From NCBI GenBank assembly GCA_963965975.1, contig OZ014425.1, forward strand, positions 1,811,501 through 1,875,500: a DNA stretch of 64,000 nt. The letters run 5' to 3'. The translations under genes were made by a program, and so were the position numbers. Of this stretch, positions 1 through 64,000 are shown piece after piece (positions within the stretch are counted from its first letter, which is position 1; each line of letters starts with the position of its first letter). This stretch comes from Xestospongia bergquistia. Its lineage: Eukaryota; Porifera; Demospongiae; Haplosclerida; Petrosiidae. The notes below the pieces were generated by a model. It was not told where the DNA came from. It saw only the letters and a list, made by a program, of their open reading frames with translations, and did not search any database.

Positions 1-194
1 TTAAGCAAGTTAACTGTGTATAAAAGACCTGCTCTGGTCATTGTCAACAACCATGATGAATTTAAATTTAAGTATTTATTGTAGTTTGTTAAATCTTGCT
101 GCTGACAGATATGTGAGTGTTAGTTAGATCACTGTGATACTGGTTATGATAGTAGTGACTTTAATGATTTTAATGGTGTTTTGTATTCATTTAG

Positions 195-393
195 AATCTT
201 GATGAATTAATCAAGTTATGCTGTTCAAAGTCATGGTCTGAGAGAAAAGATGGTATTGCTCAACTTCACCTCTTGTTGGAAAGTGATCGAGATTTATCGT
301 AAGAAGATAATCTTAAGTTAAATGACTTCTCTCTGTCTGTCTGTCTGTCTGTCTCTCTCTTTGTCTCTCTCTGTCTCTGTCTCTGTCTGTCTA

Positions 394-438
<45 letters not shown>

Positions 439-3194
439 GTGTGTCTCTCTCTGTCTCTCTCTCTCTCTGTAGTCATTCTGACATGATGCGTGTAAAAGAT
501 GTCTTTAAACGAATGTTTTCAGAACCTCATGCAAAAGTTGGTGACACTGTACTCTTTCATGTACACAGAATGTTAACAGATATACTTAAAATATTAATGT
601 GTTTACAATCACTGCAGACTGTATAGAACTCCATATGTTTTAGTTGTTGAGAATGTTCAGTATTCATTCATCTATCCAGCTGTTTATATATTTTCCTTAC
701 ATGCTAAATATTCCTCTAATTATTTATCCATTTTTATAACCTGTGTGTCCATTCTTTTAATCTGTATGTCCATCTCTTCATTCAGGTATATGGAATGTTT
801 CTAGAAACTCTATCTCGTTTTATTGAGGAACATCAAGAATATCTTGATGACTGGCTCTTTCTTCTTCTTTTACGATTATTACACAAACAAGGCACTGATA
901 TGCTCAAATCAGTTCAATTCAAGTTACAGTTAGTATTAGAACATGTGAGGTAAGACATCTACTAGTAATTGTATGGTAGTAAATTGTAGTAGTTTAAATG
1001 TCATGAAATGTCTACTATAAAATGTGTTGTCTGCCAAATGTAATTGGCTGGTTTCAAACTGATGTCTTGTGATATGAAATTAATGTCCTCTTAATTGTAT
1101 TTGTGGTGAGTAAATTTTACTATATTATTTTCCAGTAATGATACTAATATACATATGCTACTTACTGGTTTGTCAATTAGTAAGACAATAATCCTTGTTT
1201 CTTATTATTAAGGGTATGGTTTATTAATTTAATTGATATTCCTTTGTGTATGTTCTGAAAGTCTTTATTATTACAGACGTCACTTTGACGTGTCTCAACA
1301 GTTCAGTGTTTTATGTCGTATTCTTAATGATCAAACACAACCAATGAACAACAAAGTCAAACATGCTTGGTTAGAATATGTACATGAATTACTTCCTTTA
1401 ATGGATCGTGATGACTTTAAGGATACCTCAGGTATATATCATTTAAAATCATTGAAAATCACCATAGTTACTTTTAATTACTTCAATTCTTTAGAGATTC
1501 GTCAAGCATTCACTAAATTACTTGTTATGGTTGGAGAACCCAAAAGTGCTGAGATTCGTAAAGCTACACAAAATGTTATAACTGGTCTCTTTGATTTAAA
1601 TGCAGTAGTTTTTAGTTTACTGCAAAGAGGAGTCCCTCGTAATGTACAGGAATATGTTGAACGCATTATTAAAGGATATATGCAAGAGAATTCTAGTGAA
1701 GATGAAGACTGTCTCTCTCCTACCAGCAAAAACCCCTGTCTCTCTCCTACCAGCAAGACCCCTGTTGCTTCAAGAACACCTCAATCTCGTTTCTCTAAAA
1801 GTAAAGTCACACAGTCATTATCTCGTAGTCGTTTACCTATTCCTTTTGTGCGAGCAACACCTTCTGGTGGTAGAGCTACACCCTCTAGAATCCCTCGTCC
1901 ATCCAGTAGACAAGTTGGACTCCGTCCAAGAGCTAGAAGTGTTGATCCAGATCGTATGTTGGCTACCTACCAGGTACAATCAAAACCTCGTGATCGTTAT
2001 CAACGTCCTACTTCATCTCAATCAGAATACATTGGTTCATCATTACATGGAGGGGGATTCTCTAATGGTATTCAAAACCCTGTCATGCCACGACCACCTT
2101 CAACTCATAGTTTTATGTTGGATCATTTTATTTCAACATTACCTAACATAGATTTTGGATCATCTTACCCAGATGGTAAGTCACATGACATATAAATGGC
2201 AATATTTTATGGTAATTATTTTAGGTGAACCACGAGATCAAGTGGCTTTATTGTTAAAGGAAATTAAAAATGCCAGCAAGTGAGTTTGTGAAATATTGGA
2301 AAACCTGAATTTAGTGTATTTAATTTATAGTCCCAAATTACGTACAACAGCTCTACAAACAATATTATCTCTTGCTCGAGCTTATGAAAATAACAATTGG
2401 AAAGATCATATCACAGAAGCTTTAACTGTGTTTATTCATTGTCTTCAGGTAAGTAGTACTACCATCATTATAACTACATCCCTTTCAAGGACACAGATGG
2501 GCTTGTAAGAAAAAATGCACTGCGTGTTCTTCGTGAGCTCATAAAGGCACGTCCTCCTGGAATCACTCAGTTCACAGAACAACTGACAAAACAATCATTA
2601 GAGACCTTTAAAGATACTGACTGCAATGTGAGTCAGGCTGCAGAAGATCTCTTCAGTCCTTTAGCTGGTGCTCTCCCTCCTCAATGTGTACTTGATATCT
2701 TAACACCCATTGTGTCTCAAGGAGCAGATACTTCATCACTGGGAGCTCTTAAACTGATCTCTAAGGTAATGGACAATAGGAACAAAGCCATTATAAGAAT
2801 TATTGTACTTATTATTTATATAGGTGGTGAGCCATGCTGATGAGAATATGATAACTTCTAAATTAAATGAACTGGTACCTGGTATTGTCAAGGTATGATA
2901 CATTGTGTATTTTAATGTGCCTCATTTAATTTGTCTTATTTTGTTAGGGATATAGCAATGAAGAGAGCAGTGTTCGCAGACAATGTGTATACTGTTTAGT
3001 TGAAATTCATGGAGTCATTGGTGAGAAATTGAGACCACATTTAACAACTCTGTCATCTTCACAGGTAATGATGACACCTTGTCTATGTCATTGTCTCTTT
3101 CTTTTTCTCTCACAAACTCACACACACTTGCTTCCAGACTAAGTTACTTAATCTCTATATAAAAAGACATAATACAGTCACTACTAAAAAGTGA
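195..3194 (+). CDS. CLASP: CLASP microtubule plus-end protein, 3' part (partial)
   Basis: Exons by hand: 195-298, 473-536, 786-949, 1277-1431, 1495-2175, 2225-2279, 2331-2448, 2490-2765, 2824-2892, 2948-3064, 3138-3194 (stop TGA). All junctions are GT/AG and phase-consistent. The product shows a TOG-type HEAT array (LDELIKLCCSKSWSERKDG, then DWLFLLLLRLLHKQG), a Ser/Arg/Pro-rich basic linker (exon 5, with SRLP and SRIPRPSSR, the SxIP-like motif type that recruits EB1), and a second TOG-like array (VRKNALRVLRELIKARP) ending in LLNLYIKR, as in animal CLASPs. CLASPs bind tubulin through TOG domains and stabilise microtubules at plus ends and kinetochores. The N-terminal TOG domains lie upstream of the window. 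The 1495-2175 exon joins linker and TOG parts. Identity is confident; the donor of the second exon (GTTGGT at 537) was chosen because it restores the family reading KVYGMFLETL. Confidence 0.93.
330..470. repeat. TCTG/TCTC microsatellite in CLASP intron
   Basis: A pyrimidine-rich run of TCTG and TCTC units fills the intron between the first two visible CLASP exons and ends right at the acceptor (TCTGTAG, 466-472), so it also acts as the polypyrimidine tract. Confidence 0.9.
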
Positions 3195-3536
3195 CTCCTC
3201 CTATCCAAACAATAGCCACATACCTCTCTCATACTAATTCTTTTCTAGAAACAAGTTCATAGTTATCATCTCTCTTGATCTAAATAACTTCATATACAGC
3301 TAGTGCCAACTTCATTTATCGAATCATTCTTGTGACATAAAACTTATATTTTAAGGAAAAAATACAAAAATTTGTACAAAATTATTTCAAAGAATTTAAT
3401 ATAATTGATAATCACGCCATCTATTTTTAAAACTTATGATCTAAAATGAAATTTTGAAGGAACAAAAAAGTAGCAAATATATCTCTACATAATCCTAGTA
3501 ATTCTAAAGTACACAAATCAAAGGATTAGTTCAATT
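3195..3536. other. Convergent 3' end region between CLASP and the giant gene
   Basis: Only 342 bp separate two convergent stop codons, so both 3' UTRs lie here and may overlap. For the minus-strand gene an ATTAAA-type poly(A) signal is readable at 3395-3400. No clear AATAAA is seen for CLASP. No other gene is visible. Confidence 0.6.
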
Positions 3537-6500
3537 TTATGGAGTACCAATTGCACATGTAATTTTACAGTCAAATTTACCACAATCACAGAAGGCATCT
3601 ACACTTCCTTTGAACGAAATGTGGTGTCCCAAATGGCAAGTTTGCATACACTGATAACAACAGCCAGCTCTTGGATTAGTAAAGCAAGAGTGACAAAAGT
3701 AAAAAGGTTGCCTTAGATATTGATTTCCAGTGAAGTAGTTGGTACATACTTTGGTCTGGTGAGAACTAATGCCACAATGACAGATAAAATCTTCAGCATC
3801 ATGATGAGCGACTAATTCATGTCCAGAATGGCATTCATTAGCACATACTTCACAACAACCAATTCTTGATTCTTTACCCCAGCAGGACAGGCACTCGTAC
3901 CATTTCTGATTCCTGGCAGCACTTCCATATTGATCATATGTGCATTTCGGTCCAATCTTACAAGATATGTCACAGCACTCTAAGCCACAGTCACAAAATG
4001 CATTTCTGATTCCACTGTCTTCTATATCATGACCTCTGTGACAATTTTCGACACAGGCTCTGCAACATCCCTTGTTACTCTCAGTAAAACAGGTATGACA
4101 TTGATAGAGTGGCTGGTCAACATATTTTTTCTTTGTTGTTGTATAGGTACATATAGCATCAATCCTGTAGTTTGGTGTTACTTTGTGACTGCTAGCACCA
4201 CAGTCACAGAAGAAGTCTCCTGATTCATGAGACACTAAATTATGTCCTGAATGACATTCTTCAGCACATACTACACAGCATCCATAACCTGATCCTTCAT
4301 CCCAACAGGACAGGCATTCGTACCATTTCTGATTTATGAAAACACTCCCATATTGATCATATGTGCATTTCGATCCGATCTTACAATGTATGGCGCAGTA
4401 CTCTAAGCCACAGTCACAGAATGTTTTTATTATTCCACTTTCTTTTATATTGTGACCTCTGTGACAATTCTCAACACAAGCTCTGCAACATCCCTTGTTA
4501 CTCTCAGTAAAACAGGTGTGACATCGATAGAACAGCTGGTCAACACATTCTATCTTTGTTGTAGTGTAGGTACATATAGCATCAACATTGTACATTGGTA
4601 TTACTTTGTGACTGTTAGCACCACAGTCACAAGAGAAATCTCCTGATTTATGAGACACTAAATTATGCCCTAAATGGCATTCTTCAGCACATACTACACA
4701 GCACCTATAACCTGATTCTTCATCCCAACAAGACAGGCATTCATACCATTTCTGATTCCTAGCATTACTGCCATATTGATCATATGTGCATTTGGACCCA
4801 ATCCTACAAGGCAGGTCACAGCACTCTAAGCCACAGTCACAGAATGCATGAGTTATTCCACCGTATTCCATATTGTGACCTCTATGACATTTCTCAACAC
4901 AGGCACTGCAACATCCATTGTTACTCTCAGTGAAACAGGTGTGACATCGAAAGAATGGCTGTTTAACATATTCCTTTTTTGTAATTGTATAGGTACATAC
5001 ACTTTTCTTTGGTGTTACTATGTGATTGTTAGCACCACAGTCACAGAAGAAATCTCCTGACTCATGAGACACTAAATTATGTCCTGAATGGCATTCTTCA
5101 GCACATACTACACAACACCCATAACCTGATTCTTCATTAATATCCCAGCAGGACAGGCATTCATACCATTTCTGATTTTTGGCAGATCTTACATATTGAT
5201 CATAAGTGCATTTGGATCCAATCTTACAAGGTATGTCACAGCATAGTAGGCCACAGTCACAGAATGCATTTTTTATTCCGCTGTCTTTTATATTATGACC
5301 TTTGTGACAATGCTCAACACAGGCACTGCAACATCCTTTGTTACTCCCAGTGAAACAGGTGTAGCATCGATAAAATGGCTGATCAATACTTTCTTTCTTT
5401 GTTGTAGTATATGTACAGACAACATTATCAACAGTAAATGACTTTTCATTGTTTTTCTTAAGAGCTACTTTGTGTCTGTTATCACCACAGGTGCAGACAA
5501 AATCTTTTGACGTGTGAGACACTAAATTATGTCCTGAATGGCATTCTTCAGCACATACTACACAGCACCCATAACCTGATTCTTCATCCCAGCAGGACAG
5601 GCATTCATACCATTTCTGATTCATGGAAGCACTCCCATATTGATCATAGGTACACTTAGATCCAAACTTACAAGGTATGGCACAGTACTGTAGGCCACAG
5701 TCACAGAATGCACTGGATATTCCACTGTATTCCACATTGTGACCTATGTGACATTTCTCTATACATGGAGTACAACAATGTGTGTTTTTGCAGGTATGGC
5801 ATTTGTAAATATGCTGTTTAATAATATTGGTCTTGACAGAACCATATGTACAAGCAGTGCCACTTGTTGCCATAGCACTCAGGTGAGATGCTGAATGATT
5901 GTTTAAACCACAGTCACATGAAAACTCTTTTGCTTCATTTAGTACTAGTTCATGTCCTGAGTGACACTCTTTAGCACAGAGCTTACAACAGCCAAAATCA
6001 GATGTATTTGGACAGCATGTTTGACATGAATACCATTCTTGTAACTTTAAGGTATTACCATATTGGTCATAAGTGCATTGCTTTGTTTTGTGGCTATTTT
6101 CACCACAGTCACAGATGAAATCTGTGGAATCAAGAGGCACTAAACTATGTCCCAAGTGGCATTCATTAGCACATGTTTCACAACAGCTAAATTCAGATTC
6201 CTCTCCCCTGCATGTGTAACATTCAAATCCTCTCATTTTGGACATGTTAGAATGTTCATCATGTTCATCAAAAGAACATTTATGACTAATTTTACAGTTA
6301 CTTTCACATTCTTTGAGACCACAGTCACAAAAGTCATTAAAAATACCACAATACAGAATGTTATGGCTAATATGACAGTTTCGAATGCAGGAGACACAGC
6401 AACTTTCAGTAGAACAATCAACACAGCGATAGAATGGTTGCTTAACATGTTTTGTCTTCGTTAATGAATATGTACAAACTCCATCACAGGTCATTTTGTC

Positions 6501-9500
6501 TATGTAAGGAAAGAACAATCATGTATAATGATATATTATAGTATTGTTTCAAAATTAGTATATGACATACATGTACAATAAAACTTACCTTCTTTTGTGC
6601 TTTTCTTAATGATCTCAACTGATAATATTTCTAATTCTTCACTAAGTTGCTGCACAGATATCTCACTTGAAGAATATCCACAAAGAGCTTGTTGACTTAA
6701 AGCTTTAAAATCAAAAATTTGAATCTCCCCTGTTTCAACCTCTAATGCAACTTGATGTTCCCAAATCTTTTCTTGACATTTGTCTGGAGTTAAATTTGCA
6801 TATTCTACAATGTTTTTGTTTGTGCATTTTATGAATACGTTGAAAGAAGAGGCAGAGTGAAGCTTAGATTTGATCGATGCAAGATTAAGTTGAAGTTTCA
6901 TTCTGTTTTTATCCATAGAAAAATGATGGCTATAGACAGATATTGGTAAAGCAGGATCACTAACATCAACAAGTTCAACCTGGTATTGATAATCCTCTCT
7001 TTCTTCAAAAATTACTTGGATAGTGTTATCTTCTTTTTGGTAGTTCATCTCTGTTGCCAAGAACTCAATTTTAGTTTCTCTGCTAGGGCTAGAAATACAA
7101 TTAGGACCCATAGCAGTTATCTGGACAACGTACTCTCTTTTGTTAAGACTTTTCATGTCATTTTCACTCAAAAAGTATACTGAAGGTAAATAATCAGTGC
7201 ATTTGACAATACTATGAGGTGGACAGCAATCCTCAAGTAAGGCTAAAACATCTTTGTCATCAACAGTTATGATTTTTGTGAGAATTGGCACTTGGTTTGC
7301 CTTATTGGAGAACTCAATCTTGTATGCCTGTGAATGTGCGACTTGTGTCCAGATTACGATGAGAGTTCCAACTTCCAAAGAATAGAAAACATTCAATGCT
7401 TTTAGAGTTGGAAGTAGATTTATTTCATTGGAAAGTAAAGGATCACTATCCAGGGTGTTTTCATCGCCTTTTGCAATGACCATACTTTCAAGGCAGATTA
7501 GTTCTCGTACAAATTTTTTTCTTACTTGCTCAAGAGAAAATTTATGATAGAAAACAACTTCTTCACCATCTGCACACAGCTGGTAACTTGTTAGATCAAG
7601 AGAATGTTCCATTAGATACACTGGAGTCTTTCCTTCAGGAGTACATTTCAAAATTACAGACAACCCTGATTTAAAATTGTCAATAGATTTAAATGGTAAT
7701 GTCAACTTTGCTTCCAAATTTTCATTAAGTAAACATGACAATTTTGGAAGATGTTGCTGGTTGAATAACTGCATACATTCATGATGCTCACTACTAGTTC
7801 CTTCAGATGAAATGGAAAGAGCTCTTATTTGGTATGGACTTTGAAAGTCAGCAAGTGAATCAGGGAGTTTGAGAGAAAAGCCAATATTGTCATTATGAGA
7901 ATGGGATAGTAATTGACGGTTCAATACTCTTTTGGTTGTGTCTACTATTTCAACAAGGTATTCAGCAGCATTTTCAACTGTTTCAATCTCACCAGATATG
8001 CACTTTTCAAGACAATTGTTGTAAGGATGTAAAATTACAGGAGGATGAAGATCTTGGCAATGGTTAATCTCTTTGAAAAACTCACAGTGAAGTATCTTGC
8101 CAAGAAGGGTAATTTCTGTTCTCACAAGTTCAGTACCAGTACGTAAACGGAAACGACTCATTTGTTGTTCATCTGTTGGAATGATGTCTTTATTAAACTC
8201 AGGCTGGACAGTCATTCTAACACAGGCTTTAATGGAAACCTTAATAGAGATTGCCCTTGAAACCACTTTGGAGAAATTATTGTCTTTTATAATAAGTGGG
8301 TCTTTACTAGCACGCCTCCTTATATATTTGAGCTGTAGTTCGTTTTCAGTAATTTTGCCTTTAGAAACTACAGTAGCAATGATGGTAACTATGTAATCAA
8401 CTTTACCTTCTTCTTTCTCAGTGACTTCATCATCCATTTTCCAGCTTAACGAAATGTTATTGTTTGAGTCAAGTTTCATATCAAGTTCCCTTACAGTCAA
8501 TAGTTCAGATACTTCTTGCTGAGCTAGGTTGCTGATTTCATCTATATGAACTAGATCTCTCATCATTTGGTCTACCTCAGGAGTGACATCATTTCCATCA
8601 CAAGCAGAGCACATGTCCTTTATAAACTGCCCTATACCAATTACTGCAGCATATGGTCCAAACAATTCTGTAAATGGAGGTACTTTGTTTGAATGTTCAA
8701 TTGGTTCACACTCCCATTTTCCACTCTCCTTATCAAAATACAGCTTCCCTCCAATAATGCTAGCTGCAATACCATGATCACTCTCAACTTTAATACAATT
8801 AAAAATGCACCGAAAAAAGCTCCCAATAGCTTTCCCAGCTTTTACAACTTCTCTTGCCATCATTTTAGCATCTTCAATGACAGCTTTTCCAGCATCAACG
8901 ACACCTCTTACAGCACTTTTGATAATATTTCCAGGTATTTTTATAAGTTCATACCTGACCACATTCCACAGTGTTTCAAAAATTACAGCATAATTTTCTT
9001 TTGCAATTTTAAAAAGAAACTGTGACCAACTGTCTGCCAAAAACCCTGTTGGGATTCGTATGCGAATAGGAATTTCCAATGCTTCAATTTCAAATCCCAA
9101 GAACATTACCCCAAGTACAATAGTGAAGTTACATATCATCAGATATCTGTCTGGATCTGGATTCTCATCAGTACTAAATCTTACTTTAACTGTAGGAGTT
9201 GGCTTTAGACTTTTGACAAGCCTATATAAGAGTATAGCATATTTTTTAATACAACCCAGGAATTCACCAAACAATTCAAAAGGATCAAGTCCAAGTTCTA
9301 ACTTTACAATTCGAAAGTCCTTTTTTCTCCATCTTACAGTAATTGATGGCTGAAAGAAGTTTACAAGACAAAGTTTTGGAGAACCTTCGAAGTAAGTTCG
9401 TCCACGGCGACCACGTTCTTTCTTCTTGATCATTGACAGTGTACCCTGCAAAAATTGCCATCCAAAGAGCTCTATACCAACTTCAAATCTGGTGCATCCT

Positions 9501-12500
9501 TTCTCGTGGACTATTGCTGGTCCATTTTGAAACTCAAGATCTGTAAACTTCACAAAAGCAACTTTTATTTTTTCACATGCATATCCTTTCATCCACTCTA
9601 GCTTACGCTTCTTACTAAAATGAGCATGGACTGAGAATTCTTTGTCTAAAAAGAAAATAGAAGCTGTTAAGTTAAGGTCATATCCCTCTTTATAATTTTC
9701 TCCTGAATCAGTGAAACTTTTTGAAGCAAAATAAAGTGTGCCCCCTTTCTTTAAAACAAGATCAAGTGATTCCAGATCTTCTGATTCTATGTTAACAGCT
9801 TTTAGAAGACTACATACAGATATTTCTTCAGATAATGTTATTTTCAAAAGTGTTAGTTTTGTAGCTTCAAAATGTAGTAGACAATTAAAGCAGATGTTTG
9901 CTTTTAAGTCAAGTAGTCCTGTAATTTTGACTTCTGGTTTCTTTTTTTTCTTTAAGATTCCTTCAACTTTAAGGTTTCTTACAGTTCCTTTGATCTTCTT
10001 CAATCCATGTATAGAATCACTTTCAAATCCTTTAGCTGTAAGAGTTGCTGCATCATTCTGTATATTAAGTTCTGCATCAACACAAAGTCTGCCGTTACCT
10101 ACTGCTATTGAGACCTTCCCTTTTGCCAACAAATGTTGTTTCCCTTTTTCCCATGTATAGCGAAACATGAGATTGCTCACTTTAATTTCATCGTTTTCTG
10201 TCAACAACCATTCTGACAGATGGCCACAGAATATCAACTTTGGTCTTGCATTCTTCAAGTTTCCTTTGCTGATACAAACACCTATTTGTATCTCATTCAG
10301 AGATGAAGTGTCAGTGATTTCTTTCAATCCATAGAAAAAGCTTTTTTCAGAGAAGGAAAGAGCTCCCATTAGAATTACACCTGAACCTTCTATAGATGAC
10401 TTCTCTAGTAAATCTAAATGAGAAGATGAATATAAATTGAGAGAAGGTAGAGATGTGTTGTCTTTATGGCTTTCTAAAGTTGCTTGAAAGATGTCGGTAA
10501 TTTTATTATTCAGAGTTTTAAGTGAACTCTCAGGGAGAGAATAAACAAGAAGTTCTGCTGACTTAATTTGTATTAAGTTGTCAATTTCAGAGAACATGCC
10601 AGCATCTGACAGACTTGAGAACTTAAAATTCTTAACTTGAACAGATAAGACAAAGTTTGGATCTTTATTTATTCCCCTTTCAATGAACATATTTACTGAT
10701 CCCAAGCCCTCAATACTACCATCTATCAACATACAAGGCTTTGACATGTTGAAAGCTACTTTGGCTGATGTTAGGGATAACGTACGTATGTTGGTAGGTG
10801 CAAGATCAGTAAACTCAGTGTTACTTTTTTGGCCAAATTTTGCAGCACTGGAAAGAGGTAGATTAGATTTTAGTGTTCCAATAATAACACTTTCTTCTGA
10901 AATGTACATTGCACCCTTTATCTCAAAGCTATTGAAGGAAACTGAACAACTTAAGTAAAGGGACTGATAATCTTTTCCCCATATGTACTGGGCAACAGCT
11001 TTGTTGATGTGGATGTCTTCAGCAAGAGAAAAGTCAGCAACATCACCATATAATTCAAGTTTTGGTGTTTTTTTGTTTTTCTCTTTGGAGACAGTAATTC
11101 CAAATTTTATGTCAATCAATGGAGTCCCTGTTATCTTTTGTAATTTACTAAGAGGACTACCTTTCATAATATCAATGTGACAAAATAAAATAAAACCAAA
11201 TGAATCTGAAGGAAGTGAAACTTTGGCGTCTGCAAAAGTATTTAAGGATGGAAGGTTTGATAAATCAGGGAAAGAATTTGAAATTTGTTTGATAACACCC
11301 TTAGCAGATGAGTTCTGTAAGCAATACATTAACATTTCTGCAGATTTTATTTTTAGAAAATTGTCTACTTGTGTAAGAGTGTCACTTAGACTTGAAAATT
11401 GAAATCCTTTATCAAGTGACATAGACAATGCAAACCCTTTTCTATTAAGGTCAATGAACAAACCACCACTTCCTAAATTAGTAACACAACCTTCCACAAA
11501 TACAGTAGACTTTGTTGTGTTCATCAGAACTGAAGCAGACTCAAATGAAAATCCACCTTTATCAAACAAATTAAATGCATCTTTATCAATGAGAGCATCA
11601 GTTACGGTAGTCAAATTAACATGTGAAGTGATATGACCATTAAAGAAAGAATCACACTCACTGTCAGATAGTAACATTGTTCCTTCTGCAGTCACTCCAA
11701 TCTCTTCAAAGGACACACTAAAGTAGAGATTTAAGGTAACATCTGACTCTTTTTGGCTGTAGTTGAATATGGCCTTTTCAACAGTAATTGAACCAAGGGA
11801 CAGATCCAAGACTTCACCACAGATTTCCATAGTTATCTCTTTTTCACCACTACTCACCCACATACCAACATCAATGGTGTCACTAGACTGACTAACATCA
11901 GACAGTCGTTTCAGGAGGCCACTTTCAGTCTTCAGCAGGACTTCACCAATGAATAGGAGGCCAGAACATTCTTTCGAAACATCAGTTGTCATATGTTTTG
12001 GCATTGTAAGACCTAAGAAGGCCCTCAAAGACACAACTTGCCTGTCTTTGCTAACAGAATGAGACTTGTGTGTTTCTATTGCACTAGAGAAGAGATTGGT
12101 CAGTATTTCCTCAATTTGGTTGAAGGAAGTGTTTGGAAGAGAGAATGCTAGGAGATGAGCATACTTTATATCTAAAAGCTTGTCGATTTCTGAGAGATTA
12201 TTAGAGAGGTGTTCAAATAGAAAATTCTCCTCGAGTTGAATTGAAATTGCATATCCTGCTTTGCTTTTGTCTCCTCTCTCATAGAAGAGATTTCCCAATC
12301 CTAGATTGGAGATTTTGCCTTCCACCAACAAACATTCTTTTGTAATGTTAAATGCCATTGATACTTCCAAGGCTGCCCCAAAGGACATGCTGTGTTGAGG
12401 AGTGAGTTTTACCAACTCCTGATGTGAAATTGTGCCAACAATGCTAGAGAGATTAAGATCAGTTGAAAGCTTCCCAATCATAATAGAGTCTTGATCTTTG

Positions 12501-15500
12501 TCCTCACACAGTGACATTGTTCCTTCTCCAGTCACTCCAATCTCTTCAAAGGTCACACTAAAGTAAAGATTTAAGTAAGTACCCAACTCTTTTTGGCTGT
12601 AGTTGAATGCGGCCTTTTCTACAGTAAATGAGCCAAGGGACAGGTGTGATACTTCACCACAGATTTCTATAGTTGTCTCTTTTTCACCACTACTCACCCA
12701 CATACAAACATCAATGGTATCACTAGACTGACTAATGTCAGACAGTCGTTTCAGGAGGCCACTTTCAGTCTTCAACAGGACTTTACCAATGAATAGGAGG
12801 CCAGAACATTCTTTTGAAACATCAGTTGTCATATTTTCCGGTACTTTTAGACCTGAGAAGGCCTTCAAAGACACAAGTTGCTTGTCTTTGCTAACAAAGT
12901 GAGACTTGTGTGTTTCTATTGCACTAGAGAAGAGATTGGTCAGTGTTTCCTCGATTTGGCAGAAAGAATTGTTTGGAAGAGAGAATACTAGGAGACGAGC
13001 ATACTTTATATCTAAAACCTTGTCGATTTCTGAGAGATTATCAGAGAGGTGTTCAAATAGAAAACTCTCCTCAAGTTGAACTGAAAGTGCATATCCTCCC
13101 TTGCTTTTGTCTCCTCTCTCATAGAAGAGACTTCCTGATCCTAGATTGGAGGTTTTGCCTTCCACCAACAAACATTCTTTTGTAATGTTAAATGCCATTG
13201 ATACTTCCAAGGCTGTCCCAAAGGACATGCTGTGTTCAGGAGTGGGTTTTACCAGCTCCTGATGTGAAATTGTGCCAACAATGCTAGAGAGATTAAGATC
13301 AGTTGAAAGTTTCCCAATGATAATGGAGTCTTGGTCTTTGTCCTCATATAGTGACATTGTTCCTTCTGCAGTCACTCCAATCTCTTCAAATGTCACACTA
13401 AAGTAGAGATTTAAGGAAGTACCTGACTCTTTTTTGCTGTAGTTGAATATAGCCTTTTCCACAGTAAATGAGCCAATGGACAGCTCTGAGACTTCACCAC
13501 AGATTTCCAAAGTTGTCTCTCTTTCATCATTACTCACCCACATACCAACATCAATGGTGTCACTAGACTGACTAACATCAGACAGTCGTTTCAGGAGGCC
13601 ACTTTCAGTCTTCAGCAGGACTTCACCAATGAATAGGAGGCCAGAACATTCTTTCGAAACATCAGTTGTCATATGTTTTGGCATTGTAAGACCTGAGAAG
13701 GCCCTCAAAGACACAACTTGCCTGTCTTTGCTAACAGAATGAGACTTGTGTGTTTCTATTGCACTAGAGAAGAGATTGGTCAGTATTTCCTCGATTTGGT
13801 GGAAGGAAGTGTTTGGAAGAGAGAATACTAGGAGACGAGCATACTTTATATCTAAAAGCTTGTCGATTTCTGAGAGATTATTAGAGAGGTGTTCAAATAG
13901 AAAATTCTCCTCGAGTTGAATTGAAAGTGCATATCCTGCTTTGCTTTTGTCTCCTCTCTCATAGAAGAGATTTCCCAATCCTAGATTGGAGATTTTGCCT
14001 TCCACCAACAAACATTCTTTTGTAATGTTAAATGCCATTGATACTTCCAAGGCTGCCCCAAAGGACATACTGTGTTCAGGAGTGGGTTTTACCAGCTCCT
14101 GATGTGAAATTGTGCCAACAATGCTAGAAAGATTAAGATCAGACGAAAGCTTCCCAATGATAATGGAGTCTTGGTCTTTGTCCTCACACAGTGACATTGT
14201 TCCTTCTGCAGTCACTCCGATCTCTTCAAAGGACACACTAAAGTAGAGATTTAAGGAAGTATCTGACTCTTTTTGGCTGTAGTTGAATGTAGCCTTTTCA
14301 ACAGTAAATGAGCTGAGAGACAGCTCTGAGACTTTGCCACAGATTTCAATAGTTGTCGTTTTTTCACCATTACTCACCCACATACCAACATCAATGGTAT
14401 CGCTAGACTGACTAACATCAGACAGTCGTTTCAGGAGGCCACTTTCAGTCTTCAGCAGGACTTTACCAATAAATAGGAGGCCAGAACATTCTTTTGAAAC
14501 ATCAATTGTCATATATTCTGGTGCCTTTGTACTTGAGAAGGCTTTTAAAGACACAATCTGCTTGTCTTCACTAACAGAGTGAAATTTGTGTGCTTCTAAA
14601 GCACTTGAAAATAGATTAGTAAGCATTTCTTCAATGTGGTCGAATGAGTTGTTTGGAAGAGAGAATGCTAGGAGATGAGCACACTTGATATCTATGAGCT
14701 TGTCAATTCTTGAGAGGTTTTCAGATAAGTGTTGAAACTGAAAAGAATCCTTAAGTTGAACTGAAAGAGCGTATCCTGCCTTGTTTTCACCTTCTACCTG
14801 ATAGAAGAGACTTCCCAATCCTAGATTGGAGATTTCCCCCTCCATCAACAAACATTGTTTTGTGATGTTAAATGCCATTGAGACTTCCAAAGCTTTCCCA
14901 AAGAACATGCTGTGTGAGGATGTGGGTTTTACCAGCTCCTGATGTGAAATGGTGCCAACAATACTAGTTAGATTAAGATCTGATGAAAGCCTCCCAATGA
15001 TAACAGAGTCAACATGTTTGTTTTCAGATAATAACATTGTTCCTAACGCAGTCATTTGATTTTCTGGATATGAAATTTTGCAATGCAAGATAGGAGGTGT
15101 GACTGGGTTTATTTTTATCAATACATCTTCTATTCTTATTTTGCTATTAAAGGTTTTTGTGGTTTGCACTCTAAACTGTACATTACCATCATTAAAAAAT
15201 TTGAGGGACTTATAAGAGATGGGTGTAGTGATACACATTATATCTTTGTTGTTATCTTTGTATTTTATAAGAGAAAACATGGTTTTGATGTTTTCTTTTG
15301 TCATAAGGGACAAACACTCTACTTTCAAATTTAAAGCACTGTTATAAGTTACCTTAATTCTATTTCTTTTCCATTTTTTGATCACTTCATGTGTCTGCTC
15401 CTGGATTTCATCCAGTATAGCTACTTGGAACAATTCTGCAAATTTAATTGGTTGTTCACCACAATTAAAAATGCTATTCAGTGTATTAAGTAATGTCACA

Positions 15501-18500
15501 CTACTACTCATGCAGACAACAGAATGAAGGAAATACTGTTCTTTCTGGAAGTGCATCCTTAATTTTTCTGACAGGCTTTCTTTACCACAAGAGCTGGTTG
15601 AAATGAATATGATATATTGTGAATCTGTAAACAAAATAAATACAAAGATTCTTACATGTTATTTTAGATAAGCTCTTATTATTATAACTACATGTATAGA
15701 AGACACCAATGATAAGCATCAATGATAAATAGTACATACAGTCATACATGTATATTATATGTATTGTCTAATATCTAATATTGCAAAAAGTTAGAAAATG
15801 TCACAAGAAGACAATGTGGTCCTGTTCTAATTTGGTATGAGTTTTCCCAGAAGGAGTGTTTAAATTATCTCCTACACACAGGAAAGATAATTTAGAACAG
15901 ATAGTTCTTTTGCTTAAACTATTTGTTTTATTCATTTGTCCATAGCACAATCAAAAAATACTTAGGATATCATAAATTGTATGATTTTTATAAAACTCTA
16001 GCTTAAATATATTATATGAATGTTAACATGATATGGATGTGCACTTGGTTAGCATATGCTATTTATCCTGTGCTTAATGAAACAATTTTTATAAAAAAGT
16101 ATATATTGTCTTTCTTCAATTAAATGCCAACTTTAATTAACACCTTAAATGCCTGCCTTGATTAAATACTGGGAACAATCACTTTTCTTGAGTAAATAAA
16201 CATCTGACTAAATATTGCTAGAATGGTGGAGTTCCTGTTAAAATGTGTGTGTAATAGGGTAGACTTTAGTGTTATTAAAAGCTTGAAATTCAAGAAAATA
16301 GTTGACCTAGCATATAACCACAACCATGTATTTAAGCTAATCAGACAAGACTTCATTTGAAGTAGCTGGGTCTTGTTGTATCATGCTTTGAAAGTGTATC
16401 AAATATCAATGCATCTATGATTAGTAAGTGCTTTAACTATTATACCCTGAAAAGCTTTAAAATGCTAAAGAAATTTTGAATTTTATTATAAAGTAGCTAA
16501 ATTGTACACGTGATGGAAAAGAACAACAGTTAACATTTTGCTGGTAAAGGGTTAATAAATAAACAGCTACCTTGTTTTAACACTGGTCAAAAATGATTCG
16601 AATTAAATAAATGCTGGTGCAATTAATTGAGGAAATACAGTATTATTGTTGAAGTATAATTATTGTTCCTTGGAGGTAATTATTGTATTGTTGTGTGGAA
16701 CTATTTGAGGGTGACAAAAAAATTAACTCACACACATTAATTGCTGATGCATATAACAATCACAAAATTTAGTTTAATTTATCGCATGTACTATTGTGTT
16801 GAGTGTTATTATTCAGAGCTATAGCATTCTCTATAGTCTCTTTAAACTCTCTAGTTTTTAATATTACATAATTTATGGCATCAAAAATTCTTTGGAATAA
16901 CATGGTTTATGTGCAAGACAGAGAAAAGAAACAACTGTTGTTAGTTTGAGTGAACTGCTTCAAATGTTATTATATCAAGTTTTAAGATTTTCCACAATCA
17001 TTAGTAACTAAGCACATTATAGTTAGATCTACCATTATGACATTTCATGTCAACTTCAATTATTTGCTTTTGACTTAAGCTATCATGATGACAATATATT
17101 GCTTGATAATAGGCATCAAGATATATATTGACTGTATTATTGTTGAACATAATTTACTATAAAACTTGAAAGTATCAAGAATTACCTCCAAGGATAGTAT
17201 CAAGAATTCGAGACCACACTTTCTATGCTGTATCAAGTTGATACAGCATAGAAAGTGTGCATGGTCTCAAAGCAATGCACTTATCACTTCTTTCTTTGTC
17301 TCAATGTAAAAGCTATCTTAAGGTCAATGTCAATTCTAAAGCACATTTAAAATGAGATGTGGTGCCATTAGCATTTGTACTTTAAATATAAAACTAATGC
17401 ACAAGAGGCATGATTGAGAATGAGATGCTACATCAACTACTTGACCATACCTCTTGTCTATTAATTCCACAAACAAAACACACTTGAACTTCACTTCATC
17501 TATTACATATGATCATTACCTTTATCCTGATATTTCATTTCAAGAAGTATAGCATCATTATCAGAAGCATCCATCAAATGAAAAAAAATCTAAAATTATA
17601 ATCAACAATATATATATTAAAGGATGTCTATAGTTACCTCTTCTGGCTGTGGAAATGTATCTTCAGTAAGTAACAACACTATTACTAATATTGGTAAACA
17701 GACCAGGACACCATACCTATACAAATATTATGTATACATACTGATATATATGTTGCTTGACACGACATAACAAATCCCTTAATTTGAAAGAGTCTGACTA
17801 GGCTAATATTACCAATTTCAAAATAAAGCCTGACAAACTAATGCAACACAAACATGGTGAGTTTGAAGTAAGAAATATATACAAAAGTAATATCATGCAA
17901 CCAACTGGCCATGACTATATGTAAAGATATGTTAATTAAACAAAACCTGGATATTTCAAACCAAAATCACAAGTATCAGCATTGATAACTAAAATGCTTT
18001 AATTGAGCCTTATTGAGAGAATGCAGTACTTACTGATACACTTGTCTTAATTTACATTGTATCAATGTACTGATCCTTATACAAGCTCAGAATAAAAATA
18101 GATATTAAACTATTGTGATTTATCAGTCTACTTCCTGATTAATTGTCTCTCTTAAGCTTAAATTGATGGCACATGATACTCCACAGCAATGCACAAGGAC
18201 AACCTACTAATATTTAACTTGTACTAAAAGTTATATATACTCCCTCATTTTTGAGGTTTGGTAATTAAGTTAATTGTTTCAACTCTATCATGTAGTATCA
18301 TGTAACTATCCTCGTACCCAGGCTTTCGCGAATGCCTGGGTACGAGGCTATATGTAAACGTGGGATAGACATCACTATCGCGTTGTTGTAGCTTATGAAT
18401 ACTCGGTGATAGAGTATGAGCACCTTCCAAATTTGGCAGTACAGTTAGTTTAGCTTCTGATTCGCAATTGTGAGCTAAAACACAACCAAGGATAAGCAAA

Positions 18501-18747
18501 GTGTTTGCCATATATACGAATAGAAATCTGCTACAGGTTCACAATCAGCTAATGAGTAAAGGTGATCAGAACACGGACGCTCTGCTTTTAGAGAAGGTTC
18601 TCAGTTTGTCCAGTTACTTCAGCGTAGAAAATACTGCGCTATATATATATGTATAGAATAAGTTACAACTTACCAACTCCAAAATTGGATGTTAAGCAGC
18701 ATGATGACATAGGCCATCATAAATATAAGAGTTGAACCTTTGGCCAT
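3537..18747 (-). CDS. Giant ~4,073-aa repeat protein with 14 C-terminal UBR-box-like zinc fingers
   Basis: Reconstructed exons (minus): 18674-18747, 17638-17716, 17520-17589, 6589-15624, 3537-6499. Phases join exactly and the total is 4,074 codons. Order: two hydrophobic stretches in residues 1-45 (IFMMAYVIMLLNIQFWSW, then VLVCLPILVIVLLL), probably a membrane hairpin or long signal anchor; a unique segment; ~280-aa repeats (about residues 270-1390, then more divergent copies to ~1900); a basic, helix-rich stretch near 2150-2260; fibronectin-III-like segments (about 2350-3050); and from 3090 to the end 14 tandem Cys/His modules of UBR-box type. UBR boxes are known to bind N-terminal degrons, but no E3 domain (RING, HECT) is visible, so ubiquitin-ligase activity should not be assumed. 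Joining the last two large exons is well supported (GTAAGT donor, CTTACATAG acceptor, frame restored). Linking the first three small exons across a 1.9-kb intron rests on phase alone. The biological function is unknown. Confidence 0.7.
3570..6480 (-). repeat. Array of 14 UBR-box-like zinc-finger modules in one exon
   Basis: One intronless exon encodes 14 modules of ~60-75 residues. They alternate between type A (CTYTTTKK...QPFYRCHTC...CCxACVExCHRGHNI...AFCDCG) and type B (CTYDQYG...NQKWYECLSCW...GCCVVCAEECHSGHNLVS...FCDCG). The ligand series C-x-C...CxxC...CxxxCHxxH...CxCG matches the UBR box as I know it from UBR4 and FBXO11. The A/B alternation, with several almost identical B modules, shows growth by duplication of an A+B pair. 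Confidence 0.85.
11660..15060 (-). repeat. Tandem ~840-bp coding repeats (~280 aa)
   Basis: Units start near 15040, 14195, 13355, 12515 and 11675 (minus strand), a period of about 840 bp. Each encodes a GTMSL..D..SIIIGKLS start, SSIVGTISHQELVKPTP, ECLLVEGKISNLG and KRLSDVSQSSDTIDVGMWVS. The unit near 11.9-12.5 kb is more like the unit at 13.55-14.2 kb than its neighbour at 12.7-13.35 kb, which points to duplication or gene conversion of a two-unit block. The reading frame is open throughout. Confidence 0.9.
15625..17519 (-). other. Long intron 3 of the giant gene
   Basis: No convincing exon was found in this 1.9-kb AT-rich stretch; its only notable structure is the hairpin at 17210-17268. 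The intron assignment depends on the flanking phase-1 donor (17520) and acceptor (15624) belonging to one gene. Confidence 0.45.
17210..17268. repeat. Near-perfect 59-bp palindrome (hairpin)
   Basis: Arms 17215-17236 and 17238-17259 are perfect 22-bp inverted complements around a single base. A further GAGACCA / TGGTCTC pair extends the stem after a 2-nt bulge. It lies inside the putative intron of the giant gene. Confidence 0.9.
18245..18511 (-). CDS. Small ORF with possible signal peptide inside intron 1 of the giant gene
   Basis: An ATG-started 88-codon frame begins MANTLLILGCVLAHNCESE, which resembles a short signal peptide, but its second half reads through the foldback repeat at 18310-18347. 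It could be a small gene's first exon, an alternative first exon or chance. No family is recognised and no splice continuation was found. Low confidence. Confidence 0.2.
   Translation of the reverse strand: MANTLLILGCVLAHNCESEAKLTVLPNLEGAHTLSPSIHKLQQRDSDVYPTFTYSLVPRHSRKPGYEDSYMILHDRVETINLITKPQK
18310..18347. repeat. 38-bp foldback repeat
   Basis: CCTCGTACCCAGGC and its exact complement GCCTGGGTACGAGG flank T-TTCGCGAA-T, whose core is itself palindromic, so the whole 38 bp folds with one mismatch pair. It looks like the fused ends of a small foldback/MITE element. Confidence 0.85.
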
Positions 18748-21220
18748 GGTCAGGTTATGTAAACATCACGTTCTATGCTTGAAACTAAATTAAATGTAAA
18801 AACGTTTTCATTGAGCCGTGCATGGAATTATAATAAAATTTAATGACGGCCTTTTACGTAGCAACGACCTCCCACGTACCTCGAGTAATTATTGTCTTGA
18901 AATGTCTCTCAATTTAACTAATTATTATTTTCCATTTATACTTAAAAAGGGAAAAATATACATGTATCTTGTATCTTCTGCATTCATTCAGGTTCACTTA
19001 TAATTATTAATTTAATTATAATATATATACACATATATATGTGTGTGTGTGTATGTATGTATGTATGTATGTACATGTATGTAGTGTTGAAGAATGTCAT
19101 GTTCAATGACAAATTGCCAACTGCAGATTTGTCTTTTCATATGCTAGATGAACAACAATGCACTTACATAAGTAATGGTAAAATATGATTTTGCGAAGTA
19201 CATATGCATTCCATGTTACAATGATATCTATGCTAGAGCTTTCAAAGCATATATTTTGTGAAGTTCATTCACTCTCTTTCAATAGCCCACAAATAATGTA
19301 TGATATAACTGTATTTTATAGTATATTCAGTTGCCAAATATTACTCATTGAAAGACGTTTTTTAATTTCTTCAAGTTATGGTCTCTTAAGTTGTTGATAG
19401 ATTCACAACCTTTGTCTATCTCTCTATCTGAATATCAACTAGCTAGTATTGCTTCTCAGTTGTGTTTATGTTTTCTCTCTAACAATCATAATATTAGCCC
19501 TTCTCTTCGATTATGTAGAAAATGTACACTTACATTATGAATCTAAACAGGATGTTATTTTATTGCTAAACATTTCATATTAGTGAGTGGAGCATTCCCA
19601 GGGAAACTCCCTTGTGTTTCCCCCTAAAGTGATCACTTCATGAAGTGAATGTGATCGACTTACTTGTTGATATAACTACAGCCAATACTCTCTGTCATAA
19701 TACCATATTCAGTCAGTTTATGCTTATGATAAAGAAATAATAGGCAAATTACTTTCTTCAATTTTAATCCTATCTTTACCACAAATTACATTATGTACTT
19801 TGTAATCTCTTAGTAAATAACCATAACAAATACGATTGTAGGAAAAATAATGTTTAATTTCCATTGATGTTACATCATTTTATCATTATTATTACAATCA
19901 TTGGATTAGTGTAAGTTAATAACCAACATAAAACCAATCGTCTGAAAAACAAGTTATTTTCTACATTGATTCTAGTAAAAAGTGGTAAAATACCATCAAA
20001 GACACAACACTACTACATTAACTGGTAATTTTTAACAAGTGGAAATACTACAACTAACATCCATTTTCCAAACATTTTAAAGTGAAAATTTTCCCTGTGC
20101 TTATATATTATGTCAGAATCAAAAACAAGGTGCCTGTGGGGGCTTTTGCTCATATGGTTCATCCTGATACAATATTGTCTAAAATATGGCATATAAAGTT
20201 AGCATAGTTAGGTATAGTTATACTTGAGATCAGTATGTATAAGTACACTTTTTCTGCCACTCATCTTGTATATATAATTTATAATACAGTGTTAGATAAA
20301 CAACTAGCCTTTTACTCTACCATTGGTCTAAGTAGTATAAACATGGTTTGCTGAGTCATCAATATGGTGAGCCAGTAGTACTAGAAAAAGTCCCCTCTTC
20401 TTTTACCACTTACCTACTTGTATTTGTGGTTCTAGGTAAAGCTGTACATTTCAAATTTAAGCCATTAATATCTAGCCTAATTGCGCACATTTTAAAGCAT
20501 CAATAAATTGTGACATGTGATATTATAAAACTCCACAAGTGCACAAAGAAATTCAAGATTTCAAGTCGATATTAGCAACATGAAGGCTACACCATAATAC
20601 TCAGAAACATGTACATTGATCATCCATTAGCAAGTGGCCATTTCTATCATTCACTCTTGAGTTCACTTCTACCTTTGTACACTGCTTACTGTTGTACTCA
20701 TCAATAGCAATGACATGAATGACATAAAAGAAAATTAATTTCTAATTTTGGTCTATTTGAAGTTTATGTCCATAGTAATAAGCAATATAAGGCACTGGAT
20801 TTATATAAATTTTGGCAAAATGTAGTCATTGTATATTTAATTCAAAAAAAAACAATGTAGTTTAATGGGAACTTTATACTATATATACACTAGACCCTAA
20901 ACCTTAAACATCAGAATCTAAATGTACTAATTTCACATTATAGTATTGTGTTTCATTACTGGCACTTCTTATAATAATAGGCTGTATAATAAAAAGTAAT
21001 AACGCACTTACTTTTTTAAGTAACAATGTTTCCACATTAACTGAGTCCTTGATTTGGAAATGGAGTCATTATCTTGTACTCATAGTCCACTGGCTTTGTG
21101 TTTGCAACAGAAATAAATTAATGTTGATAAACTTAATACTGAGTCCTAATGATACATCAATAATATATAAGTCTATTAGTGTATAATATTATATTACAGA
21201 ATTAAATATAGATTTGTCTG
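18748..21220. other. Intergenic region without recognised genes
   Basis: AT-rich DNA with only short chance frames. A TA/TG/TATG microsatellite sits at about 19018-19083. The left end holds the 5' flank of the giant gene and the right end the 3' flank of the sulfotransferase gene. I see no RNA gene or conserved coding exon here. Confidence 0.6.
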
Positions 21221-22384
21221 TTACCACTTAATATCATTCCAGCTCAATAAATTTAATATAGCTTTATTGAAGGGACTATATATATGTTTCAATTTCTTAC
21301 GATCTTCATCTTGCAATCTCTGATGGGGGATGATTGAGGAAGCCCCCTTATTGAAAACAAATGAAGTCACTAATTGTCTTTGATCATCACTTAATGGAGA
21401 AAGTCCTAAAAACTGGTAGACTTGCCTCAAAATGAAACTAGTATTAATATAGAATTCCTCGCTATTCAAAATTAAAATATTCTCAGCTGGATAATTACAG
21501 AGCCAGTTCATTACATGTACATAATACAATCCTTCATAAATCATATTACGAGAGGGGCTGTACATACAACAAAATTTATACCACTGTGCCAGATCCATTC
21601 CAGTCGGTGAGTTCATGTGAATTCCTTTGACCAATAGAGATTTATAAAAAGAGCTTAGCTCCATATTGATGACCGTAGAGAGAGCTGTATTGTTGGTGTA
21701 TTCTTTAGTACCAAGTTTTGTTCTCATAAGAAAGTTTGATTTGTAGCGATCAATAGGATTGCGCAGAAGTAATAATATTTTTGAAAAATTACCACATGAT
21801 TCATATATTCGTTTTGGTGCTTCACAGTTCACAAAATTACCTACGCTTGCATCACCAGTCATGATAGATTGCTTTGGAAATCGTGACTTGTATAATTCCC
21901 AACTCTCCGTTGAATAACGAGCAGAAAAGTGAAATGTTTCTCCAGCTTTAGGTCCATTTTCAAGGCGAATACCCTCAAAGTCTGGATGGTGTGAGAGATA
22001 TTGATATAATGAGGTTGTTCCTGCTTTACGAGCACCAATAATGAACACAGCAGGACAAGAAGTGTGTAAGGGTTTTGTTTTTGATGGCACAACTGATTGA
22101 GATGGGCAGGAAGTAAGATCAAAGGTCAACTCACTACCAATACGGGTGTGGGAATGTTGAGAATGGGTGGGGTCAAGAGTGGATGTTCCAGGTGGTATAA
22201 AGTCTCCAATAATCTCCAGTTTGTTAATCTGCACTCTACTATAGTGAATTTTGTTCACAGTAGGAGTGTTACTACAATGACAATGACAATTCTGTAAAGG
22301 AAAGGCAATCCTATAGATCACACCTAATGCATTCAGACACAAGAGGAAGGTCACTAAGACAAATGCCAAGTCACTGATCTTCAT
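21221..22384 (-). CDS. Golgi-type carbohydrate sulfotransferase (single exon, 387 aa)
   Basis: The first ATG of the frame is at 22384 (MKISDLAF); an upstream in-frame GTG is not a plausible eukaryotic start. Residues ~3-27 form an N-terminal membrane anchor, so a type II Golgi protein is expected, followed by a Cys-rich stem (NCHCHC). The 5'-phosphosulfate-binding loop is at ~117-130 (GARKAGTTSLYQYL, after VFII) and the 3'-phosphate-binding strand/helix at ~202-216 (KILLLLRNPIDRYKSNF), both diagnostic of PAPS-dependent Sulfotransfer_1 enzymes that sulfate glycans. Which sugar is modified cannot be told. The C-terminal half keeps WLCNYPAENILILNSEEFY. The gene has no intron, and its 5' part was copied into the duplicated segment upstream (24569-25000). 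Confidence 0.9.
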   Translation of the reverse strand: MKISDLAFVLVTFLLCLNALGVIYRIAFPLQNCHCHCSNTPTVNKIHYSRVQINKLEIIGDFIPPGTSTLDPTHSQHSHTRIGSELTFDLTSCPSQSVVPSKTKPLHTSCPAVFIIGARKAGTTSLYQYLSHHPDFEGIRLENGPKAGETFHFSARYSTESWELYKSRFPKQSIMTGDASVGNFVNCEAPKRIYESCGNFSKILLLLRNPIDRYKSNFLMRTKLGTKEYTNNTALSTVINMELSSFYKSLLVKGIHMNSPTGMDLAQWYKFCCMYSPSRNMIYEGLYYVHVMNWLCNYPAENILILNSEEFYINTSFILRQVYQFLGLSPLSDDQRQLVTSFVFNKGASSIIPHQRLQDEDRKKLKHIYSPFNKAILNLLSWNDIKW

Positions 22385-22605
22385 ACCTTGTACAACTTTT
22401 TTGTAGCCCACTTTTTAGTGTGTCACATATAGGGGGTGTAACTGAGTCAGTAATTAATTATAAAATTGCCTATTTTATGTGATTAATGGAGGACCACACC
22501 CTTAGATCATTGGCACAAAAGAACAATAAAGGACTGCAATATTGACACATTTAGTAGTATGGAAATATGATGGATGTAGTATTTGTATTACATCCAAAAA
22601 TAATA

Positions 22606-22641
22606 AATATTGTAGTTACATGTACATGTAACTACAATATT
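22606..22641. repeat. Perfect 36-bp palindrome
   Basis: The sequence equals its own reverse complement (AATATTGTAG at each end, TTACATGTACATGTAA at the centre) and is followed at once by a second TTTACATGTACATGTAAA palindrome. The matching place in the other duplicate (about 25195-25222) is shortened to one such motif. Confidence 0.9.
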
Positions 22642-22873
22642 ATTTACATGTACATGTAAATCTATGTATTGCTAATTGTATGACATCCTGATATGCTAAG
22701 AGACTATTGTCTCCATAATTAGTAAGAGTTCATATTGACATGCAAGCAAAAAATGGGTTCTTCAAGTGTTAAATTTATTAACAGTCTAGTATTGTAAAAC
22801 CAAAAATAATATTATAATCTATAGTCATTTGGTTCATAATATTAAATTTACTTTAAGGGAAAGACTAACTGGT

Positions 22874-23967
22874 CTATAAATATATTCGCCTAGTGAGAGG
22901 GGTGTGGGTGGAGACAGGAGATGAACTGGTACTGTGATGAGATGATGAAAGATTAGGAGAAGGAGTTTCAGAAGTGGGAAAGTCCTCTTCAATATCACTG
23001 TCTAACTACTCTTCATAAAAGAAAGCAAATTCATCTTCATGGATATCACGTTCACATTCTGTAACATGATCTTTGCCTGAGAGAAAGTCTAAAAATCTAA
23101 GATCAAGAACAAATCAACTTTTGTTTATATTTACATTCTCACTTTTCTTGATTATATAATTTATCAAGTTTTTTGTCCCAAAATTTGTTACTTTGTTGAC
23201 AGTACATTCTCAACTCTTGTAATGCCTTGTCTGTCTCAACTCGACCTTGTTCCTCATATTCCTCTAGAGTCAAATACTTCGGCCTTTTTTTAAAGAAACG
23301 AAGAAGAGAACACAAACAAAAGAATATCGAAAAAAATCTACACAACAACAAATATCATACAATAGCAACAAACTATATATAACTCACAAAGAAAATAACA
23401 TATTGATCATCCATGATGGCATATTGTACCAAATCACTACCATTGTTACCATGGTAACACCAACACCCCACAACTGGTGAAACGACAAGTATATTAACAC
23501 CAGTCCTATTAACTGAAGAAACCACTGAATTAAATGGAGAGTGTGAACATGTGGTGGACCAATACGATACAAGACTGCAAAACTAATAAGTCCAGCTACA
23601 GTTACATAAACAAGTACATAGGCCCAGTTCTTTTGTAAAAATCCAATCCCTTGAGAGTATATCCAATGAACAACATATCCAGCAAAGGAATACCCCCCAA
23701 CTAATAAACACAGGCCAAGCAGGTTCGTTTTGGGAACAAATTTACTGAATACATACAGGAGAATTAGAAGTGATGCCACAATGCCAATAGCAATACCACC
23801 AGAATAATAAAAGGTCACATTCCTGTGTCAAGAAAATAGGCATAAACAGTAGTAGTATTGGAATGGAATTGTGAGTATGTGTATGTGAATTTACTTTGTG
23901 AGATAAGGTGCAATCTTGAAGATGAGTAGTCCAAAAAGCAATAAAACAGGATAGCCAGTCATTATCT
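22874..23967 (-). pseudogene. Truncated NEMP1 copy (exons 4-7 only, premature stop)
   Basis: Duplicate of the NEMP1 gene at 25442-28524. Homologous exons: 23895-23967, 23388-23822, 23143-23337, 22874-23096, all with preserved splice sites. The membrane domain (FYYSGGIAIGIVASLLILLY) and the LEEYEEQGRVETDKALQEL tail are intact. However, the three 5' exons with the signal peptide and luminal domain are absent because the duplication breakpoint lies in intron 3, and the last exon has TAG near 23010 where the intact copy has TCA. Neighbouring DNA offers no evident substitute first exon. Judged a pseudogene; a transcript from a fortuitous promoter remains possible. Confidence 0.85.
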
Positions 23968-24495
23968 CTGCAATGATATTATAATGTATTGTATTTGAAT
24001 ATGATGGTTGTGTGTAAGTCTCATATCATTTCATCTAATCCTTTTTCGTCTAAAAACATGTATTACTGTCCCATTTTGTCTAATAGGCCTAACATAATTG
24101 AATTCACGCTAGTGAAGGTATATTGTGTAACAAGCTAAAAGTTTTTGAACTTAACTTCATACAAGATGTAGTAGACTTTGGAGTACTTATAGTCAAGAGG
24201 GTCCTCATACTAATAATAATGCTGAAGGATGGCACAGCAAAATAAAGAAGGTCATTCTAATATTTACAAAGCAGTCACATTTTTCAAGTCAACAAAAGCA
24301 GCAGAAGTCAGTTTAATGCAATTACTTGCAGGTGGGCTTCCAGACTGAACTTCTCAGGAGATAGGTTTCATCACAATTTGTATTAATTTTAAACTTCATT
24401 GAAACCTGGATCATTTCAATTTTAGATGAAATGTGACAACAATACATTTTGTTAGACAAAATGGGATTAGATGAAATGGCTAAAAACCTGTATGT

Positions 24496-24568
24496 ATATG
24501 TGTAAATCACACATACACAGACACACATAGACATATACACATAGATACAGACAGACACACATAGACAT
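24496..24568. repeat. ACACATAGACAT microsatellite (duplication breakpoint)
   Basis: ACACAGACACACATAGACATATACACATAG-type units end abruptly at the sulfotransferase-derived sequence. A longer version is at about 27080-27235 in the parent locus. Confidence 0.85.
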
Positions 24569-25000
24569 CCATTTTCAAGGTGAATACCCTCAAAGTCTGG
24601 ATGGTGTGAGAAGTATTGATATAATGAGGTTGTCCCTGCTTTATGAGCACCAATAAATGAACACAGCAGGTCAAGAAGTGTGTAAGGGTTTTGTTTTTGA
24701 TGGCAAAACTGATTGAGATAGGCAGGAAGTAAGATCAAAGGTCAACTCACTACCAATACGAGTGTGGGAATGTTGAGAATGGGTGGGGTCAAGAGTGGAT
24801 GTTCCAGGTGGTATAAAGTCTCCAATAATCTCCAGTTTGTTAATCTTCACTCTACTATAGTGAATTTTGTTCACAGTAGGAGTGTTACTACAATGACAAT
24901 GACAATTCTGTAAAGGAAAGGCAATCCTATAGATCACACCTGATGCATTCAGACACAAGAGGAAGGTCACTAAGACAAGTGCCAAGTCACTGATCTTCAT
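24569..25000 (-). pseudogene. 5' fragment of the sulfotransferase gene, frameshifted
   Basis: Starts with the same ATG context as the intact gene (MKISDLALVLVTFLLCLNAS, 25000). It continues through the stem and PAPS-loop coding sequence, but an extra A near 24653 (AATAAATG against AATAATG) shifts the frame just before the PAPS loop, and the homology stops at 24569 where the catalytic half is missing. It cannot encode an active enzyme. Confidence 0.88.
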
Positions 25001-25441
25001 ACCTTGTACAACTTTTTGTAGCCCACTTTTTAGTGTGTCACATATAGGGGGTGTAACTGAGTCAGTAATTAATTATAAATCGACTATTTTATGTGATTAT
25101 TGGAGGGACCACACCTTAGATCATAGGCACAAAAAGGACTGGAATATTGATAGTACAGAATATGATGGATGTAGTCTTTGTGTTAGATCCAAAAATAATA
25201 TCGTAGTTACATGTACATGTAAATCTATGTATTGCTAATTGTATGATATCCTGCTATGCTAAGAGACTATTGTCTCCATAATTAGTAAGAGTTCATATTG
25301 ACATGCAAGCAAAAAATGGGTTCTTCAAGTGTTAAATTTATTAACAGTCTAGTATTGTAAAACCAAAAATAATATTATAATACAATCTATAGTCATTTGG
25401 TTCATAATATTAAATTTACTTTAAGGGAAAGACTAACTGGT

Positions 25442-28400
25442 CTATAAATATCTTCGCCTAGCGAGAGGGGTGTGGGTGGAGCCAGGAGATGAACTGGTAC
25501 TGTGATGAGATGATGAAAGATTAGGAGAAGGAGTCTCAGAAGTGGGGAAGTCCTCTTCAATATCACTGTCTGATGACTCTTCATAAGAGAAAGCAAATTC
25601 ATCTTCATGGATATCACGTTCACATTCTGTAACATGATCTTTGCCTGAGAGAAAGTCTAAAAATCTAAGATCAAGAACAAATCAACTTTTGTTTATATTT
25701 TACATTCTCACTTTTCTTGATTATATAATTTATCAAGTTTTTTGTCCCAAAATTCGTTACTTTGTCGACAGTACACTCTCAACTCTTGTAATGCCTTGTC
25801 TGTCTCAACTAGACCTTGTTCCTCATACTCCTCTAGAGTCAAATACTTTGGCCCTTTTTTAAAGAAACGAAGAAGAGGACGCAAACAAAAGAATATCGAA
25901 AAAAATCTACACAACAACAAATATCATACAATAGCAACAAACTATATATAACTCACAAAGAAAATAACATATTGATCATCCATGATGGCATATTGTACCA
26001 AATCACTACCATTGTTACCATGGTAACACCAACACCCCACAACTGGTGAAACGACAAGTATATTAACACCAGTCCTATTAACTGAAGAAACCACTGAATT
26101 AAATGGAGAGTGCGAACATGTGCTGGACCAATACGATACAAGACTGCAAAACTAATAAGTCCAGCTACAGTTACATAAACAAGTACATAGGCCCAGTTCT
26201 CCTGTAAAAATCCAATCCCTTGAGAGTATATCCAATGAACAACATATCCAGCAAAGGAATACCCCCCAGCTAATAAACCCAGACCAAGCAGGTTCTTTTT
26301 GGGAACAAATTTACTGAATACATACAGGAGAATTAGAAGTGATGCCACAATGCCAATAGCAATACCACCAGAATAATAAAAGGTCACATTCCTGTGTCAA
26401 GAAAATAGGCATGAACAGTAGTAGTATTGGAATGGAATTGTGAGTATGTGTATGTGAATTTACTTTGTGAGATAAGGTGCAATCTTGAAGATGAGTAGTC
26501 CAAAAAGCAATAAAACAGGATAGCCAGTCATTATCTCTGCAATGATATTATAATGTATTGTATTTGAATATGATGGTTCTGTGTAAGTCTCATATCATTT
26601 CATCTAATCTTTTTTCGTCTAAAAACATGTATTACTGTCCCATTTTGTCTAATAGGCCTAATGTAATTGAATTCACGCTAGTGAAGGTATATTGAGTAAC
26701 AAGCTAAAAGTTTTTGAACTTAACTTCATACAAGATGTAGTAGACGTTGGAGTATTTATAGTCAAGAGGGTCCTCATACTAATAATAATGCTGAAGGATG
26801 GCACAGCAAAATAAAGAAGGTCATTCTAATATTTACAAAGCAGTCACATTTTTCAAGTCAACAAAAGCAGCAGAAGTCAGTTTAATGCAATTACTTGCAG
26901 GTAGGCTTCCAAACCGAACTTCTCAGGATATAGGTTTCATCACAATTTGTATTAATTTCAAACTTCATTGAAACCTGGATCATTTCAATTTTAGATGAAA
27001 TGTGACAACAATACATTTTGTTAGACAAAATGGGATTAGATGAAATGGCTATAAACCTATATGTATAATGTATATGTGTAAATCACACATACACAGACAC
27101 ACATAGACATATACACATAGATACAGACAGACACACATAGACATATACACATGGATACAGACAGGCACAGACACAGATACACATAGACACACACATACAG
27201 ACACATAGATATAGACACAGATATAGACACAAACAAAGCTATCAATACCTATATCATATATAGTACTAACTTTTTGTGAAAGTAACATGTATAAGAGATT
27301 TTATTTCATTTCCCTTCAGTAATTTTACACCCAGACAGTTCACTTTAAAAGGAAAGAGTTCAGTTTCTGTTACATTAGTCTCAGCAGATCCCAACCAAAA
27401 ACCTCCAGACTCCTTGTCTTTCTCTGTTTTTATAGACAACGTTGAATTGCCAAATATTAAGGTGCTTTCCTTGGAGGTTTTGGTAGCTATAGAAACATAA
27501 TAGTGATGCCAGATATGGAGCAACCCTTGAAGTGAACCAGAATTAATTGGTCGAAGGCAAAAGGTCTTCACTTCATTTCCAGAGATAGAAAATGTTTCAA
27601 TGACCTGTAATACACATGAGAGACATTTACAAAATGAATAACAATAACATTAGCTTATAATATAAAAAGTATCATAAATGATATAATCATTCACACTCAG
27701 TGGATCTGGTTAGAATATAATGTAGTTTGTCTAACCCTCTAAAGACTTACAACCACATTCTAAAACCTCTTGGTAAGTGATTGAAATTTACTACAAACTG
27801 GTATTTCAAAAATGGCTCTCCTGAATTCTGCATGCATGCAAACCTCAGTTTTTGACAATTATTATTATTATTACTTTTAGTATCTATGTACAATTTTAAG
27901 ACACTAAATATTTGACTTACAAGTCTCATTGTTTTATCTATACCACTGTTTTAAAAGAACAAATGCAACCCTGAACATAAGTAGCTATAAAACTTGGATT
28001 ACATTGCACTCTATAATTCAGATTGCTACATTATAGGATTGAGCAGTATAGCCGGACCCACTTTTCCTGTCAAGTGGAGCCAGAGACTAGTATTGCAAGG
28101 CCAGTCCCTTGTTAAATTGTCTCATGAGACTAGGTGGAGACAACACTAACGTGACTATAAATACTCCATATATTAATCTATACACTGAAGGCTATAATAT
28201 ATGTTTTAGTGTTATCAATGGGGAAAGTACCTAAAATACAGCTGCAGTGTGTTATTTCTATTTGTATACTTGGTTAACTGTTTCTATTTAACATGCCAAA
28301 CACAATATAATGTACAATGAAATGACCTTGTCAACTTTCCTCAGATCTATCTCAATACCTACAGAAGATAATCAAATCTTGTGTCTTCCTGCAAATGGTA

Positions 28401-28524
28401 ACTCACAATCTTTAGCAGGACATATATCATTCCATCTTTTTATACTGTCTGAAGTCCACCTATATTGTTTGTTAGCGCCAGCATAAAAGTACAGACTCAG
28501 CAAGATCAAATAGACTGGAGCCAT
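25442..28524 (-). CDS. NEMP1: NEMP1/TMEM194 nuclear envelope integral membrane protein (469 aa)
   Basis: Exons (minus): 28407-28524, 28327-28358, 27271-27604, 26464-26536, 25957-26391, 25712-25906, 25442-25664. The sum is 470 codons with all phases consistent. Residues 1-17 are a signal peptide (MAPVYLILLSLYFYAGA). Residues ~40-165 form the luminal β-rich region (VIETFSISGNEVKTFCLRP..., ending IHVTFTK). Residues ~168-325 hold about five membrane spans, including NVTFYYSGGIAIGIVASLLI, the family hallmark. The tail has LTLEEYEEQGLVETDKALQEL, as in vertebrate NEMP1, and ends acidic and Ser-rich (SYEESSDSDIEED). NEMP proteins sit in the inner nuclear membrane and support envelope stiffness and fertility in animals. 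The 32-nt exon 2, with a GTCATT donor, is the weakest call. The closest relative is the broken copy at 22874-23967. Confidence 0.88.
27045..27245. repeat. ACACAT/AGACAT microsatellite in NEMP1 intron 3
   Basis: Imperfect ACACATAGACAT, ATACAG and ATATAGACAC units run for about 170 bp in the parent locus. One end of the tandem duplication fell inside it (homologous point near 27144). Confidence 0.85.
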
Positions 28525-28624
28525 AAATTCAAAAAGTTAAAAGTATGGGGAAAACGGGCGTGGCGATAATAAACCACACCCACCATTGATTATTGTTGAA
28601 AAAAAGAATGAAAATAGAATAAAA

Positions 28625-31600
28625 TTATGATCGAGGTTCTGAACCGTATGCACTTGTATAAGGAATATTAGATGGTATTTTAAGAATGAGTTGATATGTC
28701 CCTTGCTCCTCTAATAAAAGAAAATAGATTACAATTCTACATGATTACTACAATACTGACCTTTCACTGGTTGTACAATAAAACATTGTTCATCATACAT
28801 ATTTTGAACAGACTAGACAATAAAAATTAGCTACATCAAAGCAAGTTAATTATATGAATGCCATACCAAATCATCCACATTGACTAACATGCCATAAGTA
28901 TGCTGCAAATGAAGAGCTGTTACATGAGATGGAGGAATAGATAGTTTGGAAGCTAGTAATTGTTTAAAGTGATTGGCTGTTAAAGTCTCCAGAAATATAG
29001 CATGATATGCTATTAAAGAATGTTGATAGAGAAGAGAATACTAATTAAAATGTCCATGCTAATAACATACATATTGAAACATAACATCTCAATTGTTAAG
29101 TTTTAAAGTGCAATATCTGTTCAATTAAAATTCTCAGTACTATATATCTCTTATGTCATTCTTATGTATTCCCATTAATCCTCATTAAATAGGTGAATTT
29201 TTCCATCATAAAGGCATCCTAAATTGACCTATACATTAATGATATAGATATTGAATATTATTTCCAGATATTCGGCTGCATGGTTATCAAATCAAATTAA
29301 CAATGTAATAATTCTAATAATTGTCTTACCTGCACCTTCTTCTAATGATATGTAAATAGTTTTTACAGATCTAATAAGAGAAAATGATTAATCTAATAAG
29401 AAAATTTGATTAAGCCTTTTATATATACGTTAATACTGTAACAGTTAAATAACTAAAAATTATTATAATTATAGTATATATATTATTAATATAATTTAAT
29501 ATAATATAATTTATTTGTATGTATAGTTGTAGTTAAGATTAGTATAAATTTTGCAGATGTCAGTAACAGTGACTCAATTGATTCAATTGTGTATAGTTTA
29601 ATGCTAGAAGTTCAGGAAATACAAAACAGTCTCCAAAAATAAATTACTATTACACAAAATTTGTACATTTGTCAAAAATTTTAAATGAACTATGATATAC
29701 ACATGTTGTTCCATAAATTACTGACATATTAGTAAATTAGTTGTTATTGCAGTAATATGATAGTATAATATTAAGTCAATTATATTACCATATATTACAT
29801 ATACCTTGTATGTATAGCATTATACAGTCTTATGCCATCAGCTGGACCACATAAATCCATGACATCTTTACGACTCAATCTTAATAGGTCAGCCCCTAGT
29901 AATAATTTATTATTTATACTTACTAGTCATGGTTACTGACCACCATAATTAACAAAGAGTGAGCTATAAGGAGCAAATCGATTGTTTTGAAGCCATTGTC
30001 TTGTCTCATCAACATTAGAGAAATTAGTCAACTGAAGTGAAGTAGGTTCTGTAACTGCTGCAGGGGATGTGACACATTCTTGTTGATAGTTGATGCCATA
30101 GTTACCACTATGTGGTGACTGAATACAACTAACTGAAGAACTAACAATAAGAAATAACAATATTATCCTTTCATTGGATTTATTAACTGACCTACAATAT
30201 TGTGGTGATTTCTGCTCAGTTTTTATCGACACTAATGGTAACTAAAAAAAGGTGGAGTCAATAACTTGAGACCACACCCATTTGAACTAACCGGTTCCAG
30301 TCTTGTCACTGGATGACTTTCCCAGTACTTAGCCTAATAAAAAAGAATGATGTTATAATTACATAATTGTCATGAATTTACAGCTTCTTCTGGTGGAAGT
30401 CTTTCTCGTTTTTGTAAATCTTGTTTGTGCTTCCGATCAGCTCCTTTGTCCTAAAAATAAAGCACCCTCATAATCTAATAATTATAATATTTATAACACA
30501 TCATATACTAGGAAACTGTGCCAAGAGTTTGGTAATATGGAAAATTTTTAATAACTTAAATCTGTCAAATAATAAAAATTTGTCAAACATCATTTTGAAA
30601 TCACTTGGCCAAATTCCTTATCAAATTAAACTGTTATACAGTGACTATGTTTACAAAATAGTACATATGATGTGTTTCACTACCATATTCAGTCAATTAC
30701 CTTAAAGACTTTGATAAGACAAAAGGATTTTGAGATAAGAGAACCACCTGCTTCCTCTGGAGCATATGTGCTGACTACTAATCGAAAGGGGATTCCTTTC
30801 TCACCTCCTTTCATTAATAAAATAATTAAAAACAATTATAAATTATTATGCTAACCATGTTTTTTAACTGTAAATTCACTACTTAGTGAATGAATCTATA
30901 AACAACAATACAATAATTAGGATATAATACCTATTATTTATTGATTATAATTCCTTACTTTAAATGCTATTACAGTTTGTTGTTGATAACTCCACATAAA
31001 ACTAGCCATATTAACTAATCCATCATGTTCTATATTAGATATACCGTCACTTGATGCAAAATCTAGAGGGAAAGAGAGCAAAGTCAGTGGAAGAGTAGAG
31101 AACACAGTATATAATGCAGGGGTGGAGACAGGTACTGAAAAGTGGGGGGGCCAAGTGCTTAGTGAAGAATCAGATAGATGTAAATGAAAATCTTAATTTA
31201 AAAGTTTGTTAGTGAGGAGTGGAATTCATCATGCATACTTCTATATCACACAGTCAAAAATCAAACAGTAAGGGGGCAGAGCCCCCCACTTTCAAAAGTG
31301 GGGGGGCTCCAGCCCCCCCCTAGTTCTCCACCACTGTAATGACTGACCTATTTCAATCATACGTTGTCCAGGATGACTTTCTATCCATTGTTGGATTTGA
31401 GCTTCCTCACTGTTACGTAATCTTAAATCATGAAATTCAATTGTCAGTATGCTCTAAAGGTCAAAGGTCACATGGTCTACACCTACCAAATATACTTACC
31501 TTGAGCATAGATGTATCAGATAAGTAACTAGAAGCTAATGTCAAACAATAACTTTGACCTAAAGAGGTTAAAGTGACATACAGTTAATGGAGTATGTTAT

Positions 31601-32385
31601 ACACATGACTAGAAATAAAGTATTCAATAACATTTCAATTAATTTTACTTAAGCAATGTCTAGACTCTAGAGTATTGGTAACAGAATACCATATATATAC
31701 TAAACTAATACATTTACGGTTTAGCACTAACTAATCATTAAGTATGTCATTTTATGACTGGAACTCTATATGTTGCCTTTTAATTGTTCTTTACCTCTGT
31801 TTAAATATGTAATGGATGGTTCTTCACTCTTAGCAGTACATGCAGTAGGCATCCTTAAGATACAAGTCACACTATAGAACAGACAAAGAGATTAATAATG
31901 ACATATTTACTGACTTACCAGCTTTGTGTGGGTGTGGCCAATGATGGATCGGGGTTAGGTGAAGATGGTTCTTGGTGATATGTAAACGAGGTAGGAACAT
32001 TTTCTGGATAAAACGAATCTTGTGCCCCTTCGTCTTGCATCAATGATTGAATGATTTCTCTTCAGTAAAATGAACAAAACACTAGATAACTTGATGTTTA
32101 TTAAGTATTAAAAATTATAATTTTATTTATGGTTTTATGCTCAGTATAAGGACGAGGTTCTTCATATCATTTGTGCATGTGACAATCACGTGAATGTGAT
32201 TGATACACATCCATACATTCAATACTGAATTATTCATCATAGCACATACCCTATAGTACCACATGTGACTAGACTTACTTCATACTGTCAGATCCAAACT
32301 CTGATAAATACAGTCCTGATTGTAGCTCTTCTGCTAGACCAAGATCTTGAAGATCTTCCCATTTCCAACTTTGATTACTAGCCAT
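28625..32385 (-). CDS. TFCP2: TFCP2/LSF (CP2) transcription factor, 498 aa, 17 exons
   Basis: Exons (minus): 32279-32385, 31919-32059, 31795-31853, 31500-31558, 31348-31453, 30959-31062, 30856-30895, 30701-30807, 30382-30450, 30292-30333, 30192-30241, 29941-30140, 29805-29895, 29330-29370, 28867-29009, 28761-28812, 28625-28710. The total is 499 codons with every junction in phase. Residues ~90-264 are the CP2 DNA-binding domain (ITYLNRGQSYCLTL; LTIEFHDLRLRNSEE; SSEFTVKKHGGEKGIPFRL; IKVFKDKGADRKHK). Residues ~325-395 are a SAM-like domain (QWLQNNRFAPYSSLFVNY; ADLLRLSRKDVMDLCGPADG). Residues ~396-498 are the C-terminal oligomerisation part (YHAIFLETLTANHFKQLL). The SAM domain places it with TFCP2/UBP1, not Grainyhead. 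Expected role: nuclear, oligomeric, sequence-specific regulator. Length is close to the vertebrate protein (about 500 aa). Confidence 0.95.
31117..31336. mobile_element. 220-bp MITE with CAGGGGTGGAGA-type ends in TFCP2 intron 5
   Basis: Ends CAGGGGTGGAGA (31117) and TTCTCCACCACTG (to 31336) are imperfect terminal inverted repeats, flanked on both sides by TAATG (31112-31116 and 31337-31341). Inside are G-runs forming foldbacks (GCCCCCCACTTTCAAAAGTGGGGGGG, 31277-31305). No coding capacity. The CAGNG-type end suggests a hAT-like non-autonomous element, but the visible duplication is only 5 bp. Confidence 0.65.
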
Positions 32386-35038
32386 TGGAATACAGTTAAG
32401 AAAGGGTTAAAAATGCATAGGCTTCAGCACCAGTGAGCATCATCTGCTTTGTCTTTCTACTAAAGATATAACAATTTCAACTCTGTAGGCTGTAATGTTA
32501 AAAAGAATCACGTCAGTCATTTTGACTCATGAAAGGTCCAGTGATATCATTAATTTTGTTATTGCGTATAGTCAAGACAATTATATTTATATTGTGGTAT
32601 ATAAATTAGATTTTTTCATAACTGTAAACTATTCACTGAAATTCGACTTGAGTTGGTAGTTTACAGAAGACTATACACCTCAACTTTGTAAAGTTTATTT
32701 AGGAGGTTTGGACATGACTTTTGGATATGGTAATTAATATTACAAATGTATCTGACTTCATAATGTACACAAGACACAATGTGTTGAAGTTTGAGGGCTG
32801 GTAATCCTATTAATCAAAAATAACAAAACCAAAGTAGTTGGGACTTAGGTGTGTCACTTTAAGTATACTGAAACTAAAACTTAATTGCAATATTATTTAG
32901 TAGGCACCATTAGTCCTTTGGAATTGTGGTATACCCTAGCATTATGGGTAGTATATACTTAGTTTCTATCGTCAGGACAGCAGCCTTATATCCTTAAACT
33001 CTAATTAGAACTATTTCTGTTTATAGTCATAACTTTTATGGAAGTTCAGGTAACACAAGTTTAGTAGGTTATTATAATTATTATTATCAGATGTTGTTAT
33101 ATGTATGTATGTAATAATTCTTTGGCTTGCTTTATAAGAAATAGTAAAAAATCTACCAGGTTTATTTATGACTTAATGATTTGAATGGTTAATCTTATGA
33201 AGAGTTATATATAAAATGAAATGCACTAAAGTGCTTAACCTCGCTGCGGAGCTTATTTTTGCAAGTGACGTAATCTCACGTGATGCCCAAGATGATTATT
33301 GATGACTCAGCATTTCTCTTCAATCATGAGGAGAAAAGCTTTGCCTTTTAGTGCGTCTACTGGGTACTTTGCACTCTAATTGACAAAAGGTCCAATACTT
33401 TCCAACTTCTTAGTAAAAGTTAGTGATTCTGCAATGGCAGCTATGGTAATAGTATTTTTAATGTATTGACAAAGATAGCTGCCAAAAGTTAGTAAAACTG
33501 TCATAACTTTCCAAAGAAGTATTTTTGCAAAAATTCTCACTTTAAAAAGTTAGAAAATGTCATAAGCTCTATGCAGGAGATTTTTATTGAATTCTCGAGT
33601 CTTCACTGAAAGCTGTGCTTTTTTCAAAGGTTTTTCAGACTTTTAAAGCTTTTTGTTCGTTTGATGCTCCTTTTGGCAGAAGTTTTTCTACCCTCCGCTA
33701 TAGTTTGGTGGGTACTAGTGCCGTATTTGTCGAGTTAAAGCAGTTCAAAGCCATTTGCCTGGGTAACAGACACACACACGCTGACAGACTACAGTAACCC
33801 TCGCTATGCACCCACGCACAGCAAGGTTAACACATAGCCATAGAACAAACCTATTACATGTACATAACTAATATGGGTGCTCATGAACATGCTTTAATAT
33901 CAATTGTACTTATTAAATTACATGAATGTGATATGCAGTAGTAATCCAGTTACGTATTGAAGGTAATAAGTGACCCGTGTGTCATACTATTACCAATTTA
34001 ATAACATCCACTTTTCAACTATTAAGAGATTTTAAATATTATGTAATGGTGTTGCTTAGGGGAATCCCAAATCAGGTTGTGTCATATTGAGGTTCAACAG
34101 TATTGTGAACTTGCCATTCTTAGCTTTCCATTTACCTGCTTATAAAATATTTCCTGTATGTCTTAAAGGAAATGGGAGAGTCTTCAATTGTGAGAAGGTG
34201 ATGTACTTGTGCATTTTCTTATCTCCTGTTTTGCAAAAGTCATGCAATGACCAATGAAATATGTTGTATAATGTATAATTCAATTAAGGACTTTGCAACT
34301 GATCAGAAGAGCTCTGATAGTTTGTATTGCTCACAAAAGTGATCATAAATTATAATACTTAGCTGATATTTGATATTTGAAAGAGGTATCACTGAATGAC
34401 TAACTGTATACTTCACAAAGTTACAAAGTAGTAGATATAGTCTAAGTTAATAGGTTGCATTGGTAAGTGTTTTTTTAAATAGTGTATGGCTATATGTGCT
34501 AATAAAAGATTGAATTGTTGGATAAGACACTGAGAAATGATAAGCATCAGACTGTTTTTTCACATACTGATTGACACTTGACAGTTGTGAAGTTGTTGTT
34601 GAATAGAGCTATGAAAATTATTTTTAGCCTATCATTAGCTATAATTTTTATGGATGCTGGCTTGCCTGGGCTATATATGCATATGTGTCAGGGCTGTCAC
34701 TATAGAATTTACGATAGGACAGTCCTCTATACCAATATGGATTCTTTTTGATAAGTCATTTATTGAAGGACATGATATGTCAATTCCATAGCAATTAATA
34801 AACAAAACAATACATGTTATTAATATAATTTGTAGGCATATGTGAGTGACATTAATTGGTTAGTCTATTTTAACAGCGATATATAGTACTATTTATATAA
34901 TTGTCAAGGGGATACATGCTCTCTGTATTTATAATAACGTAACATCCTTTGATACCATTATATTATACATGTTACTGAGTAGAGTTTAGCATCAATACTT
35001 AGCCAATTATAACAATTTGAAAAACTTTTCTGTGTAAA
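32386..35038. other. Intergenic region between TFCP2 and the secreted-protein pseudogene
   Basis: Contains the TFCP2 5' flank and the TTAA-flanked element at 33235-33830. No gene is supported. At about 34165-34255 a stretch resembles the upstream region of the PLAT-like genes (compare GTGAGAAGATGATGTACTTG near 41425 with GTGAGAAGGTGATGTACTTG here), suggesting a very old relic of that family. Confidence 0.55.
33235..33830. mobile_element. TTAA-flanked ~590-bp non-autonomous element (piggyBac-like MITE)
   Basis: TTAA followed by CCTCGCTGCGG at the left, and CGCACAGCAAGG followed by TTAA at the right, make imperfect inverted ends with a TTAA target-site duplication, the signature of piggyBac-type transposition. 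The interior is more GC-rich than its surroundings and has only a short frame (33615-33797) with no transposase motif. Confidence 0.55.
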
Positions 35039-35974
35039 ATGGAAGTCAAACTTATAATTGTGTATTATGTATGTACCTTCTGGCTCTTTGCTGCTTCCAT
35101 GGAAACTTCAAATAGTACACAGGAAGAAGAAACCTACCAAAAAATTGGACAGCTTATTGAACAGGCAGTTAAACTAGTGTTGCAAAAAGAAATAATTGGT
35201 GAAGCTTTTTATCCTGCTGCTTCTTGCAAAGAAATTGCTTAACTACGACCAGGACTTCCTCCAGATTACTACTGGATAAAGGCATCAAATGGTAGTATTG
35301 TACAAGCTTATTGTGATGGTCCATGGACACGTATTGCTTTCCTCAATATGTCTGATCCCACCCACCACTGTCCTTCAACATGGAAGGAAATCACACATCC
35401 TATAAGAACATGTACTAAAAAATATAGGACTTATTATTGTGACTCTGTAATTTATCCTACACATGGAATACGCTACAACAAAGTGCGTGGTCAAATCATT
35501 GGTTATCAACATGGCCGCACATATGCTTTTTCCTATTACAACCAGTTTAAAGATACCACTACCATAGATACTCATTACCTTGATGGTATTGCTATAACAT
35601 ATGGGAGCCCACGAAAACATATATGGAGTTTTGCTGCTTCTTTGTGTGAGGGATGTAAGTTCTGTCCATGCACCAATGACACATATGCAAATGATATTGC
35701 CCCTCCTTGGGTGGGTGATAGTTTCTTTTGCGAAAGTGGAACACCCACAGTCCCTCGTCCACCATTTCCTGCAGATCTTTTTTTTGAAGAAGATCCTCTT
35801 TGGGATGGCAAAGGATGTGGGAGTGGAGAGATTTGCTGTAAGTTTAATAATCCACCTTGGTTCATTAAGGAGCTAAATGAAACTACAAATGCTGATGTTG
35901 AAGTTTGAAGATGTGGAACCATAAATATTACACAAGATGTACCAGTTGAATTAATTGAAGTTTACATACAGTGA
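35039..35974 (+). pseudogene. Secreted sponge-type protein gene with two in-frame stop codons
   Basis: One frame runs from ATG 35039 to TGA 35972-35974 apart from TAA at 35240-35242 and TGA at 35906-35908. The first piece has a signal peptide (VKLIIVYYVCTFWLFAAS) and a short helical segment ending SCKEIA. The sequence then continues directly after the stop as LRPGLPPDYYWIKASNGSIV..YCDG, so the stop sits inside a conserved SCKEI-x-LRPGLP-xx-YYWI block that resembles the start of fibrinogen-like domains. The body is Cys-rich (HHCPSTW, CEGCKFCPC, CGSGEICC). After the second stop the frame continues RCGTINITQDVPVELIEVYIQ, a plausible original C-terminus. Each stop is one substitution from a sense codon. 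Likely a recent single-exon pseudogene; assembly error is possible. Confidence 0.7.
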
Positions 35975-36865
35975 CTAGCTGACTATTAATGTAATTTTGC
36001 TATTTTTGGTTTTTATAGTTTAATATTATTTGTGAATGAATTTGTTGACTATATAACTTCAATTATTCCAGCTATCACAGGAATTTCATTCAGAAAGTAG
36101 TTCTTGTGAATGTTAGGTGATATATCAACTAATCCAATCCAGTTATGCCAATTCAACTGCTACAGAAATTCAATAATTTACAGTTCATAGTTTATATATA
36201 TATAATTATATATATAATTATATATATATTAAAACTTGAATGAAATTGATAGATAACAAAACAAATTTGTCCTTTGACGAATGTCAGTCTCTTTATACAC
36301 AATATACATATAATTTATGATAAATACTATTATCTATGGGGATACAATGCAAGCCAAGAAACTATGTGAATATCAATGGAAGATGATTCAATAGTGGGTG
36401 ATGTATATGGGTGGGCGGGGAAAATACTTAAGTTGTCTTTCCTACTCATAGACTGAGGAGACCTAGTTTTGCAGTGGGATGACTGCCCAGTATCACAGGA
36501 GCAATGCTAAGATGAATGAATCTCAGTCTATTCCTCAACTGTTGACTCAGTAGTAGTCTCTTGAGACTCCTGGACTTCTAGTAGTAATAATGTCATTTAA
36601 AGGCACACTTGTGTCACAAACTTTGCACTCATTAGGTTTCTGACTGTCTCTATAGCTACACTTCCACTCTATATTTGAATAGTGTGTGATCACAGAGTAA
36701 CTTGTTTACTTCATGATCAGCAGTATATTTGTTTCATAATCAGCATTGTCTGGTTATGTTTGGATTAAAATTGACCTTTTATTTATTAAGAATATAATTA
36801 TTGTAACATCGTATACTAAATGAGAACGGGAGTACTAGACAACATTATTTTTACATTATTGTCAA
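35975..36865. other. Intergenic region with AT dinucleotide repeat
   Basis: No gene seen. A TATATA/AATTATATAT tract lies at about 36195-36232. The right end leads into the outer edge of the large inverted repeat. Confidence 0.6.
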
Positions 36866-36982
36866 TTTTATTTTAAAGGTCAACAACATTACAAAACTCA
36901 AAATGTACAAAAAAATTTCACCTAATATTTTAATGTAACATTACTAACACAGGAACAATAGTTAATTGAATGTTCTTTGTTT

Positions 36983-37582
36983 TTAGAACATCTGCAAAGT
37001 CATATCAAATCGCCTAGCACTTGTTCCTTGATCTCCATCAACCCAACGGAAGGTGTTGATGTCCATTGAAGCCAGCTCAAATTGACCATTAGAGGTTCCA
37101 AAAAAGGTTACAATAGAATCAATGTGCCAACCATCATTGCTATCTTCCACGAGAGCTATATTTTCAACCTCATTTTTCTTAATGCAAGAATCTCCAAAAC
37201 CAAAACTAGGCACACTTATTTTCCAGAGATCACCTTTATTTTTTTCGTAGTCATTTCCAACAAGGTTAGGAAGATTTCCTTTACGACGTACTCCATTGAC
37301 TTTTAATTCGATTTCATGGGCACTTGCATGAGTTTGAGCATCAACATAACCAGAAGTAAATGCCATAATGTAAAGGACAGTGATACAGGAACCTAGAAAA
37401 AGAATTGGAAGCAACCATTAACAAATGAAAATATCTAACTTACCAGATGAGATATCTCTACGTTCAATGTCTTTTTCAGCTTCCTTTGCAGCATTGTGTT
37501 CAACCTCTTTCAATGGATTACATGAAACAGATACCAATAGGGCTGCAAAGAAAAGAACAGAAAAATACCACATCATTGCCAT
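36983..37582 (-). CDS. Secreted PLAT/LH2-like protein, copy 1 (182 aa)
   Basis: Two exons, 37444-37582 and 36983-37392, with a 51-bp intron (GTAAGT/CTAG). Start at the first ATG of the frame (MAMMWYFSVLFF); sequence upstream of it is 5' UTR shared by all copies. Residues 1-20 are a signal peptide. Residues ~21-47 form a charged, helical pro-region (KEVEHNAAKEAEKDIERRD). A second hydrophobic stretch follows (SCITVLYIMAFTSGY), then a β-rich domain to the end with KGDLWKISVP, DGWHIDSIVTFF and FRWVDGD. The pattern (strand, DLW, GW-[LI]-D-x-[IV], RW) suggests a PLAT/LH2 fold, a lipid- or protein-binding β-sandwich, but that is an inference from pattern alone. A TATATAAAG box is at 37654-37662. Confidence 0.72.
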
Positions 37583-37653
37583 AATGTATCCAAAGTTAAT
37601 AGTTTTCTCCAAAAACTCCTAATAAACTGTGTGAACTATCCAGCAACTTCTCT

Positions 37654-37662
37654 CTTTATATA
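37654..37662 (-). promoter_or_regulatory. TATA box of PLAT-like copy 1
   Basis: TATATAAAG on the minus strand, 72 bp upstream of the start codon and followed by AGAGAAGTTG as in the other copies. Confidence 0.7.
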
Positions 37663-37849
37663 TTGTCTACCTAAATTGTTTGTGAACTTTTGTAAAAACA
37701 GATGATAAGAAGGTACACAAGTACATCATCTTCTCACAACTCTAACCATTGAAAATTCAACCAGAATTTCCTTTCAGAAGCCACACTGACTGTAGACTGC
37801 AAACATATAACATTTTAGTAGTATAATTAAAGGTTACAACTGTCTCATG

Positions 37850-38310
37850 CAGGGTATGAAGTTGGAGAAAGTTTGGCACCTGTCAAAAGATCAGTGAGAC
37901 AGATATACACCCACATGAATACCTTCAACTGAAACTATCACAAGTAATGCTGGGTGTATTAGCTCATGCAGGGTACAAAGTTGGAAACAGTTTGACAACT
38001 GTCATCTAATCAGCTCAGTGAGACAGATATACACCCACATGAATACCTTCAACTGAAACTATCACAAGTAATGCTGGGTGTATTAGCTCATGCAGGGTAC
38101 AAATTTGGAGACAGTTTGACAACTGTCATCTAATCATTGAGACAGATATACACCCACATAAATACCTTCAAAAGGAAACTATCACAAGTAATACCAGGTG
38201 TATTAGCTAATGCAGGGTATGAAGTTGGAGACAGTTTGACAATCTGATCACTGTGCAATGCGACAGTTGGGAAGATATGTACCCACATGAATACCTTTAA
38301 TTGAAACTAT
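37850..38310 (-). repeat. ~115-130-bp minisatellite, left arm
   Basis: About four units bearing GGTATTCATGTGGGTG...CTGATCA...TCTCCAACTT.ATACCCTGCATGAGCTAATAC (minus strand), immediately upstream of the copy 1 promoter region. Confidence 0.85.
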
Positions 38311-40600
38311 CACAAGTAAATAAAGATTTCTAAAACAATTTATTAAATATAGGGATGGTCAAACAAGCCCAAGGTAGGAATGGCAATACAGACATCCCTA
38401 TATAGTAGCCATTATATCAAGGGCATAATGCTTTGTGCAACAGTTGTATGAGACAAACAATACCACAAGAAGTCTAAATTAAAAGAGTGTTCAGTTAGAT
38501 AGAAAGTGAGGATTTTGTATCAGAAAGTTTCTTTATTATGAGAAAGTAATTATATATTGTCCCTTTCTCTATCTTAAATTAATACTAAAGGGCAACAAAT
38601 CTCTTCTTGCACACATATAAGTATTTAATTTATTAAGTTTGAACCTATATTTCTGTTTTACCATAATTAGTAATATTTACATTATTATCTTAAATATAAT
38701 ATGCATATATCATCATAGTGAGAATGAGAATGTTATGATAAGTGTTTGCAGGTTGATAAGAGCATCATCTTTATTGATAACCTCAGGGTAGAATATTCTT
38801 TGAATTTATTAATAGCAACATAACCGGAATTACCCACATGAATGCCTTAAACTGAAACTATCACAAGTAATGCCTTCGACTGAAACTATCACAAGTAATG
38901 CCAGGTGTATTAGTTCATGATCATGCAGGCTACAAAATTGAAGACAGCTTTGCAACTGTCATCTGATCAGTGAGACAGATATACACCCACATGAATACCT
39001 TCAAACAAAAAAATCACAAGTAATACTGGCTAATTAGCTCATGCACAGTATACAAAGTTGGGAAAAGTTTGACAAGTAAGGTTCACCAGCATTTCCTTTT
39101 AGAAGATATGCTGCAGCTGACAGTAGTGCACACATTGGTATAATGAAAGGTCACAATTGTTATTTTATGTTGAGCTCTAGCACAAACATGACTTGGGATT
39201 TCCCTCAACACACTCTGTCAAAGTTGTTACTATAGCTACAAATAGTTGGAGACAATATGTCTTGATCAGTGAGATAGCTGGGAAGATTGCACCCACATGA
39301 ATATCTTCAATTGAAAGTAATACTGTTTATATTAACTTATATTGTTACTAAAGCTTATGTAGGGTACATCATTGGAGACAGTTTGGAGCCTGTTATACCT
39401 GATCAGCAAGATGATAGACACCTGCTTTAATTAAAACTGTCTTCATATTTCAAGTAATGAAGCATAAATCTGTGTTTATTAACCTGCATGGGAAAGTGCT
39501 ATTGGTCCAATCAACATCATGATTAGTGGGATAGATAAGAACTTATAACAGACATGATACCAGTACACTTATAGCAAATACACTTTAAATTTTTGCAAGA
39601 TGGAACATTAAATTTTCTTGATCCACATGTTCACTATACTAGAGAGTAATTATTTATTATCTTTTCTCTTAAATACAAAAGTGACACGAGCCTTTGGTAC
39701 TCTTAGGTATGATTTATATTTGATCTGCAGCATCTCCTTTATTCAAAGGTTGTATGTATCAATTTGTGAATAACACTGTACAAAACTATATTCACTATAG
39801 CCAACAAACTGTCTCTAACTTTGTACTTTGTACTCTAATATATACATACATATATATGTATATATATATATGTACTTGTTTCCTGCATGAATCACTACAA
39901 GGCATCTCCTAAAAGAAGACAACTATGTATAAGTGTGTTAGGGTTTTTTGAGGGGAATGTCAAGTTATAGCGTGCGTGTGTTGAGGGTCAGCAGTATATA
40001 ATAACAATTGTGAACTTATGTATTAATTGAAAAAAGTGTCAAAACTACTACCCATTGATTATGACTGACCAGCATATGGTAATCTTATATAACTCAAGCT
40101 ATTTATAAATTCAAAGAATATTCTACCCTGAGGTTATCAATAAAGATGATGCTCTTATCAACCTGCAAACACTTATCATAACATTCTCATTCTCACTATG
40201 ATGATATATGCATAATATATTTAAGATAATAATGTAAATATTACTAATTATGGTAAAACAGAAATATAGGATCAAACTTAATAAATTAAATACTTATATG
40301 TGTGCAAGAAGAGATTTGTTGCCTTTTAGTATTAATTTAAGATAGAGAAAGGGACAATATATAATTACTTTCTCATAATAAAGAAACTTTCTGATACAAA
40401 ATCCTCACTTTCTATCTAACTGAACACTCTTTTAGACTTCTTGTGGCATTGTTTGTCTCATACAACTGTTGCACAAAGCATTATGCCCTTGATATAATGG
40501 CTACTATATAGGGATGTCTGTATTGCCATTCCTACCTTGGGCTTGTTTGACCATCCCTACATTTAATAATTTTTTTAGAAATCTTTATTTACTTATTAAA
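38310..40600. other. Gene-free spacer and inner arms of the inverted repeat
   Basis: No gene seen. 38310-38809 and 40103-40600 are inverted copies of each other. The unique centre (38810-40102) holds a segment, about 38940-39600, that is repeated directly at about 44450-45130 (shared landmark ATGCTGCAGCTGACAGTAGT). Confidence 0.8.
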
Positions 40601-41330
40601 GGTATTCATGTGGGTACATATCTTCCCAACTGTCACATTGCACAGTGATCAGATGACGGGCACCAAACTGTCCCCAACTTCATACCCTGTATTAGCTAAT
40701 ACACACAAGCATTATTTGTGATAATTTCAAGGTATTCATGTGGGTGCATATCTTCCCAACTGTCACATTGCACAGTGATCAGATGACGGGCACAAAACTG
40801 CCCCCAACTTCATACCCTGCGTTAGCTAATACACACAAGCATTATTTGTGATAATTTCAAGGTATTCATATGGGTGCATATCTTCCCAACTGTCGGACTG
40901 ATCAGATGACGGGCACCAAACTGTCCCCAACTTCATACCCTGCATTAGCTAATACACCTGGTATTACTTGTGATAGTTTCGTTTTAAAGGTATTCATGTG
41001 GGTGTATATCTGTCTCACTGGTTAGATGACAGTTGTCAAACTGTCTCCAACTTCATACCCTGCGTTAGCTAATACACCTGGTATTACTTGTGATAGTTTC
41101 ATTTTAAAAGTATTCATGTGGGTGCATATCTTCCCAACTGTCGGACTGATCAGATAACGGGCACCAAACTGTCTCCAACTTCATACCCTGCATGAGCTAA
41201 TACACCCAGCATTACTTGTGATAGTTTCAGTTAAAGGTATTCATGTGGGAGTATATATGTCTCACTGATCAATTGACTGGCGCCAAACTTTCTCCAACTT
41301 CATACCCTGCATGAGACAGTTGTAACCTTT
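40601..41330 (+). repeat. 130-bp minisatellite upstream of PLAT-like copy 2
   Basis: Six units; the first three start at 40601, 40731 and 40861, exactly 130 bp apart. Each contains GGTATTCATGTGGGTGCATA, TGATCAGATGACGGGC, CCAACTTCATACCCTGC and TTACTTGTGATAGTTTCA (or TTATTTGTGATAATTTCA). Related arrays are at 37850-38310 and 45130-45790. Confidence 0.9.
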
Positions 41331-41572
41331 AATTATACTACTAAAATGTTATATGTTTGCAGTCTACAGTCAGTATGGCTTCTGAAAGGAAATCCTGGTT
41401 GAATCTTCAATGATTAGAGTTGTGAGAAGATGATGTACTTGTGTACCTTCTTGTCATCTGTTTTTACAAAAGTTCGTAAACTATTTTGGTAGACAGTACA
41501 TAAAGAGAGAAGTTGCAGGGTAGTTCACAGGTATCTTTGGAGAAAACTATTAACTTTGAATACATTATAGTA

Positions 41573-42169
41573 ATGGCAGTGATGTGGTATCTTTCTATCT
41601 TTTTCTTTGCAAGGCTGTTGGCATCTGTTTCATGTAATCCATTGAAAGAGGTTGAACAAAATGCTGCAAAAGAAGTTGAAAAAGACATTGAACGTAGAGA
41701 TATCTCATCTGGTAGGTTACATGTTCATTCGTTAATGGCTGCTACCAATTCGTTTTTAGGTTCCTGTATCACTGTTCTTTACATTATGGCATTTACTTCT
41801 GGTTATATTGATGCTCAAACTAATGCAAGTGCCCATGAAATTGAATTAAAAGTCAATGGAGTACGTCGTAAAGGAAATCTTCCTAACCTTGTTGGAAATG
41901 ATTTTCAAAAAAATAAAGGTGATCTCTGGAAAATAAGTGTGCCTAGCTTTGGTTTTGGAGATTCTTGCATTAAGAAAAATGAGGTTGAAAATATAGCTCT
42001 CGTGGAAGATAGCAATGATGGTTGGCACATTGATTCTATTGTAACCTTTTTTGGAACCTCTAATGGTCAATTTGAGCTGGCTTCAATGGACATCAACACC
42101 TTCCGTTGGGTTGATGGAGATCAAGGAACAAGTGCTAGGCGATTTGATATGACTTTGCAGATGTTCTAA
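41573..42169 (+). CDS. Secreted PLAT/LH2-like protein, copy 2 (182 aa)
   Basis: Exons 41573-41711 and 41760-42169 (stop TAA). The intron is only 48 bp, a multiple of three, and has no stop, so an unspliced message would also be open (16 extra residues, RLHVHSLMAATNSFLG type). The protein differs from copy 1 at only a few residues in the β-domain (for example NDFQKN for NDYEKN). The TATA box is altered to TACATAAAG (41497-41505), unlike the TATATAAA of the other copies. AATAAA poly(A) signal near 42280. It is the inverted partner of copy 1. Confidence 0.72.
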   Translation: MAVMWYLSIFFFARLLASVSCNPLKEVEQNAAKEVEKDIERRDISSGRLHVHSLMAATNSFLGSCITVLYIMAFTSGYIDAQTNASAHEIELKVNGVRRKGNLPNLVGNDFQKNKGDLWKISVPSFGFGDSCIKKNEVENIALVEDSNDGWHIDSIVTFFGTSNGQFELASMDINTFRWVDGDQGTSARRFDMTLQMF

Positions 42170-43840
42170 AAACAAAGAACATTCAATTAACTATTGCTGC
42201 TGTGTTAGTAATGTTACATTAAAATATTAGGTGAAATGTTTTTGTACATTTTGACTTTTGTAATGTTGTTGACCTTTAAAATAAAATTTACATTTGAATT
42301 TCAATTTGTTACATAGAATCAATGATTTAACTTGACCAAAATTAAAATAAAGATTGGCATAGATAAAGTGGGTTACAATATTTTAGCACATACAACAGTG
42401 TAGCTATGTGTCAAGTAATAGAACATGTAGATGGACTCATTATATTATAGTAAAGTATTTGTATGTACTAATGTATATTCATTATAGTAATTACTATTAC
42501 TATTAAAGCTACGATAACTTCCTTTACATTTCTATCCCAGTCCCTATAAAACTAGACATATCAACTTAAGGATAGACATAGATATTGTAAATGAAATTAT
42601 GAGAACAAGTAACTAAACTACTTCTAAGCATTTTGATGTTTTAAGGAAATAATCTATAGCTATTTATTGTTACATAGATGTGGACAGTACCAGCAGGGAG
42701 GAATGATGGGAGATCATTGAGGACACATGACAACCAATAAATCTCTTTCAATTTGTCAGTTCACAATTGTTATTACACTACTAAGCTTTTGACACATGCA
42801 CATTATAACATCTCAACAAACCCCTAACACAACTATACATAATTATCTTCTTTTAGGAGATGCCTTGTAGTGGGTGATGCAGGAAACAAGTACACGCACA
42901 GATATATATATTAGAGTAGAGAGTACAAAGTCAGAGACAGTCTGACTGGTAGTCAAGACGGTTTTGTACTGTGTATGTTCCTCACATATTGGTACATATA
43001 ACAATTCAATAAAGGACATGCAATGGATAATGCATGCTATAACCATAACTACGGGTAAATGAAAACACGCAATTTGGATCCAGTAACACAAAAATATTAA
43101 CTCATTAGTATATCTCTGTATACTAATAAGTTAATATTTTTGTGTTTAGGAGATAAGGTAATTAAAAATAGCTTTCTCATATTTTGAGCACCAAGAAAAT
43201 GTATGTGCTATATATGTACTGGTATCATGTGTGTTATAAGTTCTTATTGATAATTTTCCTACTGGTGTTGATTGGACCAATAGATTTGCAGGTTAATACA
43301 ATCAGATTATATGCTCCAATAATTGAAGATAGTTTAATTAAGGTTGTTGTCTAATAATTTTCCCAACTGTCTCCCTGATCATGTATAACAGGCACCAAAC
43401 TGTCTCCAAGTTTGTACCCTGAATGAACTTTAGTAACAATAATTGTTGCATAATCAGCAATGTGTAGTCATGTTTGTACTCATTAGATTAAAATTGACCT
43501 TTTATTTATTAAGAATATAATTGTTGTAATATTGTATACTAAATGAAAATGGGAGTACTAGACTTCATACAACATATCATAGCAATTTGTATGAATGTAT
43601 CGCAATTAATTAAGGCTCATAATAGCATTATATTCCTCAATATGTGTAATTATAAAACTGTGTAATAAGTTAATAATATGTAATGTAACAATAAATGTTT
43701 CACTTTCGTTTAAAAAGCTTGCTCATGGTAATATGGTATAATGGTATTTTTATTTTCACATCTTTTGAACATTAGCTAGATAATGAATGAATTTATGTAA
43801 CATCAGAGATACTGCTATTCTAGCTTGAATAATATTCACT
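42170..43840. other. Downstream flank of copy 2 and unique spacer
   Basis: The part to about 42770 is the common 3' flank seen after the other copies (ACTTGACCAAAATTAAAATAAAG, then TAGATGGACTCATTATATTATAG). The rest is AT-rich with no gene; a short palindromic tract TTAATATTTTTGTGTT/AACACAAAAATATTAA lies around 43086-43146. Confidence 0.65.
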
Positions 43841-43849
43841 CTTTTCCTT

Positions 43850-44262
43850 ATTGTACAAAGTTAAGAGAGTCATATATAAATTGTAAATATATGTATGTTG
43901 TTCTATAAAATCACACTTTAACAGAAAATTCATTTTTAAGTCGCAGAGCTGCTGCTATTCAGCCTTTCACTTATAGGGTACAAAGTTGAGAGAATTGTGT
44001 GTAAATTCATGCATGTTGGTAATGACAGCCTTTAATAGAAAATACATTTTTAAGGTAAGGACAGCCTTTCATAGAAAATACATTTTTAAGTCATAAAATA
44101 CTACCACTTTTCTAGTTTGTATTCAGTCTTTCACTTAGGGTACAAAGTTGAAAAATTATGTATAAATTCATGTATGTTGTTAGGCCAGCCTTTAATAGAA
44201 AGTATATTTTTAAGTTACAGAATATTACTAAGCATTCTACTCAAGTTTAATTTATATATTCT
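43850..44262 (-). repeat. Divergent 126-bp-family units in inverse orientation
   Basis: Three or more units with TTTCACTTAGGGTACAAAGTTGA and CCTTTAATAGAAAATACATTTTTAAG, the complement of the 126-bp array units at 46540-54976, lead into the PLAT gene fragment. Confidence 0.75.
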
Positions 44263-44270
44263 GGGTAGGT

Positions 44271-44446
44271 CATTTTTCTTAATGCAAGAATCTCCAAAAC
44301 CAAAACTAGGCAACACTTATTTTCCAGAGATCACCTTTATTTTTTTGATAGTCATTTCCAACAAGGTTAGGAAGATTTCCTTTATGACGTACTCCATTGA
44401 CTTTTAATTCAATTTCATGGGCACTTGCATGAGTTTGAGCATCAAC
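44271..44446 (-). pseudogene. Internal fragment of a PLAT-like gene
   Basis: About 176 bp match the middle of exon 2 on the minus strand (from GCCCATGAAATTGAATTAAA through TTAAGAAAAATG) with small differences, including an inserted base in CTAGGCAACAC that breaks the frame. Both ends stop abruptly against repeat DNA, so this is a rearrangement scar, not a gene. Confidence 0.85.
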
Positions 44447-44449
44447 ACC

Positions 44450-45130
44450 TGTCATCTGATCAGTGAAACAGATATACACTGACATGAATACCTTTAAACA
44501 AAACTATCACAAGTAATATATACTGGGTGTATTAGCTCATGCACAGTATACAAAAGTTTGACAAGTAAGATTCACCAGCATTTCCTTTTGGAATATATGC
44601 TGCAGCTGACAGTAGTGCACACATATTAGTATAATGAAAGGTCACAATTGTTATTTTATGTTGAACTCTAGCACAAACATGACTTGGGATTTCCCTCAAC
44701 ATGCTCTACTTGTATTCAAAGTTTTTACTATAGCTACAAATAGTTGGAGACAGTATGCCTTGATCAGTGAGATAGCTGGGAAGATATGCACCCACATGAA
44801 TATCTTCAATTGAAAGTAATACTGTTTATATTAACTTATATATTGTTACTAAAGCTTATGTAGGGTAAATAGTTGGAAACAGTTTGGAGCCTGTTATACC
44901 TGATCAGCGAGACAATTGGTAAGATGATAGACACCTGCTTTAATCAAAATTGTCTTCGTATTTCAAGTAATGGAGCATAAATCTGTGTGTATTAACCTGC
45001 ATGGGAAAGTGCTATTGGTCCAATCAACATCATAATTAGTGGGATAGATAAGAGCTTATAACAGACATGATACCAGTACACGCATAGCAAATACACTTTA
45101 AATTGTTTGCAAGATGGAATTTTAAAATTT
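44450..45130. repeat. Direct repeat of the 38940-39600 segment
   Basis: Shares ATGCTGCAGCTGACAGTAGT, CAAACATGACTTGGGATTTC and GCATGGGAAAGTGCTATTGG in the same order with 38940-39600. No coding content. Confidence 0.85.
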
Positions 45131-45790
45131 TCTTACCCTGCATTAGCTAATACACCTGGTATTATTTGTGATAGTTTCATTTTAAAGGTATTCATGTGGG
45201 TGTATATCTGCATGTCTCACTGATTAGATGACAGTTGTCAAACTGTCTCCAACTTTGTACCCTGCATGATGAGCTAATACACCCAGCATTGCTTGTGATA
45301 GTTTCAGTTGAAGGTATTCATGTGGGTGCATATCTTCCCAACTGTTGCATCATGGAGTGATCAGATGACGGGCATCTTACTGTCTCCAACTTCATACCCT
45401 ACGTTAGCTAATGCGCACAAGCATTATTAGTGATAATTTTTATGGTATTCATGTGGGTGTATATCTTCCAAACTGTTGCACTGATCAGATGATGGGCACC
45501 AAACTGTCTTCAACTACATATCCCGCATTAGCTAATACACCTGGTATTACTTGTGATAGTTTCATTTTAAAGGTATTCATGTGGGTGTATATCTGTCTCA
45601 CTGAGCTGATTAGATGACAGTTGTCAAACTGTCTCCAACTTTGTACCCTGCATGAGCTAATACACCCAACATTACTTGTGATAGTTTCAGTTGAAGGTAT
45701 TCATGTGGGTGTATATCTGTCTCACTGATCAATTGACAGGTGCCAAACTTTCTCCAACTTAATATCCTGCATGAGACAGTTGTAACCTTT
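45130..45790 (+). repeat. 130-bp minisatellite, third array
   Basis: About five units of the same family as 40601-41330, ending with GAGACAGTTGTAACCTTTAA exactly as in front of copy 2, but with no gene after it. Confidence 0.88.
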
Positions 45791-46480
45791 AATTATACTA
45801 CTAAAATGTTATATAGAGAAAACTATTTCAACTTGTTACATAGAATCAATGATTTAACTTGACCAAAATTAAAATAAAGATTGGCATAGATAAAGTGGGT
45901 AACAATATTTTAGCACATACAACAGTGTAGTTTAGGTAGCTATGTATCAAGTAATAGAACATGTAGATGGACTCATTATATTATAGTAAAGTATTTGTAT
46001 GTACTAATGTATATTCTTTATAGTAATTACTATTACTATTAAAGCCACACTAACTTCCATTACATTTCTATCCCAGTCCCTATAAAATTAAACATGTCAA
46101 TTTAAGGATAGACATTGATAGTATTTATAAATATCAGTGCTATATATGTATTGTAAATATAATTATGAGAACAAATTGAATACGCTAAACTACTTTGACA
46201 TTTTAAGGAAATAATCTTTAGCTTCTTATTGCTAAATAGATGTAGACAGTACTGCAGGGAGGAATGATGGGAGATCATTGAGGATGCAGGACAACCAATA
46301 TATCTCAATCATATATGCTGTATATTTTGTTGTTTGAATGCCCTCCTTATTAGTCAAAACTCAGGTCTATATATAGCTAAAAGGTCAAGGTTGCTTTATC
46401 TTGCAATTGATGGAGATAGATGTATTAGATAAATAACTTTAACCAGTTTAATTAGCCTTTATCTTTTTTATGTATGTAGC
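45791..46480 (+). pseudogene. 'Ghost' PLAT locus: flanks joined, gene deleted
   Basis: The copy 2-type 5' flank (to ATGTTATAT, about 45816) is followed by only about 12 bp of the shared 5' UTR (GAGAAAACTATT) and then directly by the common 3' flank (CAACTTGTTACATAGAATC). Promoter, both exons and the terminator region are missing. It records loss of one family member. Confidence 0.75.
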
Positions 46481-46539
46481 TAGAAACAGTAGGTATCCTC
46501 AGAATACAAGTCACAATGACAGCATCAAGAAAAGACAGA

Positions 46540-47130
46540 ACTGTCTCAACTTTGAACCCTAAGTAGTGGACTAAATAGTTAACTTTGAGTAGCAGTAATA
46601 TTCTGTAATTTAAAAATATATTTTTTATTAAAGGCTGGTCTCAACTTTGTACCCTAAGTGAAAGGCTGAATACAAACTAGAGTAGCGGCAATATTCTTTA
46701 AGTTAAAAATGAATTCTCTATTAAAGACTGGTCTTAACAGCATACAAATATTTACACATAATTCTCTCAACTTTGTACCCTAAGTGAAAGGCTGAATACA
46801 AAATAGAATAGTGGTAATATTTTGTAACTTAAAAATATATTTTTTATTAAAGGCTGGTCTTAACAACACACACACATGAATATTTCAACTTTGTACCCTA
46901 AGTGAAAGACTGAATACAAACTAGAGTAGCGGCAATATTCTGTAACTTAAAAATATATTAAAGTCTGGTCTTAACTGAATTTATAATTTACATATGTCCC
47001 TCTCAACTTTGTACCCTATAAGTGAAAGATTGTATGTAACTTAAAAATGAATTCTCTATTAAAAGGCTGGTTTTAACTATATGCATGAATTTACATATGA
47101 CTGTATCAACGTTGTACCATATAAGTGACA
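46540..47130 (+). repeat. Divergent 126-bp minisatellite upstream of copy 3
   Basis: About six units with CTCAACTTTGTACCCTAAGT, GAAAGGCTGAATACAAACTA and TTAAAAATGAATTCTCTATT. The last, degenerate unit (ATCAACGTTGTACCATATAA) runs into the promoter. Confidence 0.88.
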
Positions 47131-47157
47131 AAAATTCATAAACAATTTTGGTAGTCA

Positions 47158-47170
47158 CTATATAAAAAAG
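47158..47170 (+). promoter_or_regulatory. TATA box of PLAT-like copy 3
   Basis: TATATAAAAAAG followed by AGAGAAGCTGCAGGATAGTT, conserved at the same distance (about 87 bp) before the ATG in copies 3, 4 and 5. Confidence 0.75.
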
Positions 47171-47245
47171 AGAGAAGCTGCAGGATAGTTCACAGTTTAT
47201 TAAGTATCTTTGGAGAGAACTATTAACTTTGGATACATTATAGTA

Positions 47246-47843
47246 ATGGCAGTGATGTGGTATCTTTCTGTCCTTTTCTTTGCAGGGCTGTTGGCATCTG
47301 TTTCATGTAATCCATTGAAAGAGGTTGAACACAATGCTGCAAAGGAAGCTGAAAAAGACATTGAACGCAGAGATATTTCATCTGGTAGGTTACATGTTCA
47401 TTCGTTAATGGCTGCTTCCAATTCTTTTTCTAGGTTCCTGTATCACTGTCCTTTATATCATGGCATTTACTTCAGGTTTTGGCGGTGCTCAAACTCATGC
47501 AAGTGCCCATCAAATCGAATTAAAAGTCAATGGAGTACGTCGTAAAGGAAATCTTCCTAACCTTGTTGGATATGATTTTCAAAAAAATAAAGGTGATCTC
47601 TGGAAAATAAGTGTGCCTAGTTTTGGTTTTGGAGATTCTTGCATTAAGAAAAATGAGGTTGAAAATATAGCTCTCGTGGAAGATAGCAATGATGGTTGGC
47701 ACATTGATTCTATTGTAACCTTTTTTGGAACCTCTAATGGTCAATATGAGCTGGCTTCAATGGACATCAACACCTTCCGTTGGGTTGATGGAGATCAAGG
47801 AACAAGTGCTAGGCGATTTGATATGACTTTGCAGATGTTCTAA
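47246..47843 (+). CDS. Secreted PLAT/LH2-like protein, copy 3 (182 aa)
   Basis: Exons 47246-47384 and 47434-47843, intron 49 bp. Signal peptide MAVMWYLSVLFFAGLLASVS, charged pro-region, second hydrophobic stretch (CITVLYIMAFTSGFGG), then the β-domain, identical to copy 4 apart from a few residues (VGYDFQKN here). The possible dibasic processing site ERRD is kept. AATAAA at 47954-47959. Flanked by a 126-bp array upstream and the shared 3' flank downstream. Confidence 0.75.
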
Positions 47844-48650
47844 AAACAGCGAACATTCAATGCACTATTGGTGCTGTGTTAGTAATGTTACATTAAAATA
47901 TTAGGTGAAATGTTTTTGTACATTTTGACTTTTGTAATGTTGTTGACCTTTAAAATAAAATTTACATTTGAATTTCAATTTGTTACATAGAATCAATGAT
48001 TTAACTTGACCAAAATTAAAATAAAGATTAGCATAGATAAAGTGGGTTACAATATTTTAGCACATACAACAGTTTAGTTTAGGTAGCTATGTGTCAAGTA
48101 ATAGAACATGTAGATGGACTCATTATATTATAGTAAAGTATTTGTATGTACTAATGTATATTCATTATAGTAATTACTATTACTATTAAAGTCACAATAA
48201 CTTCCTTTGCATTTCTATCCCAGTCCCTGTAAAACTAAACATGTCGATTTAAGGATAGATATAGATATTGTAAATGTAATTATGAGAACAATACGCTAAA
48301 CTACTTTTAAGCATTTTGATGTTCTAAGGAAATAATCTTTAGCTACTTATTACTACATAGATGTGGACAGTACAGCAGGGAGGAATGATGAGAGATCACT
48401 GACGATGCATGACAACCAATAAATCTCAATCATATATGCTGTATATATTGCCATTTGAATGTCCTCCTTATTAGTCAAAACTCAGGTCTATAAATAACTA
48501 AAAGGTCAAAGTTGCTTCATCTTGCAATTGATGAAAATAGATGTATTAGATAAATAGCTTTAACCACTTTATTAGGCCTTTATCTTTTTTATGTATGTAG
48601 CTAGAGGTAGTAGCATCCTCAAAAAACAAGTCACAACAATAGCATCAAGA
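47844..48650 (+). repeat. Common 3' flank unit after copy 3
   Basis: About 800 bp of non-coding DNA repeated after copies 2, 3, 4 and 5 and the ghost locus (landmarks AGATGGACTCATTATATTAT, GGGAGGAATGATG.GAGATCA, TAAAAGGTCAA.GTTGCTT). No gene. Confidence 0.85.
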
Positions 48651-49370
48651 AAAGACAGGACTATCTCAACTTTGAGTAGCAGTAATTTAAAATTGTAATT
48701 TCTATTAAAGGCTGGTTTTAACAACATACAAGTATTTACACATAATTCTCTCAACTTTGTACCCTAAGTGAAAGGCTGAATACAACCTAGAGTAACGGCA
48801 ACATTCTGTAACTTAAAAATGAAGTCTCTATTAAAGAATGATTTTAACAACATACAAGTAGTTACACATGATTCTCTCAACTTTGTACCCTAAGTGAAAG
48901 GCTAAATACGACCTAGAGTAGCGGCAATATTCTGTAACTTAAAAATGAATTCTCTATTAAAGAATGGTTTTAACAACATACAAGTGTTTACACATGATTC
49001 TCTCAACTTTGTACCCTAAGTGAAAGGCTGAATACGCCCTAGAGTAGCGGCAATATTCTGTAACTTAAAAATGAATTCTCTATTAAAGACTGTTCTTAAA
49101 AACATACAAGTATTTACATATAATTCTCTCAACTTTGTACCCTTAGTGAAAGGCTGAATACAAACTAGAGTAGCGGCAATATTCTGTAACTTAAAAATAT
49201 ATTAAAGTCTGGTCTTAACAACATCGCTGAATTTATAATTTACATATGTCCCTCTCAACTTTGTATACTATAAGTGAAATAGTATGTAACTTAAAAATGA
49301 ATTCTCTATTAAAAGGCTGGTTTTAACTATATGCATGAATTTACATACAACTGTATCAACTTTGTACCAT
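48651..49370 (+). repeat. Divergent 126-bp minisatellite upstream of copy 4
   Basis: About seven units, including CTCAACTTTGTACCCTAAGT at about 48751, 48877 and 49003, merging into the promoter of copy 4. Confidence 0.88.
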
Positions 49371-49407
49371 ATAAGTGACAAAATTTGTAAACAATTTTGG
49401 CAGTCAG

Positions 49408-49420
49408 TATATAAAAAAAG
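49408..49420 (+). promoter_or_regulatory. TATA box of PLAT-like copy 4
   Basis: TATATAAAAAAAG with the same downstream AGAGAAGCTTCAGGATAGTT as copy 3. Confidence 0.75.
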
Positions 49421-49495
49421 AGAGAAGCTTCAGGATAGTTCACAGTTTATTAAGTGTCTTTGGAGGAAACTATTAACTTTGGATACATTATAGTA

Positions 49496-50093
49496 ATGGC
49501 AGTGATGTGGTATCTTTCTGTCCTTTTCTTTGCAGGGCTGTTGGCATCTGTTTCATGTAATCCATTGAAAGAGGTTGAACATAATGCTGCAAAGGAAGCT
49601 GAAAAAGACATTGAACGTAGAGATGTCTCATCTGGTAAGTTATATGTTCATTTGTTAATGGCTGCTTCCAATTCTTTTTCTAGGTTCCTGTATCACTGTC
49701 CTTTACATTATGGCATTTACTTCGGGTTTTGGTGGTGCTCAAACTCATCCAAGTGCACATCAAATTGAATTAAAAGTCAATGGAGTACGTCGTAAAGGAA
49801 ATCTTCCTAACCTTGTTGGAAATGACTACCAAAAAAATAAAGGTGATCTCTGGAAAATAAGTGTGCCTAGTTTTGGTTTTGGAGATTCTTGCATTAAGAA
49901 AAATGAGGTTGAAAATATAGCTCTCGTGGAAGATAGCAATGATGGTTGGCACATTGATTCTATTGTAACCTTTTTTGGAACCTCTAATGGTCAATATGAG
50001 CTGGCTTCAATGGACATCAACACCTTCCGTTGGGTTGATGGAGATCAAGGAACAAGTGCTAGGCGATTTGATATGACTTTGCAGTTGTTCTAA
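49496..50093 (+). CDS. Secreted PLAT/LH2-like protein, copy 4 (182 aa)
   Basis: Exons 49496-49634 and 49684-50093, intron 49 bp. Nearly identical to copy 3; changes include RRDVSSG for RRDISSG, THPSAHQ for THASAHQ and a C-terminal LQLF for LQMF. All splice sites, the signal peptide and the β-domain motifs (DGWHIDSIVTFF, FRWVDGD) are intact, so it should be functional. Confidence 0.75.
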
Positions 50094-50880
50094 AAACAGC
50101 GAACATTCAATTAACTATTGTTGCTGTGTTAGTAATGTTACATTAAATATTAGGTGAAATGTTTTTGTACATTTTGACTTTTGCAATGTTGTTGACCTTA
50201 AAAATAAAATTTACATTTGAATTTCAATTTGTTACATAGAATCAATGATTTAACTTGATCAAAATTAAATTAACATTGGGATAGATAAAGTGGGCTAAGA
50301 TTATTTTAGCACACACTACAGTGTAGTTGAGGTAGCTATGTGCCAAGCAATAGAACATGTAGATGGACTCATTATATTATAGTAAAGTATTTGTATGTAC
50401 TAATGTATATTCTTTATAGTATAATTACTATTACTATTAAAGTCACAATAACTTCCTTTGCATTTCTATCCCAGTCCCTGTAAAACTAAACATGTCAATT
50501 TAAGGATAGACATAGATATTGTAAATGTAATTATGAGAACAATACGCTAAACTACTTTTAAGCATTTTGATGTTCTAAGGAAATAATCTTTAGCGACTAA
50601 TTGCTACATAGATGTGGACAGTACTGCAGGGAGGAATGATGAGAGATCACTGATGATGCATGACAACCAATAAATCTCAATCATATATGCTGTATATATT
50701 TCCATTTGAATGACCTTATTATAGTTAAACTCAGCTCTATATATAGCTAGAAGGTCAAGGTTGCTTTATCTTGCAATTGATGAAACTAGATGTATTAGCT
50801 TTAACCACTTTATTAGGCCTTTATCTTTTTATGTATGTAGCTAGAGGTAGTAGCATCCTCAAAAAACAAGTCACAACAAT
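50094..50880 (+). repeat. Common 3' flank unit after copy 4
   Basis: Same non-coding flank as after copy 3, with an AATAAA poly(A) signal near 50204. No gene. Confidence 0.85.
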
Positions 50881-51175
50881 AGCATCAAGAAAAGACAGGA
50901 CTGTCTCAACTTCAAACCCTAAGCGGTGGACTGAATAGTTAACATTGAGTACCAGTAATATTTTGTAATTTAAAATTGTAATTTCTATTAAAGGCTGGTT
51001 TTAACAACATACAAGTATTTACACATGATTCTCTCAACTTTGTACCCTAAGTGAAAGGCTGAATACAACCTAGAGTAGCGGCAACATTCTGTAACTTAAA
51101 AATGAATTCTCTATTAAAGGATAGTCTTAACTATATGCATCAATTTACATACAACTGTATCAACTTTGTACCATA
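50881..51175 (+). repeat. Short 126-bp minisatellite upstream of copy 5
   Basis: Only about three units (CTCAACTTTGTACCCTAAGT at about 51033), showing that array length varies strongly between copies. Confidence 0.85.
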
Positions 51176-51211
51176 TAAGTGACAAAATTCGTAAACAGTT
51201 TTGATAGTCAG

Positions 51212-51223
51212 TATATAAAAAAG
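51212..51223 (+). promoter_or_regulatory. TATA box of PLAT-like copy 5
   Basis: TATATAAAAAAG followed by AGAGAAACTTCAGGATAGTT, as in copies 3 and 4. Confidence 0.75.
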
Positions 51224-51298
51224 AGAGAAACTTCAGGATAGTTCACAGTTTATTAGGTATCTTTGGAGAAAACTATTAACTTTGGATACATTATAGTA

Positions 51299-51896
51299 AT
51301 GGCAATGATGTGCTATCTTTCTTTCCTTTTCTTAGCAGGGCTGTTGGCATCTGTTTCATGTAATCAATTGAAAGAGGTCGAACACAATGCTGCAAAAGAA
51401 GCTGAAAAAGACATTAAACGTAGAGATGTCTCATCTGGTAAGTTATATGTTCATTCGTTAATGGCTACTTCCAAATTATTTTCTAGGTTCCTGTATCACT
51501 GTCCTTTATATCATGGCATTTACTTCGGGTTATATTGATGCTCAAACTCATGCAAGTGCACATCAAATTGAATTAAAAGTCAATGGAGTACGTCGTAAAG
51601 GAAATCTTCCTAACCTTGTTGGAAATGACTACCAAAAAAATAAAGGTGATCTCTGGAAAATAAGTGTGCCTAGTTTTGGTTTTGGAGATTCTTGCATTAA
51701 GAAAAATGAGGTTGAAAATATAGCTCTTGTGGAAGATAGCAATGATGGTTGGCACATTGATTCTATTGTAACCTTTTTTGGAACCTCTAATGGTCAATAT
51801 GAGCTGGCTTCAATAGACATCAACACCTTCCGTTGGGTTGATGGAGATCAAGGAACAAGTGCTAGGCGATTTGATATGACTTTGCAGATGTTCTAA
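51299..51896 (+). CDS. Secreted PLAT/LH2-like protein, copy 5 (182 aa)
   Basis: Exons 51299-51437 and 51487-51896, intron 49 bp. The signal peptide is slightly changed (MAMMCYLSFLFLAGLLASVS) and DIKRRD replaces DIERRD at the possible processing site. The β-domain differs from copy 4 by ELASIDIN for ELASMDIN. Its YIDAQTHASAH variant resembles copies 1, 2 and 6, not 3 and 4, consistent with gene conversion or shuffled ancestry. Confidence 0.75.
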
Positions 51897-52730
51897 AAAC
51901 AAAGAACATTCAATGCACTATTGTTGCTGTGTTAGTAAAAATATTAGGTGAAATGTTCTTGTACATTTTGACTTTTATAAATGTTGTTGACCTTTAAAAT
52001 AAAATTTACATTTGAATTTCAACTTGTTACATAGAATCAATGATTTAACTTGACCAAAATTAAAATAAAGATTGGCATGCATAGATAAAGTGGGCTAGGA
52101 GATTTTAGCACATACAACAGTGTAGTTGAAGTAGCTATGTGTCAAGTAATAGAACATGTAGATGGACTCATTATATCATAGTAAAGTATTTGCATGTACT
52201 AATTACTATTACTATTAAAGCCACACTAACTTCCATTATATTTCTATCTCAGTACTTATAAAATTAAACTTGTCAATTGAAGTAAAGACATTGATAGTAT
52301 TTATAAAAATAAGTGCTATATATGTGTTGTAAATGTAATGATGACAACAATTAGCTAAACTACTTTTAAGCATTTTGATGTTCTAAGGAAATAATTTTTA
52401 GCTACTTATTGCTACATAGATGTGGACAGTATAGCAGGGAGGAATGATAAGAGATCATTGAGGATGAATGACAACCAATAAATCTCAATCATATATGCTG
52501 TATATATTGCCATTTGAATGCCCTCCTTATTAGTTAAAACTCAGGTCTATATATAGCTAAAAGGTCAAGGTTGCTTTATCTTGCAATTGATGAAGATAGA
52601 TGTATTAGATAAATAGCTTTAACCAGTTTAATTAGCCTTTATCTTTTTTATGTATGCAGCTAGAAGTAGTAGCATCCTCAAAATACAAGTCACAGCAATA
52701 GCATCAAGAAAAGACAGGAATGTCTCAACT
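51897..52730 (+). repeat. Common 3' flank unit after copy 5
   Basis: Same flank family as after copies 3 and 4; it lacks the GTTACATTAAA motif downstream of the stop, a feature shared with copy 6. No gene. Confidence 0.82.
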
Positions 52731-52834
52731 TCAAACCCTAAGTGGTAGTTAACAGTAGTATTCTGTAATTTAAAATTGTAATTCTCTATTAAAGACTGCT
52801 TGCTCTTAACAACATACAAGTATTTACACATGAT

Positions 52835-54976
52835 TCTCTCAACTTTGTACCCTAAGTGAAAGGCCGAATACAACCTAGAGTGTCGGCAATATTCTGTAAC
52901 TTAAAAATGATTTCTCTATTAAAGATTGGTCTTAACAACATACAAGTATTTACATATGACTCTCTCAACTTTGTACCCTAAGTGAAAGGCTGAATACGAC
53001 CTAGAGTAGCGGCAATATTCTGTAACTTAAAAATGAATTCTCTATTAAAGATTGGTCTTAACAACATACAAGTATTTACACATGATTCTCTCAACTTTGT
53101 ACCCTAAGTGAAAGGCTGAATACAAACTAGAGTATCGGCAATATTCTGTAACTTAAAAATGAATTCTCTATTAAAGATTGGTCTTAACAACATACAAGTA
53201 TTTACACATGATTCTCTCAACTTTGTACCCTAAGTGAAAGGCTGAATACGACCTAGAGTAGCGGCAATATTCTGTAACTTAAAAATGAATTCTCTATTAA
53301 AGATTGGTCTTAACAACATACAAGTATTTACACATGATTCTCTCAACTTTGTACCCTAAGTGAAAGGCTGAATACGACCTAGAGTAGCGGCAATATTCTG
53401 TAACTTAAAAATGAATTTTCTATTAAAGATTGGTCTTAACAACATACAAGTATTTACACATGATTCTCTCAACTTTGTACCCTAAGTGAAAGGCTGAATA
53501 CAAACTAGAGTATCGGCAATATTCTGTAACTTAAAAATGAATTCTCTATTAAAGATTGGTCTTAACAACATACAAGTATTTACACATGATTCTCTCAACT
53601 TTGTACCCTAAGTGAAAGGCTGAATACAAACTAGAGTATCGGCAATATTCTGTAACTTAAAAATGAATTCTCTATTAAAGATTGGTCTTAACAACATACA
53701 AGTATTTACACATGATTCTCTCAACTTTGTACCCTAAGTGAAAGGCTGAATACGACCTAGAGTAGCGGCAATATTCTGTAACTTAAAAATGAATTCTCTA
53801 TTAAAGATTGGTCTTAACAACATACAAGTATTTACACATGATTCTCTCAACTTTGTACCCTAAGTGAAAGGCTGAATACGACCTAGAGTAGCGGCAATAT
53901 TCTGTAACTTAAAAATGAATTTTCTATTAAAGATTGGTCTTAACAACATACAAGTATTTACACATGATTCTCTCAACTTTGTACCCTAAGTGAAAGGCTG
54001 AATACAAACTAGAGTATCGGCAATATTCTGTAACTTAAAAATGAATTCTCTATTAAAGATTGGTCTTAACAACATACAAGTATTTACACATGATTCTCTC
54101 AACTTTGTACCCTAAGTGAAAGGCTGAATACGACCTAGAGTAGCGGCAATATTCTGTAACTTAAAAATGAATTCTCTATTAAAGATTGGTCTTAACAACA
54201 TACAAGTATTTACACATGATTCTCTCAACTTTGTACCCTAAGTGAAAGGCTGAATACGACCTAGAGTATCGGCAATATTCTGTAACTTAAAAATGAATTT
54301 TCTATTAAAGATTGGTCTTAACAACATACAAGTATTTACACATGATTCTCTCAACTTTGTACCCTAAGTGAAAGGCTGAATACAAACTAGAGTATCGGCA
54401 ATATTCTGTAACTTAAAAATGAATTCTCTATTAAAGATTGGTCTTAACAACATACAAGTATTTACACATGATTCTCTCAACTTTGTACCCTAAGTGAAAG
54501 GCTGAATACAAACTAGAGTATCGGCAATATTCTGTAACTTAAAAATGAATTCTCTATTAAAGATTGGTCTTAACAACATACAAGTATTTACACATGATTC
54601 TCTCAACTTTGTACCCTAAGTGAAAGGCTGAATACGACCTAGAGTAGCGGCAATATTCTGTAACTTAAAAATGAATTCTCTATTAAAGATTGGTCTTAAC
54701 AACATACAAGTATTTACACATGATTCTCTCAACTTTGTACCCTAAGTGAAAGGCTGAATACGACCTAGAGTAGCGGCAATATTCTGTAACTTAAAAATGA
54801 ATTTTCTATTAAAGATTGGTCTTAACAACATACAAGTATTTACACATGATTCTCTCAACTTTGTACCCTAAGTGAAAGGCTGAATACAAACTAGAGTATC
54901 GGCAATATTCTGTAACTTAAAAATGAATTCTCTATTAAAGATTGGTCTTAACAACATACAAGTATTTACACATGAT
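52835..54976 (+). repeat. Expanded 126-bp minisatellite with higher-order structure
   Basis: Seventeen units, each exactly 126 bp, start at 52835, 52961, 53087 and so on to 54851. Variants: P (CGACCTAGAGTAGC), P' (same but with GAATTTTC) and Q (CAAACTAGAGTATC). From unit 4 the order is P P' Q Q P P' Q, repeated as units 11-17, so 53213-54094 and 54095-54976 form an 882-bp higher-order repeat. The array ends at 54977 inside the exon 1 remnant of copy 6. Confidence 0.95.
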
Positions 54977-54983
54977 TCTCTCA

Positions 54984-55458
54984 AGATATCTCATCTGGTA
55001 AGTTATATATGTTCATTCGTTAATGGTTACTTCTAATTCATTTTTTAGGTTACTGTATCACTGTCCTTTACATTATGGCATTTACTTCGGGTTATATTGA
55101 TGCTCAAACTCATGCAAGTGCCCATCAAATTGAATTAAAAGTCAATGGAGTACATCTTAAAAAAAATCTTCCTAACCTTGTTGGAAATGACTATCAAAAA
55201 AATAAAGATGATCTCTGGAAAATATGTGTGCCTGATTTTGGTTTTGGAGATTCTTGCATTAAGAAAAATGAGGTTGAAAATATAGCTCTCGTGGAAGATA
55301 GCAATGATGGTTGGCACATTGATTCCATTGTAACCTTTTTTGGAACCTCTATTGGTCAATATGAGCTGGCTTCAATGGACATCAACACCTTCCGTTGGGT
55401 CGATGGAGATCAAGGAACGAGTGCTAGGTGATTTGATATGACTTTGCAGATGTTCTAA
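54984..55458 (+). pseudogene. PLAT-like copy 6, 5'-truncated with premature stop
   Basis: Only the last ~14 bp of exon 1 (54984-54997, AGATATCTCATCTG) survive. The minisatellite has replaced promoter, 5' UTR and signal peptide. The intron and exon 2 (55049-55458) are intact in length, but CGA has become TGA at 55429-55431, removing the last nine residues. The domain also carries several changes (VHLKKNLPN, ICVPDFGF). An ATG at 55075 could start a leaderless 118-residue product, but no promoter is seen. Confidence 0.85.
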
Positions 55459-56439
55459 AAACAAAGAACATTCAATTAACTATTGTTGCTGTGTTAGTAA
55501 AAATATTAGGTGAAATGTTTTTGTACATTTTGACTTTTATAAATGTTGTTGACCTTTAAAATAAAATTTACATTTGAATTTCAACTTGTTACATAGAATC
55601 AATGACTTAACTTGATCAAAATTAAAATAAAGATTGGCATAGATAAAGTGGGCTAGGAGATTTTATCACATACAACAATGTAGTTGGTGTAAGTACTAGA
55701 ACATGTAGATGACTCATTATATTATAATAAAAAAATTTGTGTGCACTAATTTATTATTCTTATAGTAATTATTGTTACTATCATAACCACACTAATTTTC
55801 ATTACATTTCTATCCCAGTCCCTAAACTTGTCAATATAAGGAGAGGATTATAATATTATGCTAACCAAAGGTATACCAGAAAAGACATTGATAGTATAAG
55901 TGCTATATGCATTGAATATAAATGTGAATCTAATTATGAAAATAATTAGCCATTACTACTTATAACATTTTAATGTTATGTTAATTTATGTATTATGGGA
56001 AAGGATAGAAGTTTATCAAGGATATCGATGTTACATAACAACCAATCAACCTCAATCACATGCTGTCCAAGATGACTCTATCATTTGAATGCCCTCACTG
56101 TAAGTCAAAACTAAGTCTAAAAGGTCAAAGGCTTGGTTATATATATCTTAAACATATTATATGTCAGATAAGTAGTCAAAGGATATTATAATCATTTTTT
56201 GCTTTATCTTTTTTAAATATGTAGCTACAGATCCTCAAAATACAAGTCACAATTATAGTATCAAGAACAGACAGGCAGTGAAATGATATAATCTTTGAAT
56301 TGGCATTGATTCAAGAATTTGGTGATATCTTATGCAATTGGTGTAGCACTTCCTCTCTGTTTCTGTCTTCCTCTGCATGCGCGAAGAGACTAATTTGAGG
56401 AGGGGCTAATGCTATTATTTAACCCTCACATATGAAACA
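55459..56439. other. 3' flank of copy 6 and CDK5RAP3 upstream region
   Basis: To about 56270 this is a degenerate version of the common 3' flank; after that the sequence is unique and carries the presumed TATA-less promoter of CDK5RAP3. No gene seen. Confidence 0.6.
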
Positions 56440-59400
56440 ATGGCTGAAGATTCTCTTCCTATTGACATTCACTACAATAAATTGTTAGGTAAGATAATAA
56501 GCCATAAACATTATTTAATGACTAAATTATGTACTGAATTTAGATTGGTTAATAGACCGTCGACATTGTGACATACGTTGGCACCATCAGTTACGAGACA
56601 TCAAAGATAAGATCAAACATGGTCTTGTAAACCTCCCAAGAGATGTCCTCGAACTCAAGTCTGTCTTTGCTAAAGAAGGTAGTTGTACATAATTCAATAT
56701 TATAAAGACTTTATGATATGATAGATACAACTTATATTGACTGTATTGATGTGATGGAGTACTTGAAAACAGTTGAGTCTCCTGATAAAAATATTCTTGG
56801 CCAATATTCATCAGCAAAACTAAAGGTATTTTAAGTAGTACATTTTAGAAGTTGAAATTATACTAGAATTTTTAATCTATATGTGAACAGAAATGTCTAA
56901 AATGTTTTATTTGGATATCCTCTTAATTATAAGGAAAACACATTAACTAGTTATGATTGTAGTCTTAATATTAATCAGGTAATTCATTGGCTTATATGAT
57001 AGATTGAGGGTCAGGATCACCATATCAGAATGCTTCCCTCACTAACATTGTACTAGGCCTATCTTCTCTATTGATTAAATGACAGACTAAAAAGGGACTT
57101 TGGCCATATGGCAAAATATGAATTTAACAAAGATATTGATGAAAAGATTACTATGATATAGTTGGAAATATGACGAAATGTCATATTAGGATTATAATGC
57201 TGTTAGTAATGGTGGACCAGATTATTGCAATACATTTGCCTTAGTTCAGGTAACTATATTAGCAAGAATAAAATTTGGGCAAACAGCTTGTAATTAAACC
57301 AAGTTAAAATATGATAAGGTAGTGTTAAGAGTAATTATAGTGTAAGATTTAGTAAATCAACAAGAGTTGTCAAATCACAAATTTAAACCCTTAGCTCAAT
57401 TTTCTGTTATATTTTACATTCTTGCAGTAACATTAACTGTTATATATGTGATGTACAATGGAGATTTGTAATTTGATTAAATCAATGAAATAAAAAAATA
57501 GAGAGATACTTTGTGTTTTTTTGTTATTGTATAAGTCTGCTGTGATTATGGAAATAGTTTTTAGCCATTTACATCAAAGTAATTTTGTAGTCTACTAGTC
57601 TCTACTAGTTTGAATAGGAAGGACAGTATTATGAGGAAGACGGGAAGAGGTTATAATAATAGTATAGCAAAAGTTATCTTAAGACAGAACATGTCTTTAA
57701 TCAAAAAAAAACATGCTAATAAGTACAATTATAACAAGATTGTTCAAATGATAGCCACACCCACAACCACAATAATAGCTCTCCTGAGTGGTGTTTTAAT
57801 TAAGTACGTGGGAGTTTCATATCTTTTTTTTCTTATTGTGTGTTTCTGGTCTGCATAATATTTTATTACATTTTGTGTTATTAGGAATGGAATGATATCC
57901 TCAGATCATATGAAAAAAAGAATTTACATTTAGGTAAACTAAACTGAATAATCAACAAAATACTAATACCATTATCATTAGCTGAAGGTGCTCAAATGAT
58001 GACACGTCTTGTAAATTATGAGATAGCATCTCTTAAGAGACAAATTAGTCGTTGCCAACAACAACAAAGGGTAAATTAAGCTAAATTATTTTATAATGAC
58101 ATTTTGGATGTTGTATTAATTGTAGGAAAGTGCACGTAAATCTACTGAGAGTCAAGCTAATGCCATCACTCTACAGACGAGGTTTGGGGAGCAATGTAAA
58201 GAATTAGGAATCAAGGTTAGTTAGTGAGGGATTATTTTCAATTTTGTAAGCTGATCCGCCTTGCGCTGCTACGCTGACCAATGTTGCAAATTCTTGGTAG
58301 AAGCATTGCAGACTTTCTCTGTACTTCTGATATTGTTTGTGATTTTTCTACTTGTTACTTATGAAGGAAAGAAGAATATTAAGAGCTGACACTATGAGTG
58401 ATGGGAATGTTCTGACGATCAAGCATGCATTGAACATGTCATAAAAACACCAAACTACTTGTTCTCGCTAAGTGAAAGACATTCAAATAAAGAAAGCTAA
58501 ATGTATTAATATATTACTGTGTGAGCCTGATTGCACCAATGGGACTATTTGCAGAGTCAAACTTTAAGTTCCCAGAGAGAAGAAAATACTGAATATTGTT
58601 CTATGATAAATTTCACAAAGCACATCAGACATCCAGGGAATAATATGAAATCAACTGAATCTCCAGGAACTGGTAGAAAACCTACCAGACCTCCAAAAAA
58701 TTCTACACAAGCTGGTACTAAACTTACTACAAAATCTACTACTAGACCTCCCAAACCTTCTATACCTCCTGGAACTGAGTCTCCTAAACCCCCTGGAGTT
58801 GATGCAAAATCTACTCCTAAACACCTGGACCTCCTACACCCCCCTGGATCTGATACAAAATAGGAACTTGTACGAAATGTATGGAGGGTCTTGGCACTAA
58901 ACGATAAACAAAGGCCAGTTTCTTTGAACCAGATGAGCCATTTTCCTTCTAATTTGTAATTTGAATGTTTCTAAAATTTTATTTTTAATATGAACATGAT
59001 AACAAAACAACACAAAACTACTGAAATGGAGTTTGCTATTATTTACCTCCTGGAGCGCCCTCAATTTCAGTTGGAGTAGGAGTAGGTCCATCATTAGAAG
59101 TAGTCTGGTCTATAGATGTTGTCATAACAACAGCAGGAACAGTAGTTTCACCTGAAGGAACAGTGGTTTCAGCAATAGATGTTGTTACCAAAGAGGGTAC
59201 CTCTGACGTTCTTGGTTGAAGAACCACAGTTGTTGGTTGTGGTGTCACATCAACACATCTTATGATAAACTTTGATCTGGTACGTGGAAATGGGAATCGA
59301 TTACTATACTTACCACATCCTGTAATTTGACATATTTGACCAACGGGGCAATTCAACTCTTCACAAGTACGAGGTGTGCGACATCGTACTTCAATCCCTC

Positions 59401-62400
59401 TCTCCTCACAAACCAAACCAAATGGACAAGTAGTATTAGTACACTGTGGTATACAAGCTGCACTACCTGTTACCTTTTTCCTAGCACCTTTGGTGTGAGT
59501 GTGTGATCGTTTGCCACGTCCTTTTAAAATTAGTCTTAGGAACTTTTTAAGTGCACCAGTAGAAGTACCTTTTACTTGACCTTCTCGACAAATTGCATTA
59601 TTTCCTCCACAGTCTACATTGCTGCAATTATCTGCTAAGCACACACCTCCAATTCTTCTTGCATTAAGACAAGTGGTTCCTTGTGGACAAGTTGTTGGAC
59701 AGGCTCTACGTGGTTTGCATACAGCATAAGATGATTTTCCTCGTCCTCTTTCTTTGCATTCTAAGAAATTGGGACAGTTGATATCATCACATGAAACACG
59801 ACATTCTACTCTTCCTTTGGGAGTTTTTCCTCTGCGAAGTGCACATCGTAATCCATGGGGGCACTCAAGCTCATCACATGATGTTGTGTATGTACAACGA
59901 GATCGTCCTGTGTGAGTAAGACCGCATACTTTACCAGGACAACAAGTTATCTCATCACAAGTCAAATGCTTGCTGTGACTTAAGATGAAGAGGTTGAAGA
60001 ATAGAAGAAGAGCAACTTTAGAACAAAACATTTTATGTTGTGTTAAATGACTTTTGAGTTGAAATGAAGCTTTCTTTTCTTTTATATACTCTGTTGTCTA
60101 GTTGAGTGTTTACCATATATGGTAATAGATAGATCTTGTTGTTCCAACATGTTTGGTTTGGGTGTGTTCTAACCACATTCCATCTTAAAAACAAACAATT
60201 TGTACTAAAATGCCATAAATGTGACTAATGATATCATTGGCCTTCTCGAGACAACTGTTTCACTAGAGTATAGACATTTTGTTACATGTTACTTAACTTG
60301 GCAAATATATTAATTTGATTTAGTGTGTTGTCCTTATCATGTAGTTACTAGTGTAGAAAATGTCTATTAAGTTATGGGTTTGGTTTTGTTTGTAATAAAT
60401 CAAATCAAATTTAATTTGATAATAATTTATCTTCCACACTTTTCCCTCCATAGGGCAAAGATATCCACAATGAGCTGACTCATCTCTTATCAACACAACT
60501 GCCAGAACTCTTCAGTGAAGTAGTAGCACTTATGCCCACATTACAACCTACAATAGACTACTATAGAGCGTTTCGTAGTTACACTATTTCACGGTAATAG
60601 ACACACTATGTTATTACTGCTTATTAAGACTGTTATGCACCTGTTCTTGAAATGTGCTCTATTATAAACATGTGTGTACCATATTAGCAACAATAACATC
60701 AATGTGCATGATTGTCATTGTTGAATTAATTGTTGGACTACTCCTCTGCAGATCATCTAGTGACAATGAGATCTTATTTATGTTGACATATCTAATAACA
60801 CATGGTAATACTACTGTATACCAATGGGAACATGGTGAAATGCCTCCAACTGTTGAACAAGTAAGAGCCTGAATTTCATGCAGTGTTTTCTAAATTCTAA
60901 TCTACAACTTATGAGTCCCTTAATTCATGTAGTCTGCATTCTTTTAACACATCTCTTTTATAATGAGCAGCTCTTAGAAGATGCTCGTGATTAGAGTGAT
61001 TATGTAATTCTTGAAAGTTTGTTTTCATTGACATATGTTGCCAGATAGCCCATCTCTGTAAATTATAATCTGGCAATGAATCTCTTTGTATGATCAAGTA
61101 TAACCTTAAAGATGTAGGTGCCTTAATTACTGTTTTGTATCTCTCATAGGAATCAATTCCACAGCCACAACAAAATGAAGATGAATTAGTCATTGATTGG
61201 GGCGGTTTGGCAAATGGCAACAAAGATGAAGGAGGGATTGATTTTGGAGAGGGTGAAATTGACTATGATATTACTCTTGATCAAGTGGATCTCTCTGGCA
61301 TAACAGTTGAAGATGGAGGAGATGCAATCACTACTTGTAAGAAAATTCATGTCATGCAAGACTACTATACATTATCATAATGACATCATTAAACTCCATT
61401 TTAGTATAACCACAAATATATTAGTTATAACATGTCAGTCAGTCACTCAGTCGCTATGCTATGAAGACAAGTTTGTTTTGGCATCTCTGATTTTACATGA
61501 AAATGTACTCTACTTGCAGCTTTTGTTAATAGACTATTGATATTATGTAGAAAAAAATCATTTTTGTTGTTTTCTGTTTGAATTTAGCTCTCTCAACAAA
61601 AACAACTTACCCAACTCTTTTGGAAGATTTTACTACTCGTAATCTACTACTTGATGATATAATGGAATTACTGGAGTTTGTAAAACAAAGAGTGTCTGAG
61701 TTGTCATCTGATGCTGGAGGATTATTGCAAGTCGATACTCAACTACCTTCATCACTACAAGCTCATTCTAGCAAGGATGTGGAAGAGATGATTGGAAAAA
61801 TTATGTTAATACTTGATAAGTTGACTAACAAGAGAACACAACAGTTGTTACTAATGTTGGGATCACAAAGGTAATGAGTTTATGTAATTGTTACCATGGT
61901 AACAGGGTTATGTGTATCTTTTGTGAGGATGAGTGTAAATGTTTTCTTGCAAAATTGATATTGTTAATTATTAAAAGTTTATTAATTTGTACATGTAATT
62001 GTAATACATTTTGTGCATTGTTACTATAAATACATATTGTTTTATATTTTGGTAGTTGTTATAAACTCTCTTGTTGTTGTTATTATATCTTATAGCTATT
62101 TAGATCGTATCTCTTCACAATTGCTTCGTCAGCAAGAACTAAGTCAGCGAGCTCTCTCATCAGCCATTGACCACACCCACAAAATAGAAGAAGCAAGTCA
62201 GCAACAGCAAGGACTCGAAGAAGAATTGAAAGTTCTTGTAGAGAAGACCAAGAGAATAAAAGAATTGGTATATGATATACGTAATATTTGCTATAGTGTT
62301 GTTATACGTGATCTGACATATAAAGGAGGACAAGCTCCTGTTTATTCTTAGATTCCGCTTTTAGTGTTAGCTAGGTACAGCTGGATTTTAATATATTAAT

Positions 62401-62584
62401 TTTTATGATCCATTTGTTGATATCACTAAAAAATGAGAGTAGATATAGAGACACATATTATTCACATTATATAATAAAACTATATAAATATGATGTTATT
62501 TCTCTTTGATAGGTTGTTGAGGAAATCTCAAAGAAGTACAATCATAGAACAGTGAACATTGTAGGAGACATTAATCAAATATAA
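56440..62584 (+). CDS. CDK5RAP3: CDK5RAP3 (C53/LZAP), UFMylation and ER-phagy adaptor, 491 aa, 12 exons
   Basis: Exons: 56440-56488, 56544-56678, 56725-56825, 57885-57933, 57982-58070, 58126-58215, 60454-60593, 60752-60860, 61150-61336, 61588-61870, 62096-62267, 62513-62584. The sum is 492 codons and all phases fit. It begins MAEDSLPIDIHYNKLLDWLIDRRHC and ends NIVGDINQI. Helical regions flank a central acidic linker (~255-316) carrying VIDWGG (268-273), GIDFGEG (283-289) and EIDYDI (290-295), the shuffled AIM/UFIM-type IDWG motifs known to bind UFM1 and ATG8 proteins. Known role: part of the UFL1-DDRGK1 ligase complex at the ER, linking ribosome stalling to ER-phagy. Length is close to the human protein (about 506 aa). 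Intron 6 (58216-60453) is unusually long and holds another gene. Confidence 0.95.
58643..58863 (+). other. Pro/Thr-rich frame in CDK5RAP3 intron 6
   Basis: A frame open on the host strand has imperfect PPGTESPKPPG, TTKSTTRPPKPSI and PGTGRKPTRPPKN repeats. The last repeat reads in a shifted frame (CACCTGGACCTCCTACACCC), so it seems decayed. No start with a signal peptide is seen. It could be a remnant of a secreted mucin-like tail or exon. Confidence 0.25.
58978..58983 (-). terminator. Poly(A) signal of the nested Cys-rich gene
   Basis: AATAAA on the minus strand, 56 bp downstream of the stop codon at 59039. Confidence 0.6.
59039..60031 (-). CDS. Secreted Cys-rich repeat protein nested antisense in CDK5RAP3 intron 6 (330 aa)
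   Basis: A single-exon gene with ATG at 60031. Residues 1-20 are a signal peptide (MFCSKVALLLFFNLFILSHS). Seven repeats of about 25-45 residues follow, with the pattern C[DE]E[LI]-x-CPxGxxC...C (for example CDELECPHGLRC, CPTTCPQGTTC, CEELNCPVGQIC), resembling follistatin-N/FOLN-type or small disulfide modules. A basic loop (GRGKRSHTHTKGARKK, ~170-185) interrupts repeat 5. The tail from ~255 is Thr/Pro/Ser-rich (TTVPSGETTVPAVVMTT), probably O-glycosylated. Stop codon context is GAPGGK. A TATATAAAAG box lies 48 bp upstream of the ATG and an AATAAA signal at 58978-58983, so it has its own transcription unit. The exact family is not recognised. Confidence 0.82.
   Translation of the reverse strand: MFCSKVALLLFFNLFILSHSKHLTCDEITCCPGKVCGLTHTGRSRCTYTTSCDELECPHGLRCALRRGKTPKGRVECRVSCDDINCPNFLECKERGRGKSSYAVCKPRRACPTTCPQGTTCLNARRIGGVCLADNCSNVDCGGNNAICREGQVKGTSTGALKKFLRLILKGRGKRSHTHTKGARKKVTGSAACIPQCTNTTCPFGLVCEERGIEVRCRTPRTCEELNCPVGQICQITGCGKYSNRFPFPRTRSKFIIRCVDVTPQPTTVVLQPRTSEVPSLVTTSIAETTVPSGETTVPAVVMTTSIDQTTSNDGPTPTPTEIEGAPGGK
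60079..60088 (-). promoter_or_regulatory. TATA box of the nested Cys-rich gene
   Basis: TATATAAAAG on the minus strand, 48 bp before the start codon, predicting a 5' UTR of about 20-25 nt. Confidence 0.65.
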
Positions 62585-62730
62585 ATTATTAAAAAATAAT
62601 ATTAATTATTATTAAGTCTAATAATAATAATATCATTGATTAATTAATGTCATTCTTGTGGTTTTATGGTGGTTGTCATGGCATCCCTGCCGTACCACAT
62701 GTCCTTTCAACGTCTGTGTGAACAAATAAT

Positions 62731-63820
62731 ATGATCTTTGGCATTCTCATTCCCGCTTTAAGATGTATAATACCTTTTCTTATAATGATTAGCTCTGCTG
62801 CTTTTGGTTGGATAATTATTACTGTGATGAAATTACTCACTCTACCATTTGGTAGAGGTATATATCATCGTCTAGATCAGATGATTCTAAGCACTATGAT
62901 TGGAATGATTGGACTTTTCGCTGAGAACTTGTCTAGAGTCGAGGTACAGTTAGTATTACACTAATGAATATAACTATCTACTCTAGTATCATTTCTATGG
63001 AGATCCTTTGCCAAAAAAACCAGAAAGTGTCTTGTACATAAGCAATCATCAGTGTACAGGTATAACACACACTAACATTATGTTAAGACTACTAATGCTG
63101 ACAATTATTTGACATGTAGCATTTGATTATAGAATAATTTGTTAGGAATGTAAAACTTGGATGTCATAGTCTGGCTTACTTGACAAATTTGACTATTAAG
63201 TTGTTAGTTTAGTGTGTGCATTGAAGTAAATTCTATATACCAGACTGTTAGCAATATTACTATGTATCAAAATGTTGACCTATTCTTCTTTTTTAAGAAA
63301 GAACTTAATTTCTTATTTAGTTGACTGGGTCATAGCTGAGGTATTGTGCCTAAAACAAGGTGGTTATGGAGGACGTGTACATTATTTTTTGAAATATGGT
63401 GTTCTCTATGTACCAATGTATGGTTGGTATCTTGCTACTGTAAGTGAATTAATTATAGGGGACATCCCCTAAAATGACCATATCTACAGAGACAGAATAT
63501 TTTCTTAAAAAGAAGCAAGTTAAATGATCCAAACTGGTTAAAAGGGTATGTTATATAGTACAGTAATGATGTATTAATTATTTTATTATTAAGGAAACTT
63601 TTAAAACTACAAAAGAGAGAGATACCAGTATGTTACCAGTTAACCACACCCATATAATTTGTTATGTCTTTGGTCTCAGATATGGTTGGTAATATTTCCT
63701 GAGGGTACTCGTTTTAATCCTCAAAAATCTGATAAACTAGAAAGAAGTCAAGCTTATGCAGATAGTTTAGGACTACCAAGACTTAACCATGTGTTAATGC
63801 CACATACAACTGGTTTTGAG
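62731..63820 (+). CDS. AGPAT5: AGPAT5-like 1-acylglycerol-3-phosphate acyltransferase, 5' part (partial)
   Basis: Exons: 62731-62943, 62987-63059, 63321-63439, 63490-63545, 63594-63627, 63680-63820, continuing beyond the window after a GTAGGA donor at 63821. The N-terminal ~50 residues are hydrophobic (two membrane spans). Motif I NHQCTVD (NHx4D, catalytic His and Asp) is formed across the exon 2/3 junction. LKYGVLYVPMYGWYLAT is motif II-like, RQNIFLKRSK corresponds to the G/RxxFL[KR]R region, and IWLVIFPEGTRFNP is motif III. These match the AGPAT5/LCLAT1 branch, which acylates lysophosphatidic acid to phosphatidic acid in ER or mitochondrial membranes. It starts 146 bp after the CDK5RAP3 stop on the same strand, so the two are closely packed. 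The short exon 5 (34 nt) is the least certain. Confidence 0.9.
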
Positions 63821-64000
63821 GTAGGACTATATCACAATATAGCCAGTCATTTTGGTATGGAATAGAATATAGTCTCATTTGCAGTTTGCCTACATATTTT
63901 ACATGTTCATAAATTCAAGCTCTAATCCATTTTTGTGTATGGACATTATAGACACAGAAGATAGGATTATATATAACAACTGTAGGTTACTCTAGCTACA

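Follow-up and report, generated by a model that had tools for sequence, protein, structure and literature searches.

The window analysed here (the whole 64,000-nucleotide stretch of the Xestospongia bergquistia genome) contains on its minus strand a predicted gene of five exons, which form one open frame of 12,222 bases (4073 aa). The gene model is inferred from paralogue conservation and in-frame splice sites, and the predicted protein has two N-terminal hydrophobic segments, a repeat-bearing region of about 3000 aa and then an array of UBR boxes (Table 1). The initial annotation had placed 14 UBR-box-like modules in one exon at 3537..6499, and our results agree: the open frame at 3537-6518 (minus strand) encodes 993 aa with 14 PF02207 stretches inside, and the whole 993-aa protein matches PF02207 with E 1.2e-75 and 250 bits (cut-off 25.2), so the UBR-box identity that it proposed is borne out by HMM search. 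The exon coordinates also stand, as a conserved acceptor sets the bounds of exon 5 at 6499-3537, but exon 5 supplies just the C-terminal end of a far larger predicted gene; the giant N-terminal part, the paralogue and the fused relatives described below have no counterpart in the initial annotation. The exon 4 to exon 5 join (donor AAG|GTAAGT, acceptor TTACATAG) is in frame (phase 1), and the protein ends 13 residues past the FCDCG of box 14.

Table 1. Features of the predicted UBR-array gene, in window positions
Feature	Position	Strand	Basis
Exon 1: start codon and first hydrophobic segment (MAKGSTLIFMMAYVIMLLNIQFWSW)	18674..18747	-	paralogue conservation, inferred
Exon 2: second hydrophobic segment (YGVLVCLPILVIVLLL...)	17638..17716	-	paralogue conservation, in-frame splice sites
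Exon 3	17520..17589	-	70/70 bases identical in paralogue, in-frame splice sites
Exon 4: giant, 9036 bases, 258-280-aa repeats then unique region	6589..15624	-	
Exon 4 repeats, six of 258-280 aa	10178..15130	-	starts 15130, 14299, 13459, 12619, 11779, 11005
Exon 5: 14-UBR-box array and stop codon	3537..6499	-	PF02207; phase-1 join to exon 4
UBR box 1, type A	6318..6476	-	pattern search and alignment
UBR box 2, type B	6102..6278	-	pattern search and alignment
UBR box 3, type B	5907..6077	-	pattern search and alignment
UBR box 4, type A	5694..5852	-	pattern search and alignment
UBR box 5, type B	5484..5654	-	pattern search and alignment
UBR box 6, type A	5250..5417	-	pattern search and alignment
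UBR box 7, type B	5034..5210	-	pattern search and alignment
UBR box 8, type A; Y, F, D at UBR4 F1671, F1713, D1715 positions	4830..4997	-	
UBR box 9, type B	4620..4790	-	pattern and single-box structure match
UBR box 10, type A	4407..4574	-	pattern search and alignment
UBR box 11, type B; sole window B box with F, F, D	4197..4367	-	
UBR box 12, type A; Y, F, D	3984..4151	-	
UBR box 13, type B	3771..3944	-	pattern search and alignment
UBR box 14, type A; Y, F, D	3579..3746	-	
Tandem repeat, 423-base period (one A-B pair), 3.8 copies, 83% matches	3814..5417	-	TRF, array bases 1083-2686

The sole Pfam family of exon 5 is zf-UBR. All 14 boxes fit the three-zinc pattern of Cys/His ligands, CxxC...CxxC...CH..H...CxCG, and keep the first Cys (pattern search), and nine of them singly exceed the cut-off among the matches listed in a genome-wide PF02207 search. 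When searched alone against solved structures, A box 8 matches FBXO11 and UBR4 (E 2.6e-13), and B box 9 matches plant BIG (E 1.6e-9) and UBR4 (E 1.6e-8). Whole exon 5 matches 17 solved sequences at E up to 0.1, including FBXO11, UBR4, BIG and UBR5 boxes, and a profile built from 16 three-box units also matches 17, all from UBR-box proteins. The predicted structure of boxes 8-10 has low confidence (mean pLDDT 54.9), with none of its 58 fold matches having E < 0.001; among the best 50 of the 58 (E up to 10), 46 are UBR boxes, three are ZZ domains and one is unrelated. Judged by sequence, the 14 boxes are true UBR boxes.

The array consists of seven A and seven B boxes. A boxes carry CGxxxC plus an extra Cys after CxCG, and B boxes carry CGxxxH (7/7) and, in five of the seven, CW after the first CxxC; the last zinc ligand would be a Cys in A boxes, with a His as the candidate in B boxes. 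The strict A/B alternation described earlier fails, because boxes 2 and 3 are both of type B: the order is A-B-B-A-(B-A)x5. The FCDCG ending had been assigned to all 14 boxes, which holds for every A box (7/7) and for B boxes 7 and 11; the other five B boxes end in ICDCG, SCDCG, VCTCG or ICHCG.

A paralogue nearby has the same five exons, a predicted 8734 aa and 20 boxes, and its stop codon lies 58 kb away from that of the window gene. It includes a single open frame of 7234 aa (C15:1761058-1782762, 21.7 kb) made mostly of very similar 280-aa repeats. In exon 1, conservation between the two genes begins 6 bases ahead of the ATG and extends across the GTAAGT donor, and exon 2 is 39 bases longer in the paralogue; exons 1-3 are the least sure part of the model, since non-coding stretches are conserved there too. 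Exons 1-3 gave only a below-cut-off Pfam match to ABC_membrane_3 (E 0.0055) over the hydrophobic start. Hydropathy peaks lie within residues 2-38; a third peak, about as high, falls near residue 2234, so that more than one membrane topology would fit. Exon 4 has no Pfam family below E 0.05 and no significant family in Pfam, NCBIfam or solved-structure searches. The DUF6603 giant repeat proteins were considered as candidates for this exon; PF20248 (DUF6603) has no Pfam match in exon 4, nor any match in the genome at E up to 10, where 14 controls were likewise without a match. The predicted fold of one exon 4 repeat is beta-rich (low confidence), and a genome search with the repeat gave 27 matches, of which the window gene accounts for six and its paralogue for the other 21, with no further locus matched.

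Between the window gene and its paralogue, dN/dS is 0.36 and 0.32 in the two unique regions of exon 4, and 0.33 and 0.27 in two other regions, which contain just 22 and 11 changes; values between boxes run from 0.19 to 0.40. By these ratios, the gene is under purifying selection. We note that a plus-strand neighbour gene (window 1-3206), which presumably is CLASP-like (its only Pfam match, UTP20_N, is sub-threshold), was copied together with the UBR gene, its second copy at C15:1751572-1754835 having 91-95% DNA identity. The window also contains two minus-strand frames: a 397-aa single-frame sulfotransferase at 21221-22414 (PF00685, E 2.9e-10), and a 352-aa cysteine-rich frame at 59039-60097 with a hydrophobic start, a Thr-rich end and no matching Pfam family.

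A protein search returned 18 proteins, including the window's own (P0003). The initial annotation knew of no protein with such an array; this did not hold, as the paralogue and four close relatives (P0001, P0002, P0004 and P0005, with 22, 20, 16 and 14 boxes, respectively) all carry arrays, and shorter ones are found in fused proteins. P0004 and P0019 (5232 aa) are probably parts of one gene in another assembly. P0002 and P0005 are 99.6% identical over the first 265 and 100% over the last 125 residues, with 20 versus 14 boxes; likewise, the paralogue and P0001 are 97.4% and 99.2% identical over the same stretches, with 20 versus 22 boxes. Box counts in the six sequences are all even (14, 14, 16, 20, 20 and 22), which fits whole pairs coming and going. 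An astacin domain is joined to the boxes in P0006-P0010 and P0012, and a protein kinase to C-terminal A-B-A boxes in P0011. In P0013 (1170 aa, from another assembly), the last LRR runs directly into a C-terminal B-A pair, and beside the LRRs NLRC4_HD2 is matched weakly, at 23.7 bits against a cut-off of 33.1; because its B box lacks the first cysteine, P0013 is either a fusion or an artefact, and may result from gene calling or recombination. UBR boxes are also combined with a PARP catalytic domain in P0014 and with ankyrin repeats in P0015, with no B boxes among those found in these two proteins. The window's own genome has a third array locus (A-B-A, at C1:5351000) and two remaining UBR loci, which look like UBR7 and UBR1/2; no UBR4-, UBR5- or FBXO11-like exons are among the genome-wide PF02207 matches listed, and no astacin-UBR fusion was seen in this genome.

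To place the two types, a maximum-likelihood tree was built with 47 boxes: all 14 window boxes, 8 of the 20 paralogue boxes and the three of the C1 locus, together with six boxes of P0007, three of P0011, five of P0012, two of P0013 and six of P0014-P0018 (boxes of P0001, P0002, P0004-P0006 and P0008-P0010 were left out). One branch parts A from B with support 99/99 and in 100% of 200 bootstrap trees, on 66 columns that perhaps include the very residue on which the A/B label rests, and with 13 of the 44 inner branches open and several long-branch rows. Support is thus strong for the A/B split and weak for the inner branching. The boxes of UBR4-like P0016 and FBXO11-like P0018 group on the A side, and the split is common to five kinds of protein. 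As placed by this tree, A and B parted before the sampled boxes diverged, and the B-A pair is old and reused, because the split is common to astacin-, kinase- and LRR-fused proteins of other assemblies; the pair may have spread into its present carriers through later shuffling.

For the ligand pocket, we compared the boxes with UBR4, in which, according to the available text of PMC10687169, the ligand amino group is held by D1715 and the F1713 oxygen, F1671 and F1713 form an aromatic surface (F1671A or F1713A abolishes binding), Arg is bound without use of the box's own D153 counterpart, and a single site is weak (about 45 micromolar for an Arg peptide). The register was fixed by aligning the UBR4 chain to box 8, and the 1671 place of box 2 is by position only because the first spacing is longer in that box. 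Window A boxes have F at 1713 in 7/7, D at 1715 in 7/7 and an aromatic at 1671 in 3/7, and B boxes in 2/7, 5/7 and 1/7, respectively. The corresponding counts (in the order 1713, 1715, 1671) in the paralogue are 10/10, 10/10 and 8/10 for A boxes and 2/10, 9/10 and 0/10 for B boxes. Overall, the 1671 aromatic is present in 4/14 window boxes (3 A, 1 B) and 8/20 paralogue boxes, and the full aromatic-aromatic-Asp set in 4/14 window boxes (8, 11, 12 and 14). Pooled over seven sequences (window, paralogue, C1, P0002, P0007, P0011 and P0013), the counts are 35/35, 34/35 and 26/35 for A boxes and 8/33, 23/33 and 5/33 for B boxes, many of them near-copies and so non-independent. P0004 and P0006 were dropped from the pool (the automatic rule called one A box in each B); as labelled, P0004 has 7, 6 and 4 of 7 A boxes and 5, 7 and 1 of 9 B boxes, and P0006 has 2, 2 and 1 of 2 A boxes and 1, 4 and 4 of 4 B boxes. 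P0012, also dropped, has diverged boxes, one of the six seen by eye being missed, and gives 2, 1 and 0 of 2 A boxes and 0, 1 and 0 of 3 B boxes; P0001, P0005 and P0008-P0010 are outside the pocket count.

The second Asp of UBR1/2-type boxes (UBR2 D153) is absent from 13/14 window boxes, and box 5, which has an Asp at that place, has Thr for D1715; this absence argues against a UBR1/2-type Arg site. Of the two functions raised in the initial annotation, an N-degron sensor or sponge and a repurposed zinc scaffold, the A-box pocket residues favour the sensor, and the frequent pocket loss in B boxes favours a structural or retuned role of that half. Pocket residues are no proof of binding, because the box of FBXO11-like P0018 also has F and D at the 1713 and 1715 places and the N-recognin function of FBXO11 is called 'largely unknown' in the available text of PMC8346999.

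The earlier remark that no RING or HECT domain is visible agrees with the Pfam results, which show no match to any E3 part (RING, HECT, F-box or PHD) at E up to 1 in exons 1-5; apart from zf-UBR, that threshold brought up only ABC_membrane_3 and Imm68 (E 0.059), both below their cut-offs. ATE1 is usually encoded by one gene in animals. In this genome, arginyltransferase (PF04377) matches were found at five places, four of them ATE_C matches in open frames (L019-L022, at C5:8678818, C11:6479505, C5:213679 and C8:6643101). Three of these frames have ATE_N and ATE_C (one begins within ATE_N), and in another, 1289 aa long, ATE_C comes last and an armadillo (ARM) match falls below its cut-off; the fifth match (C8:6610470) has a stop.

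Several explanations of the array have to be weighed. The main rival of the reading that we prefer below is a zinc scaffold, in which the boxes no longer bind N-termini and form a stiff cysteine-rich rod or a protein-protein contact surface. We consider it possible, if on the doubtful side: F1713 is lost in 5/7 and the 1671 aromatic in 6/7 window B boxes, with the full set in only 4/14 boxes; FBXO11, among the closest solved relatives, has a box also solved in domain-swapped form (title of 5vmd), and tandem boxes might interlock in that way; and array length varies freely (14 versus 20 boxes in the near-identical P0005 and P0002). A scaffold, however, has no need to keep F1713 and D1715 in A boxes, where the pooled, non-independent counts are 35/35 aromatic and 34/35 Asp, as compared to 8/33 and 23/33 in B boxes. 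At the other extreme, an unexpressed or decaying tandem repeat is hardly credible given the intact box patterns, dN/dS of 0.27-0.36 and the open frames of 3040, 7234 and 5232 aa kept in the two paralogues and P0019.

The array could also be the substrate-binding part of a multi-chain ligase or autophagy receptor, making the protein a degradation-pathway adaptor and an N-recognin in function. UBR4 works in complex with KCMF1 and calmodulin (titles of 9hxw and 9d9z), and the genome has ATE genes and exons that look UBR1/2- and UBR7-like; the five exons, however, contain no E3 or other degradation-pathway family by Pfam and there is no tie to a ligase, so we regard this as distinctly unlikely. 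A secreted or lumenal protein, with the first hydrophobic segment as signal peptide and the array outside the cytosol (e.g. in defence or adhesion), is highly unlikely. In its favour are the hydrophobic N-terminus and the description of astacins, fused to the same boxes elsewhere, as extracellular in the available text of PMC9848320. Against it, zinc-cysteine boxes are typical of the cytosol, the N-terminus has a second hydrophobic segment besides the first, glycosylation sequons are near chance (34 observed, 31 expected), and the astacin-UBR proteins P0006 and P0007 start with a charged, not hydrophobic, stretch (by eye).

With somewhat less than even confidence, we therefore lean towards a reader of N-termini that is multivalent but no E3 ligase in its own right, and whose B boxes are structural or retuned. 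This reading builds on the domain family, the array, the gene model by paralogue conservation, the pocket residues, the constraint and the old A/B division; the membrane end, the cytosolic array, ligand binding, avidity and output are the steps that it would add. The even box counts and the arginylation enzymes of this genome (four open frames with ATE_C) also speak for it, and the full pocket set in only 4/14 window boxes speaks against it. The protein would be anchored at a membrane by its N-terminus (going by hydropathy alone), displaying the array on the cytosolic side. A boxes would bind exposed protein N-termini via a UBR4-type pocket (F1713 backbone, D1715 side chain and often the 1671 aromatic), and repetition would turn weak single sites into avid or cross-linking capture, with B boxes holding neighbouring A boxes apart or reading something else. 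As Pfam finds no E3 domain, the protein would not ubiquitinate its ligands directly; it would sequester or cluster them, or pass them on to a partner ligase.

The usual job of a UBR box is to read the first residue of proteins marked for destruction. Arrays of 14 to 22 boxes, of two old types and with protease, kinase and LRR partners, suggest N-terminus reading outside degradation; with no recognisable ubiquitin-ligase part here, the UBR domain may serve a further purpose, either in multi-site reading or as a scaffold. A bolder proposal, which we hold to be rather unlikely, is that the B-A unit, older than its carriers, is a plug-in N-terminus reader outside ubiquitin ligases, serving an N-terminus code for signalling or defence instead of degradation. 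In this picture, the unit sits at the C-terminus of a protease (astacin), of a kinase, of a protein of LRR/NLR-like type and of a giant repeat protein that would be anchored, and, if the proposal is true, it may read N-termini produced by proteolysis and by the several arginyltransferases of this genome. The plain question, whether A boxes bind free N-termini and gain avidity by repetition, can be tested with short recombinant pieces.

UBR boxes are familiar as substrate-binding domains that occur singly, most of them in E3 ligases. We found no description of a multi-UBR-box array in the listed titles and abstracts of the open-access literature; in the available text of PMC11134608, 'tandem UBR' refers to UBR5 domains, not arrays. 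The astacin fusion is already on record, with ZF-UBR among the astacin accessory domains in the available text of PMC9848320. Astacin-UBR proteins carry 4 to 7 C-terminal boxes by pattern, which for P0007 and P0012 fall into these B and A types in the tree, but are short, with an N-terminal metallopeptidase and without giant repeats; P0011 and P0013 similarly end in A-B-A and B-A boxes, but carry kinase or LRR domains. The ZZ domain of p62/SQSTM1, present in single copy in each protein, is a different domain. In common with a UBR box, it contains zinc and binds residues at protein N-termini (PMC10687169 and PMC6197226, available text). The best-scoring solved relatives include FBXO11 and UBR4/BIG (subfamily 2 in the available text of PMC10687169). 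The UBR6/FBXO11 box aligns with A box 8 at near full length including the last cysteine (E 2.6e-13), whereas FBXO11-like P0018 has one box with F-box and beta-helix domains. UBR4 shares with A box 8 the pattern CTxTITxKE[YF]..Q...CHTC...CH..H...FCDCG; window B boxes differ from UBR4 in having His (CGxxxH, 7/7) where A boxes have Cys and in usually lacking the pocket aromatics, and UBR4 as a whole places one box inside a giant E3, while the window protein has 14 boxes and no E3 domain.
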